This document shows positions 1 through 64,000 of a stretch of DNA of 64,000 nt, one piece after another. The notes beneath the pieces are model-generated. The model searched no databases. It saw nothing but the letters and a program-made list of their open reading frames with translations, and had not been told where the DNA came from. Source of the stretch: Cliona cf. orientalis (lineage: Eukaryota > Porifera > Demospongiae > Clionaida > Clionaidae); contig OZ005691.1 of the NCBI GenBank assembly GCA_963930775.1, positions 2,914,001-2,978,000 of the forward strand, in the 5' to 3' direction. Position 1 is the stretch's first letter; each line of letters opens with the position of its first letter. The translations under genes were made by a program, and so were the position numbers.

Positions 1-2317
1 GCTCCAGAGCAGTGCTAGCCTCATCCCCAGGAATAAGGTATATGTTACAGATTTTGAAATCAATTGTTCACTGACGTCCATGCAATTTAAGTCTTATGAC
101 CATGATATTATCTAAAGTTTGGGACTGCCGCGATGGCCTAGCTGTCATGATCATGATAGTTGAAATGACCGATGAAAGGAATGAAATCATGCAGCACTGA
201 ATATACACAGTATCATGCCATAATATTATTAATGAGTTAGACATGATTGTGTAATCTTAAGCCTTGTATATGCATATTACACATGTTAGCCATATAGGCT
301 ATTATGTGACCAATTGTGAGAAAAGGGACCATTTGGTACTTTGTGTTTGTTGTATATTATTATTATATATGTAGCTAGCTAGCTTGTATTAGTATACTCA
401 CTACTACATTAAATTTTGTAGAAAGCAAGTTGGACATTGTCATGATAAAAGTAATTGATCTTGTTTCATATACTGCCTTTTGTCATAGTAGGTCACACGT
501 ATAACAATTATAGCTACTTAATGTTTAACGTTAACACAAAATTACACAATAGCTAATTATAAGATATTGTACATGTGCATGGGACTTGTTGATGACCATG
601 CATATGATAGTTCATATACCCCCTCATGCATGGGTATACTTGCATATCTATTTCTTAAAATCCATAATTCATTGCAGCTGCTTGTGTGTGCCATAACTAA
701 TAATTATCATGCAAGCATGAATCCACTCTGAACCATAGTTGCCAGGCTAGAATTAATACGTATACGTACTTATTATGTATTATTATTATATCAATGGTGC
801 ATGCATGAAACATTACCTTAACTTATAGCTTGATCATCACAATTCATTGCACGCATGTGACTGCACGGTGACTGCATGCAAGTGTCGACCTGTCTGGTCT
901 GAGTTGCAAGATGACGTACATCGTTGAGTCATAGCATGCAAGGATGTTGTGGTTTGTATAATGGGGGCACGGGGTCATGAATATACTATTATAAGGTGTC
1001 CATTTACGGTTGCCATGGTAAGCAATGATTATCGTTGTCAAGGTACTTCATTATTTTGATGTTGCAAAATCAGTCGCAAGATGATAATCCCAATTTCTAA
1101 AAAAGTGATCATTATATCATTACTCATTCTTCTGTATGCTGTAATTATACATGCAGGTACTTACACAATACTTGTATACAGTCACAGTCAATTATTTGAC
1201 AGCATATAACATCAAGAATTTATTAAATTATAGGCAACACTAGTGTGACATCACCAGAATTATCTTTAAAAACCTAAATACATAATATATTATAATCTTT
1301 CAGCTGCATGCATGCAAGGCTAGCTCAGTGCCATCTTACACTTCAGAACTAGCTAGCTATATTCCACTTCAGAAATGCATTAATTTATGATCGTATGCAT
1401 GTGCATGATGTGTGTATTTGCAGGTATGTCTATAGCTCTAAAAAATTATTACTAATTATGATGCATGTGTACAATGCATACGCATACAAAAGAAAATTAA
1501 CATCATGCAGCTAAAAAGCCACAGCTGCTGTGTGCATGCAGGATCAGGTACAGTATTAATTAACGTTACAGAACAAAGAATGAGCTAGGCCATCTACTGT
1601 GGTGCTATTATTCTGGCAAACAATTTAACATGACTCACATTCATAATAATTTATGTTGATTGACACTCTTCATGCATGCATGCATATTATAATTTACAAT
1701 GTTATGTACTATGTATATTAATATTATTTTAGAATTTCAGGCTTGAGCTTCGACAATGCATGCAGGTCATGTACAGTGTCTTCATGATAAAGCATGCAGC
1801 TTCAGTATAGATCAGCATGTCATTGATGGTGCATGAATTTAGTTATAATACCCAGCTGCTATATAGTCACCTACAAAATTTATGTATGCATGCCGATGAT
1901 GAGCATAGCTATAACCAATATCTGTACCACAAGATTGATAGTGCATGCTTTTCTGTAAAAGAAATATACCATCATAATTATTTTTGCCAGCCATGATTTA
2001 AAAGGAGATATTAGCAAGGATATCAATTACTAGCTTTCATAACATTATTCATGATGCAAAATAAAATTATCTAGCTGTAGTAATAATAGCTTAAACACTC
2101 CAAATATATTAATTATAAATCTACTTTATTAGTTTATCTCATCCACCTTATCACACGCAAACATGCAGCAGATTGAGGATAACTTTCTAGGTTTTGCAAT
2201 TTGGAATATGTAATAAATTCCTGCAAGCAACTTACATGGTTGCCTTAGTTACATCCTATTTCACATTCTACTTAGCATGATATTATTAAAGGTTGATGTC
2301 ATGCACTCAGATATTGT
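1..2317. other. AT-rich non-coding stretch
   Basis: No coding region, RNA gene or clear transposon could be supported here. The sequence is strongly AT-rich with many TGCATGCA and AGCTAGCT palindromic runs, a texture repeated in every spacer of the window. The only short open frames lack splice context and resemble nothing known. Confidence 0.6.
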
Positions 2318-2325
2318 TATAAAAG
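2318..2325 (+). promoter_or_regulatory. TATA box of the secreted-protein gene
   Basis: A canonical TATAAAAG lies about 118 bases before the ATG at 2443. This fits transcription starting near 2350 with a 5' leader of roughly 90 bases. It is inferred from motif and spacing only. Confidence 0.45.
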
Positions 2326-2442
2326 CGATAGAAAATGTTCAACCAACATCAGAATCAAGCTCAAGCTAATATTATTAAACTTCAAAAATCGTGGGACCCT
2401 TCTCCAATCCTTCTTCAAGCAAAACACTGATTGAGACACAAA

Positions 2443-3339
2443 ATGGCGTTCATCAGAAATGTTATGATATGTGCCGCAGTACTACTCCTGGCTGCATATT
2501 ATTCCACTGGAAATCCAGTACCACAGCACCGGCGAAGTGATCAGCAATGTGGTCAAAATCAAGCATCGGAATCTACCTGCCCTGATCATGAACTATGGAC
2601 AATTGACACCAACTCAACAAAAGACTCTGTCACACAAATTACTAACGGCATCAGCGTGTATATCCAAATAACTCCACCTGGAGGACCTGTATTAAGTGAA
2701 CCAAGTCTGGTATGTATAATCAATTGCAATATAGCTTCAGAATATACATTCTATTTAATAGTTTGGTGTATATCCGTTTATTCTGCAGCTGGGGGTCAAG
2801 GCGTACACCCTAGGTCTGCAGACCGTTTGCCGGATGCACTACCTCTACCTTCGATATGACACTGCACTCAACAACACTGATGAATCAGACGACAACTACA
2901 TCAACTACACCAGTGCTAAGTATGTGGCTCAGCGTGTGATGGAAAATGCTTGCAGATGGGTGAGTATAATAATATTATTAATATTATTATTGAAAGCATG
3001 CATGCATGCAGGCTCTATAGTAATATTATTAATATTATAAATAATATATAGTAATATTATAATTAGGTACAAATTGTGGCAAATAATCATAGTCGCAATG
3101 CTCCAGTGAGAGACTGCACATTGGAGGACATTGATGCAGCTTGCCTTGACTTCGTGCGATCATATGAGCTATTAAATATTACCGAAGAACTTATCAATTA
3201 TTTTAATGACTCTTTTCCGGGAGTGAGCATGCAGTATGGTTCAGGTTCTCGTCAAGATTGGTTCAGTTGCACCCTCAGCCACAGTCAAGAGTGTCTCAGT
3301 ACCACAGCTATTAGTCACATTCATGGCAAAATCAAATAA
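2443..3339 (+). CDS. Secreted cysteine-containing protein, three exons, family unknown
   Basis: Exons are read as 2443-2709, 2789-2959 and 3067-3339, joined in phase 0 with good donors (GTATGT, GTGAGT) and acceptors (TGCAG, ATTAG), giving about 236 residues. The ATG at 2443 follows a short in-frame extension and opens a hydrophobic signal peptide that ends near residue 24 before NPVPQ. The mature part has eight cysteines spread 2+2+4 over the exons and several N-x-S/T sites, so a disulfide-bonded extracellular glycoprotein is likely. I do not recognise the family; a short helical ligand-like fold is possible but unproven. A TATA box lies upstream. A decayed copy of exon 3 lies at 11.0-11.2 kb, so the gene was once duplicated. 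Confidence 0.7.
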
Positions 3340-3996
3340 TAATTTATAGATCTTTAGAGTAGCTAGCTATTATTTTTATCACCATTTTCATAATTATTAG
3401 CTGATAATTATATACTATACTATATTATTATTGTTGTAATAATTTTGTTAATTCAGAGATATTTACGTTCTTGGGCTATGATCCAAAATACGGAAATTAT
3501 TGCTGATCATAATAATTATTGGGTAACTGGTGCATGGCTATAATGTGATTTGTGGTAACATGCAGTGTACAAGAAAGTCATCAGACTGAGCTGGTGTGGG
3601 GCGATCGAGTGTTGGCATGCCCATAAAAATTAATGTTAAGGTATTATTGATAAAATTAAGCAATTGAAAATAATAATGTTAACTTAATAGTTAGACACTG
3701 CTTAGGAGGTTTAAATTTAGAAGACCAAAAAATTTAATAGAAACCTGGGTTCTATATGGAGCTCTGGGTATGCTTGATATGGCCATACTATTAGTAAGTC
3801 AATAGTCTGTTTACAACATGCCTGCATGGGTATCATATTATTACTATATATATATATTATGCCAGTGTTATGATTTTAGATACATTTGGGAGAGGGAGAG
3901 CATGCATGTGCAATAATGCAGTATGATCATAAATAATATTATGTACTCTGACAACTGTAATATGTACAGTAACTACTGCAATAGTCAATTAACATT

Positions 3997-5068
3997 AATT
4001 TTGGTCCCTTATTGTACATGCCGTAATGTACTCAGTTTATTAAATTGTACTAATAACATGGAGTAGTCCATGGCCATATGGCATGCATGCGTGCATGTAC
4101 TCTACATTATGCTTGTATTTCTGTTCCAATTATAGCTGCTGTACTCTACATAATACAAGCTACACTGAAAGAGTAACCATCAATAAATTTACGGTGCATG
4201 CGCACATGCTGGGCCAGCCCGAATATACTTCCACATTGAGTGACAGATATACTCAGGTTGCTAGGATATGCATAGCTATACTTTGAGTCCGTGACTATCT
4301 AATTTAGCACAATAAATATTTAAGCATCATCATCTGTGATCATGAACTTTTCAAAGTTGAGTAAATAATTCAGTACCAGTACTATGTCACATCAGATATA
4401 GTTTTCCGTTGCATTATGCATGATTATGTACAATGGAGCCATTCATATTCACCGGAAGAATTATGAAACTCGTGCAAGCTGCCTATATTAAGGAGTTCCA
4501 TAATCATGCAGCATCCAAATCATGGAGTTCTAGTAAGTCACTGTGAATTGTGATTGTTGGCGAGCAGAGTTACTCAGTACGGAGGAGATACAAAATGACA
4601 TACAATATCAAAAGTAGGAGTAGAGTACTGATGGAGCTTTGTTGATAAAATTTGGTCCCCTAATTGTACATGCCGTCATGCATGCACTCAGTTTATTAAA
4701 TTGTACATGGAGTCGTCCACGGCCGTGCATGTACTCTACATTATGCTTGTATTTCTGTTCCAATACAAACTACACTGAAAGAGTATATTAACCATCTTGA
4801 GAATAGCTTTAGGTATATTATAATATTATGCACATGCTGGGCCAGCCCGAAATTTATATTATTATACTTTCAAATTGATGAGTGGCAGATACTCAGGTTG
4901 CTAGGATACTATGATGCATAATAATTATAGCCACTTTGAGTCCGTGGGTATCTGATTTAACATTATGATCATGAATCATCATCCTGATGAACTTTTCAAA
5001 GTTGAGTAAATTAAATTCAGTACTTGTCACATCTGATAGTATAATATTATATATGCATGATTATGTAT
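3997..5068 (+). repeat. Diverged direct duplication (about 400 bp, two copies)
   Basis: Positions 3997-4430 and 4650-5068 share an ordered series of blocks: TTTGGTCCC..ATTGTACATGCCG, the CTCAGTTTATTAAATTGTAC stretch, GCTGGGCCAGCCCGAA and ACTTTTCAAAGTTGAGTAAAT. The copies differ by small AT-rich and TGCATGCA indels. A second block at 4426-4610 recurs at 5574-5785. No coding function is seen. Confidence 0.65.
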
Positions 5069-5086
5069 ATATATGAAAACTTGACC

Positions 5087-5573
5087 ACTTGCCTAGTAGC
5101 TGCATGCATAATGGTTCATATGGTAAAAGGTCGTCAATATAGTGCGTACACACATTGATACTGGCGCCTCAATCGCAGAGATGGAGTCTGAGAGTCGACC
5201 GCGGCCGACTCTCGACCTCGACACTGACAATTTTTAATCACAGGAGACGAACTCGACAGCTTCTGCACATCAGGTTAGTCGCGGCATGGCACACAGCGTG
5301 CGTGCTATATATAGCACTAGGCTAGCTTTATTTATCCACGGGATTACGTCAGCCAAGAGAACGCGTGAAGTTCGGCCGGCGGTACTTCACAGAGAAAGTA
5401 GCGCTCAGCTTATAATGTATTCGCTGGATACATGCGTCAGATACTCTACATATATACCGATTTTCAGGTCTCAGAAAGGCTCCACAGAGGCCCTGAGTTT
5501 TCTGGCAATTACCTCATAGATTACGTCATCATTACCTAATAACCGCAGAAAAGTAAATTTCTACTAGGCAAGT
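5087..5573 (+). repeat. MITE-like element, copy 1
   Basis: A 487-bp non-coding element bounded by the short inverted repeat ACTTGCCTAGTAG / CTACTAGGCAAGT. Inside are a TATATATAG run and GATTACGTCAGCCAAGAGAACGCG. It matches the interrupted copy at 6062-6403 plus 10850-11001, which gives its limits. It sits between blocks that are contiguous in the related stretch at 4426-4610, consistent with insertion there. Confidence 0.6.
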
Positions 5574-5842
5574 AACAATGGAGCCATTCATATATTATTC
5601 ACTGGAAGAATTATATGAAACTCATGCATGCATGCAGCCTATAATATATTAAGGAGTTCCATATATAAATCAGGCAGCATCAAAATTAATTCATCGAGTT
5701 CAAGTAAGTCACTGTGAATTTTGATTGTTGGCAAGCAGAGTATGGAGGAGATCATAGTATACAAAATGACATACAATATCATTGAAAAGTGTGCTGACCG
5801 TTTATCACATGCACCATTAGAACTATGCAGCTACTGGGGATG

Positions 5843-5954
5843 TAGTCTCGAAACCAGACCACTCCCACCACAGTGTTTAGTTCTTTCAGGATAAACACGC
5901 ACTAAACGCTGCGGTGCATATTATAATTATGGGAGCGGTCTGGTTTCGAGACTA
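5843..5954 (+). repeat. 112-bp MITE with 9-bp target duplication
   Basis: The ends form the inverted repeat TAGTCTCGAAACCAGACC / GGTCTGGTTTCGAGACTA. They are flanked by the direct repeat CTGGGGATG at 5834-5842 and 5955-5963. A 9-bp duplication suits a Mutator-like mover; this is inference from length. No coding capacity. Confidence 0.75.
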
Positions 5955-6061
5955 CTGGGGATGTGGTCAAGTTTTTCATATTAATTATTATTATTATTAT
6001 ACGTTGTATGCACTGGCAAGTCTCTGGAGGATAATATGATTATAATAATGAACCCTTGACC

Positions 6062-6403
6062 ACATCCCCAGTGGCTGCATAATAATATTATATAGTTCTA
6101 TTGGTGCATGTGGTAAAGGTCGTCAATACACACATCGATGCCGGGGCCTCAATCGCAGAGATGGAGTCTAAGATCAACTTTCGACTTCGAGTTTCGATGC
6201 TTCAATCAAAGGAGATGAACTCGACAGCACAGTACAGCTTCCGAACTTCAGATCGGTCGTGGCATGACGCGTGCTATAAATAGCGCAAGGCTAGCTTTAT
6301 TTATCCACAGGATTACGTCAGCCAAGAGAACGCGTGAAGTTCGGCTGGCATTACTTGTCGGAGAAAGTAGCACTCAGCTTTTAATGTATTCGCTGGATAT
6401 GTA
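6062..6403 (+). repeat. MITE-like element, copy 2, left part
   Basis: This is the left two-thirds of a copy of the element at 5087-5573, starting with ACATCCCCAGT. It is cut by the pogo insertion and resumes at 10850-11001, ending in the mirror ACTGGGGATGT. Without the insertion the copy is about 494 bp. Confidence 0.65.
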
Positions 6404-9400
6404 GAGTAAGGTATGGATTTTCGAACGTACGCGTTTTCGGACATCACCAAGCCAACTTCGTTCAACCTGATGCTCTGTCCTGAACATCAACTGAGAGCCC
6501 CACCCAACAGTAATTAATGTCTACAATTAGTGACGCTGGAAGTTAGTGACATGGGTGTCGTGCTTCATCAAAGGAGTTATGCGAAATATTGATATTTGCC
6601 CAGGAGTATGAATTTTCGACTTAGCTTCGTAAAATACAAACTAAAAGTGATCAACTGTCTCCAACTCCAGTGCAGCACCGGTACTACCTTGCCGTTCATG
6701 ACCGGTAATTGTAGCCATCGAAGCCCCGCCCACTGCGCATGCGCAGTGGTTGTGCTAGGCCGGTTCCGGGTATTAATATTCGTCCGCACAGAAAGTCCGC
6801 TCTTTTGGAGAAGAAGGTCTTTACGTTGTTGTGGTCGCTATCAGAGCTTACCAAGTCGCCTGTAGCGGTACGGATCAATCCTACAACGTCATTTCACCCC
6901 GTAAAAACACCCAATCTACGGTAGCTGTTCCAGCGTTACAGTTTTCCCTAGTCAATTCAAACGTGTAGGTGAGTTAACAGTGATACACAGGACACTTCTA
7001 TATCGTCAAGAATATTTGACAATCGTTATTAAGGATCCATGGCAGGGGTGAAATTTAATATTAAAATTTAATATCATTAATAAATCTAGCTATAGTTAGC
7101 CATAAGTTTGAAATCCAAGCCAAACTGTTTTGTATAGTGGTTTCAGATGAATAATAATATTTAGAAGATCTTTATTAACATCATTTTTTATATTAAAGTG
7201 GCTATGGATAGCTGCAGATTTGCAGGTGTGCGGTCATCCCCTTAATTCAAGCCTTGTGTTAATAAGTTACTACTATAATAGCACTTAGTATTATCAAGCC
7301 CTAGTTCTTTCCAGTTTTATTTCTAGTTTTGAATTAATAGTAGTTACTCTTTTAATAATATGGCCTACATGTATACATGTGCATGCATGCATGCATGTCC
7401 AATTGGTTAGCTAGCACCATAAACAAGAACTGTCTGTTAGTAATCTAATTACATTGAACATGGGTACCTACAAGCTGTACTCTGAGGAAGCCTACCACAG
7501 TCCAGACCCTCCTATAGTTTGTATAAGAACATACTATGTACTGGTTTTTTTTTTTTTACTCTTAGCAGGTGTTCACAGTAAACATGCTGAGGAGAAAGAA
7601 TTCCAAGGAGTATGTACCCTTAGCAAGGAGAGTTTATGCAACAAGACCTTCCTCCAAGCCTTCTATACCTATCACCGATCGTAAACAGTCCAATCGCCCT
7701 GCTGCATACAAATTGTGGACTGAGGAAAAGATCAGACTTGCTTGTGAGGCTGTAAAATGTGATGAATACACATACAGCAGAGCTGAACTTGAATTTGGTG
7801 TCCCTAAGTCTACTATCCGAGACAGAATCAGCGGGAAAACCTTACCTGGTGCTACTAGTGGTCCAGAGCGGTACTTAACGGACACTGAAGAGCATGAACT
7901 GGTCCACTTTATCAAAGAATGTGCAAGGGTTGGATATGCCAAAACTAGGAAGCAAATTATCACTATAGTCGAGTTAGCTTTGAAAACAAAACGTGGTCCT
8001 GATGCCTCCATCACACCTGGTTGGTGGTACTCCTTCAAAGGTCGACACCCAGAGTTAACAATTCGTACAGCTGAGAAACTAGCCTATGCAAGGGCTATCG
8101 CTCAGGATCAATCAGTGCTTGACCATTACTTTGACCTACTGGAACAGACAATGTTGGAAAATGAGATAATTAGCTTTCCTAGCCGTATCTTCAATGTCGA
8201 TGAATCAGGATTCCCACTGCAGGCACACAAATCTTGTGTCGTAGCTGAAAAAGGATGCAAACACCCTACCACAGTAACTACTGGAGACAAGGCACAAATT
8301 ACTGTCATCGCCTGTGTTAATGCAAGTGGAGCAAAACTACCACCAATGGTAATATTCGACCGTAAAGTTCTTAAAGCAGATTTGACATTGAATGAAGTCC
8401 CAGAAACCATTTATGCTCTGACCGATAACGGATGGTCGAATAGTGAGGTGTTTGACATATGGTTTCACAATCATTTTCTGGCATATGCTCCCACAGCGCG
8501 GCCGCTGCTTCTACTGATGGATGGGCACTCATCTCATTACAATCCATCCACCATCAAGACAGCTGCAGCTCAGCAAATCATTCTTTTTTGTCTCCCACCT
8601 CATACAACTCACATCGCTCAACCTCTTGATGTAGCTGCTTTTGGAGTTTTGAAGCAGTGTTGGGATGAACAATGTCACCAGTATATGGCAAATAATCCAG
8701 GGAAGGTTGTCACTCGATTCCAATTTTCAGATTTATTTTCGCGTGCTTGGGCTGAAGCAATGATTCCACGAAACATTTGTGCAGGCTTCAAGGCTGCAGG
8801 GGTGTACCCTCTTGATTCAGCAGCATTTATTGCTCGTACAGCTTCCAGTGATGTTACCGACAGTCCGGCACATTCCTCTTCACTAAAGTTTGTGCCGATG
8901 TATAGCCCAATTGCTCCCAAAAGTAGACGTACTCAGTCGCTCACTCAGGAGGAGGAAAAACATTTTCAACAAAGGTTTGAAGAGGGATATGATCTTTCCA
9001 ATGATCCCAAATATATTTCATGGCTCCACATTCATCATCCTGATGAAGCTAAGCGTCTTTGTGAACTGATTATTGATCCTACTGAAGAATCTCAGAGTCA
9101 GCAAACGGCATCAGATGTTGAGGGTGTCATCCGTAAAAGTGGTCTATCTAAACTTCTACAGCTTCCAAAACTCCCTGCTAAGTGTGTCCCACCAGCCAAG
9201 AAATCCTGTGCCAAAGTGCTTACAAGCACGGAGAATCTGAAGCGAATTGAACAGAAAGAGAGAGAAAAAAGAGAAAAGATAGAATTGAAAGAAGCGAAGC
9301 GGCGAGAGCGTGAGGCTAAAAGGGAGGAGAAGATACAAGAAAAGGAAAAAAAGAAGCAAAACGCTGACACCTCCATAAAGTTTACACCTCAAGAAGTAAA

Positions 9401-10849
9401 ACTCTTCGCAAGACGACACGAGAATGGCTATAATTTGACTATTGATTCAAGGTACATGCTTTGGCTGAATTCTACATACCCAGATGAAGCTAAGAGGCTT
9501 CGTTCAAAGAAGACAATGGAGAGAACAGTGACAAGTAATGAAGTTGGAGGAACGAAAGATGGATCCACCAGTTGTGAAGAGCTCTCTGATGATGATCAGC
9601 ATGATACACTTTTGACTAAAAGTAAAAATCCAAAAGATCCTGTGAGTGCACGTGCCTCCACATGTAATACAGCCAAGAAGGGTAGAAATACTTCTTTGTG
9701 CACCACAAAAGGTGCCACATCAAAGCAGCGAAGTACTCAGAAAAAAGGAGAGCAAGCTAGTGGATCAAGGCTCAAGAAAGGAGGTGGTTCTAAATCTGGA
9801 AGTGCCTCTTTGTGCACCACAAAAAGTGCCACATCAAAGCAGCGGAGTACTCAGAAAAGCGGAGAACCAGCTGGAGAATCTAGGCTCATGAAAGCATCTA
9901 CTAAATCTGGAAGCTTAAGAGTTACACGTTCACAGACTCAAAACAGTAGGAATGCTAAATTGTGTGACAGTAGCACTTCCAGGAAAAAATCTGTAGCTAG
10001 TACAGCAGCTAAAGCGTGTACAATAGTGACACGGTCTAAGAAAGGATGCAAACAATCTCCCAGCCCAGTCCCTGAATCAGACATGTCAGAGAGTTCGGCT
10101 ATTGGCTCCGACTACGAAGAGGGTGAGTTTCCAATGAGTTGTATTATACTGGTAAAACTATTATAGTGGATGCTGGTAGTATCTAACACTATTTCTGCAT
10201 AAATACACACTGTCACTATCCTTTTATTTTCTTTTTTTTTTGCAGACCATCCATGCGATGCTACATTCTGCATAGCAGAGTTCTGCAATGATTCAAAGCT
10301 GCAGTGGGTATGCTGTCAAGACTGCAAAGCATGGCATCACCAAGTCTGTGTTGGGCTCAGTAACATAGAAATTACCAATGATGACGTCTACATCTGCTAT
10401 GATTGCAAAGAGTAACTTTATGTGTTGAATTTTGTGGAGAAACTCCTTGTAAATTGATTTAAAGGTTGTGCGATATTTCATACCGGAAATAATGTTCATA
10501 TTGGCGCCGCGCGCACAAGATGGGCGGGGCTAGGGGAGCTGCAATCACTACACAAGGAAGGTGAAGGGGTAGGCTAAGGATATTATGATTATGAACGATA
10601 GTCCTCTAGAATATAGCAAGTTACACTACGTGGACGAAAATTCATACTCCCGTCCATATATCGATATTTCGTTCGTCAACTTCGGTGCTCTACAGCGCCC
10701 ACGTTCTTAGACGCCATCATCACTCGTTCCAGATGGCTACTACTATCAGGCCACCCTACCACTTCATGACTACATTAATGTTTCTGGCATAATACTCGCA
10801 ACGAGAGGACGTCCGATAATTCCTACGTCCGAAAATCCATACCTTACTC
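6404..10849 (+). mobile_element. Complete pogo-type DNA transposon, 4446 bp
   Basis: Terminal inverted repeats begin GAGTAAGGTATGGATTTTCG at 6404 and end with its complement at 10849. Both are flanked by the TA target duplication (6402-6403 and 10850-10851) typical of the Tc1/mariner/pogo superfamily. A second, subterminal inverted pair (GGAGTATGAATTTTCG near 6603 and CGAAAATTCATACTCC near 10634) lies inside. The cargo is one transposase gene with no visible breaks. The long upstream segment 6404-7560 probably holds promoter and leader. The element lies inside a MITE whose two halves can be matched to an uninterrupted copy at 5087-5573. Confidence 0.9.
7584..10415 (+). CDS. Pogo/Tigger-like transposase with C-terminal PHD finger
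   Basis: Two exons, 7584-10122 and 10246-10415 (donor GTGAGT, acceptor T-tract TGCAG, phase 1), give about 902 residues. An acceptor just before 7569 suggests an upstream leader exon; the first in-frame ATG is 7584. A helix-turn-helix region (residues about 45-105) precedes a DDE_1 domain with D206 in NVDESG, D313 in LLMDGHSSH and D349 in QPLDVAAFG, spacing DD35D. After residue 450 comes a lysine-rich tail with two copies of a GYxLxxDxxYxxWL..PDEAKRL motif and two copies of an SLCTTKxATSKQRSTQK block. The second exon encodes a C4HC3 PHD finger (WVCCQDCKAWHHQVC), a likely chromatin reader used in targeting. All catalytic residues are present. Confidence 0.9.
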
Positions 10850-11001
10850 TATGTAAGTTAATATATGATTCTGTGGATTTTCAGGTCTCAGAAGTGTTCA
10901 GTAAAGGCTCTGAATTTTAGCGCTATGACGACATAGGTTACATCATAATTACAACATAATTACCTAATAACCGCAAAAAAGTAAATTTATACTGGGGATG
11001 T
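10850..11001 (+). repeat. MITE-like element, copy 2, right part
   Basis: This continues the element interrupted at 6403. It matches 5460-5573 (TTTTCAGGTCTCAGAA, ATTACCTAATAACCGCA, AAAGTAAATTT) and ends in ACTGGGGATGT, the inverted form of the left end at 6062. Confidence 0.65.
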
Positions 11002-11023
11002 AATATTATTAAGTAGGCTTAAT

Positions 11024-11245
11024 TTAGGCGAATAATCATGGTGACAATGCTGCAGTGAGAAATTGGATGTTGATGCAGCATATCTCGACTTTCAGCGATA
11101 TGTATATATTGTCGAATTGCCAATTCATTTCAGGATCGACGCTCTTGGAATAGTGATACCAGATGATCCAGATTCTTGGTTCAACTGCACCCTCACCCTG
11201 AGTCAAGAGCCATCTCAGTCCCAGAGCTGTTAGTTACATTAAAAT
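11024..11245 (+). pseudogene. Decayed copy of exon 3 of the secreted-protein gene
   Basis: Several stretches align with 3076-3330: AATAATCAT..CAATGCT.CAGTGAGA near the start, TTGATGCAGC, and GATTCTTGGTTCAACTGCACCCTC..GAGTCAAGAG near the end. The phase is broken by deletions, and the exon 1 and 2 equivalents are absent nearby. It is a fragment of a former paralogue, not a gene. Confidence 0.7.
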
Positions 11246-11408
11246 CCTTTATTGATGTAGCTTTATCTGACATAGCTATAATAATACTTAGTTCACAAGA
11301 TTAGCTAGTAATTTAGGAAAATCAATCTATACATGAATGTTTATCACTGAAATCACTGCTAGCATGCAGACTAAGCAATACGCATGCGCGCGTATCTGCA
11401 CACAGGTA
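11246..11408. other. Short spacer before the CACTA element
   Basis: No gene seen. It ends in GGTA directly before the CACTGG terminus of the next element; the TA is the likely 2-bp target duplication. Confidence 0.5.
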
Positions 11409-11993
11409 CACTGGAAAAAGTGGACACTAGATTCAAGAAGAAAAAGCACTAACTTTTAGTGTTTTCGGCATTCACTGTGGCAAGCCTTACTTGATCTAAA
11501 TTTTAGTATGTAATTCCACTAAATGTAAGCATTTGTGTCTTATAATTAGTAGGAACTGGTTTATCAAATACATACTAATTCTAAGATCCATTGACACTTA
11601 TTTCTAGTATATCATTATCTAGATATAAGGGATAATAGTCTAAATTTAGTGTCTACACTTCTTGGGATTCCAGTAGTGTACAATCTTAAAATGAGTATAT
11701 TAAAGTACTAATATTTAGATCAGATGCATATATAAATATTAGTGGCCAATAGCCTTAATTTTAGACCATTACATGCTATACAATAAGTGCTATTCCTACT
11801 CTTCTCTAGTAGTGGTCACTTCTAACAATTAGTGCTATTCCTACTTTTCTTTAGCAGCAGCTACTTCTAACAATAAGTGTTTAATGGAATGGGAGAAGAG
11901 AGTATTACAATACATACAGCATAAGTATAAACAATAACATAATAAATGAAGTGAGTCCATAATAATAACATAGAGCATACCAGAGAACCAAAG

Positions 11994-14537
11994 TCAATCG
12001 AATTCACAAAACGCCTGTGTACCATCCTCAGCCTCCGCATCGTCTTCCGTTTCGGTGTATGAATCTTCTGCAATCTTTTGCTCAATACAGTCAACTGCAC
12101 GGAAGAGGCTTGAATATGCTACAGATATCTTCCTCGAAGTAGGCAAATGATCACCAAGCAGCTTTTCTTGCAGAAATTCTAATGGCTGCTGTACAAGAGG
12201 ATTGTATTGAAGTTCGTAAGTGTAATGTATTGCCAGCAGTGTCAACAAAGCCGAAAACACAGTTTTTCCAGTTTCCATGGTGATAACCTTCCGCTGGCAA
12301 ACAAGCACTGCAGATGATATACTGGAAGGTGTACCGATACAAAGTATCCATGGATGTGTGTTGTCCTTATTTTTTTGCATGGCCTCCTCTGTATTCTGTT
12401 ATTAATATAATGTGTATAAATACATGTACATAAATACTTCATTTTCTGACAACATACCGGGGAGAAACAGATAATGGCATTAATTCTCTCTTCAGTAGAA
12501 GATCTACCAGTCCGTGGCTTGAGCCTTTCCACCAAAGTCCTTATGGAGTACATAGACAGCTCTGTAGAAACGTGAAATTACAGTCATACATGTACAGCAC
12601 ATGAAGCAACATGTGCTTACCATTGGGCAAATCTGAGGGTGGTGGAGGCTTATTAGTCTCCTTAGCCAGCTGGCATATGGCTGGAATGAGCTTGTTAATC
12701 CACCTCTCTCCCAAACTAGTTATCTTCTGTTTTATTTCTATAGTGCTGCCGAATTTTTGACCTCGAACGTGGTACATCTCCTGAACTAGCTGTATGGTTT
12801 ATTCAAACATAAAATTGAACTCTATATATAGCCTAAGGGAGATTTTTAACTCACATAAATAGGCCTTTTGAAACTCTCATATTTCTCCAGGGTAGTCGCA
12901 ATACGTGTAGCTGCAGTCACTGACAGCACCTCATTTCTCCTCACAGGAAATGTAAGTGATAGCAATCGGGTGACTTTGTCAGAGTCCTGATTGTGTTTCT
13001 TCTTTAGCTCCTTGTTAAGCTCCTGAAGATGCAGCTTCACTGCCTCTTCATCATCTTCTTCATTACTGGAGGGTTGATCTGTTGTAGGCTTCTTGGATTT
13101 TACAAGCCCACATGCTTTTCGATCAATGTAAGAATGGTTCTGGAACCATTTGACTATCCGTCCATACAGACCAGCCTACAAAAGGGATGATTTGACATAA
13201 AAATTGGGGTGGGGGTGTGGGAGTGCACCTAAATGAAAATGCTGTGTCCCCCTTCTCTGGTATGATATACTGCGTAGCGGGAAGGCTTGGCAAGTATTTT
13301 AATTTGATGAACTGGCTCTCAGTGGGTATTGGTGAAATTTCAATTTGGTGATCTGAATTATTAACTCTATAGGTACGACTTTGGTGATTTTGTTAATTTG
13401 ATAATCCTTACCCAGTTCGTCAAATCAAAAATCTCGTTAAACTTTCCAGCTAATAGTATAGGGTACGTATATAAACCTCGAGTGGCAACAACAAAAATAG
13501 CTTCTGAATCATGTAGCCAACATTAAACTATACATCTATATTATACTTACATCAGGCGATTTATTTGAAGAAGTCACAGGTTCCCCGAGAGTCTTGGGAG
13601 CTAACTCATACAGTTTCTTTGCTAGTGCCTTCTTGTCGCTGTTTGCAACTGTATTCCCATGTTCCCAGCAATAACCACGTAGAGCGACACACGACTCTTT
13701 GATTAGTCGTTGGGTTTGCTTGGGTAGATAGAAGGCATCTTTACTGATACAATTTCGAATATCAGGAGAAAACACAGGGAGCTTGAAAGCACTACACTCT
13801 TCAACACCACTCGAAGATTCGTCAGAATGTCTTTTCTTCTTTCGTTGAGGATCATCGGTTGATTCCACGGAGGAACGCTTGCGACTGGCCTCAGATCCTG
13901 ATGAGGAACTGGATCCCCTCGATTTCTTGTGACTGCTCTCACTTGAAGTAATAGATGCACACAGCTTAGAAGATCGAGAGAGAGTTTCGTCCAAATCACT
14001 AAGTATCTCGTTTGTGTTGATATGTGATGTATCAGATGAATCAAGAGATGAACGGGCCCGCTGGACAACTTTATACAACTTTGACGCCAAAATAAACTGC
14101 TTTGGAGTTGGAAAAATGGTAGCAATATCCTCTCTACTTAGGTGGCAAAAGGCTTCACCATCAATTTCTCTCTCTGGAAGTAGCAATACTGGAGTAACAA
14201 ATATAGCTACAACAACCCAAAACCACATACATGGTGATCCCAAACCTATCAATCAGCCAATAGCTAAGGATGATTTTTTGGCCTGCCAAATTCTTTTGGT
14301 ATTTTTCATGAAAAGTGGTCCCCTTCACTAAATCTCATACAAATCCAGGGCCTTTCTCCCCAACTAGCCTTTTCTCAGGCTGTGTGTGTGTACTATCCTG
14401 ATCAACTTACTTTCAAGTTCCTTTATATCTTCAACGGGAAACTGGAGATTCGTAGTCAAATAAGTAGAGAGCTCGCTGCACGTCATGATGTCCACAACGT
14501 CATCACTAACATCACTAAAATCCCAACTGCCAGCCAT
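11994..14537 (-). CDS. SAM-domain protein carried by the CACTA element
   Basis: Six exons on the minus strand (14537-14411, 14173-13551, 13175-12855, 12789-12621, 12561-12458, 12386-11994) splice in frame to about 578 residues. Exons 1-2 encode a sterile-alpha-motif-like helical bundle (residues about 20-75, with EIDGEAFCHLSREDI). A serine/arginine/lysine-rich linker follows, then a conserved helical part including TRLLSLTFPVRRNEVL. That last motif recalls the SAMD3-like proteins I know as multi-copy in fish and invertebrate genomes, an assignment from memory. The C-terminus is acidic. The role is probably the accessory protein of the transposon, analogous in position to the second gene of plant CACTA elements, but no activity can be read from it. 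Confidence 0.7.
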
Positions 14538-14977
14538 ACTTAGCTACCTGTGATTATTTGAATTTCATCATAGTTATGTGAACTAAATGAAGTGATCGGT
14601 TTTATTTACCTACCTGCTGGGCGGAATCACTGTGTCTATGGTAGAGAACTGAAGACGAGGGCAGCAGCAGTACTGTAGAGCCAGAGCTAGACCAGTCCAA
14701 ACACACAGAGTCCAACAAAGCGCGCCTTTTTTAAGCCGTCACATGATAGTCACGTGACATGTTTTAGGTACGCGGGCGACATCCACCAATAGAATGAACC
14801 CACACGCACTCATACCGCGGGAAATTTTGTCCGCCAGCGCGCGTTAAGGTCATGGGACAATTTCGACCAATAGAGTGGACTTTTGTACGCGCGCGCACAT
14901 TCGGCGGGAATCTTCAACGCGCGTTGTCCACAGGTCAGGATCTAGGATTCATTGATTTTGTGAGCGGAGCTTGTATC
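14538..14977. promoter_or_regulatory. Shared head-to-head promoter region of the CACTA genes
   Basis: The two start codons face away from each other across about 440 bp. This stretch is unlike its surroundings: it is GC-richer and holds several GCGCGC runs, TCACGTGAC and repeated CCAATAGA (CCAAT-box-like) words in inverted arrangement near 14790 and 14865. A bidirectional promoter is the simple reading. Confidence 0.5.
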
Positions 14978-17900
14978 ATGGCGTGGCAGTGTCAGCTTTG
15001 TGAATCTAGATATGCTATCTTGTTTGAACTGGTCGGACATGTTAGGGCAGCTCATTCGGCAAGTTGTAACCTAAATTTCGTTTGCCAAGTTCATGGATGT
15101 CCTAGAATGTTCACAAAAACTAACACATGGTACAAACATGTCAGAGTTGAGCACATGGATGAGTATTTTAAAAAGGAAACACCGATTCCAGCAGCTCCTG
15201 AGCCTCAATCAGATACCCAAGAAATGGATGACCTATCAATGTGTCCAGATGATGGAGAAGGGCAGTCAAGTGCCATCGGGGGTTCTGATCCTTCAGATCC
15301 TCCGAATTCATGTTCACCAAACACCGTCACTCAGGATATGACAGCTGGGATGCTGTTGAAGCTTAAGGAAAAGCATAAGCTTTCACATGCAGCAATTGAC
15401 GAAGTTGTACAAGTTGTAGAAATCTTTACTGCAGATGTGATTTCTAAAACACTGTCTGCAGTAGAGGAGTCCGCTGAAGCCCACGGTATGGATATCACCA
15501 CTCCATTCTTTAGGAATCTACCAAATATCACTGATAGCGTGAGCAATCCGTTGACTACTCTTGCAACAGCATATAGACAGCAGGCATATGTCTCCAAGAA
15601 CTTTCCTTATGTTGTAAGTTGATCACATTGTAATACAATCATAAAGTAGCAATTGTATATGAACTGTCAGTGATTGTATTTATCATAAGGTAATAAGATA
15701 TTATATGATAATCATGCATTAATTTAACAGGAGCCTGTTTGGTATGAAATTGGGTCACACGTCGGGACTGTTGGGCGAAACATCACACCAACAAATGTTT
15801 CTGATGGGTTCTATTATGTACCATTTCTACAGACCTTAGAAGTGGTTTTGAAAAACACATCAGTGTTTGATCAGGTATATATTATATGCACTGTAGGCAA
15901 ACCAATTTGAGAGTTGTCCATATAAGTCAGCAATATAGAATTATAAAATTTCTAGGTCATGTCTGGTGCACATCTGAGCCAGGGAAACTTAATGATGGAT
16001 GTTTGTGATGGTTGCTTGTTTGCTAATCACCCTGTATTTCAAAGAAATGAGAAGGCACTGCAGATAATAGGATACTACGATGAAATCACGCTTACAAATC
16101 CTATAGGATCAAGGGCCAAAAAACACAAGATAGGTATGCATATTTACAGTAATTTTCTGTATGAATAAATGATTATTATGTAGAGTTTATTCATATATAG
16201 GTGCTGTCTACTTCTCATTGGGAAACATTGATCCTGCGCTGAGGTCCCGCTTGGATTGTATCAATCTAGTCGCTTTGTTTCAAGCAGACCTTTTAGAGAG
16301 ATACTCTATTGATGCAGTTCTCGAGCCATTCATATCTGATCTTAAGAAGTTATCAGCTGTAAGTATACTACACAACTGTGGAACTATTGTTATTATATAA
16401 AGTTATACTATACTTAAGCCTGGTGGTTGTATGATGACTATCCAAGAATCTAGCCACAGCATCGAAGGTGCATTAATTGCCTTTGTTGGTGATACACCAG
16501 CAGTCAATATGGCTGGCGGCTTTAAGGAGGGCGTTGGAGGAGCGTGGAGAAAATGCCGTCATTGTTTGGCTGTAAATTCAATGATTCAAACTAAGGTAAA
16601 ATATAAATTACTGAGTTGTCCACATAATGCTCTAAGAGTGTGCTGTTATCAACTTAAAAATGATAATTGTTTATTTATTATAGTTTGTAGAAGAAGAATT
16701 TCAAATGAGAAGTAAGGATCAACACATCAAGCATTGTCAATATATCGATCGTCTGGGAATATCCAATTCAGAGAGAGAGCACTATTCCAAGGTGTACGGT
16801 GTTAATCGCACTAGCATTCTATGCGACTTACCACATTTTGATGTGACACAACAGCTACCCCAAGACCTCATGCATGTTTTGCTGGAGGGTGTATTCCATA
16901 TTCATGTAAATGAAATTTTGATTTATCTGGTGGATAGAATTTCTTTCATGACCTTGGCTGACATCAACCGACGAATAATGGCACACCCATATGCATACTT
17001 TGAAGAAAAGCCAGGTCCTCTAAGAAGTCTTGATCCCCATGGAAATCAGTCAGGTATAATGTTATAGTATTAATTATGCACATGCATCCACAATGATAAT
17101 AATAATATTATAATTAGCAATTGATGATGATACAATCACTCTTTATTCAGCTGCTCAGATGTGGGAATTATTCAATGTTTTACCATTTCTTATCGGCGAG
17201 CAATTTCCTCCATGCAATCCACATTATGATTGTTTCATGTTGCTGAATGACATCTCAACAATCGCGTTTTCACCCGTGATTGCTCATGATCAAATCCCAT
17301 TTCTGAGAGTGCTTATTCAGGAATACCTAGAGCAGTTCACATCCTTGTACCCACATCGACCACTAACTCCTAAATTTCACTTTCTTGTCCACATCCCCAA
17401 CCTCATCAACAGGTACAGCTATAATCAATTATTTGAGCATAGGGCCCAAACATTTTTTGTATTAATATTGTCATAGTGATATGATTGCATTATATTATAA
17501 TAATGTATTACTGATAATAGGTATGGACCACTGATTCATCTGTGGTCCATGCGATTTGAAGGGAAACACAAGCAGTTCAAATCTGCAGCCAGATGCTCAA
17601 GCTTCAAAAATATTCTTAAGACCCTTTCCCAGCATCACCAACGACTGCTGGCATACAACTTACAATGCAACTCTGGTTATGCATCAGTAACTGCATCTAC
17701 AGGAGCAAGTATGTACAATTATAGTATCTATTCCGGCATTCCATCTAACTACGTATACATGCAGCCACCAAACTTGTATCTCCATTGCTTTTGCCGTACG
17801 TTGAAGCAATTAGAACAAGCTACCCCAACTTATTGGAATGTGAATTATTCAGGTTTGCTCCTAACTTAATCTAAATTTATATTGTTTTATATTATTGTTA

Positions 17901-18262
17901 TCATCTGCAGATGTAAGTCAGTGACAATAATGGGCACTGTGTATAGGAGTGAAAAATGCTGCCTAATGATCGGTACTACTGACATATCATTTGGTACTGT
18001 ACCACAGTTTGGGCTTTTATATGATATCATCATTCAGGGATCTAGTCAAGAGCCTCATGTATACTTTATTTGTTTGGTTATGGACACTCTTAACTATGAT
18101 CCAATATTGGGGGCTTATGTAGTGAAAAAGCTACAAGATTATAGGTGTGTGCATAGATCTATTATTAGCAATGGTTGCTATCATCCCTTTAATGCTGTTC
18201 AACATAATGGTAAATTGTATATTAAGTCCAAATATGACCTCACTGTCTATTGTAACTACTGA
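14978..18262 (+). CDS. EnSpm/CACTA transposase with N-terminal C2H2 zinc fingers
   Basis: Nine exons: 14978-15613, 15731-15874, 15956-16133, 16201-16358, 16419-16595, 16684-17053, 17118-17412, 17521-about 17852, about 17922-18262, giving roughly 876 residues. The last junction is ambiguous (donor 17840 or 17853; acceptor 17918 or 17922). The ATG at 14978 opens directly on two C2H2 fingers (CQLC..H..H, then CQVHGC..H..H). The body carries sequence typical of animal EnSpm transposases, such as DLPHFDVTQQLPQDLMHVLLEGV, FHFLVHIPNLI and LWSMRFEGKHKQFKS. The C-terminal exon ends in the usual KSKYDLTVY stretch. The frame is open throughout apart from the uncertain last splice. Confidence 0.8.
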
Positions 18263-19285
18263 GCATGCACGAACAATTTTATTTTTATTTTTATCTCAAG
18301 CTCATGCAGGTCATTATATTATAATAAGGTTTATTTGAAATGTTAATTACTATCATGAAAAGATGCATAATTTTTTTTTAATAATAATATTGCATGGTTA
18401 TACTTCAGCACACGCACACTACAATACATACAGAGTATTCAATTGTGTATGCTAAAGTGCTCTATTATAGAATAATGTGTAAGCTAAAGTGTGTAGTGCA
18501 ATGGTGTACTAAAATCAAGTGCTCTGTAGCACTTAATTTTAGTACACTATGGCTAGTAGTGGTCCTAAATTTAGTGTGTGCAAATCAAATGTTAGCACAG
18601 CTGCACTATAGTTAATATGATAGACTAAATTTTAGAGGAGTAGCACTTGACAGTAGTACACTATTCCAACTGCTTCTAAATTTTAGTATGCAAGAGTCAA
18701 CTATTAGAATCAGTGCACTATAGATAGTGCATATGATCTACATACTAGTTGAGTGGTACTTGGTTATAGTACACCATGGCAAGTGATTCTAATTTTTAGT
18801 ATGCAGAAGTAAACTATTAGTATGACTACACTAGAATCTAGTGCAAGTGATGCTTAAGCATTAAGCACCAACAAAGGTATAGTCCCTACAGACTAAAAGT
18901 AAGTAGCTAATACTGTCAGTTAGTATGAAGCTCTACCATTGAGATAAATGATTCTAGAATGTAGATGCTACATTATCTTTTATTCCTACTATTTCCTAGT
19001 AGGGTATCTAACACTTGGATGCCTGCTACTAGTAATTAGTACTGGATGCTTAGCATAAATGCATACTGTGCTAGAATATAGTCAAATGTACTTGTACTTA
19101 GCTATGCTTGACTTAATACTATAATAGTATAGTCTTAAAACAAGTTTCAAGTCTGAATATTAGTAGTTTACAGTCTGAATATAAGTTATATTCCACTTTT
19201 AACAAGTCTGGCTACTAAAATTTAGAAGAAAGTTGTCTATTATTAGTGCTACAGGTTTGTTTTTAGTACCACATTTTTTCCAGTG
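18263..19285. repeat. Right subterminal repeat array of the CACTA element
   Basis: About 900 bp made of many short variants of AAATTTTAGTATGC, CTATTAGT and GTGCACTATAG in both orientations, ending in the terminal repeat. The left end (11409-11890) has the same words. These are the likely transposase binding sites. No gene seen. Confidence 0.7.
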
Positions 19286-19872
19286 TAGGTCAAAGTACAT
19301 GCATGCTCGAGGCTGAGGGGCGTGGTCCCAATTAAGTCATCGATGGCCTGTAGAATCGTACTGTGTGGAGCGAGCTCTGTTGGAAAGACTACTCTAGCTA
19401 CAGACTGGACTGAACGTCACAGCGAGTACGCTCACATCAGTGAAGTCGCGAGGGATGTAATGAAACAACACTCGCTCAAAACAAAAGATCTAATCGAGTC
19501 ACTCAAGACACCTGAGAAAGCCACATTTCTACGCTTACAAGAGTTGATATTCGAGGAACAAAACCGCCGCGAAATTTCGCTGGAAGGCAAACCTTTCATC
19601 TCAGACCGCGGACCAGACCCTCTCGCTTACAGCCGATTTCAGTAGCGTTCGAATTTCCGTGTTCCGTAAGAAAGTTACGGAATTGTACGCGGGGCCGGGG
19701 GGGGGGGTGCTCAATGTTTGCGCATGCGTTTTAAATGGTTACCTGTAGTCCGGGCCAGCCCCTGGTACTATGTGAGATTACAATTAATGCCAGTCAAACA
19801 CGTGCGTGTGACTGTATGTGCATGTGAGAGAGCGTAGTTGCAGAGGCGCCAAATACCCGGAGCTAGCTAGCT

Positions 19873-21317
19873 ATGGAGGAGAACGACATCATAATTGATG
19901 GGAGCGAATCACGAGCGAGTGGCTATGATTCAGGCGGCCAAGAGCGATCGTCCTATGAATCATACTATCCGCCATATCCGAATCCATATTATTTTGGTCA
20001 CAATGACTACCAGATGAGTAGGTTTGTGCCTCCTCCACCGCCATTTACACGTCCAATATGTGAGGCAGCAAATACTGTTTACGGTCCTGCCAGCTTTTCT
20101 CAACCGGGCCAATCAGGTGACCCTACCTCTTATGAAATCGAGGTGAGCGTTAATTGAAAACCGAAGCTTAAAATAATTTTGCATGCAGGAGTGGATATTT
20201 AGTACATGTAGTATGTGTAGGTGCTACCCGAGTGTATTGTATGAGCATGTCTTCATAGTGTACAGTACGAGTGTATGTAATATTTTGTGTGAGAGTGCAT
20301 GTACATGTACATGTAGCTATCTTATTATTATGGAATACCTATTACACTATTTGTAGTGTACCCATTTAAGAATGTACTGTATGAGAGAAACATTTCAAGG
20401 TGTAAGAGTTTCATCTATGTCATACTGTTGCCCCTCCCCACTTCCCCATAATATTAGTGTGTACACCACGCATACAGTATAGATAGCCTTTAAATGTTTA
20501 GTATGGTAATCGTTTGCTGCAGTGCACTTCACAGAACAAGACTAAAGTGAGTCTTTCGCAGAAGCAGAAAATTAACTACAATGTGAAAATTATCAATCCA
20601 AAGAAGAAGAGTATACACACAACTAAATCGTTGCCCCAAAGTGATCGTTTTGATACCTTGAGTGACCTGCGGAGATATGTCAAAGAGAAGTTGGGTCAAC
20701 TCCAAGGAACTTTAGGTTACATTGAACCTGGCCATGGAGCTAAAGGAAAAATGAGAGAGCTTCACGATGATGAAGATGTGGCGGAAATGTACGTTTTGTA
20801 CAAAAGGAAGTCCGATGTGTTGCTCTGGCTCTATGGTAGTGTTGACGTTGAAGAATCAGATGATGCAACTCTTCCTCGTAAGCGTCCACGTACTGATATG
20901 CCCTTGCCAACTAGTACGAAACGTGACTCGATTGCTAAAACACTAAGTACAGTAGAAGACATTGTTATAAAGTTAAAGGAAAGGCATGGAGAAAGCGGCT
21001 TGTCAGTTGAGCAGTTTAACTGTTGGGCGCACATGATAAACTCAGGAAAATGCTCCTCATATGAGGAACCACCTAACTTTCCCTTCTTTAAGAAGACTAA
21101 GGGGAAAATGGTTCAAGAAGGTGATGCACCGGCTGAAAATAGCTGTCCCACTCCACTGGTAACCAATTCAGCTTCTCCGATGAAACGTTTGAATATGCGA
21201 ACACAGTGTATAGAACAGTTGAGCAAGTGGCATGTTTTGTTGGAGTCTGGAGCCATAACTCAAGTGCAATATGAGGAATTGAAGAGCTCCATTATTGACG
21301 ATATGAAGAAGATGTAA
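19873..21317 (+). CDS. Transposon accessory protein, PB1-like and SHOCT-like regions
   Basis: Exons 19873-20142 and 20523-21317 (donor GTGAGC, acceptor GCTGCAG, phase 0) give about 354 residues. The first exon is low-complexity, rich in Pro, Tyr and Ser (YYPPYPNPYY, PPPPPF). The second starts with a basic segment and a region (about residues 115-190) with the spacing of a PB1-like fold: LRRYVKEKLGQ, GYIEPGHGAKGK, DVAEMYVLYKR, VLLWLYG. The C-terminal 35 residues (WHVLLESGAITQVQYEELK) resemble the short SHOCT oligomerisation motif. Both fold names are pattern-based guesses. Proteins of this type occur in sponge DNA transposons as far as I recall, and a structural or regulatory partner of the transposase is the likely role. 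Confidence 0.7.
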
Positions 21318-21468
21318 GGCACTTTTAGTGCAGTTTTGAACTTTGTTAATAGTTCTCTGTTAGTAATCACTATTATTGGATCATTGGAACGTTAAAATTA
21401 ATTATTATTAATTTTGATTACATTGTTTTCAGCTGAAGACAAAAATTAATTATAATAATGACGTTGTA

Positions 21469-22464
21469 TTAGTTTAATAGCGGATATCCTGAGTCAGTAA
21501 TCCAGGAATTACATTGCTCTTTAGTTATGGAATTAAATGCAGCTTGCACTACTACAGGCAGAGGAGCTCCAGATTGTAATAAGAGGTCATGCCTCTTCAA
21601 ATAAGATTTGACAAAACTAAATGCCTCTTCAGCTGGATTCAAATCCGGACTGTAAGGGGGGAGGTATAGCACCAAAATTCCGACCTGCTGTAGTAGATGT
21701 CGTACTTCAGCAATATGATGCACTGAGCAATTGTCCATAATTATGATGGAATGAGGATTGCTTCCATTGAAGGGCATCATGTTTGGAATTAATGATCCTC
21801 GAAGAAAGTCAAAGAAGTCACTTCCACTAACAGTCTCAAGGACTAGATCTACTGCAACAACTCCACTAGAAGCCAATGCTGCAATGGCATTTACTCGCTG
21901 CCCTCTGGCTAGTAAGCGATGTGCTGTTGGAGTCATACCTCTGAGAGCATATCCAAACTTGCGCATGTGATCCCGAGCATCACTGCCTGTCTCGTCAATC
22001 CATACAAACATATCTCTCGTAAACATGGTAGACTGTGCCATAAATGCACCACGAAGAGTATAGCATCTCTGTGCTGCAATTTGCCTAACTTTCTTCCTTG
22101 TGAATCCGTAGCGTTTCAAGAGCCTACAGATAGTTGCTGGAGAAACAAGCACTGATGTCAGTTCACTCACTTCTTGAACCAACTCATCTAGATAAAGGGT
22201 TGGATTCTCCAAGATAAGACCAATAATAAGCAGCTCTGAGTGTTCATCTAGAGCTCTCATTTCTGGTCTCATTCCTTGTTTTGCAGCCTGTACCTCTCCA
22301 TCATTTTCAAAACCCTTAAAAATTCGATGTGCAGTGCTAGTAGCTATGTTCAAGTTCTTTGCTATTTTGTGAAAGGGCAGTTCCATGCCCAAACGTTGAT
22401 ATACGATTCGCCATCGCAGGTCGGTCGAATAAGCTTTCTTCCTTGCGGGCTCTGCAGACATCAT
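21469..22464 (-). CDS. IS630/Tc1-type DDE_3 transposase, intact DD34E
   Basis: A single exon of 331 residues from the ATG at 22464. Residues about 10-120 contain paired helix-turn-helix motifs (LPFHKIAKNLNIATSTAHRIF and the ATICRLLKRYGFTRKK segment). The DDE_3 catalytic core has D157 in VWIDETG, D244 in IIMDNCSVHH and E279 in SPDLNPAEE, with 34 residues between the last two. This is complete catalytic equipment for cut-and-paste movement at TA sites. It lies on the opposite strand to the accessory gene and ends 151 bases from it, tail to tail. Confidence 0.93.
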   Translation of the reverse strand: MMSAEPARKKAYSTDLRWRIVYQRLGMELPFHKIAKNLNIATSTAHRIFKGFENDGEVQAAKQGMRPEMRALDEHSELLIIGLILENPTLYLDELVQEVSELTSVLVSPATICRLLKRYGFTRKKVRQIAAQRCYTLRGAFMAQSTMFTRDMFVWIDETGSDARDHMRKFGYALRGMTPTAHRLLARGQRVNAIAALASSGVVAVDLVLETVSGSDFFDFLRGSLIPNMMPFNGSNPHSIIIMDNCSVHHIAEVRHLLQQVGILVLYLPPYSPDLNPAEEAFSFVKSYLKRHDLLLQSGAPLPVVVQAAFNSITKEQCNSWITDSGYPLLN

Positions 22465-22883
22465 CAAATTCAAATTTTCCGCCGAAGTAGCTATTTAAAT
22501 TTGAATGCGCATGCGTTATATTATACCGCGCAATTTCCGTGCACCCCCGCGCAATTCTGCGTAGAACGTGATACGCGACGGAGATTCGAACGCTACTGAA
22601 ATCTACTGTACGTCTGCCACAAGAAAAGCGCGGAAGCAGCCGACGAGTTAGCGAAAACATCTGCAGCATCGGAGTGTCTCAAGCGCTACCAGAAGTCCCT
22701 TGTGTTGGTACTCTGTCCCCTGGTAACACAGACAGATGATGGATTCCGGATGGTCCAGGACAGAGAGGAGCAGGAACAATTCACCAGAGTCCTACGCGAG
22801 CAGCTGCAGAAGCACGGAATTCCCTACATCTATGTTGACGAGACCGACAGGAGACAACGTATTGCTTTCGTGGAAAGAGCCGT

Positions 22884-23870
22884 CCAGGGTATGCCATATA
22901 AAAATATCAATTTTTAATATAAATAAATATGCTGGCAGTGAGCATGGATAATTTGTAGATGAGGGTACTTGCAGGTAATCTGAGACTGACATTAAGTTTG
23001 TAATCCCACTGGCCTAGCATTGTCCCCACGCCCTCCCCGATCTTTTTAACGCATGTGGCTAGAAACATTGGGGAGTCTGGTGTCCAACACCACCACCCCC
23101 GCTCCACATGGCTACAGATCAGTTATGACACGCTATGTATCTTTTTACACAGAATTCACAGCACATGAAAGCTTCCATTAGAAGCATAGATATTGATCAA
23201 GAAATGAGTACCAACACTTTGAACAAAGGAACAGAATGTTAGATAGATACGGTAGCAATAGTTATGTCATTTTTGACTTTTGCCCAGGGTATGCCATGTA
23301 AAAAATATCAATTTTTAATATAAACAAATACGCTGGGGTATGAGCAAGGATACTTTGTACTTGTAGATTATTAGGGTACTTGCAGACAATCTGAGACTGA
23401 CATTTTGTAATCCCACAGGCCTAGCACTGTCCCCAGGCCCTCCCCAATCTTTTCAATGCATAGGCGTAGGAACCATGGGGGCTCCAGGGGCTGGTGCCCC
23501 CTATATTTTCTGATAGTTACGTAGCTAGGCTCAATTTTATACACACTGATCATACTGCCCTTGCCTATAGATCTATAGAGCTCCCCTTTACCAAACCATC
23601 TTCCTACGCCCCTGCAATGCATAAATGCATGGCTAGAAACATTGGGGAGTCTGGTGTCTAACACCACCACCCCCGCTCCACATGCTACAGATCAGTTATG
23701 ACACGCTATGTATCTTTAATTCTTACACAGAATTTACAGCACATGAAGGCTTTCGTGAGAAGCATAAATATTGATCAAGAAATGAGTACCACCACTATGA
23801 AACACTTTGAACAAACGAACAGAATGTTAGATAGATACGGTAGCAATAGTTTTGTCATTTTTGACTTTTC
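22884..23870 (+). repeat. Tandem duplication at the 5' end of the RdRP gene
   Basis: Positions 22884-23286 and 23286-23870 are two copies of one segment: CAGGGTATGCCAT, then AAATATCAATTTTTAATATAAA, GGGAGTCTGGTGT, CTACAGATCAGTTATGACAC, ACAGAATT.ACAGCACATGAA and GATAGATACGGTAGCAATAG. The second copy runs straight into the RdRP frame. The first has small deletions that break that frame at TAG and is a dead exon copy. The second copy also carries a small hAT-like insertion absent from the first. Confidence 0.85.
23462..23614 (+). repeat. 153-bp hAT-like MITE
   Basis: Ends AGGCGTAGGAA and TTCCTACGCCCCTG are inverted, with an outer CAGGG form at the right. They are flanked by the 8-bp direct repeat CAATGCAT (23454-23461 and 23615-23622). 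An 8-bp duplication with CAGGG ends is typical of hAT elements. The duplicated segment at 22884-23286 lacks it. Confidence 0.75.
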
Positions 23871-26800
23871 AAGAAAGGTGGAAGCGGCTACAGTCCGTAA
23901 AGTACTTCGAGGAGGTGTCACTATTAACGGAGAGGAGTATCGATTCATTGGGTGTAGCTCTAGTGGACTTAAAGAACGCACTTGCTATATGTTCAAGGGC
24001 TCTTCTGCCAAAGTGGATCGAATACTGGAAGAGTGCGGTTCATTTTCGTCAATCAAGTCCCGATACAAACGGCTCAAGCGGATTGGTCTGCTCTTCTCCT
24101 CAGCCACACCCACTCAGATTGTAGTCCCTGACGACAGAGTTGTTGAAATACAAGATATCGAAACTTCTGGTGGTAACTTCACCGATGGCTGTGGGGCAGT
24201 TAACCTGGCCATTGCCGAGCAACTACGAAAGAGCTGCAGGTTCATTGACGATAAGTATTGTCCGTCAGTTTTTCAGATCCGTTATCAAGGTTGTAAGGGA
24301 GTGGTGATGATTGATCCAAAGCGGAAAGAGACTGAGCAGTTGGTGATCCGACTTTCCATGAAGAAGTTCGGACCAGGACGAAAGCCTTTTAGGGAGCTTT
24401 GGCTCTGTGATCACTCTCGTCCGTATACGTTTGGCCATCTCAATCGGCAGTTCGTCACCCTTTTATCAAGCCTTGGAGTTGAAGATGACGTGTTTCTACA
24501 TATCCAGACGGAGCACTTTGAAAGGTTGCAGAGTATTCATTTCAATCCAGAGGCTGCATTTGAAATGCTGCTGCTTGATAACCAGCCTGAATTAGCATCA
24601 CTTTGCACGAATCTTGAATCGTTGAAAAAGTATAGCTCTCAGCTCTCGAAAGTGAAGACAAAATTTGTCTCCAAATTGGATAAACTTCGGCTACCTGTAG
24701 CAAAATCACGCAATGTATTTGGAGTGTGTGATCCAACTGGTACACTGCAATACGGCCAGTGCTATTTCCGATACACTGAACATGGCAACTCCAAGACCCT
24801 GCAAGGAAAGGTGGTGGTTGCCAAAAACCCGTGCTACCTACTAGGGGACGTTCGAGTGCTAACTGCCGTCAATGTTGAAGAATTGAATTACCTCGTCGAC
24901 TGCATAGTGTTTCCTACTCAAGGCAAGCGACCTCACCCGTCGGAAATTGCTGGCTCAGATTTGGATGGGGATCAGTACTTTGTTTGCTGGGATGAAGGTC
25001 TCGTTATTCCTCGCGTTGCAGAGCCGTATAGTTACCCATCTGAAGATGTTCACGAAACTAGTGAAAACATCACCACAGAGATCTTGATTGATTATTTTGC
25101 CCGTCAGAGAAACAACATGGGCAAGATTGACGGTTACTACAAGTATTGGGCCAACAAGGAAGGAGCCAGCTCTCCAAAGTGTCAAATGCTGGGCCAGCTA
25201 TTTTCAAGAAGTGTAGATGCTACTAAAACTGGTGATGTGGTGCCTATTCCTCCACACCTGAAGCCTCCATCAGTAGAAGGCAGCATTACAGACTCGCCAA
25301 GCCAAGGAGATAGTTCTTCTGAGGTACAAATTATACATGTATGGGAAAAGATGGAAAAGCGAGCAAAGGAGATGAAGCAAGCCTTTAGTGAAGATATTGT
25401 ACAAAGAGAGAATGCAAGCACAATGAGTGAAGAATTCATATGGAGTTTACTAAAAAACAAAGTTCCAAATCTTTCCGAGTTTCAGTTGCTACAACTCATC
25501 CAAAATTGGTGCTCTCATCACTCCTCTTCAGACGACGAATATCGCGAGAAATTTCTCGAATTTTCAAGGCAAATCAACTTCGGAGAGTTCACCGTTGATC
25601 AACAAATCGTAGCAATTGATTATGGAATCCCTTTGAAGACAGTCACGAATGCACTGAACACTTCCAAACTCCTCCCAAAGACGATGCTTGAAAAGTTTTT
25701 GCTTGACGACCCCCACCGCACCTGGAGATTCTATTTTAACTCCACCTCTGTTGAATTCAACTGGAAGCATCTTCTTAGGGGACTTCAGAGTCACCCTGAG
25801 TCAATGGTTATCATCAAGCTCCATGATGAGGTCACATTTGTGCTTCACTTCCTATCACCACCCCAAATAGGAGAGACCGATCTAAGCAGTGGCTCTGTGG
25901 TTGCTTACTTCTCCTCTAACCACTTCAACCTGGACTTACAGTGTGTGATCGGATCAGATTTCAAGCTCATTCTCAACGAGGAGACCCTGCAACTCTTTCG
26001 TGGGAAGAAAACTGCCACCTTCATTTGGCTGAGCAGTGAGCAACCAGCAAGACAGCAAGGCCGGCAAAGAGTTGATAGTGATAGTATTCTCTTTGATCGA
26101 ATCAGTGTCGATTTGACAAGATTCAAACGTAATGTGCTTCAAACTAATCAACATCCAAGAGTCAACAAACAGAGCTTCTTAAGTATTGAGATGTTTGTGA
26201 AGAGTCACAACTTTCAACCAGCCTATATGGACATCACTGAAGCTGATCTCCAAGAGGACTACCCCATAGAAGAGGCAGGCATTGCTGGTGATATTGACGA
26301 TCTCCCTAGTGATTCAGAGGAAGAGTGCGAAAGTGACACACCTGCGGATGTACCAGATCCATTCTCCACTGATGCTGCTCTTGCTTTGCTAACACAGTCC
26401 GCTCAGAGGGGATGCTACCGCAGCTTCCAGAAGGTTCTGGAATCGCTGCTATCAAGAGGTGGTACAAATATTCCAAATTTACTACCTCCTCTCCACCAAC
26501 TACTAACAGCGATGGTCAACAAATACTGCCACAGAGTTCTCTCAGATGAAGCAGTGCAGTGTCTTCAAGTCATTGTCGCATCCCTCTATCCCTATATAAG
26601 AGCTCCTGTGGATCTTCTCGAGCTATTTAGTTGCATTGGTCAGTTGGGTCTCTCCTCCCTGATCGAACAGATTATTGACCACATCCTACCAAATGTTTGC
26701 GCAACACAATCGTCCGAGTACATTGACGTTGTTAGCAAATGGAAGCTGTGGTACTATTTACCTCGTGATGTGGCTGTCAGACTTTCACAGCACTTGTATG

Positions 26801-29352
26801 ATCTCTACTCATCACTGTGTTACGAAACTCCTTCAAATAGACCCCCGTCTGATCATGACGTCGTTGGCATTACCTCTTCACCAGAAAATGAACTTGTTCA
26901 CTTGGCTAGCAATGTGAATCATATTGGATCACTCAAACAGCATCAGATTGAGGGGTATGTAAACCACTTCTCCCATCTTGTCCTTAATCATCTTCTGTGC
27001 GAGATCTTTGCCTCACGAGATTCATGCAACCAAACTTGTGATACGACCACTAGTTTAGTCAGAATGTCCTGCTGTGAATACAAGCACCCCCATAGCCAGT
27101 CTCCTCCATTGAAAACAGATTCTAGTGATGGCACAAAAAGTGCTAATCCCTACACAATCACTTTTAATCGGCCAACCAAGGTTATTGCTTCAAAAAACTT
27201 CACTGTTGGAAGTTATGTAGCAATAAACCTAATGACAAAGCAAGGGACACCGCAGACGATCGTCTTTGTACCTGTAGCGATTGGACGTATTGTCGGTGTT
27301 TCGAGCCATCCTGCCAACATCGTGACGGAGATTGCCGAACCAGTCCCTCTCTGTTTAAAGAGGTCGGCACGCTGTGAGAGGGGTCATTGGCAGCTGGTCC
27401 TGGTGGGTAACGTCACATCATTCGACAGGTCACTGAAAGCCTTGAAGACCCTCAGGGAAGCTCCAGAGTGTACAACCTTACTCCCACTAATAGTTCATTC
27501 TTATTGTGCTGTGTCAGCTCCTGGCAAACAAAACAGAGTAGAAGGTGAACTCACCTCTCAAGCAACTGGATCTGTTTCGACGGTCGAACAGTGTATCATT
27601 CAGCCAAAATCGCAGTTGAATTCGAGTCAACAGAAAGCAGTGTGTGCATCCCTTGAGCAACGATTGACGTTGATCCACGGTCCTCCTGGCACTGGAAAAA
27701 CACATGTCGCCTGTGAAATAGTTCAGCAATTGTTACTCAGGAACAGGGAACACAATCCTGTTCTTGTTGTAGCGGAAACCAACCTAGCTGTGGACAACTT
27801 GTGTGAAAAGCTCATGAGCCTAGGAGTACGAGTGGTTCGAATAGGAAAGCTCGATCACATAGCATCTCCCATACGAAGCATTTCACTAGAAGGACAGATT
27901 GAAAAGAAGAGACTTGAAGAAGGGAGAGACAAACCCAAATCTCCATTTCCAAGCAAAAAGGCCATCAAGTCAATCCTCAATGCTGCTCAGGTTGTTGCAG
28001 CTACGTCTACAAGTGCCGGCGACTCCAACTTGAAGGGAACCAAATTTCCGTTTGTGATAATCGATGAAGCTACTCAGGTCACAGAGCCGACCTCACTCAT
28101 CCCATTGGTGTATGGATGCCAGCAACTGGTACTCATTGGAGATCCTGAGCAGCTAGCTCCTAATCTCCCAGCACCACAGAAATCTGAACTTCAGGTTGGT
28201 GAATTATCAGTGACTCTCTTTCATCGACTTCAAGAAGCTTTACCTTCTATATTTTTGAGTGAGCAGCATCGTATGCACCCAGAGCTGGCTAGATTTCCCT
28301 CCTGCAAATTCTACGGAGAAAGATTGTTGACTGCAACCAGCCGTTGTCAGCAGAAATCTGCTTTTCAAGAGGAAATTCCGATCCTCGACTGTAACAATCC
28401 TGCTGTGTTTGTACGAGTTAGTGAGCTAGAGAATCGTATTGGTACTTCATTTTGTAATCCCGGAGAAGCAAAGGCTGTTACCAGAATCATCAACTATCTT
28501 ATTGAACATAAAGTGAGTATGCAACAAATGGCCGTCCTTACTCCTTATTCCGGACAGGTGAAGTGTATCCAGGAAGAATGCCAGAAGGAAAAGATTTTTC
28601 ACACTCGAGTGCACACCATTGATTCATTCCAAGGCAGGGAAGCAGACGTAATCATTTTCAGTACAGTTCGTTGCAACTCGCAAGGAGACTTGGGCTTTAC
28701 GAGTGACCGATATCGAATGAATGTTCTCCTGACTCGAGCAAAACATGGCCTGATTGGGATAGGTTGTGAGAATACCCTATCAAAAGGTTCCTCACTGTGG
28801 AAGGAGTGGCTGGAGAGTGTTAAGGTGATTGGTAGTGTTCACGAAATCCCTGAATCTCATGATAGAGGAGGAGGTGGGTCAAATTTTCGAGGTAATCGGC
28901 CAGTACATGTAGGTGGAGCCCAAGGTGAACGTGGCCGCTGGAATAGTACTCGGGCACAAGGCAGAAGGTTCGATGGTGGTGAACGGTATCATTCTAGTAC
29001 TAGTGGCGCAGCTGGAGATGGCCCAACATCTACTGAGAGAACTCGAACCCAAGAAAGAACTGGAAACAATCAGGAGTATGATAGTCAACGGCGAAGAGGT
29101 GGCTATAATTATGGAAGGAGAGGGCAGAGGAGAGGTGGAAGGGGGAGAGCTAGCTCAAACTATCATCATCATGGAGGGGGAGAAGGTGGCACAGATGTAG
29201 CCGCACAGCACTGGAGTACGAGCGGCAGTGAAGCTAGTTCAAGGGGAAGACAAGGGAACCGAGGAGGGTGGAGAGGGAGAGGGGGTGGACCCTCTAATTA
29301 TAGATCAAGAGGTCGTGGATATTATCAAAGGTCCACTGGAGGTACTACATAG
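23698..29352 (+). CDS. RNA-dependent RNA polymerase fused to SF1 helicase and RGG tail
   Basis: One uninterrupted frame of 1884 codons. Residues about 35-520 match the eukaryotic cellular RdRP family (RDR/QDE-1/EGO-1): TNRMLDRYG, FIGCSSSGLKERTCYMF, GKVVVAKNPC, DVRVLTAV, GKRPHPSE, the catalytic DLDGD at 421-425, and SRSVDATKTG. Residues about 530-1290 hold an acidic stretch (DDLPSDSEEECE near 878) and a probable beta-barrel. Residues 1300-1710 are a UPF1/ZNFX1/Hrr1-like SF1 helicase: Walker A GPPGTGKT at 1328-1335, DEAT at 1456, GDPEQLAP, SEQHRMHPEL, DSFQGREADV, RMNVLLTRAK. From about 1720 the tail is Gly/Arg-rich with about five RGG units. Expected action is second-strand RNA synthesis on unwound templates in small-RNA silencing. 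The start may be the ATG at 23698 or 23743, or upstream by splicing (acceptors near 23693 or 23730). The usual N-terminal helical region of RDR proteins is missing here. Confidence 0.93.
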   Translation: MTRYVSLILTQNLQHMKAFVRSINIDQEMSTTTMKHFEQTNRMLDRYGSNSFVIFDFSRKVEAATVRKVLRGGVTINGEEYRFIGCSSSGLKERTCYMFKGSSAKVDRILEECGSFSSIKSRYKRLKRIGLLFSSATPTQIVVPDDRVVEIQDIETSGGNFTDGCGAVNLAIAEQLRKSCRFIDDKYCPSVFQIRYQGCKGVVMIDPKRKETEQLVIRLSMKKFGPGRKPFRELWLCDHSRPYTFGHLNRQFVTLLSSLGVEDDVFLHIQTEHFERLQSIHFNPEAAFEMLLLDNQPELASLCTNLESLKKYSSQLSKVKTKFVSKLDKLRLPVAKSRNVFGVCDPTGTLQYGQCYFRYTEHGNSKTLQGKVVVAKNPCYLLGDVRVLTAVNVEELNYLVDCIVFPTQGKRPHPSEIAGSDLDGDQYFVCWDEGLVIPRVAEPYSYPSEDVHETSENITTEILIDYFARQRNNMGKIDGYYKYWANKEGASSPKCQMLGQLFSRSVDATKTGDVVPIPPHLKPPSVEGSITDSPSQGDSSSEVQIIHVWEKMEKRAKEMKQAFSEDIVQRENASTMSEEFIWSLLKNKVPNLSEFQLLQLIQNWCSHHSSSDDEYREKFLEFSRQINFGEFTVDQQIVAIDYGIPLKTVTNALNTSKLLPKTMLEKFLLDDPHRTWRFYFNSTSVEFNWKHLLRGLQSHPESMVIIKLHDEVTFVLHFLSPPQIGETDLSSGSVVAYFSSNHFNLDLQCVIGSDFKLILNEETLQLFRGKKTATFIWLSSEQPARQQGRQRVDSDSILFDRISVDLTRFKRNVLQTNQHPRVNKQSFLSIEMFVKSHNFQPAYMDITEADLQEDYPIEEAGIAGDIDDLPSDSEEECESDTPADVPDPFSTDAALALLTQSAQRGCYRSFQKVLESLLSRGGTNIPNLLPPLHQLLTAMVNKYCHRVLSDEAVQCLQVIVASLYPYIRAPVDLLELFSCIGQLGLSSLIEQIIDHILPNVCATQSSEYIDVVSKWKLWYYLPRDVAVRLSQHLYDLYSSLCYETPSNRPPSDHDVVGITSSPENELVHLASNVNHIGSLKQHQIEGYVNHFSHLVLNHLLCEIFASRDSCNQTCDTTTSLVRMSCCEYKHPHSQSPPLKTDSSDGTKSANPYTITFNRPTKVIASKNFTVGSYVAINLMTKQGTPQTIVFVPVAIGRIVGVSSHPANIVTEIAEPVPLCLKRSARCERGHWQLVLVGNVTSFDRSLKALKTLREAPECTTLLPLIVHSYCAVSAPGKQNRVEGELTSQATGSVSTVEQCIIQPKSQLNSSQQKAVCASLEQRLTLIHGPPGTGKTHVACEIVQQLLLRNREHNPVLVVAETNLAVDNLCEKLMSLGVRVVRIGKLDHIASPIRSISLEGQIEKKRLEEGRDKPKSPFPSKKAIKSILNAAQVVAATSTSAGDSNLKGTKFPFVIIDEATQVTEPTSLIPLVYGCQQLVLIGDPEQLAPNLPAPQKSELQVGELSVTLFHRLQEALPSIFLSEQHRMHPELARFPSCKFYGERLLTATSRCQQKSAFQEEIPILDCNNPAVFVRVSELENRIGTSFCNPGEAKAVTRIINYLIEHKVSMQQMAVLTPYSGQVKCIQEECQKEKIFHTRVHTIDSFQGREADVIIFSTVRCNSQGDLGFTSDRYRMNVLLTRAKHGLIGIGCENTLSKGSSLWKEWLESVKVIGSVHEIPESHDRGGGGSNFRGNRPVHVGGAQGERGRWNSTRAQGRRFDGGERYHSSTSGAAGDGPTSTERTRTQERTGNNQEYDSQRRRGGYNYGRRGQRRGGRGRASSNYHHHGGGEGGTDVAAQHWSTSGSEASSRGRQGNRGGWRGRGGGPSNYRSRGRGYYQRSTGGTT

Positions 29353-29819
29353 CAGCCGTTACACAATAATAATTGTAGTCAACACTTTCATGCCCATCAT
29401 AATAATAATATAATTGTACAATGTCATAGCTACACATAATATTATTAATATTAATATATTATTATTATTATAATATATGTCATGTAATTTCGTTTCCCGT
29501 TTTTGATATCCATTTTCCCCCATTGTTTTTGTACTACAATGTTGACGCAAGTCAGATCATGCCAATAATATTATTAAATTTTATAATAACATTATTATTA
29601 TTATAGCTATAGATGTAGCTAACCAGTATAATTATGACAAAATTTAAAATGACGTAGCTATTGCATGCATGACGTACAACTATAATGTTTCGATCATGAC
29701 AACGTATGGCTTTGTTTACATGTATCATTGAAAGTGAATGAGAAACTGCATGCACCAAAACAAATTCTATTGACCACAAAAAAAAGAACATGAAATATGA
29801 CGTTGTCAAAAAATTTTGG
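29353..29819. other. Spacer between convergent genes
   Basis: About 470 bp of AT-rich sequence with TAATAATATTATT runs between the stop codons of the RdRP gene and SYS1. No gene and no standard AATAAA just after the RdRP stop were seen. Confidence 0.5.
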
Positions 29820-30526
29820 TCAGCCTTTATTTGAAGCGGAGCCGACAGGAATGGCTGCTAGTTCAGTTCTCATGCAAATATACTCGCTGAGGAGAGCGGT
29901 GATGATCATGGCGACCATGTTGGTAATCCACCACGCCCACGAGTGAGGGATACCAGCGTAGCAGACACAGAGGACAAGATGTACAAGGTAGAGGGTCACA
30001 GTGAAATCCAAACACTAGGGTGTGTGTGGGAGGTAGGGAGAGAGAGGGAAGAGGGAGGGAGAGGGAGAGAGAGAAAAAGTTTCCATAATGTACAATCATA
30101 ATTATTGTGTAAAATAGCAGCACACGTAGTTAAAGTCTTACCAATTTAGCTCGTTTTACGATCCATAATAAAGCCAGCGAACTGCAATGGAAATTAGAGA
30201 CTCAACTCAAGTTTTGTGCATGGGGGTCCATATTTTTCTGAAATATAAGGGCTTGGGGTCAAACTACATGTATATGGACCAGGGGAACCAAAAAAAAAGG
30301 GTGGGGGTCCAAATTTGTTGTGATAGTCCCTAGGCTCACAATTATTATGGACCAAGGAACAGTGCTACATAATCACAAAAATTTGTGGATTCATTGTAAA
30401 CTAACCTCGTAACTGAGTTCAGTATAACAGCTCCCATCACCAACCAGCCATCATAGGGACCTTCAAACTCCTGAAGCACAACACAAAATTAATCACTCTT
30501 GAAGGATGTGTTTATAGATCTACTCT

Positions 30527-30559
<33 letters not shown>

Positions 30560-30878
30560 GACTTCCCCCTCCCTCTCCCCTTCTCTCTCTGTCTTGTCCT
30601 ATCATGAGGTACACTGCCACTTTGTGTACATTAGCTGGGATTGGCTACAGCTTAGCTAACCCTCGGATTCATACAGTAAATAGGACAGTAGACTAGGCAC
30701 ACTGATGTACACTCACTCGATAGTCGAGTACTTGCTCCACAGAAGGCTGAATTCCGCCGATTACGTCAGCCAGTAGTATCCAGAGACCCATGAAGGCATA
30801 GAAGGAACACTGCATGGCTACAATCTGAGCCACTATCAAGAGGGGGTCGAAGATGTTGGCTCGAAATCCACCAGCCAT
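29820..30878 (-). CDS. SYS1: SYS1 Golgi membrane protein
   Basis: Four exons on the minus strand (30878-30717, 30470-30406, 30181-30142, 30014-29820) splice in frame to 153 residues, against 156 for the human protein. The start MAGGFRANIFDPLLIVAQIV and the segment CLDFTVTLYLVHLVLC are close to vertebrate SYS1, as is the end EYICMRTELAAIPVGSA. Four transmembrane helices are evident (residues about 14-40, 62-80, 90-110, 115-135). SYS1 sits in the Golgi membrane and recruits ARFRP1 (yeast Arl3), which promotes ARL1 and golgin attachment. It is tail to tail with the RdRP gene, with 468 bp between stops. This is an ordinary conserved host gene and a reliable eukaryotic anchor. Confidence 0.95.
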
Positions 30879-31019
30879 ACTGTACTGCCCAATACTTTTT
30901 TTGCCGAATCAGCAAATTTCTTCGGTGGTGACGTAATGATGAATCTGGTATTGGTCGTCATCCATGAATGCGCCCAGTACTGCTTACGACCATTACCTAA
31001 CATGCATACGTATAAGTAC

Positions 31020-31145
31020 TACCGTCGTTATTATATTAGGCGCATTTCGCTTATAAGCGCATATTCGTTATTAAGCGCATGCTATTTTGTTGGCCTAAGC
31101 ACTCGTTATTAGGCGCATTTCGCATATAAGCGCATACTGATATTA
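31020..31145. repeat. TTAAGCGCAT-type repeat cluster
   Basis: Four or more spaced copies of ATTAGGCGCATTTCGC / TATAAGCGCATA in about 125 bp. Related words recur at 33380-33455 and within the MITE at 44518-44962, so this looks like a fragment of that family. Confidence 0.5.
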
Positions 31146-31181
31146 TGTGACCATTGACCTCGATATCTGCACGCTTGCTAG

Positions 31182-31691
31182 CTTGCCCAGGGCTCCAACC
31201 TTTTCAAGTTAGTCGAAATTGACTCCACAGACCCAAGCATGATCAAACAGCTCTACTTATCCATGGTTCGACCCCATCTGGAATATGCGTGCCAGGTGTG
31301 GGATCCACATTTGATAAGAGACAAGCACAAGCTTGAAAGTGTTCAGAAGTTTGGTCTCAAGTTTGCAGCACGTCGGTGGGATGCTGGGTATAATGAACTA
31401 CTGGACTTGTTCAACCTACCAACACTAGAGGAGCGTAGAATTCACCTAAAACTTGGTCTATTGTTTAAAATCATACACAATCTGTGTTATTTCCCACACT
31501 TGCCGCCACTCCGTGAGAATGTTAGAGATCTCCGAGCACCCCATGATCAGCAACTTGCTGTACCGCTTGCCCGAACCAATTCGTATCACTACTCCTTCTT
31601 CCCACACACTTTACGAACTTGGAACACTTTGGACAACTCGTGTGTTGAAACCAACAATTATTTGTCATTCATGAAGCACCTGAAACTGTAA
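31182..31691 (+). mobile_element. 5'-truncated LINE, end of reverse transcriptase ORF
   Basis: The frame is open from about 31185 to the stop at 31691. It encodes the region after the polymerase palm of Jockey/CR1-type retrotransposons: LYLSMVRPHLEYACQVWDPH, KLESVQKFGLKFAARRW, LPTLEERRIHLKLGLLFKIIH. The catalytic YxDD part and everything upstream are missing, as in dead-on-arrival insertions. It is not a functional gene. Confidence 0.85.
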
Positions 31692-31822
31692 GGCAGTCAT
31701 TTTTGTGTTAATCCATCTTTTTAATTATTAGGGTATGCATTTATTATTAGTACTCTGTACTATTGTATATCCCATGCAATACGCATAAAGTTTTATAGGG
31801 AAATTAAACACTAAGTAGAAAA
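31692..31822. other. Spacer after LINE fragment
   Basis: This is probably the 3' untranslated part of the LINE copy; no clear tail boundary is seen. Confidence 0.3.
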
Positions 31823-32658
31823 AAAAAGCATATTTAAATAATTAAATAATTAAATAATCTAATTCATGGGGGGATTGGGAGCACTTGGGGGGATAATTTT
31901 TACATGAGCACGCAGAATGGGTCAAAACTAGAGATTTGACCGGACAGATTTTTGATTCACACCTTACAATTAAAGTTATGGCCCTTTGAAGTTTTCCCAT
32001 ATGTTTGTATAGGAAGCCATGCGTTTGCAATGTTTTCCGCCCACGCGCTACGTGAGGGGCGGGGCCACGCGCGCACATTAACGTGACGACCATTACCCAC
32101 TTTGATCAAAATTGATGTATAGGCTGCCTGCTTGCATTGTATGGCTCTACTATGCATCCAGCTCAACTGTGTGGCCGTTTTTGGACAATTTTTTTTTCTG
32201 CTTAGTGTTCAGGTCGCCTTGAAAAAAAGAAAAGATTTAAATAATTTAAATAATTAAATAATTAAATAATCTAATTCATGGGGGGTTTGGGAGTACTTGG
32301 GGAGATAATTTTTACATGGGCACGCAGAATGGGTCGAAACTAGAGATTTGACCGGACAGATTTTTGATTCACACCTTACAATTAAAGTTACGGCCCTTTG
32401 AAGTTTCCCCATATGTTTGTACAGGGAAGCCATGCGTTTGCAATGTTTCTGCCCACGCGCTACGTGAGGGGCGGGGCCACGCGCGCACATAAACGTGACG
32501 ACCATTACCAATTTTTTGACAAAATTGAAATTTAGGCTGCCTGCTTGCATTGTATGGTTCCACTATGCACCCAGCTCGATTATATGGTGGTTTTTGGACA
32601 ATTTTTTTCTGCTTAGTGTTCAGGTCGCCTTGAAAAAAAAAAAAAAAAAAAAAAAAAT
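31823..32658 (+). repeat. Two tandem copies of a 410-bp A-tailed unit
   Basis: Copies at about 31823-32231 and 32240-32658 run in parallel: TTAAATAATTAAATAATCTAATTCATGGGG, AGATTTGACCGGACAGATTTTTGATTC, GGGGCGGGGCCACGCGCGCACAT, TAGGCTGCCTGCTTGCATTGTATGG and TTCAGGTCGCCTTGAAAAAA. The second ends in about 25 A. The first ends in an AAAAAAAGAAAAG tract. The A tails suggest a SINE-like retroposed unit, but I see no tRNA-like A and B boxes, so the class is open. Confidence 0.6.
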
Positions 32659-33543
32659 TACGATGGCTACTGTCGATTCTCAGGTTCTTCCAGCAACGAA
32701 CGCCATTTCGACTAGTCTCGTGACCCAGCCCCCTAAACGCACGCGAAAAGGGATCTGATAACATTGTGTACAACGAGTTGTCGCAGCGGAATGCAATAAT
32801 TGCGTACTTGCGGTTTCGCGTTATAAATTCGAAAACTAGTCTACTTTTTGCTGGCCAAAACGACCTGTTTTACGATCGCTATCGTTTCTACGATAGTTTC
32901 GTTGCCTCTATCACTCACCTTTTCGAAGTAAATCTTCAGAGTTCGAGCGGTCTCTCGTTTGAATTTGAAACTACATGTAGTCAGCTTTTTGTATGCGCGT
33001 TCGCGGTATCATTTAAGGGGCGTGGCCAATTGCAATCGATCGATCGCACGATCGTTCACGTTGCCCAGGTCGAAATGTAGTCTCGTGACCCAGCCCCAAA
33101 GGGGTCTGGTAACATTGTGTATAACGAGTTGTCCAAAGCTCAAGAATGTGGCGCGACCAATCAGATAGCTCCATTTACAATCAAATCGCTATAATTATAC
33201 ATTCGCGTATTATAAACATACGCGTCTTTTTTCACTTGAGCTCGTGCCCCACCAGCACCAAAGATCTATACTGATCTACTCGAGAAGTGTGTGCGGCAAA
33301 GACGACAAAACGATCCGAAGGACTGATGGCAAGCAAAAATAGAACAGTTCTGGACGCGTTCTTGATGTAGCTATTTTTGTTAGGCGCATCTCGCTGTTAG
33401 GCGCACTTCGTTATTGAGCGCAGGTTTTCTTCCTGTGGAGATATAAGCGCATGCTTTTTATCTGAGGATCCCATCATGAATCAAGCGGACGTGCATGGTC
33501 AATTTCCTGGACAATCCTGAGTCCCTAGGCCTGCATATATATG
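32659..33543. repeat. Mixed repeat fragments, no gene
   Basis: The 60-70 bp block TAGTCTCGTGACCCAGCCCC..AACATTGTGTA.AACGAGTTGTC occurs at about 32714 and again at about 33079 in the same orientation. GTTAGGCGCATCTCGC words near 33380-33455 belong to the TAAGCGCAT family. Short open frames here have no support. Confidence 0.5.
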
Positions 33544-34224
33544 TTATTGGGGCGAGCCTGAGCGAGCCCCACATAAACGGTACAGCTATGCGCGAATTTT
33601 ATTGGGGCGAGCCTGAGCGAGCCCCACATAAACGGTACAGCTGTGCGCGAATTATATATTATTATTATGGTACGTCGGTCACGCGAAATTATATACCCAG
33701 TGACGCTCTACGGACATAAACGCGAAATATTCTATTGCGCATTCTCGTGCCTGGGACACCGGCCGTATATACGCCGTTCTAATTTAGCGAATTGCAAATT
33801 TACACTCGAGCTTTATTGCATTGCTGCCGTACCGCGCCGTACAGAAGCAAGCAGAAGGCTCCAAAGGAGGAGACTCTGAGCGAGATAGAGCCTGTCATCA
33901 GCTCAATAGCGCAAGGACCAGCTAAGAACACGATAAAGATAGACTAGACGTGCTGCTGAGGCTCACTGATGACTCTGATAACATACGTATTGACTGTCGG
34001 GCACTGCCACGGTAGGATGGAGGGGACTATCATGCAGCTGTAGACCTACAGGCCTACACGGCACTATAAGACTGTCTGTCATTGTTTGCTTGGATCTGTA
34101 TCAGTGATCTTCAAGATCTATCGTGCTATGGCTTTATTAAAGTTTTTGAGTCACAGCTACTGACAGAGACTTTCAGAGGCTCAGCTCAGGCTCGCCCCAA
34201 ACAGGCCCTGCATGTCACTAGTAT
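33544..34224 (+). repeat. GGGGCGAGCC inverted-repeat element, copy 1
   Basis: It starts with TTGGGGCGAGCCTGAGCGAG (duplicated as a short tandem at 33545 and 33601) and closes with GCTCAGGCTCGCCCCAAACA followed by CACTAGTA. The body matches 34600-35226 nearly throughout and 44030-44513 more loosely. It is non-coding, a MITE-like family. Confidence 0.7.
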
Positions 34225-34228
34225 TATT

Positions 34229-34586
34229 ACCCCGCGCGCATGCGCAAGGGGTAAAGCAATCGGTTTGTATGTCTGTTGTTGTTGTTGTTGTCGGCACGAA
34301 AATCGCCAGATCTCGAGTTCTAGGCATCTGTGCGAGCTGCAAGCACAACCAATCGGTAGATATCGGTGAAAAACTGGTTTATACGCGCTTCGAATTGCTC
34401 AAGAAGGCTTACTAGTGCTACAAATCGTGCATTTTCTGTTCTGCATGCCTGTGGTTTGTCGACCACACCCACTCTGTTAGAGTATGCTGATGCAACTGCG
34501 CATGCTCAAGCTCAGTGTTGAAAAGGGTCGTCAAGTCATAAAACAGCTATGCCCAATATTGCAGAGTATTGCAGAGCGCGCGGGGT
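34229..34586 (+). repeat. ACCCCGCGCG-ended MITE between the two copies
   Basis: Inverted ends ACCCCGCGCGC and GCGCGCGGGGT bound about 358 bp with a (TTG)n run and the word CGCATGCGCAAGGGGTAA. Related ends with CGCATGCGC occur at about 45885, 50155 and 58727. Confidence 0.5.
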
Positions 34587-34599
34587 ATGTGCTCTACAG

Positions 34600-35226
34600 A
34601 GCTCTAGTTATTATTATTATTATTATGGTACGTCGGTCACGCGAAATTATATACCCAGTGATGCTCTACGGACATAAACGCGAAACATTCTATTGCGTAT
34701 TCTCATGCCTGGGACACGGGCCGTATTATACGCCGTTCTAATTTAGCGAATTGCAAATTTACTCTCGAGCTTGTATTATTGCATAATTTGATCAAGCAAG
34801 CTACCGTACCGCGCCGTACAGACTTGAAGCAAGCAGAAGGCTCCAAAGGAGGAGACTCTAAGCGAGATAGAGCCTGTCATGATCAGCTCAATAGCGCAAG
34901 GACCAGCTAAGAACACGATAAAGATAGACTAGACGTGCTGCTCACTGATGACTCAGATAACAGAGGCAATAGTAAACCGTTTGTGTTGACTGTCGGCACT
35001 GAAGGATGGAGGGGACTATCATGCAGCTGTAGACCTACTGTACAGACCTATGCCAGGGACTGTCTGTCATTGTTTGCTTGGATCTGAGTGGTCTTCAAGA
35101 TCTATCGTGCTATGGCTTTATTTACGACTCAAAAACTTTATTAAAGTTTTTGAGTCGCAGCTACTGACAGACTTTCAGAGGCTCAGCTCAGGCTCGCCCC
35201 AAACAGGCCCTGCATGTCACTAGTAG
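34600..35226 (+). repeat. GGGGCGAGCC element, copy 2, left end missing
   Basis: This is parallel to 33655-34224, from TATGGTACGTCGGTCACGCG to GGCTCGCCCCAAACAGGCCC and CACTAGTA. The left terminal repeat is absent. A local inverted pair (ACTCAAAAACTTTATTAAAGTTTTTGAGT near 35125) is present only here. Confidence 0.7.
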
Positions 35227-35362
35227 TTAGACTATAGCCTTGAGTGGTTTATTTGAATTGTACGCGAGAGGCGGGCATTTAAACCACGAGGCGAAGCCGA
35301 GTGGTTTAAATGCATGCCTCGAGCGTACAATTCAAATAAATCACGATAAGGCTATAGTCTAA
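35227..35362. repeat. 136-bp near-perfect hairpin MITE
   Basis: The two arms begin TTAGACTATAGCCTTGAGTG and pair almost along their full length (about 60 bp each) around the loop GAGGCGAAGCCGA. There is no coding content. Such fully folding elements can give rise to small RNAs when transcribed. Confidence 0.85.
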
Positions 35363-36148
35363 GTGGCTTGTACTATGACCACCAACCGTGGTATACCACG
35401 GCTCTATGCCCATAGTAAATACACGCGTTATCTGCCAGCTGTGGTATATGGAAGTTATACCATGGCTGTGGTTACTCCACAGTTTGCACAGTTGGCAGAC
35501 AGTGGTTTACACTGTATATACTACAGGCGGTGCCTTTGATCTTTACTCTAGTCATAGTACAAATTATAATATCATTGATTTCTGCTAATGATCTCAATTC
35601 CATACAACACTGTCTGTTCAAGCTAGACAGCTACAGAGCTCAAGAATATTATTATAGTCTCAGTATCGTGTGCCAGCCCCTCCTGAATTAGGGAAGGATG
35701 GGCTGGCACACAAGACGTATACGTACTACAGAGAATACAAAACTACCTTTGAAATAAGGATATCAGTTATTTCAAAATATGTTTTTAATGTCATCCCTGG
35801 CAGCAATGCATATAGTGCTTTAGTTCCGCTGTGCGTGTATGTCTGATGCTCGTACAATGTGGCACACTGGAAAAAATATTTATAATATTATTATTACTGG
35901 TATAGCAAATGCAAACTAACAACTGATATCAAGTGAAAATTTCAAATATTGTGGGCAGTGCAAGGTACATTTGTATCATTTTTTTGATGTCACAAGAAAA
36001 TGAACTTTTTGTGCATACAGTACTTTTATAATAAGAATAATGGACAAAATTTAATTGTGCATGCATGGACGACAAACAAAGATAAGAAACTAAGAAATAA
36101 AATCAGAAGAAAAAATAAGAGTGAAAGTGTGTATATCTCACGACTGAT
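35363..36148. other. Spacer downstream of ROCO copy 1
   Basis: A short hairpin GTGTGCCAGCCC / GGGCTGGCACAC sits at about 35669-35712. From about 35850 the sequence pairs with 60205-60477 downstream of ROCO copy 2 (GTACAATGTGGCAC, ATAGCAAATGCAA, GAGTGAAAGTGTG), marking one limit of the duplicated segment. No gene seen. Confidence 0.55.
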
Positions 36149-39100
36149 TTAATGAAATTCTTCCAGCTTTTCTGCTAGTTCTCCCTTTTCAATGTCGTGG
36201 AGGACCCTTGCCAGTGTGGCCCATGTCGTAGGCTTCATCCCCCTGCCTTCCAGCCACTCCTGAAGAATGTGACGGTTGATGTTCTCCCCGTTTCTCTGAT
36301 ACTGCTGCACCAAGTCATCAATGTGAGCTGAAGTGGGCTCCTGAAGGAGCTGAGCACCAAAGTTCTGATACTTGGAACCAATTTCACGAGGAATGTTGAT
36401 GTTCTGATCACCAGCTTTGAAGTTGAGGAGCTCAGGCATGGTAGGAGCCGAGCCTGCATGGAAATAAATTCAATGTCAACACTATTATAATAGCAAAACA
36501 AAAGAAGCCAAGAACAAATAATATTATAGAGGTACATGATATAGTACAATGCCATAGTACTTACCTGTTTGAGAATCGATTGCAGTAGTGCTATTGATCC
36601 ATGTCAACTGACTCGGGGAAAATTCTGCTCCAACACCTTCGTCTTCGGTACAGATCCAGCATTTATCTCCAATGGTAGCAGGATGAGGCTCTCCAGCCCC
36701 ACAAGGACAGAGAAAGGCAAAAGATGGCGTCGAGTTCGTGTAGTGTAATGCAACATTTGCTTTGCGCAAACCAGCAGTGATAGCACACTTGACTGCTGGA
36801 CACACTTTAGCGGCAGCTTGATTTGAAGCAACGCACACGTGAACTTCGAACTGTAGTAGGGTGTCGATTAAAGTCACAGTGCATGGTGTCTTCAGGCCAG
36901 GGATGGTGAACTGGATGCAGTTGCGGTGGAGGCAGGTTGGAGTGACAGACCTGGCTGGCATCTTAAGCTTCCATGGGCTGGGGTGGTGGTTCTCTGGTGA
37001 AGTTAAGAAGCAGAGGAGAGAGCAGAAGATCCCTCGACGTGGAGGCCCATTGGGAAAGTGAAGAACTATTGGAAACACAACAGTGCTTGCGCTCAAACGA
37101 TATTTGGAGACCTCTTCGTTGCAAAGCATTCGAAGCAGGCATGGCACGAAATATTTCCCATTCAAAAACTCAGCAAATATGTATAGCTTCCGGAAAAGGA
37201 TCATCAAATCCTTGGGTTGGAAATAACCCTCGACATAGTGCTTCTCAAACATCTCTTGAGAGAGGAACTCTAGCGTAACAAGAGCGTGATCGATAAACAA
37301 TTTCCACTCTTCTGTGTCTTGGTCGGGACCAGAACCACTCAATATATCAAGATGAACCTTAACGAGCTCAGAAAGTTTGTCAAGAAGCACTTGAGGGTTG
37401 GTGAAAACTTGATTGGGAAGAATTTCGGGATAGTACAAGATCAAGGAGAGCTCATCGAGGTACATCAGGGCAGCCTCTAAGGTGCTCTCATTCAAACGAA
37501 GCCGCCTTCCGATTTCAACACATTCGCTCTTGCTGAGCACCCCTCGCTTGAGAACCTGAGTAACCTTCTCCAGGACCATCTCCAAACCCAACCACGGCAG
37601 GGGTAGCTTTGTTGGAACAGCCTGTCGATTTTTGGTCACCGCATTGCGAATCCTTTCAGCTATCTTCTCCTCCTCTCGACCAGGATGCTTGGCATTCATT
37701 GGGAATAGCACCTTCTTGGTACCGTAATGAAAGTAGATGATTTCCCTATTGAAATTTGGAAGGAGCACCCCCAATTTCGCATTCTTGGCATCTCGCGATT
37801 CCTTACTCTTGTGTTCTTCGTCCTTGTGGGTTCCAATAACTATAATCTTTGGAGCATCGCCGGCAGCTCCCTTGTCCTTGCTGGATCTATGGGAGTGAAG
37901 TGATTGGAGACCTCGCTGAATGAGCTGCTCAGTGGTGTGATCAGATCTGTACGGAGTGCCAACAGGATTCCCATTCTCAAAATATTCGATCATTGGATGG
38001 CTAGATAGCTCTTCCGACAGCTTGATGACAAACACGATCATTGACATCTTGCGGAGGAAGATTGGAAGGACCTCGTGGAACTGAGGCTGGCCACCGCAGT
38101 CCACCACCAGAAGCTTATGCAAGAACGTGATTGGATCGACATTCTCTGGGCACTTTTCGATGTTTTGAAATATCTCGTCAATGACATCTTGGATCACTTT
38201 GAGCACCTGGGGATCAACCAAGCTTCGTGCTGGAGTAGCACCTGGTGGTGGCAGTGGTTTAGGGGTTGCTTGCTCACGGGTACGATGTGGTTGGCTTGTT
38301 GGAGTAGACGTTGTCGATTTCCCTGCTTCAATAGACCTTGAAGCACCTGACTCATTATCACTAACCTCTGCATCACTCTGCTCACTCTCGCTCTCTTCTG
38401 TGTCGCTCAGCTCACTAGTTGGTTCATCCATAGAAATGTGATCAAGAACATCAAGGAGTTCATGTCCTAATATTGATTTTGATATCTGTCTGCAGAGGGC
38501 GATTTTTTGCTGTGGCGTATACTTGATCCAGATCTCCTTCATTGCTTGGAGTTGGTACAAGGAGACGGGGCGGGTGGCTATGGGGGTGCTGTCTCTGGTG
38601 TCAGGTGGTGCCTCGCCGGCGACAACGCTCATGGAGCTTGTCTTGCCGACACCAGCACTACCATAGAACACCATTTTGTCGATGAACATCTCTACGAAAC
38701 CACGGTCCATGGACAGATCAAATAGCCGCCGAGACTCACTGGTACCTACACGTATATGTACACACCGCATTAAACTATGATTATTATACCTACATATGCA
38801 TGACATTGTGCATTGTATACATGTGTACGTACATAATCTTATTGTTAATTTTTGTTCTCATGAGCCTTATTTAATTATTGCAGTACACTAGTGCAGGTTA
38901 GTGCATATCAAAAGAGCAGCTCGTCAAGTCATGTGTACAAGCTGCGCATTTTAAAGAACATTTCAAGGTATCAGTGAAAGTAAGTACTGCAGTATCCCGC
39001 AAATTATTACGCCCTCCTCACACATAAGCCACCCCCCCCCCCCCCCGACTGTAGCATGTACATGTAGATATTACAGTCCATAAGCCAATAAAACACTCCA

Positions 39101-42100
39101 GACTACCAAATGAGACTGTGGTAGGACACATACAATGTAGCAGTACTAATCAAAACTGTTATCCTATAAACAGGTAGTTGTGGTTTCGGGAATAGCAGTG
39201 CTGAGCTATTGCTCTAGGCTATGTTATGTCCCCAGTTATGCTCGGACACTTGGGCAATATGCCACTTTTTATGGAGCATACAGAGATGAAGAAATGCCAC
39301 TTCATGAGTATCAGTACAGTAGCTACATGTAGGTATGGTAAGTGTATCAGCCATACCTTATGCATGCATCCTGGTGTCGTTGTTCAGAAAGGAAACTGTC
39401 ACATGATAACTGGACCCCCATACAGACTCTGGAGACTAGCCCTGCTAACAATTTATACTCGGAATCCACCCCTGACCCTCTCTGAATCTGTACTATAGTT
39501 GGTCACGTGCATGCATGGGGGTCTGAAGGGCGGGGGAACCAAAGATTTCATGGGCCAGAGGGGACAATAAAGGAGGGTCCAAATTTGCCATAGCAGTACA
39601 CACACAGAGAAATCAATGAATGGATATCTAAACAATTTCAAACATACATGTTCAAACTTAACCAGCCTGCTAAATGCATGTACATGTAATTCTACCATGA
39701 CATGCAATAAATAGCACATGCATACTCACCTTTGAGGTAATTCACCTGCAGCACCTCCAATGCTCCATGTTCGCCCCAAAAATAAAGTCCACCAGCCAAT
39801 ATCCTCCAGGAGGGGGCTGGGTGGTGATGGAGCCAATAGTCCCAGCAGGCTTGTTTGGCTTGGTCAGTGGTAGGGTTCTGACGCTGGAGCTCAACATATT
39901 TGCTATAAGGAATACCAATCCAAAAAGCCACATCCTCCCACCGCTGGATATCTTTCATTATAGTAGTGATATTGTTGAGGGTTAGTGTTGGGTCTGTATG
40001 GATGTAAAAATTTAATATTATATTCCTACAAGTATGTTTGATGTCACAATCATGGAATAATGGCTAACTGCATGAGTTATTCACAGTACTAAAGCTCACA
40101 GAAAATCTCATCTCCCTAGCTGTACTGTACGTAAGTCAATCGTTAGTCTATAGTGCGCATGCCAGCTAGCTGCAGCAGTACGAACTTTGAACCTATTAGT
40201 ATTACTTCATAGACCACACCCCTTGATGCAGGTCAACAGCAGCTGCTTGAACTCGCCACTGCAATGGCGACGTCCTCACTCTGTCGAATCTATCACCAGG
40301 CTATGACGAAGAACAGACCTCGTCTCTCGCTTCACTCGAGGCTCAGTGGCCTGCTGAGCAGACCTCGAGAAACGTGCAGTGCTTTGCGCCGTTCGTTTGA
40401 GAATGCATCTCTATGGCCACCCTTGTTTGTGCACGCGGCACTGCAATTCTGACCAATCGTGGGCCTTCTGAACTTGTAGAAGAGCGCATCTTTCATGCCC
40501 TCCAGGTTAGGATACGGACTATATAAGAAAAAAGATCGTCCAAAAAATATTTTTGGTTGTATATAGTACAAGTATAAAAACAATTGAAGAAAATTGAAGA
40601 ATGAAGTAGGGATGGCAGGATCAAAAGTATATAAACAAGAGATATCGCAACTACTGTATAGCCGGAAATTTTCGCCTGGAGAAAAATTTCGCCTTTTTCA
40701 CCCAGGCGCGTTGTGGGCGAAAATTTTTTCGGCGAATTATTTTACCCAGTGAAAATTTTGTCACGCTGAAATTTTTACACGCACAGGTTTTTACACATGG
40801 CTGCCAAGCTGTACTAGTAGTGCCTCATGATCGACAATCAGCTGGTATTCAAACCCCATCTTGCAGTCTAGCCTGATATGCATCGTCACTACTATCCTAC
40901 TTCCACGTTGCTCCTCGGGTTTTATCCGATCCTTCTGGACCCCTATCAGCGGAATTATCTCCTTCCGCCATCGCAGAGGCCAACGCTGCTGTGAACGGCG
41001 TGCAGCAAGCGAAGACTAAGGGAAGTAAGAAGCGAGGGACGTACAGGGAGATCGACAGTGTGCTGTGAATACTGTACCAGATATTCGGGCGTGGCGTGTT
41101 CATTCGAGAGCTCCACCCACTACTTCCTGGTGAGCAACTCGCGCTGTGGGCCAAGTTAAATTCGGCGAAATTTTTGTGCCAATACAAAGCATGAGCATTG
41201 AGCGAAATTTTTATCCAGCGAAAATTTTGTGCTATACGGTACTATACATCCCTACGCTTGCCTTTCTCGACTATTATGCACCTATTAATGTCAACGTGTT
41301 TGTTGAGTGTGGTATATGGGAGATATTCAGGTTGTTCCCTAGTTGTCACGATGGTTTGGGTTTATCAATTTTGATTCAATCGTATTATTACTGGTTATTT
41401 TTGCATCCCTCAAAAAGCAAGTGTAGGGATGTATAGTAGTTGCGATATCTCTTGTTTGTATACTTTTTGATCCTGCCATCCCTACTTCATTCTTCAATTT
41501 TATTCAATTGTTTTTATACTTGTTTCTGTTCTTTTTAATGCACTTGTGTAATTTATCAATGCCATCTTACATGGTTTGCTCACAGTTTTTGTCCAGTGTA
41601 ATTAAGTGGAAGATGGGAGGTACCGAAGTTTCCACGCCCCTCATTAACTAGTGTTCATATGCCTTGTATTAATATGATGAAGCAGGCTGACAAAGAAGGC
41701 TGCTTTAGGCGGCCCAAGTAGTGATGAGACTCTTCCGTTTAGGGAGAAAATAAAGTTCTAAGTTTTATTGTTGGCAGCAGCTAGCTACCCAGCATAATTA
41801 ATTTTTATGATCTATACTTTACTGCTCCCCGAGTCTTGCAATGGTATGATATCTATGATCGATCCAGCGAAGCACTAGCGCTGCACGTGCTAGCGAGTAG
41901 CTCGCCTATGCCTAGCGCCTTACCGCTCCTCGAGCCTTGCACCTTCATATTCATATCCATGATTGATCCAGTCCGCCGCTGCACGCACTAGCGATAGCGC
42001 TAGCGCTAGAGCTAGACCTCGCCTAGGGCCAGGCGCAGTCACATGACTTCACCATGGCAACCCATTCCGAGCATGCGCATTATATTTTTTAAATGGCATA

Positions 42101-45100
42101 TCAGACACACCCAATCGTTAATGCACTGTACACACCCACTATTACGTAACTGTCAAGATAATGCCAAACTAGTGTGCCACTGCACTGCGCGCTATAAAAT
42201 AGAGTGGATTTATAATATGAAAACTAAGGTGAGAGGTCCAGACAGTCTTGAGTTAGCCCTGGAAATGAGAAAGAAAGAAAGAAAGAAAGATTGAGAAATG
42301 GCCATTTTTTTTAACATCTAGTTCTGGCATGTACAATTGATTTGATGAATGGTCTTGGTCTTGTTAGATAGATAATTTGCTGGAGATTCTGATTTTCACA
42401 CTTAGAAAGCTCACAAAGTTACCTGTTTTGAGATATTTGGATTTTTGTGATGTATTACATAAATAAACGAAGATTCTTTTCGGACAACTTAACTGTTCGG
42501 TAAAACTTGCCGATGTTTCGACTAGATGCTCTAGTCATCCTCAGGGCAAAAGTGAAGCGAGGTGCGAAAAGGGTGGTGCTCTTATAGGCGTGGCTACTGC
42601 ACTCACGCGCCCATGCGGCTGGGTGCAGAGGGTGGAGCGCCGGCGCGATTAGCGCTAGCGCGGTTGCCCCCGCCCCCTAGTTTCTTCATCGTCGCGATTC
42701 TGACCTGTCTAGCTAAAGGTAAAGGAAGCCTTACACATCGAGAAGACCCCGGCAAACAACAGGCTTAATCGAGACGGGGGCTACGAGCTACCGGGCTGTT
42801 GGATCGCGACGATGAAGAAACTAGGGGGCGGGGGCAACCGGCGCTCCACCCTCTGCACCCAGCCGCATGGGCGCGCGAGCGCAGTAGCCACGCCTATAAG
42901 AGCACCACCCTTTTCGCACCTCGCTTCACTTTTGCCCTAAGGATGACTAGAGCATCTAGTCGAAACGTCGGCAAGTTTTACCGAACAGTTAAGTTGTCCG
43001 AAAAGAATCTTCGTTTATTCATGCAGAGCAACTGAGAACGATGTCACTTCATGTATTACATATATGGCATATCCGGGCCATCCCTACTTATAGAGTCTAC
43101 CGACTCTATGATAACTAAGAGAAGGACAGAAAATTTCCGGGCAAAATATACATACATCTGCTATGCAATACCAGGAGCATGGTAATATGCATTGTTCTAA
43201 ATATCCATAGTGGACATGTACATGTACATGTAAATAATTTTCCACCCTCCCTGATTATCGGATAGATACGAGTATGCATGTACATTGGCCCATCTCTTTC
43301 CTTACGTGATACATACATGTATCATAAATAATATACATACAATTCAGAAATAATCATAACGCACCAGGTATTTGGTGTACATATCTCTTTGCCGCAGCTA
43401 AAGCACTCTCCTCCCCCAAGCAGAGAAGTTGACCAGAGAGCCACTTCCAAGAATCGAGAGCATAGGGAGAATACTGTAGCCACCAGCTAATCAGTTCATT
43501 CCTACGCTCCTCAATATTGTCATACTGCTGCCGTAGATTCTTCCGCACACTGTTTGGTAGACTGAGGTAGCCCTCCAGCCACGTCACTTCCACTGTCTCC
43601 AGTACTGCTGCTAGATTGCTGTGAGTGAGGCTGGAGTCTGAGAGGGGAGTGAGATCACCTACAGCAGCCCCTGTGTTGGGATAGTGTTTCAATATCAAAT
43701 ATATACTGTTACAGTACAATAACAGTACAGACATGTAACTGTTGTCCAGAGGAGCACATAAGCATCCACTATTAATTCATGGGAAGTTGTTACACAACCA
43801 CAAGACCACTATAGTGGTCAGAAAGTATGTACTGTAAAACCCATAATAAACTACCGTAGATTGGTCAATTTCATTGCTCAGAAATTTTCGTCGGCTGTCT
43901 TTCCCGATCAAAACAAAATATGAAATATTTCCGCACGTACTAGTGTATGCTATTAATCTGGCAACGAGAATTAGACTACACGAACATTTTACAAGGGGAA
44001 TATTTTTTCAAATAAAAAATATTCTGATTTATTGGGGCGAGCCTGAGCGAGCCCCACATAAACGGGTATGAACTGCGTGAATGAGATATATATATATATA
44101 TTATATGGTACGTCGGTCCTTAGTTACGCCCCACCCAACATCCACCATTCTGTATATATATGCTGCTCTAATTCAATGGTTGCAAATTTACATTCATGAG
44201 TGCTAGGCTATCGCTAGCGCTAATATGAACACTGAACAAAGCGAAAAGCTCAGAACTGAGGCTTCAAAGGGTAGGAGGCAAGAGCGAGACAGAGTTCGTT
44301 GTCAATTGCAGCCTTAGCTCAACAGCGGCCAAGAGTAAGGGACAGAATTTATTAGCCACAGAGTCGGCAGAGGAGAAAGAGGCCAGGCTACGAGCGTGCA
44401 TGCATCCTGCAGCCCATAGTTTATAGTTGGGCGTGGTGCAACATAAATCACTGTTGCACGCTCACTATCGCTCAGGCTCGCCCCACAACGCTGTGCATTT
44501 CCCTAGTATAATGATATACCGTAAACTCTGGTTATTAAGCGCACCTTGCTATTAAGCGCATATTATTTATTAAGCACATGCCCTCCTCTTGTCATAAGCT
44601 ATTGTTTATTAAGCGCATGCGCTTAATAGGCGTGGCGTTCTATGAACCTGACCTTGACCGGCTGGAAAGTATTTGGAGTCCAGCTATCTTTGGAGAAATG
44701 ATGGCCACGAATAACGTTATCATGCAAAAAGATCGACAAATCGCCAGCACTTGTCATCTTGAGCGGCAACTGTAAACGTTAAAGTGCTCGATCGATCGAT
44801 CGAGCGCTAGTACAGTGCTAGCGGGCCTCGCATCCATCACGTGCCCAAACGTTAGTGGGCGTGGTTATGTGCCATATAAGCGCATATCCTTTATTAAGCG
44901 CATACTGTCATTCCGTTTACCGCTATAAGCGCATGCGCTTATTAACCAGAGTCTACGGTATATGCCATACATGTGTACATGTGTGTATGCTTGCATGCAT
45001 GAGTACAATCAATTTTTGTACTTGCCAAAATCACATACCAGTCAGCTCCTCACTGTAGTGATGTATTCTAATGGCACGATCATGTCCATTCCTCCATTCA

Positions 45101-46489
45101 AATCGCTCTATAATTCTTCTCCACGATGCGAATGGATCTCTGAGGATCCAGTATCTGATCACTGCTACTTCACGTTCCTCATCACTGCGATACTCTCCCT
45201 CAATTTCACTGAGTTTAGAGTTTGGAATGAACAGCAGTACACCAATTTCACGCCAGGGTATTCCATGTAGTGCCTTTCTGACATTATCAACAGTCAGACC
45301 TACATGTATATCATAGAGACAGTATCACATCCAAACTAAATTTGAGTACAAAATAATATACAAATGAAGCACTATAGTGCAAAACCTTCGGCGCAATAGC
45401 AATAGCTAGTCTGCATGTTCCAAATTTGCAAGCTACAATGTAAGCCAAGCTACTATACAGTGTACATGTAGTTGTAGAGTAGCCACAAGGATGCGGATTG
45501 CACGGTATTACGTAATAGTACCATGTGCATGCCAGATCAGCAGATCTAGTACAAAGTAAAGCCAGGAAGCGTAGTTGATAGCCTACTGAGATCGGTGAAG
45601 AGTCAGTCAAGTTCTAAGAACTATCGCTAGAGCTACACACTACTAATCTTGAAATGAAGCCATCGCTGTCTCTTTCATCGATCGAGAGCCCGTCAAGAAG
45701 CGAAGAAGTCCATGGTGGTCAGCAAATGTCACCAGAACTTTTGAACGAAGCGTTTTCAACGAAATCCACACAATTCAGATCTTGAAAATGCCGCAAAAAG
45801 CCTAATGATACCTTGTTTGCATCAGGTATGTAGCAGCTGGCGTGATAGCAGACACACACAGACACACACAGAACGACTACCGTACCCCTCGCGCATGCAC
45901 CGAGGGTTAATTATCACAACAATGTATGCAGGTATAAATATAATTAGCATAAAGCCACACAAATTAAATATTAAATTTTGTTTTCTTATCCTATTTGGGG
46001 GGGGGGGGGGGGGGTTAATTTTGATATTGCTATCAGAGCCAAAAATCAAGCACCTTTTATTTGTCTGTAAGAGCCAAAAGTACTTAGTTTAGTAACGACC
46101 CTGTGCCTATTATGGTACTGTCATAAAATTAAAAGGAAAGACTTCAAAAGTGCACATGGTGGGGATGATATTTACTTTGCATGTTTGTAATCAACACAAT
46201 TGAATGGTCAAAAATCATAACTGCAATCCCATGACTCACCCGGTTTACGCCCCTTTCGTATTTCTCGTTCAATTCTCCGTCGCTCGTGTCGAGGCAGATC
46301 CTTGAGGTATCTACTGTAATAGCCTGGCTTTTTGCCAGCAGCAGGGGTGCTGGCTGTCTTGGCGCGAGGACTGGACGAGGTTGCACTTGGCGGAGGATTT
46401 ATCTGTGGATCGGCTAGCGGCAGCTCAGCCGTGCCGAGGTGCTCTCTCCCATCATCTTCTCCACGTTGTCTGCCTTGATCTTCTGCCAT
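36149..46489 (-). CDS. ROCO protein with multiple death domains, copy 1
   Basis: Six exons on the minus strand: 46489-46240, 45299-45039, 43670-43365, 39993-39730, 38745-36565, 36453-36149, together about 1188 residues. Order: a basic, probably disordered N-terminus (1-83); three death-fold exons (about 84-170, 171-272, 273-360; the third has RWEDVAFWIGIPYSKYVELQ); a Roc GTPase with P-loop GSAGVGKT at 389-396, switch DCGGQ from D576 and base motif THKD from T666; a COR region (about 720-960) with LYYPEILPNQVFTNPQVL; and a C-terminal death domain (about 1105-1180; HILQEWLEGRGMKPTTW). A Ser/Glu/Asp-rich insert lies between P-loop and switch. All five introns are phase 1. Death domains recruit apoptosis or immune adaptors and Roc-COR is a dimerising switch, so a cytosolic signalling scaffold is likely. 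Joining the four upstream exons to the Roc exon is inference from strand and phase. Confidence 0.75.
38999..39060. repeat. C17-type homopolymer tract in a ROCO intron
   Basis: A run of about 17 C follows AAGCCACC near 39030. It lies in the intron between the third death exon and the Roc exon. Confidence 0.6.
40569..41524. mobile_element. Long inverted-repeat element in a ROCO intron, with nested MITE
   Basis: About 100 bp at each end pair: ACAAGTATAAAAACAATTGA, then GTAGGGATGGCAGGATCAAA and GAGATATCGCAACTACT at left, inverted at 41425-41524. Inside, 40655-41245 is bounded by TATAGC..AAATTTTCGC ends and contains a short degenerate plus-strand coding remnant (about 40957-41068, SPSAIAEANAAVNG..KKRGTYREID) that recalls the start of sponge transposon proteins. 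The outer element is probably a deleted DNA transposon. Confidence 0.65.
42466..43021. mobile_element. Foldback element with 220-bp arms
   Basis: Arms at 42466-42699 and 42803-43021 are inverted copies with few mismatches: ACGAAGATTCTTTTCGGACA, GTTTCGACTAGATGCTCTAG, GCGAGGTGCGAAAAGGGTGG and CCGCCCCCTAGTTTCTTCAT. They surround a loop of about 100 bp. It sits within a ROCO intron. Short frames on either strand are by-products of the palindrome. Confidence 0.85.
44030..44513 (+). repeat. GGGGCGAGCC element, copy 3
   Basis: It starts ATTGGGGCGAGCCTGAGCGA, ends GCTCAGGCTCGCCCCACAAC..CCTAGTA, and shares ATGGTACGTCGGTC, TTGCAAATTTACA and scattered body words with the copies near 34 kb. It is more diverged than they are from each other. 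Confidence 0.7.
44518..44962. repeat. TACCGTA-ended MITE of the TTAAGCGCA family
   Basis: Ends TACCGTAAACTCTGGTTATT and, inverted, TACCGTAGACTCTGGTTAAT pair over about 28 bp, continuing as AAGCGCA. The interior has several AAGCGCATG words and ATCGATCGATCGATCGAG. It is non-coding and sits in the first-to-second-exon region of ROCO copy 1. Confidence 0.75.
45840..45920. repeat. CA-rich repeat with CGCATGC terminus
   Basis: AGACACACACAGACACACAC, AGAACGACTACCGTACCCCT and CGCGCATGCACCGAGGGTTA match 50117-50190 closely and 58725-58790 in the opposite orientation. It is a fragment of one dispersed family. Confidence 0.55.
45998..46017 (+). repeat. G19-G20 homopolymer tract
   Basis: An uninterrupted run of about 20 G (TTTG..GTTAATT) lies inside ROCO intron 1. 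Length may be unreliable in sequencing. Confidence 0.8.
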
Positions 46490-46972
46490 AATTTTCAAAT
46501 TATCCTTATTAAACCTACCAGCTCATCGCCGATGATCTGCGGAAGGTTACGTAGCTACTCACGATCAAATCTAGCCCTGGTTTTTAATTAAGATCGAGTT
46601 TATAGTCTCTACAAAAACACTTCAGTCTCCAGAGAACCAGAAAGTAGTCTCGTTTCAAAGTGAACCATGGAGTATACTAGCGGTACACTGCGTGCAGGGG
46701 CTTCCTCTCTCAGCTCAGGGGACGCAGTGCGCACGCGCAATGGCAACCATGTGGTTAAGGGGGGGTTAAGGGGAACTCCACGTACTCCCTGCTGTTCAGT
46801 GCCAGAATGCAAATCTTGGGTGCAACTTACTAAACGGCACTTGTAGAAGATATGAAGCTAGGAATCAGTTTATATAATTTGTAGACAAGGTAGTTTACTA
46901 TCTATGACTGTTAGTGAAAGTGTCAGTACTGATTAAACCACGATTCAACAACGGGTGACCATTTTTTTGTGG

Positions 46973-47143
46973 GTCGCACATTAGAGCCATGGAGGGTTTA
47001 CCAAAACTGGCAGAGCGTTGGTGGTATCAAGTTTTCAGAGAATAGAAATCCATGTTTGGGTCGCACATTAGAGCCATGGAGGGTTTACCAAAACTGGTGG
47101 AGCATTGGTGGTATCAAGTTTTCCGAGAATGGAAATCCATGTT
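46973..47143 (+). repeat. Two tandem 85-bp repeats
   Basis: GGGTCGCACATTAGAGCCAT, GGAGGGTTTACCAAAACTGG and GGTGGTATCAAGTTTTC occur at 46973 and again at 47058 with a handful of differences. No coding role seen. Confidence 0.75.
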
Positions 47144-47274
47144 TGACGTGACGCATATCAGGAGTACAAAGAAGCAAAGAACGCGAGGAATATGGGTGAA
47201 GCCATACTTTTTGGTCTGAGTCCGAGTAGAGAGACCTGGCTTCGCTCGCTATGAGTGAACCAGAGCTCATTTGT

Positions 47275-47332
47275 GCCCCCCCCCCCCCCCCAACTGGGGG
47301 GGGGGGGGGGGGGGGGGGCGGCCGGGGGTAGT
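47275..47332 (+). repeat. Poly-C / poly-G hairpin tract
   Basis: A run of C (about 16) is followed by AACT and a run of about 23 G, then CGGCCGGGGG. The two runs are complementary and could fold as a hairpin or, on the G strand, as a quadruplex. A GTAGTCTCGTG repeat fragment follows. Confidence 0.8.
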
Positions 47333-47584
47333 CTCGTGGAGCCAGACCCTTACGCGGGGAGCCGGGGAGAGGGTACCGGTCTGGCCTGGTTAAGGAAAAG
47401 CCCACGTGCAATATTACTGGGTGCGCATGTGCAATTGCAAATTCCGCACCAGGTCCTCAGACTTTTGATCTGAAAGGGACAAGTGAACAATAAGGTAATA
47501 GCTAATTATTTTGAAAATTCAGTCTCAGAGTCAAACCTCTAGTGGAAAGAAGTGCAAGATCAAACAATGAAACACTATTGATGT

Positions 47585-48441
47585 TTGCATGAGCATCCAT
47601 ATACGATGGTGAAGCTACTAGTCCTGCTGGTCCCTGGCCCAGTGTCTGGCCAGCCACTGTGCTCTTGAGAGGCCTGAACCCCAGCTCCTCACTAGGGACA
47701 CCAAACATCAACAGCTTCGCTTCATAGGTCTTGCCATCAAGTCATTGTGAGCCTGCATGGTTCAAAAGACATAGCTACAGGTGTTTCTACATCATTTCAA
47801 GGATTGCAATCCATTTACTTTGCAAACTCCTGCTAATTCATACTGCAGATCCCTAATAGCACTATTTTTGGAGTCCAGAACATCCTGCAAGAAGAGAAAA
47901 GTGTTATTAATCCACGCAGTTGGCTAAAATAATATTAATGACTATGCATAGGACTCTAATTAGATAGTGATAGAGATTCTAAAGTACGTATAATACCTCT
48001 AGCTTAAATTTCTGGTGACCGTAGTGAGGGCAGATGGATCAAGATTGGAAGCAGAAAGGACCTCATTCAACTGAGCTTCCTGTATTTGTCAACTAGTACA
48101 TAACATCAAGAGTAAATTACAGGTTTTACCCCTTCATTATATTGAGTACCTTTTTCTCCAGTGTATCAGCTAGAGCAGTGAGCTTCTTCTCCAGTAGGAG
48201 ATTCTTGAATCCAGTCTTCTGTTGAACCTTGTGAATGGCCTTAACAAACTTGCTGTAGCGGTCATCCCTCTCCTTTTGAATCTATTCATGAGCAAGATAA
48301 AACTAATCATCAAGTCCACGCATGTACAGGGTGGTATATTATTATTATACCTGCATATGCAAATCTCTGCTCCAACACCTCATGTTCCCACCTCAAGCTC
48401 TTCAATTCTGCCTCCTGTACCTTCAGCCTGGCCTTAGCATT
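47585..48441 (-). pseudogene. GAS8: GAS8/DRC4 3' fragment, copy 1
   Basis: Minus-strand exons encode the C-terminal third of the nexin-dynein regulatory complex subunit 4: [74 protein letters not shown] and [19 protein letters not shown]. Splice sites between blocks are visible. The last exon is frameshifted after AHNDL and has lost the usual stop. All upstream exons are absent. GAS8 is a coiled-coil axonemal protein; this is a truncated copy. Confidence 0.85.
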
Positions 48442-48689
48442 CTATAAGCATTGTACATTGTACATGAAGCGTTATTATTTTTATCAAGAAGAACATGAAC
48501 CCCTTCTATTGCAGACGTCCTGGTACAGCAGCAACTCTAACAATATTCATGCCAGTTAGTCACATGCTCTCTGAGACTCCACTATGTAGTGGCAAGATGG
48601 CAATCCAGTATCTCAGTTGTCTTTTGTTCATATTAATTTTGTTCTTACTGGTCCTCAGCTGCAAGCTGCTGATAAGCCACACATTCTCT

Positions 48690-49890
48690 TTCTAATGGTG
48701 GGTGACTGGGGGTGGACGAATGTTTGGTAGCTATCATGAGACACTCCAACCAAAGAGGTACAAAAGCCAAACTTCAAAAATCTTGTGAAAGACAGACTGG
48801 AACTGGACCAACACTATGTCTACAACATTTGCTCCCCTTCTCACTCATGCTTCATGACTCCCGATACATGTGAATGATAGGAATGCTCATGGTGCATACA
48901 ATCCCAAATAACCAGTATCAGGATTTGCCAGCATCCCACGAAACATGACAGGGATTTCCGAGAAATTGAAAGAAGCAGGATAGATCTGTCTCTTGGTGAG
49001 TTAGTGGAACGCAGAGGATGCTATCTTTAATCACATTCCAACTGGAAGGGTATTCAATACTTCATTGGCTACATATCACATGCAGCTAATGACTACCTAC
49101 AATGAGCAGGTGCAGAAATGCAATGGTACCAGTGTTGTGGACCTGTGGGACACACTCCAGCCTGTCTATGGTGCTAATGGAACTGGAATGGATAACTTTA
49201 AAGAAGTGTTTGTTCCGCTATCATGTTCTTCAGATCAATCATTCGCATGACCCAAGTAACCCTCTCTTTCTCTACTATCGAGCCCATGTGATCCACAAAC
49301 CATATCAAGTCCCTGATCAGTATCTAACCATGTACAAATTCATCAACGACACCAATCAGCAGTACTACTATGCCATGAAAAAGTTCATATATGATGCAGT
49401 TGGTGACATTGTGGATGCACACTCAAAAAATGTGACCTTTGGGACAACCTATAATTGGCCAACTGGTATGTAACATTCTGCGCACTTACAGGAGCCAATC
49501 CAACTGATAAGAAGGTAGCTAAAGCCAAGCTGCCTCCAATCGACAGTTTGAACATGTGGCCACTGATCTCTGGACAAGAATTCCACATCACCACGGGTGT
49601 ATATCCCGATTAGTTACTTCACGCTGATCAATGGAGACTACAAAATTCTTCAAGGAGATATTCAAAGAGCTGGATGGACTAGATCACAATATCCCAGTGT
49701 AACTGTACATCCAGGATTAAGTGGTAAGGAGCATTGTGGATAGGGTGGATGCCTGCATGTACAATATTAAAGAGGATCCTGAGGAAAGAAAAAAATCTCA
49801 CTAAGAAGCTGCCCGATACATTAAAGGCCATGCTAGTGGGCTATCAGGCAACTTACTTCAATCCTAACTGAGGAGAACAATGGCCAACCT
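48690..49890 (+). pseudogene. Arylsulfatase (ARSB-like) pseudogene, copy 1
   Basis: Broken frames spell successive parts of an arylsulfatase: a DWGW start near 48707, LDQHYVYNICSPSH near 48805 (the active-site C-x-P-x-R block with His replacing Arg), EKLKEAG, VFNTSLATYHMQLMTTY, NPLFLYYRAHVIHKPYQVPD, YYYAMKKFIYDAVGDIVDA, PPIDSLNMWPLISGQ and LPDTLKAMLVGYQATYFNPN. Stops and frameshifts occur between blocks. It would have been a secreted or lysosomal sulfatase; it is dead here. Confidence 0.8.
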
Positions 49891-50116
49891 ACTGCATGTG
49901 AGTACGCTCTAAAGGTTTCCTAGGACCATTCTGAATCACTGTATGGTATATACGAACAAGTGTGGTGACTAATTGGATATCGATGTTCCCTGTTCCACAA
50001 GCAAAGTGACAGCAGTTGTACAGTGCACAATTGCTCGGGTTTTTCTGTATCACGTATATAGCCAATTATTATAGTCTGTTAGATGCTCCCTCGATCCGCC
50101 AAAACTAATCCTTAAC

Positions 50117-50190
50117 AGACAGACAGACTGACAGACACACACACAGAACGACTACAGTAACCCTTGCGCATGCGCCGAGGGTTAATAATG
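50117..50190. repeat. CA-rich MITE fragment between duplicated units
   Basis: ACAGACAGACAGACTGACAG, ACACACACACAGAACGACTA and CGCATGCGCCGAGGGTTAAT lie exactly between the two 2.6-kb units. They match 45840-45920. Confidence 0.6.
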
Positions 50191-50283
50191 TTATTATGAA
50201 AGTCAAACCTCTATCGGAAAGAAGTGTGAGATCAAACAATGAGACACTACTCAATTTGATGGTTTGCTGCTGATGATGAGCAT

Positions 50284-51132
50284 CTACGATGGTGAAGCTA
50301 CTAGTCCTGCTGGTCCCTGGCCCAGTGTCTGGCCAGCCACTGTGCTCTTGAGAGGCCTGAACCCCAGCTCCTCACTAGGGACACCAAATGTCAATACGTT
50401 TGCTTCATATAATATGTCGATCTTGATCAAGTCATTGTGAGCCTGCACGGTTCAAAAGACATAGCTACAGGTGTATCTACGTAATTTTCATGGATATTAA
50501 AAATTACAATTCATTTACTCTTGCTAATTCATACTGCAGATCCCTAATAGCTAGCACTATTCTTGGAGTTCAGAACATCCTGCAAGAAGAGAGAAGTGAT
50601 TAATGCACACAGTTGGCTAAAATAATATTAATGACTATGCATAGGACTCTAATTAGATAGTGATAGAGATTCTAAAGTACGTATAATACCTCTAGCTTTC
50701 TGGTGACCATAGTGAGGGCAGATGGATCAAGATTGGAAGCAGAAAGGACCTCATTCAACGGAGCTTCCTGTATTTGTCAATACATAGCATCAAGAGTAAA
50801 TTACAGGTTTTACCCCTACATTATGTTGAGTAGCTACCTTTTTCTCCAGTGTATTAATGATCAGCTAGAGCAGTGAGCTTCTTCTCCAGTAGGAGATTCT
50901 TGAATCCAGTCTTCTGTTGTACCTCGTGAATGGCCTTAACAAACTTGCTGTAGAGGTCATCCCTCTCCTTTTGAATCTATTCATGAGCAAGACAAAAGTA
51001 ATCATCAAGTCCACACATGTACAGGATGGTATATTATTATTATACCTGTGCGAATTTCTGCTCCAACATCTCATATTCCCACCTCAAGCTCTTCAATTCT
51101 GCCTCCTGTACCTTCAGCCTGGCCTTAGCATT
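50284..51132 (-). pseudogene. GAS8: GAS8/DRC4 3' fragment, copy 2
   Basis: It has the same exons as copy 1 but is better kept. The last exon stays in frame through [18 protein letters not shown] to SPS and a stop at 50284-50286, close to where vertebrate GAS8 ends. The 5' limit is the acceptor at 51132. Further upstream lies the sulfatase pseudogene on the other strand, so the N-terminal two-thirds of the gene are missing. Confidence 0.85.
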
Positions 51133-51387
51133 CTATAAGCATTGTAAAATTTAATTGTACATTGTACATGAAGCATTATTATTTTTATCAAGAAGAACAT
51201 GAAACCCTTCTATTGCAGACGTCCTGGTAGAGCAGCAACTCCAACAATATTCATGCCAGTTAGTCACACGCTCTCTCCACTATGTAGTGGCAAGATGGCA
51301 ATCCAGTATCTCAGTTATCTTTTGTTCACATATTTGTTCTTACTGGTCCTCAGCTGCAAGCTGCTGATAAACCACACATTCTCTTTC

Positions 51388-52580
51388 TAATGGTGGATGA
51401 CTGGGGGTGAGTGAGTGTTTGGTATCATGAGACACTCCAACCAAAGAGGTACAAACGCCAAACTTAATTCAAAAGTCTTGTGAAAGACAGACTGGAACTG
51501 GACCAATAGTATGTCTACAACATTTGCTCCCCTTCTCACTCATGCTTCATGAGTTGAAGACTCCCGATACATGTGAATGATAGAAATGCTCATGGTGCAT
51601 ACAATCCCAATATCAGAATTTGTCGGCATCCCACGAAACATGACTGGGATTGCCGAGAAATTGAAAGAAGCAGGATAGATCTGTCTCTTGGTGAGTTAGT
51701 GGAACGCAGAGGATGCTATCTTTAATCACATTCCAACTGGAAGGGTATTCAATACTTCATTGGCTACATATCACATGCAGCTAATGACTACCTACAATGA
51801 GCAGGTGCAGAAATGCAATGGTACCAGTGTTGTGGACCTGTGGGACACACTCCAGCCTGTCTATGGTGCTAATGGAACTGGAATGGATAACTTTAAAGAA
51901 GCGTTTGTTCCGCTATCATGTTCTTCAGATCAATCATTCGCATGACCCAAGTAACCCTCTCTTTCTCTACTATCGAGCCCATGTGATCCACAAACCATAT
52001 CAAGTCCCTGATCAGTATCTAACCGTCATATACAAATTCATCAACGACACCAATCAGCAGTACTACTATATGCCATGAAAAAGTTCATAGATGATGCAGT
52101 TGGTGACATTGTGGATGCACTCAAAAAATGTGACCTTTGGGACAACCTATAATTGGCCGACTGGTACGTAACATTCTGCGCACTTACAGGAGTCGATCCA
52201 ACTGATAAGAAGGCAGCTAAAGCCAAGCTGCCTCCAATCGACAGTTTGAACATGTGGCCACTGATCTCTGGACGAGAACTCCACATCACCATGCCATTGG
52301 GTGGATATCCCGATTAGTTACTTCACGCTGATCAATGGAGACTACAAAATTCTTCAAGGAAATATTGAACGAGCTGGATGGACTAGACCACAATATCCCA
52401 GTGCAACTGTACATCCAGGATTAAGTGGTGAGGAGCATTGTGGACAGGGTGGATGCCTGTACAATAATTATTATTAAAGAGGATCCTGAGGAAAGAAAAA
52501 ATCTTGCTAAGAAGCTGCCCGATACATTAAAGGCCATGCTGGTGGGCTATCAGGCAACTTATTTCAATCCTAACTGAGGA
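51388..52580 (+). pseudogene. Arylsulfatase (ARSB-like) pseudogene, copy 2
   Basis: It is parallel to copy 1, with an additional TAG inside the LDQHY block and a frameshift around YYYMP. The CSPSH active-site remnant is shared, so inactivation began before the tandem duplication. Confidence 0.8.
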
Positions 52581-52928
52581 GAACAATGACCAACCTACTG
52601 CATGTGAATATGCTCTAAAGGTTTCCTAGGACCATTCATTGTATAGTACGAATAAGTGTGCTGACTAATTGGATGTTCCCTGTTCCACAAGCAAAGTGAC
52701 AGCAGTTGTACAGTGCACAATTGCTCAGGTTTTTCTGTAGCACGTATAATAATTGTTAGATGCTCCCTCGATCCGCCAAAAGTAATCCTTAAGTAGGTAA
52801 TAATACTGAAGTAATTAATGTAGCATGTAATATTATAGCCATGGAATATACCAATAACAATAGCGCTTAAATATAATGTCTCATTTAGTTGGCAGGTCTT
52901 GTTTTACTTTCTTGTCAGTACTACTCTA

Positions 52929-55900
52929 TCATGAATGGACAGTGAAGGAGTCACTAAGAACGTTTGAAAGAACTTTTAACTGTTGATCTGGCTGTTGTCC
53001 TCCGACATACACCTTGTACTCAGTGGTGGGTATGTACCAATCCTTATCATAGAGCATCATCTGTTCGGATGTGATAGTAAAGACTACCTGCATGAATATA
53101 AATTTTAAACCCAATTACAAGCTCTATACTGTAGTTGTCCATGTACACTATGTGACATTGTACTGCAACAACTCACATTAGATGTCCCTGATGGAGGAAT
53201 CAAAGATATTCTCTTGACTCCCACAAGTTGTCTTATGGGAGCAATGTCAACATTTGTCCATGAAATGTATACTTGAACCACCTATATGTTATAAGAATTA
53301 TATGTTTGCTGTTACAAGTAAGCTTAGTAGGTGGCAGAGATCAAACCTCATCTGACGTTCTGTTTCCAACGTTAGTCACTGTAGCAAACACTGTCATATT
53401 CTGACCAGCCTTTATGGCAAGTGGTGCAACCTTCAGATCAGAGTAATTAAATGTTGTATATGATCTGCAACAATCACTGCACATGTAACTATGCATGTGG
53501 AGAGAGCATTGCACTAGCTATATACATACAGTCCATATCCAAAAGGAAACAGTGACACTCCTTCGAAGTAGCGATACGTTCTGTTCACCATTGTGTAGTT
53601 TGTGATATTTGGAACCTGCACACATTCACAGTTTAGATATTTTTTGCTTCCAGAATTAAAGCAATTTGTGTAACGAAACAATATGCCAACCATGCATGAT
53701 CTATACTTCTTAGGGTACTATTGCCTATGAAATGACTCTATAATATACACTTATATCTGAAGCACAACTAGTCTGCAATTAATATCACACCATGCCTACA
53801 CATGTATATATCATGCGTGGGTACCTGGTCAAGACTGGCTGGCCAGGTGTTGGGGAGCCTTCCAGCTGGGCTCACAGTACCAGTCAGAACATCCACAAGC
53901 GCACTGCCACCCGTCTGTGGACAATGCAATCTCATTTTGGACACTTAATTGGCATTGCTTGCATAATATACCTGAGCAGGAAAGAAGCTCTCAACTATTG
54001 AAACAACTTTGTCACTACCCACAGCCCATGACACATCGAGAGGACCAGCGTTGTAGAGTACAAGGATTGTATCTGAAGTGGCGTGCATGGATGTTATACA
54101 TGATGAAGGGTAAAGTGTAAGTCATGATGAGGCTACTGCTCACTAGGAACAATGTTGGTAACATCTTGCAGAAGCTGAAACTGATTTTTAGGAAGGTCGA
54201 TGTCACTTCGATCACGTCCCTCCATTTCAATGTATATGCCTGAGTGTCAAGGTTTTGAATATACCATGAATACAAGCCATAAACACACAATTGGAAGCGC
54301 ACTTTGCCATGCCATGCAATGAAGTGTAGAATTTAGTTAATGATATTACAGCTCAATAAACCAATACGTACTTGTCCCAAGACAAGCAATTGCAACATCA
54401 GCACCACTGCATGCCTGCTTGATGTCAGATGCATTGTAGATCCTACAAAAAATATCGATAACATTATGATCTTTGACTACAGTGTTAGTGTGCATGTAGT
54501 TCACGTGCAAACTGGTCCATTAACACATCCAGCAGCACTGGAAACAGCAGATGCTATCTTGCCACTGCTTCTGGTGGCATTGAGGGGAGTCACAACATAG
54601 TCTACCTGTTTGGGAAGAGTGTGCACACGTGTCACAGCCTAAGAATAACCACAAAAATTGAATGCATAGGAACACACCATGACAATGGGGGCATATTTGC
54701 CATACAGTAGATCAGAAGCATCTGCAAAAGGTCCAATTACCTAAAGAGAGCCATAGAAGATTATGCATGACACTGTACGTTAATGTCTACTTGAACTAGT
54801 TGCATGAATTGATCAGTGTCAAAGGCTACATCTCTAAAAACATACACATGCTTTCTTATAGGGTGATGTGATAGGCAGTCCTCTGCTTGGATCATTCTTT
54901 AGAAGCACTATTGACTGAGTGGCCATTTCACGTGCAATTTGAATGTGTTCTTTGCTTTGAACGTAATCAGAAACTTTCAATCTGTTAATGAATGTGCAAA
55001 GTACATCATAATTAATGCATGTGTGCATTTGCACAGATATTATTTTTAGCAAGGAAGTACTGTTTATATGGATTCATCTCAGGAGGATCAAATTCTCCTA
55101 GCTTCATTCGAACCGTAAACAAACGGCTTGCACAATCCTTCACCTTGTCTTCAGTAAGTACGCCCTGAGTGATCAACAGGAGTTCATCTTTCAATTTATT
55201 CACCAACATCAACCAGCCTCCCTTCCCATACACATAATAAATATTATTATAATACAGACACACACGCACACACATACATACAATAGTTAATAACTCACAG
55301 CATCAATGGCTTTGCTAATGTTTGTGAAGACAGTCCTTTTACGGGAGTTATCTTCCAAGCACACGCCTGCATTCACTGTAGCGGCAGCTGTCGCCACCCA
55401 TGACTTTGTAAAGCGATGCATTCTCAACACACCCTCTGCAGCATCACAAGATTAGTGAGTACTAGCTTCTCATTGTATGCAGAAGACTCACCCAAAGCAC
55501 CATCATCACTCACTACATAACCTGCAATTTATTGTAATTTTAACAATCAAGACTATACACTCTAATTTTCTATCCTCTAATTAGTATCACTTAAGTTGTG
55601 GCAGCAGCTTGGACATTTGTTAATTGCAGAATATTTATTTTCCCCGCTGATTTTTTGTTAATTTAATTTGTGTGCTAACAGGCTGGTAGTAATGTATACG
55701 CTAGTTATGAAATAAAATTATGAGGAATGAGGCTCACACTCACATGACACAAACTGTATACCTTCATATGCGGTATGTACCTTTGAATCCCCACTCATTT
55801 CTGAGGATGTCGTTCAGAAGCTCTTTGTTGGCACATGCAGGAACACCATTGATGCTATTAAAGGGAATGCAAAGACAGCAGTATCCATCAGTTCACTGTT

Positions 55901-58040
55901 AGCACTTCTTCAGCACAGATAGAATGTACCTGTTGACACTGCACATTAAACTCCATGATCCAGCTTTCACACAAGCTTTGAACTGCGGTAAGAAAGTCAT
56001 CCTCCAATCACGCTCGGATACCTGACATGTTTTGCAAAAAACCCAAAATTAATTATAAAGAGGGCCCGTAAATCTTGTATGTGATAAAGATTATTTGAAC
56101 AAAAATTTGAACCAAGCACTTATATATCTGTTTGCACGCATGCACAAATTTTTATTTGTCTAGCAGCTTGCTAATCTGGGCATAGGAATATCAAGCAGCA
56201 AATAAGCTAGCAGTAGGTTGTGTGCGCACAGATGGATGACTTCCCACCACCAAAGGGCCTTGTACTCTCTTTACTGATGAAGCATGATCAAAGGGCGCAG
56301 CTACAGTATTAGTTAGCTATTAAACTGTTTGGGAATTCATAGCTATTGCTATTTATCTAACCCAGTGCATTGATGTACAGTCCATAATATATATATACTT
56401 CATGCATTGCAATAAACATTGGATACACAAATAGCAATTAATGGCTATTAACATTGTACATACTCATGAATTAACTATTACATTACACTACCTTAGCATC
56501 GAAGAAGCCTCTGTGCACTGGAATATCATCAGGCCCACCATGAACATCAAAATGTTTGCATCCAGCATTTACTTCCACATAACGAGGATGGTCTTAATTA
56601 ATTAATATAAGTAAAGGTATATTTAAAGTACATCATCCGTATATACCTCCTTGAAGTCCAGTCACAAATGCAGTAGCAAAATACCCTGAGAGCCATGGGT
56701 CTTCACCATAAGTTTCCTATTTATACATCATACAATTCTATGCACTTTTTTGAGCCACCTCAAACTATATATACATGCTCTTTCCATCACAGAATTCACA
56801 AAATTTATTTTCATGATTGTGCGACAGAGAGAGCCTTCATGGTTTGAGGCCAGTTTTAGAAGAGAATGAAATAATAATAATAATAATATGCAGTATTATT
56901 TTGTCGCTCAAATCAGCCTATAACTAATACCAGGCTGCTCCATTCCCCAAGGTTCTACACATTATGAATGCATGTAGTTAGCTCCTTAATTGTGTATCGT
57001 ATAATGGAGAAGATGGTCTATAGCTAGCAGTACCTGGTTTCTTCCCCATCTTGGATCTCTTAGGATGTTCACCGTAGGACTCCAGCAGCCAAGTCCTGTG
57101 TGGTAACTATAGATACCATGAGCAGTGTAATTGTTGTTCTATGGGCAAAACCACATAATATCATAGCTCCTCTTTGCTAGCATATATTATGTCACTATGA
57201 TGAGTAGGAATTCACCTTTGCCCTCACTTCATCGCTGATTGCCCTTGAAACCTTATAAAGCATATCGTAGTTGAAGCTTGCTGCCTGCATACATGTCCAT
57301 GCACAGTAGACTTCAATATTTCCAGGCATTTAGCAATTATTAAATGTTTAGCTGAAATACTATTATGTTACCATGCCAATTGACTGTGGGAATGATGTAG
57401 CTGGTCCACAGTGAGTGTCACCAGTGAGACACTCTGTGTCCCACATGTATGGTTTAATGCCAAGACGAGGTATGGCTGGGGCAGGACCTGCAGTGTGTTA
57501 ATACAGCATATAATAATTGCACTCAGTTCTTCAAACAGCAAGTAAGGGATGATTGAACTGTATATTATGATTACTCCGTCAGTGTCACTCACCATTGCCT
57601 CCTCCATATGCCATTGTTAATATGATCTCATTCAGAGTCAAGCGGTCAACTAGATCCTGTTAGTCATAAATGGCAGCTGTAACTAGATTAATTTTGCTGT
57701 CTGAACCATACAGAATTAGAGCTTGGTATAGAAAATTGGTGGGTGATCGAGCCATAAGGAGATTAATTATTATTGGTAGGATCTACTTGGTGAATTGGAA
57801 TACTCTTTTGTTCAGTATACGCATATCAGTGAGGTTAGTGAATTCTTAATGCGGCAAGAATTCGTATACAAATTTAACATGGCCTTGGTTGAAGCTATCT
57901 CTCCAAAAGAGTAGCTCCTAGCATTACAGTACCTTGACTCGTTCCTCAAATGGAAGAGTGGTGTTCCTGAAGGGAAAATCTTGTCCATGGGATCTACGGA
58001 ACGCTAGCACAAGCACAACCAATCCAATAGCAAATCTCAT
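52929..58040 (-). CDS. Secreted GH3 glycosidase (beta-xylosidase/beta-glucosidase type)
   Basis: About 20 short exons on the minus strand. Exon 1 (58040-57933) encodes a signal peptide ending in RRSHGQ; exons 2 and 3 are 57656-57593 and 57487-57372. Family blocks then follow in order: GLGCWSPTVNILRDPRWGR (near 57080), ETYGEDPWLSGYFATAFV (56680), NAGCKHF (56560), VSERDWRMTFLPQFKACVKA (55990), INGVPACANKELLNDILRNE (55820), the nucleophile block GYVVSDDGAL (55510, Asp of VSD), RLFTVRMKLGEFDPPE (55100) and VIGPFAD. A fibronectin-III-like domain forms the C-terminus, ending at the stop at 52929. No break was noticed, though not every exon border was fixed. It should hydrolyse terminal beta-linked sugars outside the cell or in lysosomes; xylose against glucose preference cannot be told. 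Confidence 0.85.
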
Positions 58041-58139
58041 TTTAGCGCCTTAATAATTGTGTCTGCAGTATTGATGACAGCTTCACTACTCAAAGTGCAC
58101 AAACGTATATGGTAAATCTTTTATTCATTGATCATGTGA

Positions 58140-58436
58140 TCACTTATCCTTAATCACTTTCATGTGTCTGCAATGTATGAATGTCAAAATCATGTGAAAA
58201 TTTAAGATCAGAGTGACGGTGAGGTTCAAGGCACTGATGAAGAGCACAAGCAGGGGCCCCGCTGCTGCGAAGAAAAAAAAAGCAGTACATGCCAAGTAGT
58301 TGTTGTTGAGGCAGAGGAGGCAGTGAGAAGAGACAATAGCCAAACTGTAGCTCTCCCTGCATCCACCATGCCTGTTCACCATAGCTCTATATATAATAGG
58401 CAGACCAAAGAGGTGATTTTTGACGAGTACAGTCAC
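58140..58436 (-). other. Possible transmembrane exon, uncertain
   Basis: The minus strand carries a hydrophobic open stretch (LLVLFISALNLTVTLILNFH) after a good pyrimidine tract and CAG near 58262. It has GC-rich codons unlike the spacer. No matching upstream exon or family is recognised, so it may be an orphan exon of a decayed gene. Confidence 0.25.
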
Positions 58437-59577
58437 ATTGATGATTATGCATCCTGTCGGTGTTTGTGTGGCAATGTAATATTATTATGTTGCAGTTAAA
58501 CATGTGGTTTACCTAATTTAAATCATCTCACTTTAACATAATTAACACTCTCTTGTTAAGTATTGATCAGCTTTATGCAACGCAGCACAGGTTCATGGTT
58601 GTATGAGTAAGTACTACATTTGTGATTTGAATCATTGAAACTAGCTAAGTATTGATGATGAAATCACTGCATGAAATGTCATTTCGAATTACTATTATCA
58701 GCAGTCATTGATACTGAAGTAGTTAACGCTCGGCGCATGCGCACGAGCGTTACAGTACTCAGTTTGTCTGTCTGTCTGTTACCACTCTACTGCGTGCGTA
58801 AGGTATTTATGAATAAAATTGAACGTACCAGCCAATTTTGCGCCGAACTCCAAAGGTTTTCAACTAAGGGATTTCGTTAAAAAGCTTTGTCTCACGAGTT
58901 ATAGCTTATTCTTCGTTTTAGCACACCAAAGTCAGCCATTTTTCAGTTCCCAGTGCCGTAAACTAGAGCTAAGTCCACTTCGTATACTACTTGTATAGCC
59001 CTAGCGCATGTGCGTTAGTCTATTAATAGCACTAGGTTAAATTTAGCTCCATTTGCCAAGAGCACTTCCTTACCTGTGGAAACCAAGTCTGTAGTGTGGT
59101 TTGTATGCGTGAACAGCTAGCTAGCTACAACCACTGCTGTAAACCAGGTCTGTAGTGTGGATGTGGTTGGTTTGATATGTATGTGTGCACACAGCCAGCT
59201 GGCTGCAGCCACTGCTTGCTGCACTCCTGATTAAGGGCTTATAAGCCCTTGGGAAAACCTTGTTGCTTTGCAGAATACATGCATGCTTTCTCATTGGACA
59301 GTCACTTCACATGACAAGGGAATATAAGCGCCAGACACTTAATTCACACTAAAACTTTTCACACCGTATGCAGGGTGATGGTTCCAAATTAACAATTGAA
59401 TAATTTTCCTAGGGTACCTCCTATTATGTTTGTATATGGAAACCATGCACCAGATCATGGAGATGCTCAGCCCGGCTATACCGCCGAGCGTTTGGCACCA
59501 ATGGTGTTCATTTATGCAGCAAGCATCTAGTAGCCATAGAATATTATAACAATTAAACATAGCTAATGTCACATTAA
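58437..59577. other. Spacer with MITE fragments
   Basis: The block GCTCGGCGCATGCGCACGAG with (TCTG)n at 58725-58790 belongs to the CGCATGC family. A short tandem pair, GTCTGTAGTGTGG, lies at 59088 and 59148, each followed by an AGCTAGCT/CAGCTGGCTG word. No gene seen. Confidence 0.5.
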
Positions 59578-60170
59578 TTTGCAATTAATATCACACCATG
59601 CCTACACATGTATCATGCGTGGGTACCTGGTCAAGACTGGCTGGCCAGGTGTTGGGGAGCCTTCCAGCTGGGCTCACAGTACCAGTCAGAACATCCACAA
59701 GTGCACTGCCACCCGTCTGTGTGCATTGCACTCTTATTATGGACAATAAATAAGCATTGCTTTGCATGTATATACCTGAGTAGGAAAGAAGCTCTCAACT
59801 ATTGAATCTTTATCACTAGCTACCTACAGCCCATGATATATCGAGAGGACTGGTGTTGTAGAGAGTACAAGGATTGTGCCTAAAGTGGTGTGTATGCATG
59901 CATAATGGAGAGTAACTAAATCTTGATGAGGCTATTTCTCACTAGGAACAATGTTGGTAACATCTTGCAGAAGCTGAAGCAGATTTTAGGAAGGTCAATG
60001 TCTCTTCGATCACGTCCCTCCATTTCAATATATACGCCTGCGTGTATAGGTCCATGAATGTCAGCTATAAATATACAATAACATTTGTCATGAGTCATGC
60101 ATAAGGACTTTGAGGCGTGATAAGGCGGTACATACTTGTTCCAAGACAAGCAATTGCAACATCGCATGCA
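59578..60170 (-). pseudogene. Decayed GH3 glycosidase fragment
   Basis: It matches 53776-54420 inside the GH3 gene block by block: CCATGCCTACACATGTAT, GGTACCTGGTCAAGACTGGC, TCACAGTACCAGTCAGAACA, GAAAGAAGCTCTCAACTATTG, GGAACAATGTTGGTAACATC and CGATCACGTCCCTCCATTTC. It corresponds to about three exons plus introns. Indels break the frame and the rest of the gene is absent. Confidence 0.85.
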
Positions 60171-60477
60171 CGACGTGCATATCCGATGGTGACGCTGTGA
60201 GTTCTTGTACAATGCGGCACGCATAGAATATAATTTTTTGTACAATTATAGCAAATGCAACGAACAACTGACATCATATGAAAACGTCAAATATATTATT
60301 GTGGGGAATCAAAATTTAATTGTTTGATAATAATATTATCACAAGACATGAACTTTTTGTGACGATAATCACAGTATTCCAGTACATAAAATAAGTTTAT
60401 GGACAACAAGCAAAATTAATGGAGATATAAACTAAAAAAACTAAAGCAACAGAAATAGGAGTGAAAGTGTGGATGTT

Positions 60478-63102
60478 TCACGACTTATTTGACGAAAACT
60501 CTTCCAGCTTTGCTGCTAGTTCTCCCTTTTCAATGTCGTGGAGGACCCTTGCCAGTGTGGCCCATGTCGTAGGCTTCCTCCCCCTGCCTTCCAGCCACTC
60601 ATGAAGAATGCAACAGTTGATTTCTTCACCATTTCTCTGATACTGACGCTCCAAGTCATAAATATGAGCCAAAGTGTGTTCCTGCAGGAGCTGCGCACCA
60701 AAATTCCGATATTTAGAACCAATCTCATGAGGAATGTTGATGTTGCGATCACCAGCTTTGAAATTGAGGAGCTCAGGCATGGTAGGAGTCGAGTCTGTAT
60801 GATCAAAAATTCAATGTTAGTACCATCGCAACAAAAACGGTCATGGAAAGCTAAAAACAAACTTAGATATTACAGGACCTGATACATGAATATGCTTATA
60901 ATATAAGATGTACATGCATGTAATTACCTGTTTGAAAATTGATTGCAGTAGTGCTATTCACCCATGTCAACTGATTTTGGGAAAACTCTGCTCCAATACC
61001 TTCGTCTGCGGTACAGATCCAGCATCCATCTCCAATGGTAGCAGGATGAGGCTCTCCAGCTCCACAAGGACAGAGGAAGGCAAAAGATGGCGTCGAGTTC
61101 GTGTAGTGTAATGCGACATTTGCTTTGCGCAAACCAGCAGTGATAGCATCTTTCACTGCTGGACACACTTTAGTGGCAGCTTGATTTGAAGCAACGCACA
61201 CGTGAACTTCGAACTGTAGTAGGGTGTCGATTAAGGTCAAAGTGCATGGTGTCTTCAAGCCAGGGATGGTGAACTGGATGCAGTTGCGGTGGAGGCAGGT
61301 CGGAGTGACGGACCTGGCTGGCATTTTAAGCTTCCACGGGCTGGGGTGGTGGTTCTCTGGTGAAGTCAAGAAGCAGAGGAGAGAGCAGAAGATCCCTCGA
61401 CGTGGAGGCCCATCGGGAAAGTGAAGAACTATTGGAAACACCACAGCGCTTGCGCTCAAACGATACTTGGAGACCTCTTCGTTGCAAAGCATTCGAAGCA
61501 GGCATGGTACGAAATACTTCCCATTTGAAAACTCGGCAAATATGTAGAGCTTCCGGAAAAGGATCACCAAATCCTTGGGTTGGAAGTAACCCTCAACATA
61601 GTGCTTCTCAAAGACCTCTTGAGAGAGGAACTCTAGTGTAACAAGAGCGTGATCGAAAAACAATTGCCACTCTTCTGTGTCTTGGTCGGGACCAGAGCCG
61701 CTCAACATATCGTGATGAACTTTAACAAGCTCAGAAATTTTGTCGAGAAGCACTTGAGGGTTGGTGAAAACGTGACTGGGAAGAATTTCGGGATAGTACA
61801 AGATCAAGGAGAGCTCATCGAGGTACATCAGTGCAGCCTCTAAGGTACTCTCATTCAAACGGAGCTGCCTTCCGATTTCGAGACATTCGCTCTTGTTGAG
61901 CACCCCTCGCTTGAGAACCAGAGTAATCTTCTCCAAGACGATCTCCAATCCCAACCACGGCAGGGGTAGCTTCGTTGGAACAGCCTGTCGATTTCTGGTC
62001 ACCGCACAGCGAATTGTTTTGGCCATATCCTCCTCCTCTCTACCAGGATGCTTGGCATTCATGGGGAACAGCACCTTCTTGGTACCGTAATGAAAGTAGA
62101 TAATTTCTCTCTTGAATGTCGGAAGGAGCATCTCCCTCAATCTCGCATTCTTGGCGTCTCGCGATTCCTTACTCTTGTGTTCTTCGTCCTTGTGGGTTCC
62201 AATAACTATAATCTTTGGAGCATCACCAGCAGCTCCCTTGTCCTTGCTGGATCTATGGGAGTGAAGTGATTGGAGACCTCGCTGAATGAGCTGCTCAGTG
62301 GTGTGATCAGATCTGTACGGAGTGCCAACGGGTTTCCCATTCTCGAAATATTCGATCATCGGATGGCTAGAGAGCTCTTCCGACAGCTTGATGACAAAGA
62401 CGATCATTGACATCTTGCGGAGAAAGATTGGAAGGACCTCGTGGAACTGAGGTTGACCACCGCAGTCCACCACCAGAAGCTTGTGCAAAAAGGTAATTGG
62501 GTCGACATTCTCCGGGCACTTGTCGATGTTTTGAAATATCTCATCAATGACTTCTTGGATCACTTTGAGCACCTGGGGATCAACCAAGGTTCGTGCTGGA
62601 GTAGCACCTGGTCGTGGCAGTGGTTTAGGGGTTGGTTGCTCATGGATACGATGTGGTTGGCTTGTCGGAGTAGGTTTCGTCAATTTCCCTGATCTTGAAG
62701 CATCAGGTTCATCATCACTCTCCTCTGCATCACCCTGCTCACTCTCGCTCTCTTCTGTGTCGCTTGGCTCACTAGTTGGATCACCCATAGACATGTGATC
62801 AAGAACTTCAAGGAGTTCTTGTCCTAATATTGATTTTGATATCTGTCTGCAGAGGGTGATTTTTTGCTGTGGTGTATACTTGATCCAGATCTCCTTCATT
62901 GCTTGGAGTTGGTACAAGGAGACGGGGCGGGTGGCTATGGGGGTGCTGTTTCTGATGTCAGGTGGTGTCTCGCCGGCAACAACACTCATGGAGCTTGTCT
63001 TGCCAACACCAGCACTACCGTAGAACACCATTTTGTCAATGAACATCTCTACGAAGCCACGGTCCATGGAGAGATCAAACAGCCGCCGAGACTCACTGGT
63101 AC
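60478..63102 (-). CDS. ROCO protein with death domain, copy 2 (5' part not seen)
   Basis: Two minus-strand exons, 63102-60928 (Roc-COR) and 60794-60478 (C-terminal death domain), match copy 1 over their full length with mostly conservative changes. P-loop GSAGVGKT, DCGGQ and THKD are kept, and both introns are phase 1. Copy 2 has a shorter Ser/Glu-rich insert and a longer C-terminus (FSSNKS). It begins, like copy 1, at GTSESRR behind an acceptor, so upstream exons are required. None of the death exons was found in the remaining 900 bp, and they may lie beyond the window. A partial gene rather than a proven pseudogene. Confidence 0.8.
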
Positions 63103-63116
63103 CTACATGTACATGT

Positions 63117-63702
63117 ACCGTATACTTTCTAATATAGGCGCCCCCAAAAAATAATTACAGATCGTGCAGGCGCCTCCAATTAGAACCGAAAAATTCACGA
63201 GCAGGTCAAAGGGCGCCTAAATTAGGGAGGCGCCTAAGCACTGCAATTAGAACGGTTCTGTAAGTTTTGCCAGAGCACAAGCGCTATCACTAATTGGTCC
63301 TATTTAGTGGCAGTGAATATGATAGTGGCGAGAACAACAAAAATATGGTTCTAGTTCTTTTTGGAAATTTCACTCTGATCGCTGAATCATTCTCGAGTTG
63401 TCGGTACCGTAGCCATCAAAACGATTGTCTCTAACTCCAGAAAGACATCAAACCAGTTGGTAAGTGCTTATATAAATGTAGGAGACAGCTTAGTTTGACA
63501 TTTAAACTGCTAGCTCGATAGATCAATCGACGGTACCGAGGTATGCCATATTGCACGTGGCAATACGTTCCAATTAAATAGGCGCCGCCTAAAAATAATT
63601 GATGTCCGGAAAGGCGCCTTAAATTAGAACCGAAAAAATTGCGCAGGTCCCAAAGGGCGCCTAAATTAGGGTGGCGCCTATATTAGAACATATACGGTAT
63701 AT
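63117..63702. repeat. TACCGTATA-ended MITE, GGCGCC-rich, in ROCO copy 2 intron
   Basis: It starts TACCGTATACTTTCTAATAT followed by AGGCGCC and ends GGCGCCTATATTAGAACATA followed by TACGGTA. The interior has further AATTAGAACCGAAAAA and AAAGGGCGCCTAAATTAGG blocks in pairs. Flanking intron sequence is continuous in ROCO copy 1 (38748-38800), which lacks the element. Confidence 0.8.
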
Positions 63703-64000
63703 ATGTACACACTGTATTAAGCCACGATTGTACCTACATATACAAGACATCGTGCATACGTATAATAGTTATCTGCCAGTAATAGGGGTGCATGAGATCA
63801 GGAGCGCATAATGAGAATTTAAGAGGAGGGAGAGGGGAGGAGCGTGACACGACCATGCACTTAATTACAATTCAAGTTTTTACCCACGCTAGTCGCATTA
63901 CTAAATTTAGCAAATTCTGATGCTATTTTCAAGATAGCAGAGAAGGTTGGAGTTTCGACTTGTATGACCAAATGACAAGGCTTTGGGAGGCTTTCCGTGG
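63703..64000. other. ROCO copy 2 intron/upstream, no feature
   Basis: The first 80 bp resemble the intron of copy 1 (ACCTACATAT, GACAT.GTGCATAC). Nothing coding is seen up to the window edge. Confidence 0.5.

Follow-up and report, generated by a model that had tools for sequence, protein, structure and literature searches.

The window analysed here, a 64,000-nt stretch of the genome of the sponge Cliona cf. orientalis (contig OZ005691.1), contains a gene that encodes a eukaryotic RNA-dependent RNA polymerase (RdRP) and a UPF1-like superfamily 1 (SF1) helicase on one chain, with kinase coding sequence upstream. The polymerase and helicase are encoded by a single large exon (exon 3; 23698-29352, + strand), an uninterrupted frame of 1884 aa from its ATG in which the RdRP is followed by a linker, the SF1 helicase and an RG-rich tail. 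The RdRP catalytic domain spans residues 36-522 (23803-25263, +), aligns with residues 454-938 of RDR2, and matches PF05183 over profile positions 12-547 of 582 (E 4e-119). This near-full-length match and the DLDGD metal-binding motif at residues 421-425 (24958-24972, +), an instance of DxDGD, identify it as a cellular RdRP. A middle domain at residues 551-870 (25348-26307, +) has no Pfam match and is family-specific; among 31 aligned rows, no 40-residue bin is filled in fewer than 87%. The helicase, delimited by Pfam, a family scan and profile matching, occupies residues 1225-1713 (27370-28836, +); AAA_11 (E 3.5e-45) and AAA_12 (E 3e-49) both fall within residues 1306-1691, and the motifs GPPGTGKT (1328), DEAT (1456), GDPEQL (1481), SFQGRE (1643) and LTRAK (1678) are present. 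The tail, residues 1714-1884 (28837-29349, +), holds 13 RG and 5 RGG in its 171 aa. A 41-row profile compared with solved structures matched UPF1 at 1e-127 and RDR2 at 7e-118, and at the level of sequence, chance matches to the two enzymes are excluded. A preliminary description of this DNA had proposed an RdRP core, a full SF1 helicase and an RGG tail fused in one frame in an animal, and in each of these respects it was right. An exon-level search of the 216.8-Mb genome for PF05183 returned this gene as the sole match; a second genome search agrees, bar one degraded fragment of the gene's own exon. At 23131-23280 (+), tblastn and profile search located a second, degraded copy of the beginning of exon 3 that contains stops and a frameshift.

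The same description missed an N-terminal domain. A NadR-type P-loop kinase is encoded upstream, which makes the frame at 23698-29352 incomplete and the architecture kinase-RdRP-helicase; the ATG at 23698 is rejected as the start of the gene. Searches by tblastn with relatives place the first part of the kinase, from its ATG to a transposon insertion, at 19343-19629 (+; for example, 64% identity to P0028 over 98 aa; AAA_28 E 2e-9 at C3:2933352-2933648), and the second part at 22611-22888 (+; 34-55% identity in the tblastn rows listed; AAA_28 E 3.5e-4 at C3:2936669-2936860). The AAA_28 profile and the P-loop GASSVGKTT are thus both found, in coding sequence that lies in two pieces. The second part is bounded by the GT donor at 22889 (score 2.0), which would open an intron at 22889-23695 (+). 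Splice scoring leaves the 3′ end of this intron, and with it the exon 2-3 junction, insecure: the AG at 23695 keeps the phase but scores poorly, and the better-scoring AG at 23730 breaks it. The domain is a clear AAA_28 member in P0028 (E 1.3e-19), and the 41-row profile gives it a weak but full-length likeness to the bacterial NadR ribosylnicotinamide kinase (1lw7; E 2.7e-7, profile positions 6-192). Unlike bacterial NadR, the sponge protein has no adenylyltransferase or HTH part, and in several relatives the P-loop of this putative kinase is gone. All three domains are also borne by P0109, which is labelled at its source as the complete ORF of contig GFUD01029359 (by our reading of the label, a transcriptome contig) and which we take to be from a copepod, and a three-domain relative exists in Hydractinia.

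The two kinase pieces are separated by a Tc1/mariner-like DNA transposon of 2979 bp (19630-22608), recognized by its terminal inverted repeats (CAG...CTG), by a TA target-site duplication (19628-19629 and 22609-22610) and by its copies. It encodes a transposase (21469-22473, - strand; DDE_3, E 3.5e-26, and HTH_23) and, in the ORF listing, a 267-aa frame (20514-21317, +) to which the Pfam scan assigned no function. Three other full-length copies are 99, 99 and 96% identical, TA adjoins all four copy ends recovered by a seed search, and reconstruction of the empty site restores the kinase reading frame. The exon-like tblastn hits on either side might suggest a normal intron, but this is rejected because the gap is a multicopy element with terminal repeats and a TA duplication. 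Removal of the element by splicing found no plausible donor and acceptor among donors in 19500-19760 and acceptors in 22480-22720, where only 2 pairs were in frame and the best reached -15.8 on a crude score. In the assembled haplotype, as sequenced, the kinase is therefore split by the transposon; the insertion may be polymorphic.

With regard to the spread of the fusion, 114 of 120 relatives among the matches listed carry PF05183 together with AAA_11 or AAA_12, and our own domain scan found both in 118 of the same 120, a count that includes an RdRP match of only 51 residues (P0008) and helicase matches of only 97-98 (P0116, P0119, P0120). The refuting condition named in the preliminary description, an assembly join of two genes, was checked against these proteins. 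A join or a mis-merger of neighbouring genes is exceedingly improbable because independent contigs of relatives hold the same frame (e.g. P0001-P0007, which cover 98-99% of the query at 76-82% identity). In a wider scan both domains occurred in 240 of 283 fetched proteins as well as in the window row. The RdRP comes first in 241/241, the gap between domains has a median of 646 aa (range 393-822), and DLDGD is present in 238. Helicase patterns in the 241 number 232 for Walker A, 219 for DEA, 222 for GDxxQL, 191 for LTR and 48 for SxQGxE; absence of patterns in a minority is partly due to cut-off frames. Among 80 proteins that cover the kinase P-loop, DLDGD is kept in all 80, the helicase Walker A in 78 and the kinase P-loop in 64.

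Trees were built from subsets hand-picked for spread from the 241: 58 rows for the RdRP (including RDR2), 73 for the helicase, where rows with no more than 200 matched positions were dropped (P0116, P0119 and P0120 among them), and 31 for a concatenated tree; the labels sponge, eumet and deut include metagenome rows assigned by tree position. The RdRP and helicase trees give the same groups, and 20 of 28 inner branches of the concatenated tree are starred. The window row and nine others form a 100/100 clade; three of the nine are from Dysidea, Ephydatia and Oopsacas, and six are metagenome proteins. The order of the enzymes on one chain, the agreement of the two trees and the linker at 551-870, which is common to sponges, cnidarians, bivalves, amphioxus, diatoms and fungi, make a single old RdRP-helicase fusion likely. 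It is not proven, because six helicase rows without an RdRP sit inside the fused-helicase clade; taken jointly, the predicted anatomy and a single old fusion are nevertheless highly probable. Diatoms do not behave as an outgroup to animals: a tree uniting sponge and eumetazoan rows without them was rejected (p-AU 0.0004, tested post hoc), and P0127 groups with diatoms. Transfer may account for this placement, or hidden paralogy may; it resembles, by description, the RdRP beta group of Pinzon, in which stramenopiles are embedded. A viral origin was sought in one pattern scan of viral contigs, in which 56 stretches matched and 0 were confirmed by tblastn, a result that leaves absence unproven.

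RdRPs and SF1 helicases act together in other systems. Rdp1 with Hrr1 in the S. pombe RDRC (Hrr1 being compared by description) and EGO-1 with ZNFX-1 in C. elegans pair the same two activities, but as separate subunits, whereas the Dictyostelium RrpA type is a single chain in which the RdRP is joined to an SF2 Dicer-like helicase in place of the SF1 helicase of the sponge. The sponge helicase is UPF1-like in its core, UPF1 being the best solved match, and is neither UPF1 nor ZNFX1. The UPF1 zinc-binding domain PF09416, which UPF1 proteins such as P0137 possess, is absent from the frame (it falls outside the 14 Pfam families obtained at E 0.01), as is the ZNFX1 domain PF25396. ZNFX1-type helicases are encoded separately in the sponge genome, and PF25396 was found in two of three such paralogues tested (L002 and L007; not in the examined stretch of L004).

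The preliminary description knew of no published RdRP-SF1 fusion in animals; the literature, however, already describes the fusion. In the available sections, Fusarium FgRdRp5 is described as an RdRP with DEAD-like/AAA domains (PMC4515635, PMC11237814), and AAA_12 is marked on the amphioxus RdRP BL02069 in a figure legend (PMC6396948, Fig 1B). In the concatenated tree FgRdRp5 (FGSG_09076; P0217) belongs to the sister group formed by fungi, and it and its ascomycete relatives likewise carry, on a single chain, an RdRP and then a UPF1-like SF1 helicase, with similar spacing, an aligned linker and DLDGD. The fungal rows scanned differ from the sponge in having no N-terminal kinase (P0112; PF13521 in 0 of the 120 rows listed), and the RG tail of the sponge protein is absent in three fungi checked. 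P0139 of Branchiostoma floridae, probably the counterpart of BL02069, shares with the sponge both enzymes on one chain and an RG-rich tail (9 RG), but lacks the kinase and belongs to a separate clade. The literature searched, which was open-licence and took in neither subscription papers nor preprints, yielded no discussion of a sponge example and no description of a protein that joins kinase, RdRP and helicase; the available sections of papers on house dust mite, bdelloid rotifer, Cryphonectria, Cryptococcus, tick and Lophotrochozoa hold nothing on the fusion, and those on Cryphonectria, which concern RdRP clades other than this family, report no RdRP acting in antiviral defence. The two-enzyme fusion is an ancient one of which fungi had already furnished an example; the apparent novelty lies in the version that bears a kinase, in how widely it occurs, and in the repeated decay of the kinase beside an invariant RdRP site.

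As an explanation of the whole we lean, by a little, towards a single-chain RNA-copying machine that feeds double-stranded RNA (dsRNA) into cellular pathways. The protein would combine a NadR-type P-loop kinase, a cellular (DPBB, DxDGD) RdRP, the middle domain and a UPF1-like 5′-3′ SF1 helicase, with an RG-rich, presumably RNA-binding tail added in the sponge's lineage. The helicase may travel along the template and clear it as the RdRP synthesizes the second strand, and the dsRNA may be handed to Dicer/Argonaute. Both components are encoded in the genome, where searches found RNase III genes, among them a 727-aa frame holding two domains, and PIWI domains in about four places. Whether the dsRNA serves silencing is an even call. 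The kinase is probably an accessory, end-modifying or ligand-binding module; it appears losable, and therefore the RdRP-helicase part is probably still made in the sponge, either solely from exon 3 or with a short leader added. By its anatomy the protein is a sponge relative of FgRdRp5, whose deletion lowers exonic siRNAs, an effect shared in part with FgRdRp1 and FgRdRp2 (PMC11237814, available sections), and like it would probably feed one dsRNA route and not the whole of RNAi.

The preliminary description went further and saw small-RNA amplification implied, which does not follow, because the available parts of two surveys report that RdRP-type siRNAs were not seen in amphioxus, whose genome includes a fused RdRP (PMC6396948), and that a sponge possessing one RdRP yielded no viral small RNAs, though libraries were treated for 5′ triphosphates (PMC6085071); the latter, as far as available, does not state whether that RdRP is of this family. 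These surveys lend some weight to a tentative alternative in which the fused RdRP acts outside siRNA amplification, as the amphioxus authors suggest in proposing a role unrelated to RNAi, and copies RNA that is aberrant or foreign, the resulting dsRNA serving surveillance, innate signalling or decay. The helicase would then be the link to RNA quality control, in keeping with UPF1 as its closest solved structure and with the source name of fungal members, 'related to NAM7-nonsense-mediated mRNA decay protein (RdRP)'. Against it stand the missing PF09416 and the siRNA phenotype of FgRdRp5, the only member for which functional genetics was found.

It is also conceivable, but very unlikely, that the gene is decaying, its kinase removed by the transposon without plausible splice rescue, the start of exon 3 part-duplicated and degraded, and the remainder drifting. 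Of the 3 further upstream kinase copies, 2 are pseudogenes, which would fit such decay. However, the 5.6-kb exon is fully open with its RdRP and helicase motifs intact, the insertion may be polymorphic, and ~48 kb upstream of the interrupted kinase lies an intact kinase exon, 52% identical to it, with pS 0.84 and pN 0.29 between the two. Genome-wide, AAA_28 has five matches, all within ~52 kb at four places on the same contig and strand as the RdRP gene. The intact exon stops at a GT donor that aligns with that of the interrupted copy and keeps its phase, and the genome has no second RdRP as a partner for the clustered copies, so that copies such as the exon at C3:2885255 might be alternative first exons of a protein with more than one kinase head. 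This too is unlikely, as most of the extra copies are broken and a free-standing kinase gene fits equally well.

A bolder reading, doubtful as a whole, is that the three-enzyme chain is old in eukaryotes, that sponges, cnidarians and bivalves have retained it, and that diatoms share it, possibly via transfer from animals. Its kinase would gate copying by phosphorylating or sensing either RNA ends or a ligand of the nicotinamide/NAD type, and the exon cluster may supply alternative heads, of which one was broken by a transposon. If it were true, the transposon in the kinase would exemplify the elements that such a system might police. Many animals keep RdRP genes, and RdRP-made siRNAs have been shown for few (stated for amphioxus in the available part of PMC6396948). 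This sponge carries one copy of the gene and a three-domain relative is present in Hydractinia, and the function of the gene is therefore testable. The RdRP-helicase family puts a template-clearing motor and a polymerase on one chain; across phyla, hardly any member departs from the RdRP active site, while the kinase decays repeatedly. The family predicts that helicase and polymerase must act together and that the kinase is dispensable.

The longest open frame within the window (23698-29352, + strand) encodes 1884 aa and carries a polymerase and a motor on a single polypeptide. Its PF05183 RdRP domain is nearly complete (Pfam, E 4e-119), with DLDGD at residues 421-425, and a UPF1-like SF1 helicase begins at residue 1225. 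Single-sequence searches match residues 66-525 to the solved structure of RDR2 and residues 1227-1708 to that of UPF1. The preliminary description of this frame as an RdRP joined to an SF1 helicase is borne out by the strength of the PF05183 match and by the presence of every helicase motif that it named; the frame does not make up the whole gene, as tblastn and profile searches find N-terminal AAA_28 kinase sequence upstream. The final 171 residues contain 13 RG, and tails with at least 5 RG are present in 8 of the 20 relatives inspected, of which one is the amphioxus protein and the other seven are sponge-like rows.

The AAA_28 domain lies at the N-terminus of relatives (Pfam E 1.3e-19 in P0028, one of the proteins fetched), and tblastn with these relatives places the corresponding sponge sequence at 19343-19636 and 22603-22890. 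Both pieces are also recovered by an AAA_28 profile search of the genome (E 2e-9 and 3.5e-4). By profile comparison the domain resembles the NadR ribosylnicotinamide kinase, with structure 1lw7 matched over positions 6-192 at E 2.7e-7 using a 41-row profile and at E 0.001 using a single sequence. The likely donor of exon 2 scores 2.0, we are unsure of the position of its junction with the large exon 3, and a degraded duplicate of the start of exon 3 occupies 23131-23280.

The two kinase pieces are separated by a Tc1/mariner-like element of 2979 bp (19630-22608) that has inverted repeats, a TA duplication, a DDE_3 transposase and a second ORF of 267 aa. Removal of the element and one TA in silico yields an open kinase frame that aligns with relatives. 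The genome holds three further full-length copies (99, 99 and 96% identity) and many diverged partial ones, and TA adjoins all four of the copy ends located by exact seed, two further ends having been missed by the seed. Copies this similar point to a recent insertion into the kinase, and the full-length copies at 96-99% indicate that the element was probably active recently. Within the donor and acceptor ranges scanned, only two in-frame splice pairs would remove it, the better scoring -15.8 as against 2.0 for the likely exon 2 donor, and because no good pair takes the element out, the kinase is probably broken in the assembled haplotype. Elsewhere in the window, an ORF of 865 aa (7569-10166, +) has a DDE_1 transposase-type domain (E 4e-22), and a 169-aa frame at 31182-31691 (+), where a 150-aa ORF is without a Pfam match, resembles the terminal part of a non-LTR retrotransposon reverse transcriptase.

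The genome has five AAA_28 matches, all on the contig and strand of the gene and spread over four places, one of which holds the two window pieces. The three extra loci (L029-L031), upstream of the gene, comprise an intact copy at position 2885255 of the contig and broken copies at 2902240 and 2912103, the nearest lying 1.9 kb before the window start. The intact copy may be a separate gene or else an alternative first exon; it shares 52% identity with the window kinase, and over 188 codons pS is 0.84, a saturated value, and pN 0.29, which would fit long constraint at the protein level. Within the window, ORFs of 760 aa (36527-38806, -) and 723 aa (60899-63067, -) are very similar to each other, are each followed by similar short frames, and are a recent duplication; both have weak Roc matches (E about 0.002), and the first also has a COR-A match (0.007).

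The joining of RdRP and helicase is widespread among relatives. Searching with the whole frame gave 134 matches at E <=1e-10, and precomputed annotation assigns PF05183 with AAA_11 or AAA_12 to 114 of the 120 matches listed. Searches with a diatom helicase region (1347 matches, 120 listed) and a Trichoderma RdRP region (370, 120 listed) brought in, among the matches listed, Hydractinia, Branchiostoma, Diversispora, Gigaspora, Amphora and many ascomycetes. A domain scan finds both domains in 240 of the 283 fetched proteins and in the window protein, although counts from searches seeded with fused proteins do not give the frequency of unfused RdRPs. The RdRP precedes the helicase in all 241, at a separation of 393-822 residues (median 646), and residues 551-870 between the domains are alignable throughout without a Pfam match.

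Conservation is unequal along the chain. DLDGD is found in 238 of the 241 proteins, the exceptions being P0008 (cut short), P0197 and P0276. The kinase P-loop is covered by 80 of the 86 proteins with a long N-terminus and is intact in 64; the 16 non-intact cases include P0055 and P0066, which start at the loop, and P0235, from a fungus without sign of the kinase. It is altered in three Mytilus, Mya, Dreissena and Seminavis. Among the same 80 proteins, DLDGD is present in 80 and the helicase Walker A in 78. Because these motifs are near-invariant and the P-loop is altered in several relatives, the polymerase and motor are kept together and the kinase appears to be expendable, a pattern that the transposon in the sponge kinase fits.

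Built separately, the RdRP tree (58 rows) and the helicase tree (73 rows) give the same groups: fungi, amphioxus/crinoid, sponges, and cnidarian/bivalve with adjoining diatoms. The fused rows of the helicase tree group together (0.964), apart from UPF1 and from the ZNFX1-type paralogues of this genome; six RdRP-less rows inside the group may reflect loss, truncation or later fusion. Nine strong SF1 helicase matches elsewhere in the genome (contigs C2, 14.25-14.27 Mb; C10, 8.59-8.62 Mb; C16; C18) lie in two tandem clusters and singly. Of three that were tested, two carry a ZNFX1 domain, and the nine apparently represent an expanded ZNFX1-type family.

In the concatenated tree (31 rows), support is 100/100 for each of three groups: the ten sponge rows, the amphioxus group, and the kinase-bearing group, which unites sponges, diatoms and eumetazoans. 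The fungi receive 100/99. The diatom fused RdRPs P0111, P0122 and P0127 (the last an unnamed protein that joins the diatoms) stand beside those of cnidarians and bivalves, not outside animals, and the Amphora protein bears the kinase as well. A constrained tree uniting animals without diatoms is rejected (p-AU 0.0004). Transfer of the fused gene between animals and diatoms is possible. Together with the alignable linker, the trees are most simply read as a single fusion that predates the separation of the lineages.

The RdRP-helicase fusion itself is already known. FgRdRp5 of Fusarium graminearum was reported as an RdRP with DEAD-like and AAA domains in 2015 (PMC4515635) and again in 2024 (PMC11237814), a 2019 figure legend places AAA_12 on an amphioxus RdRP (PMC6396948), and RdRPs of Porifera are on record (PMC6085071). 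The kinase-bearing form seems new, no description of it having been found in the open-licence literature searched.

The best functional hint for the sponge protein comes from its fungal relative FgRdRp5. It is expressed during sexual as well as asexual stages, and exonic siRNAs that depend on Dicer are produced in part through it and in part through FgRdRp1 and FgRdRp2 (PMC11237814). This role speaks against a function of the fused RdRP in surveillance outside siRNA amplification, a reading favored by two animal studies: no RdRP-type siRNAs were seen in amphioxus (PMC6396948), and Halichondria panicea had one RdRP and no viral small RNAs in libraries treated for 5′ triphosphates (PMC6085071). 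Since the fungal hint is opposed by these results, surveillance is regarded as a somewhat less likely alternative, and the production of dsRNA for silencing is given a roughly even chance. For such silencing, the template-bound motor and the polymerase on one chain would make dsRNA, which could be used by the RNase III and PIWI-domain genes that the sponge genome encodes, the former including a 727-aa frame with two RNase III domains and the latter lying at about four places.
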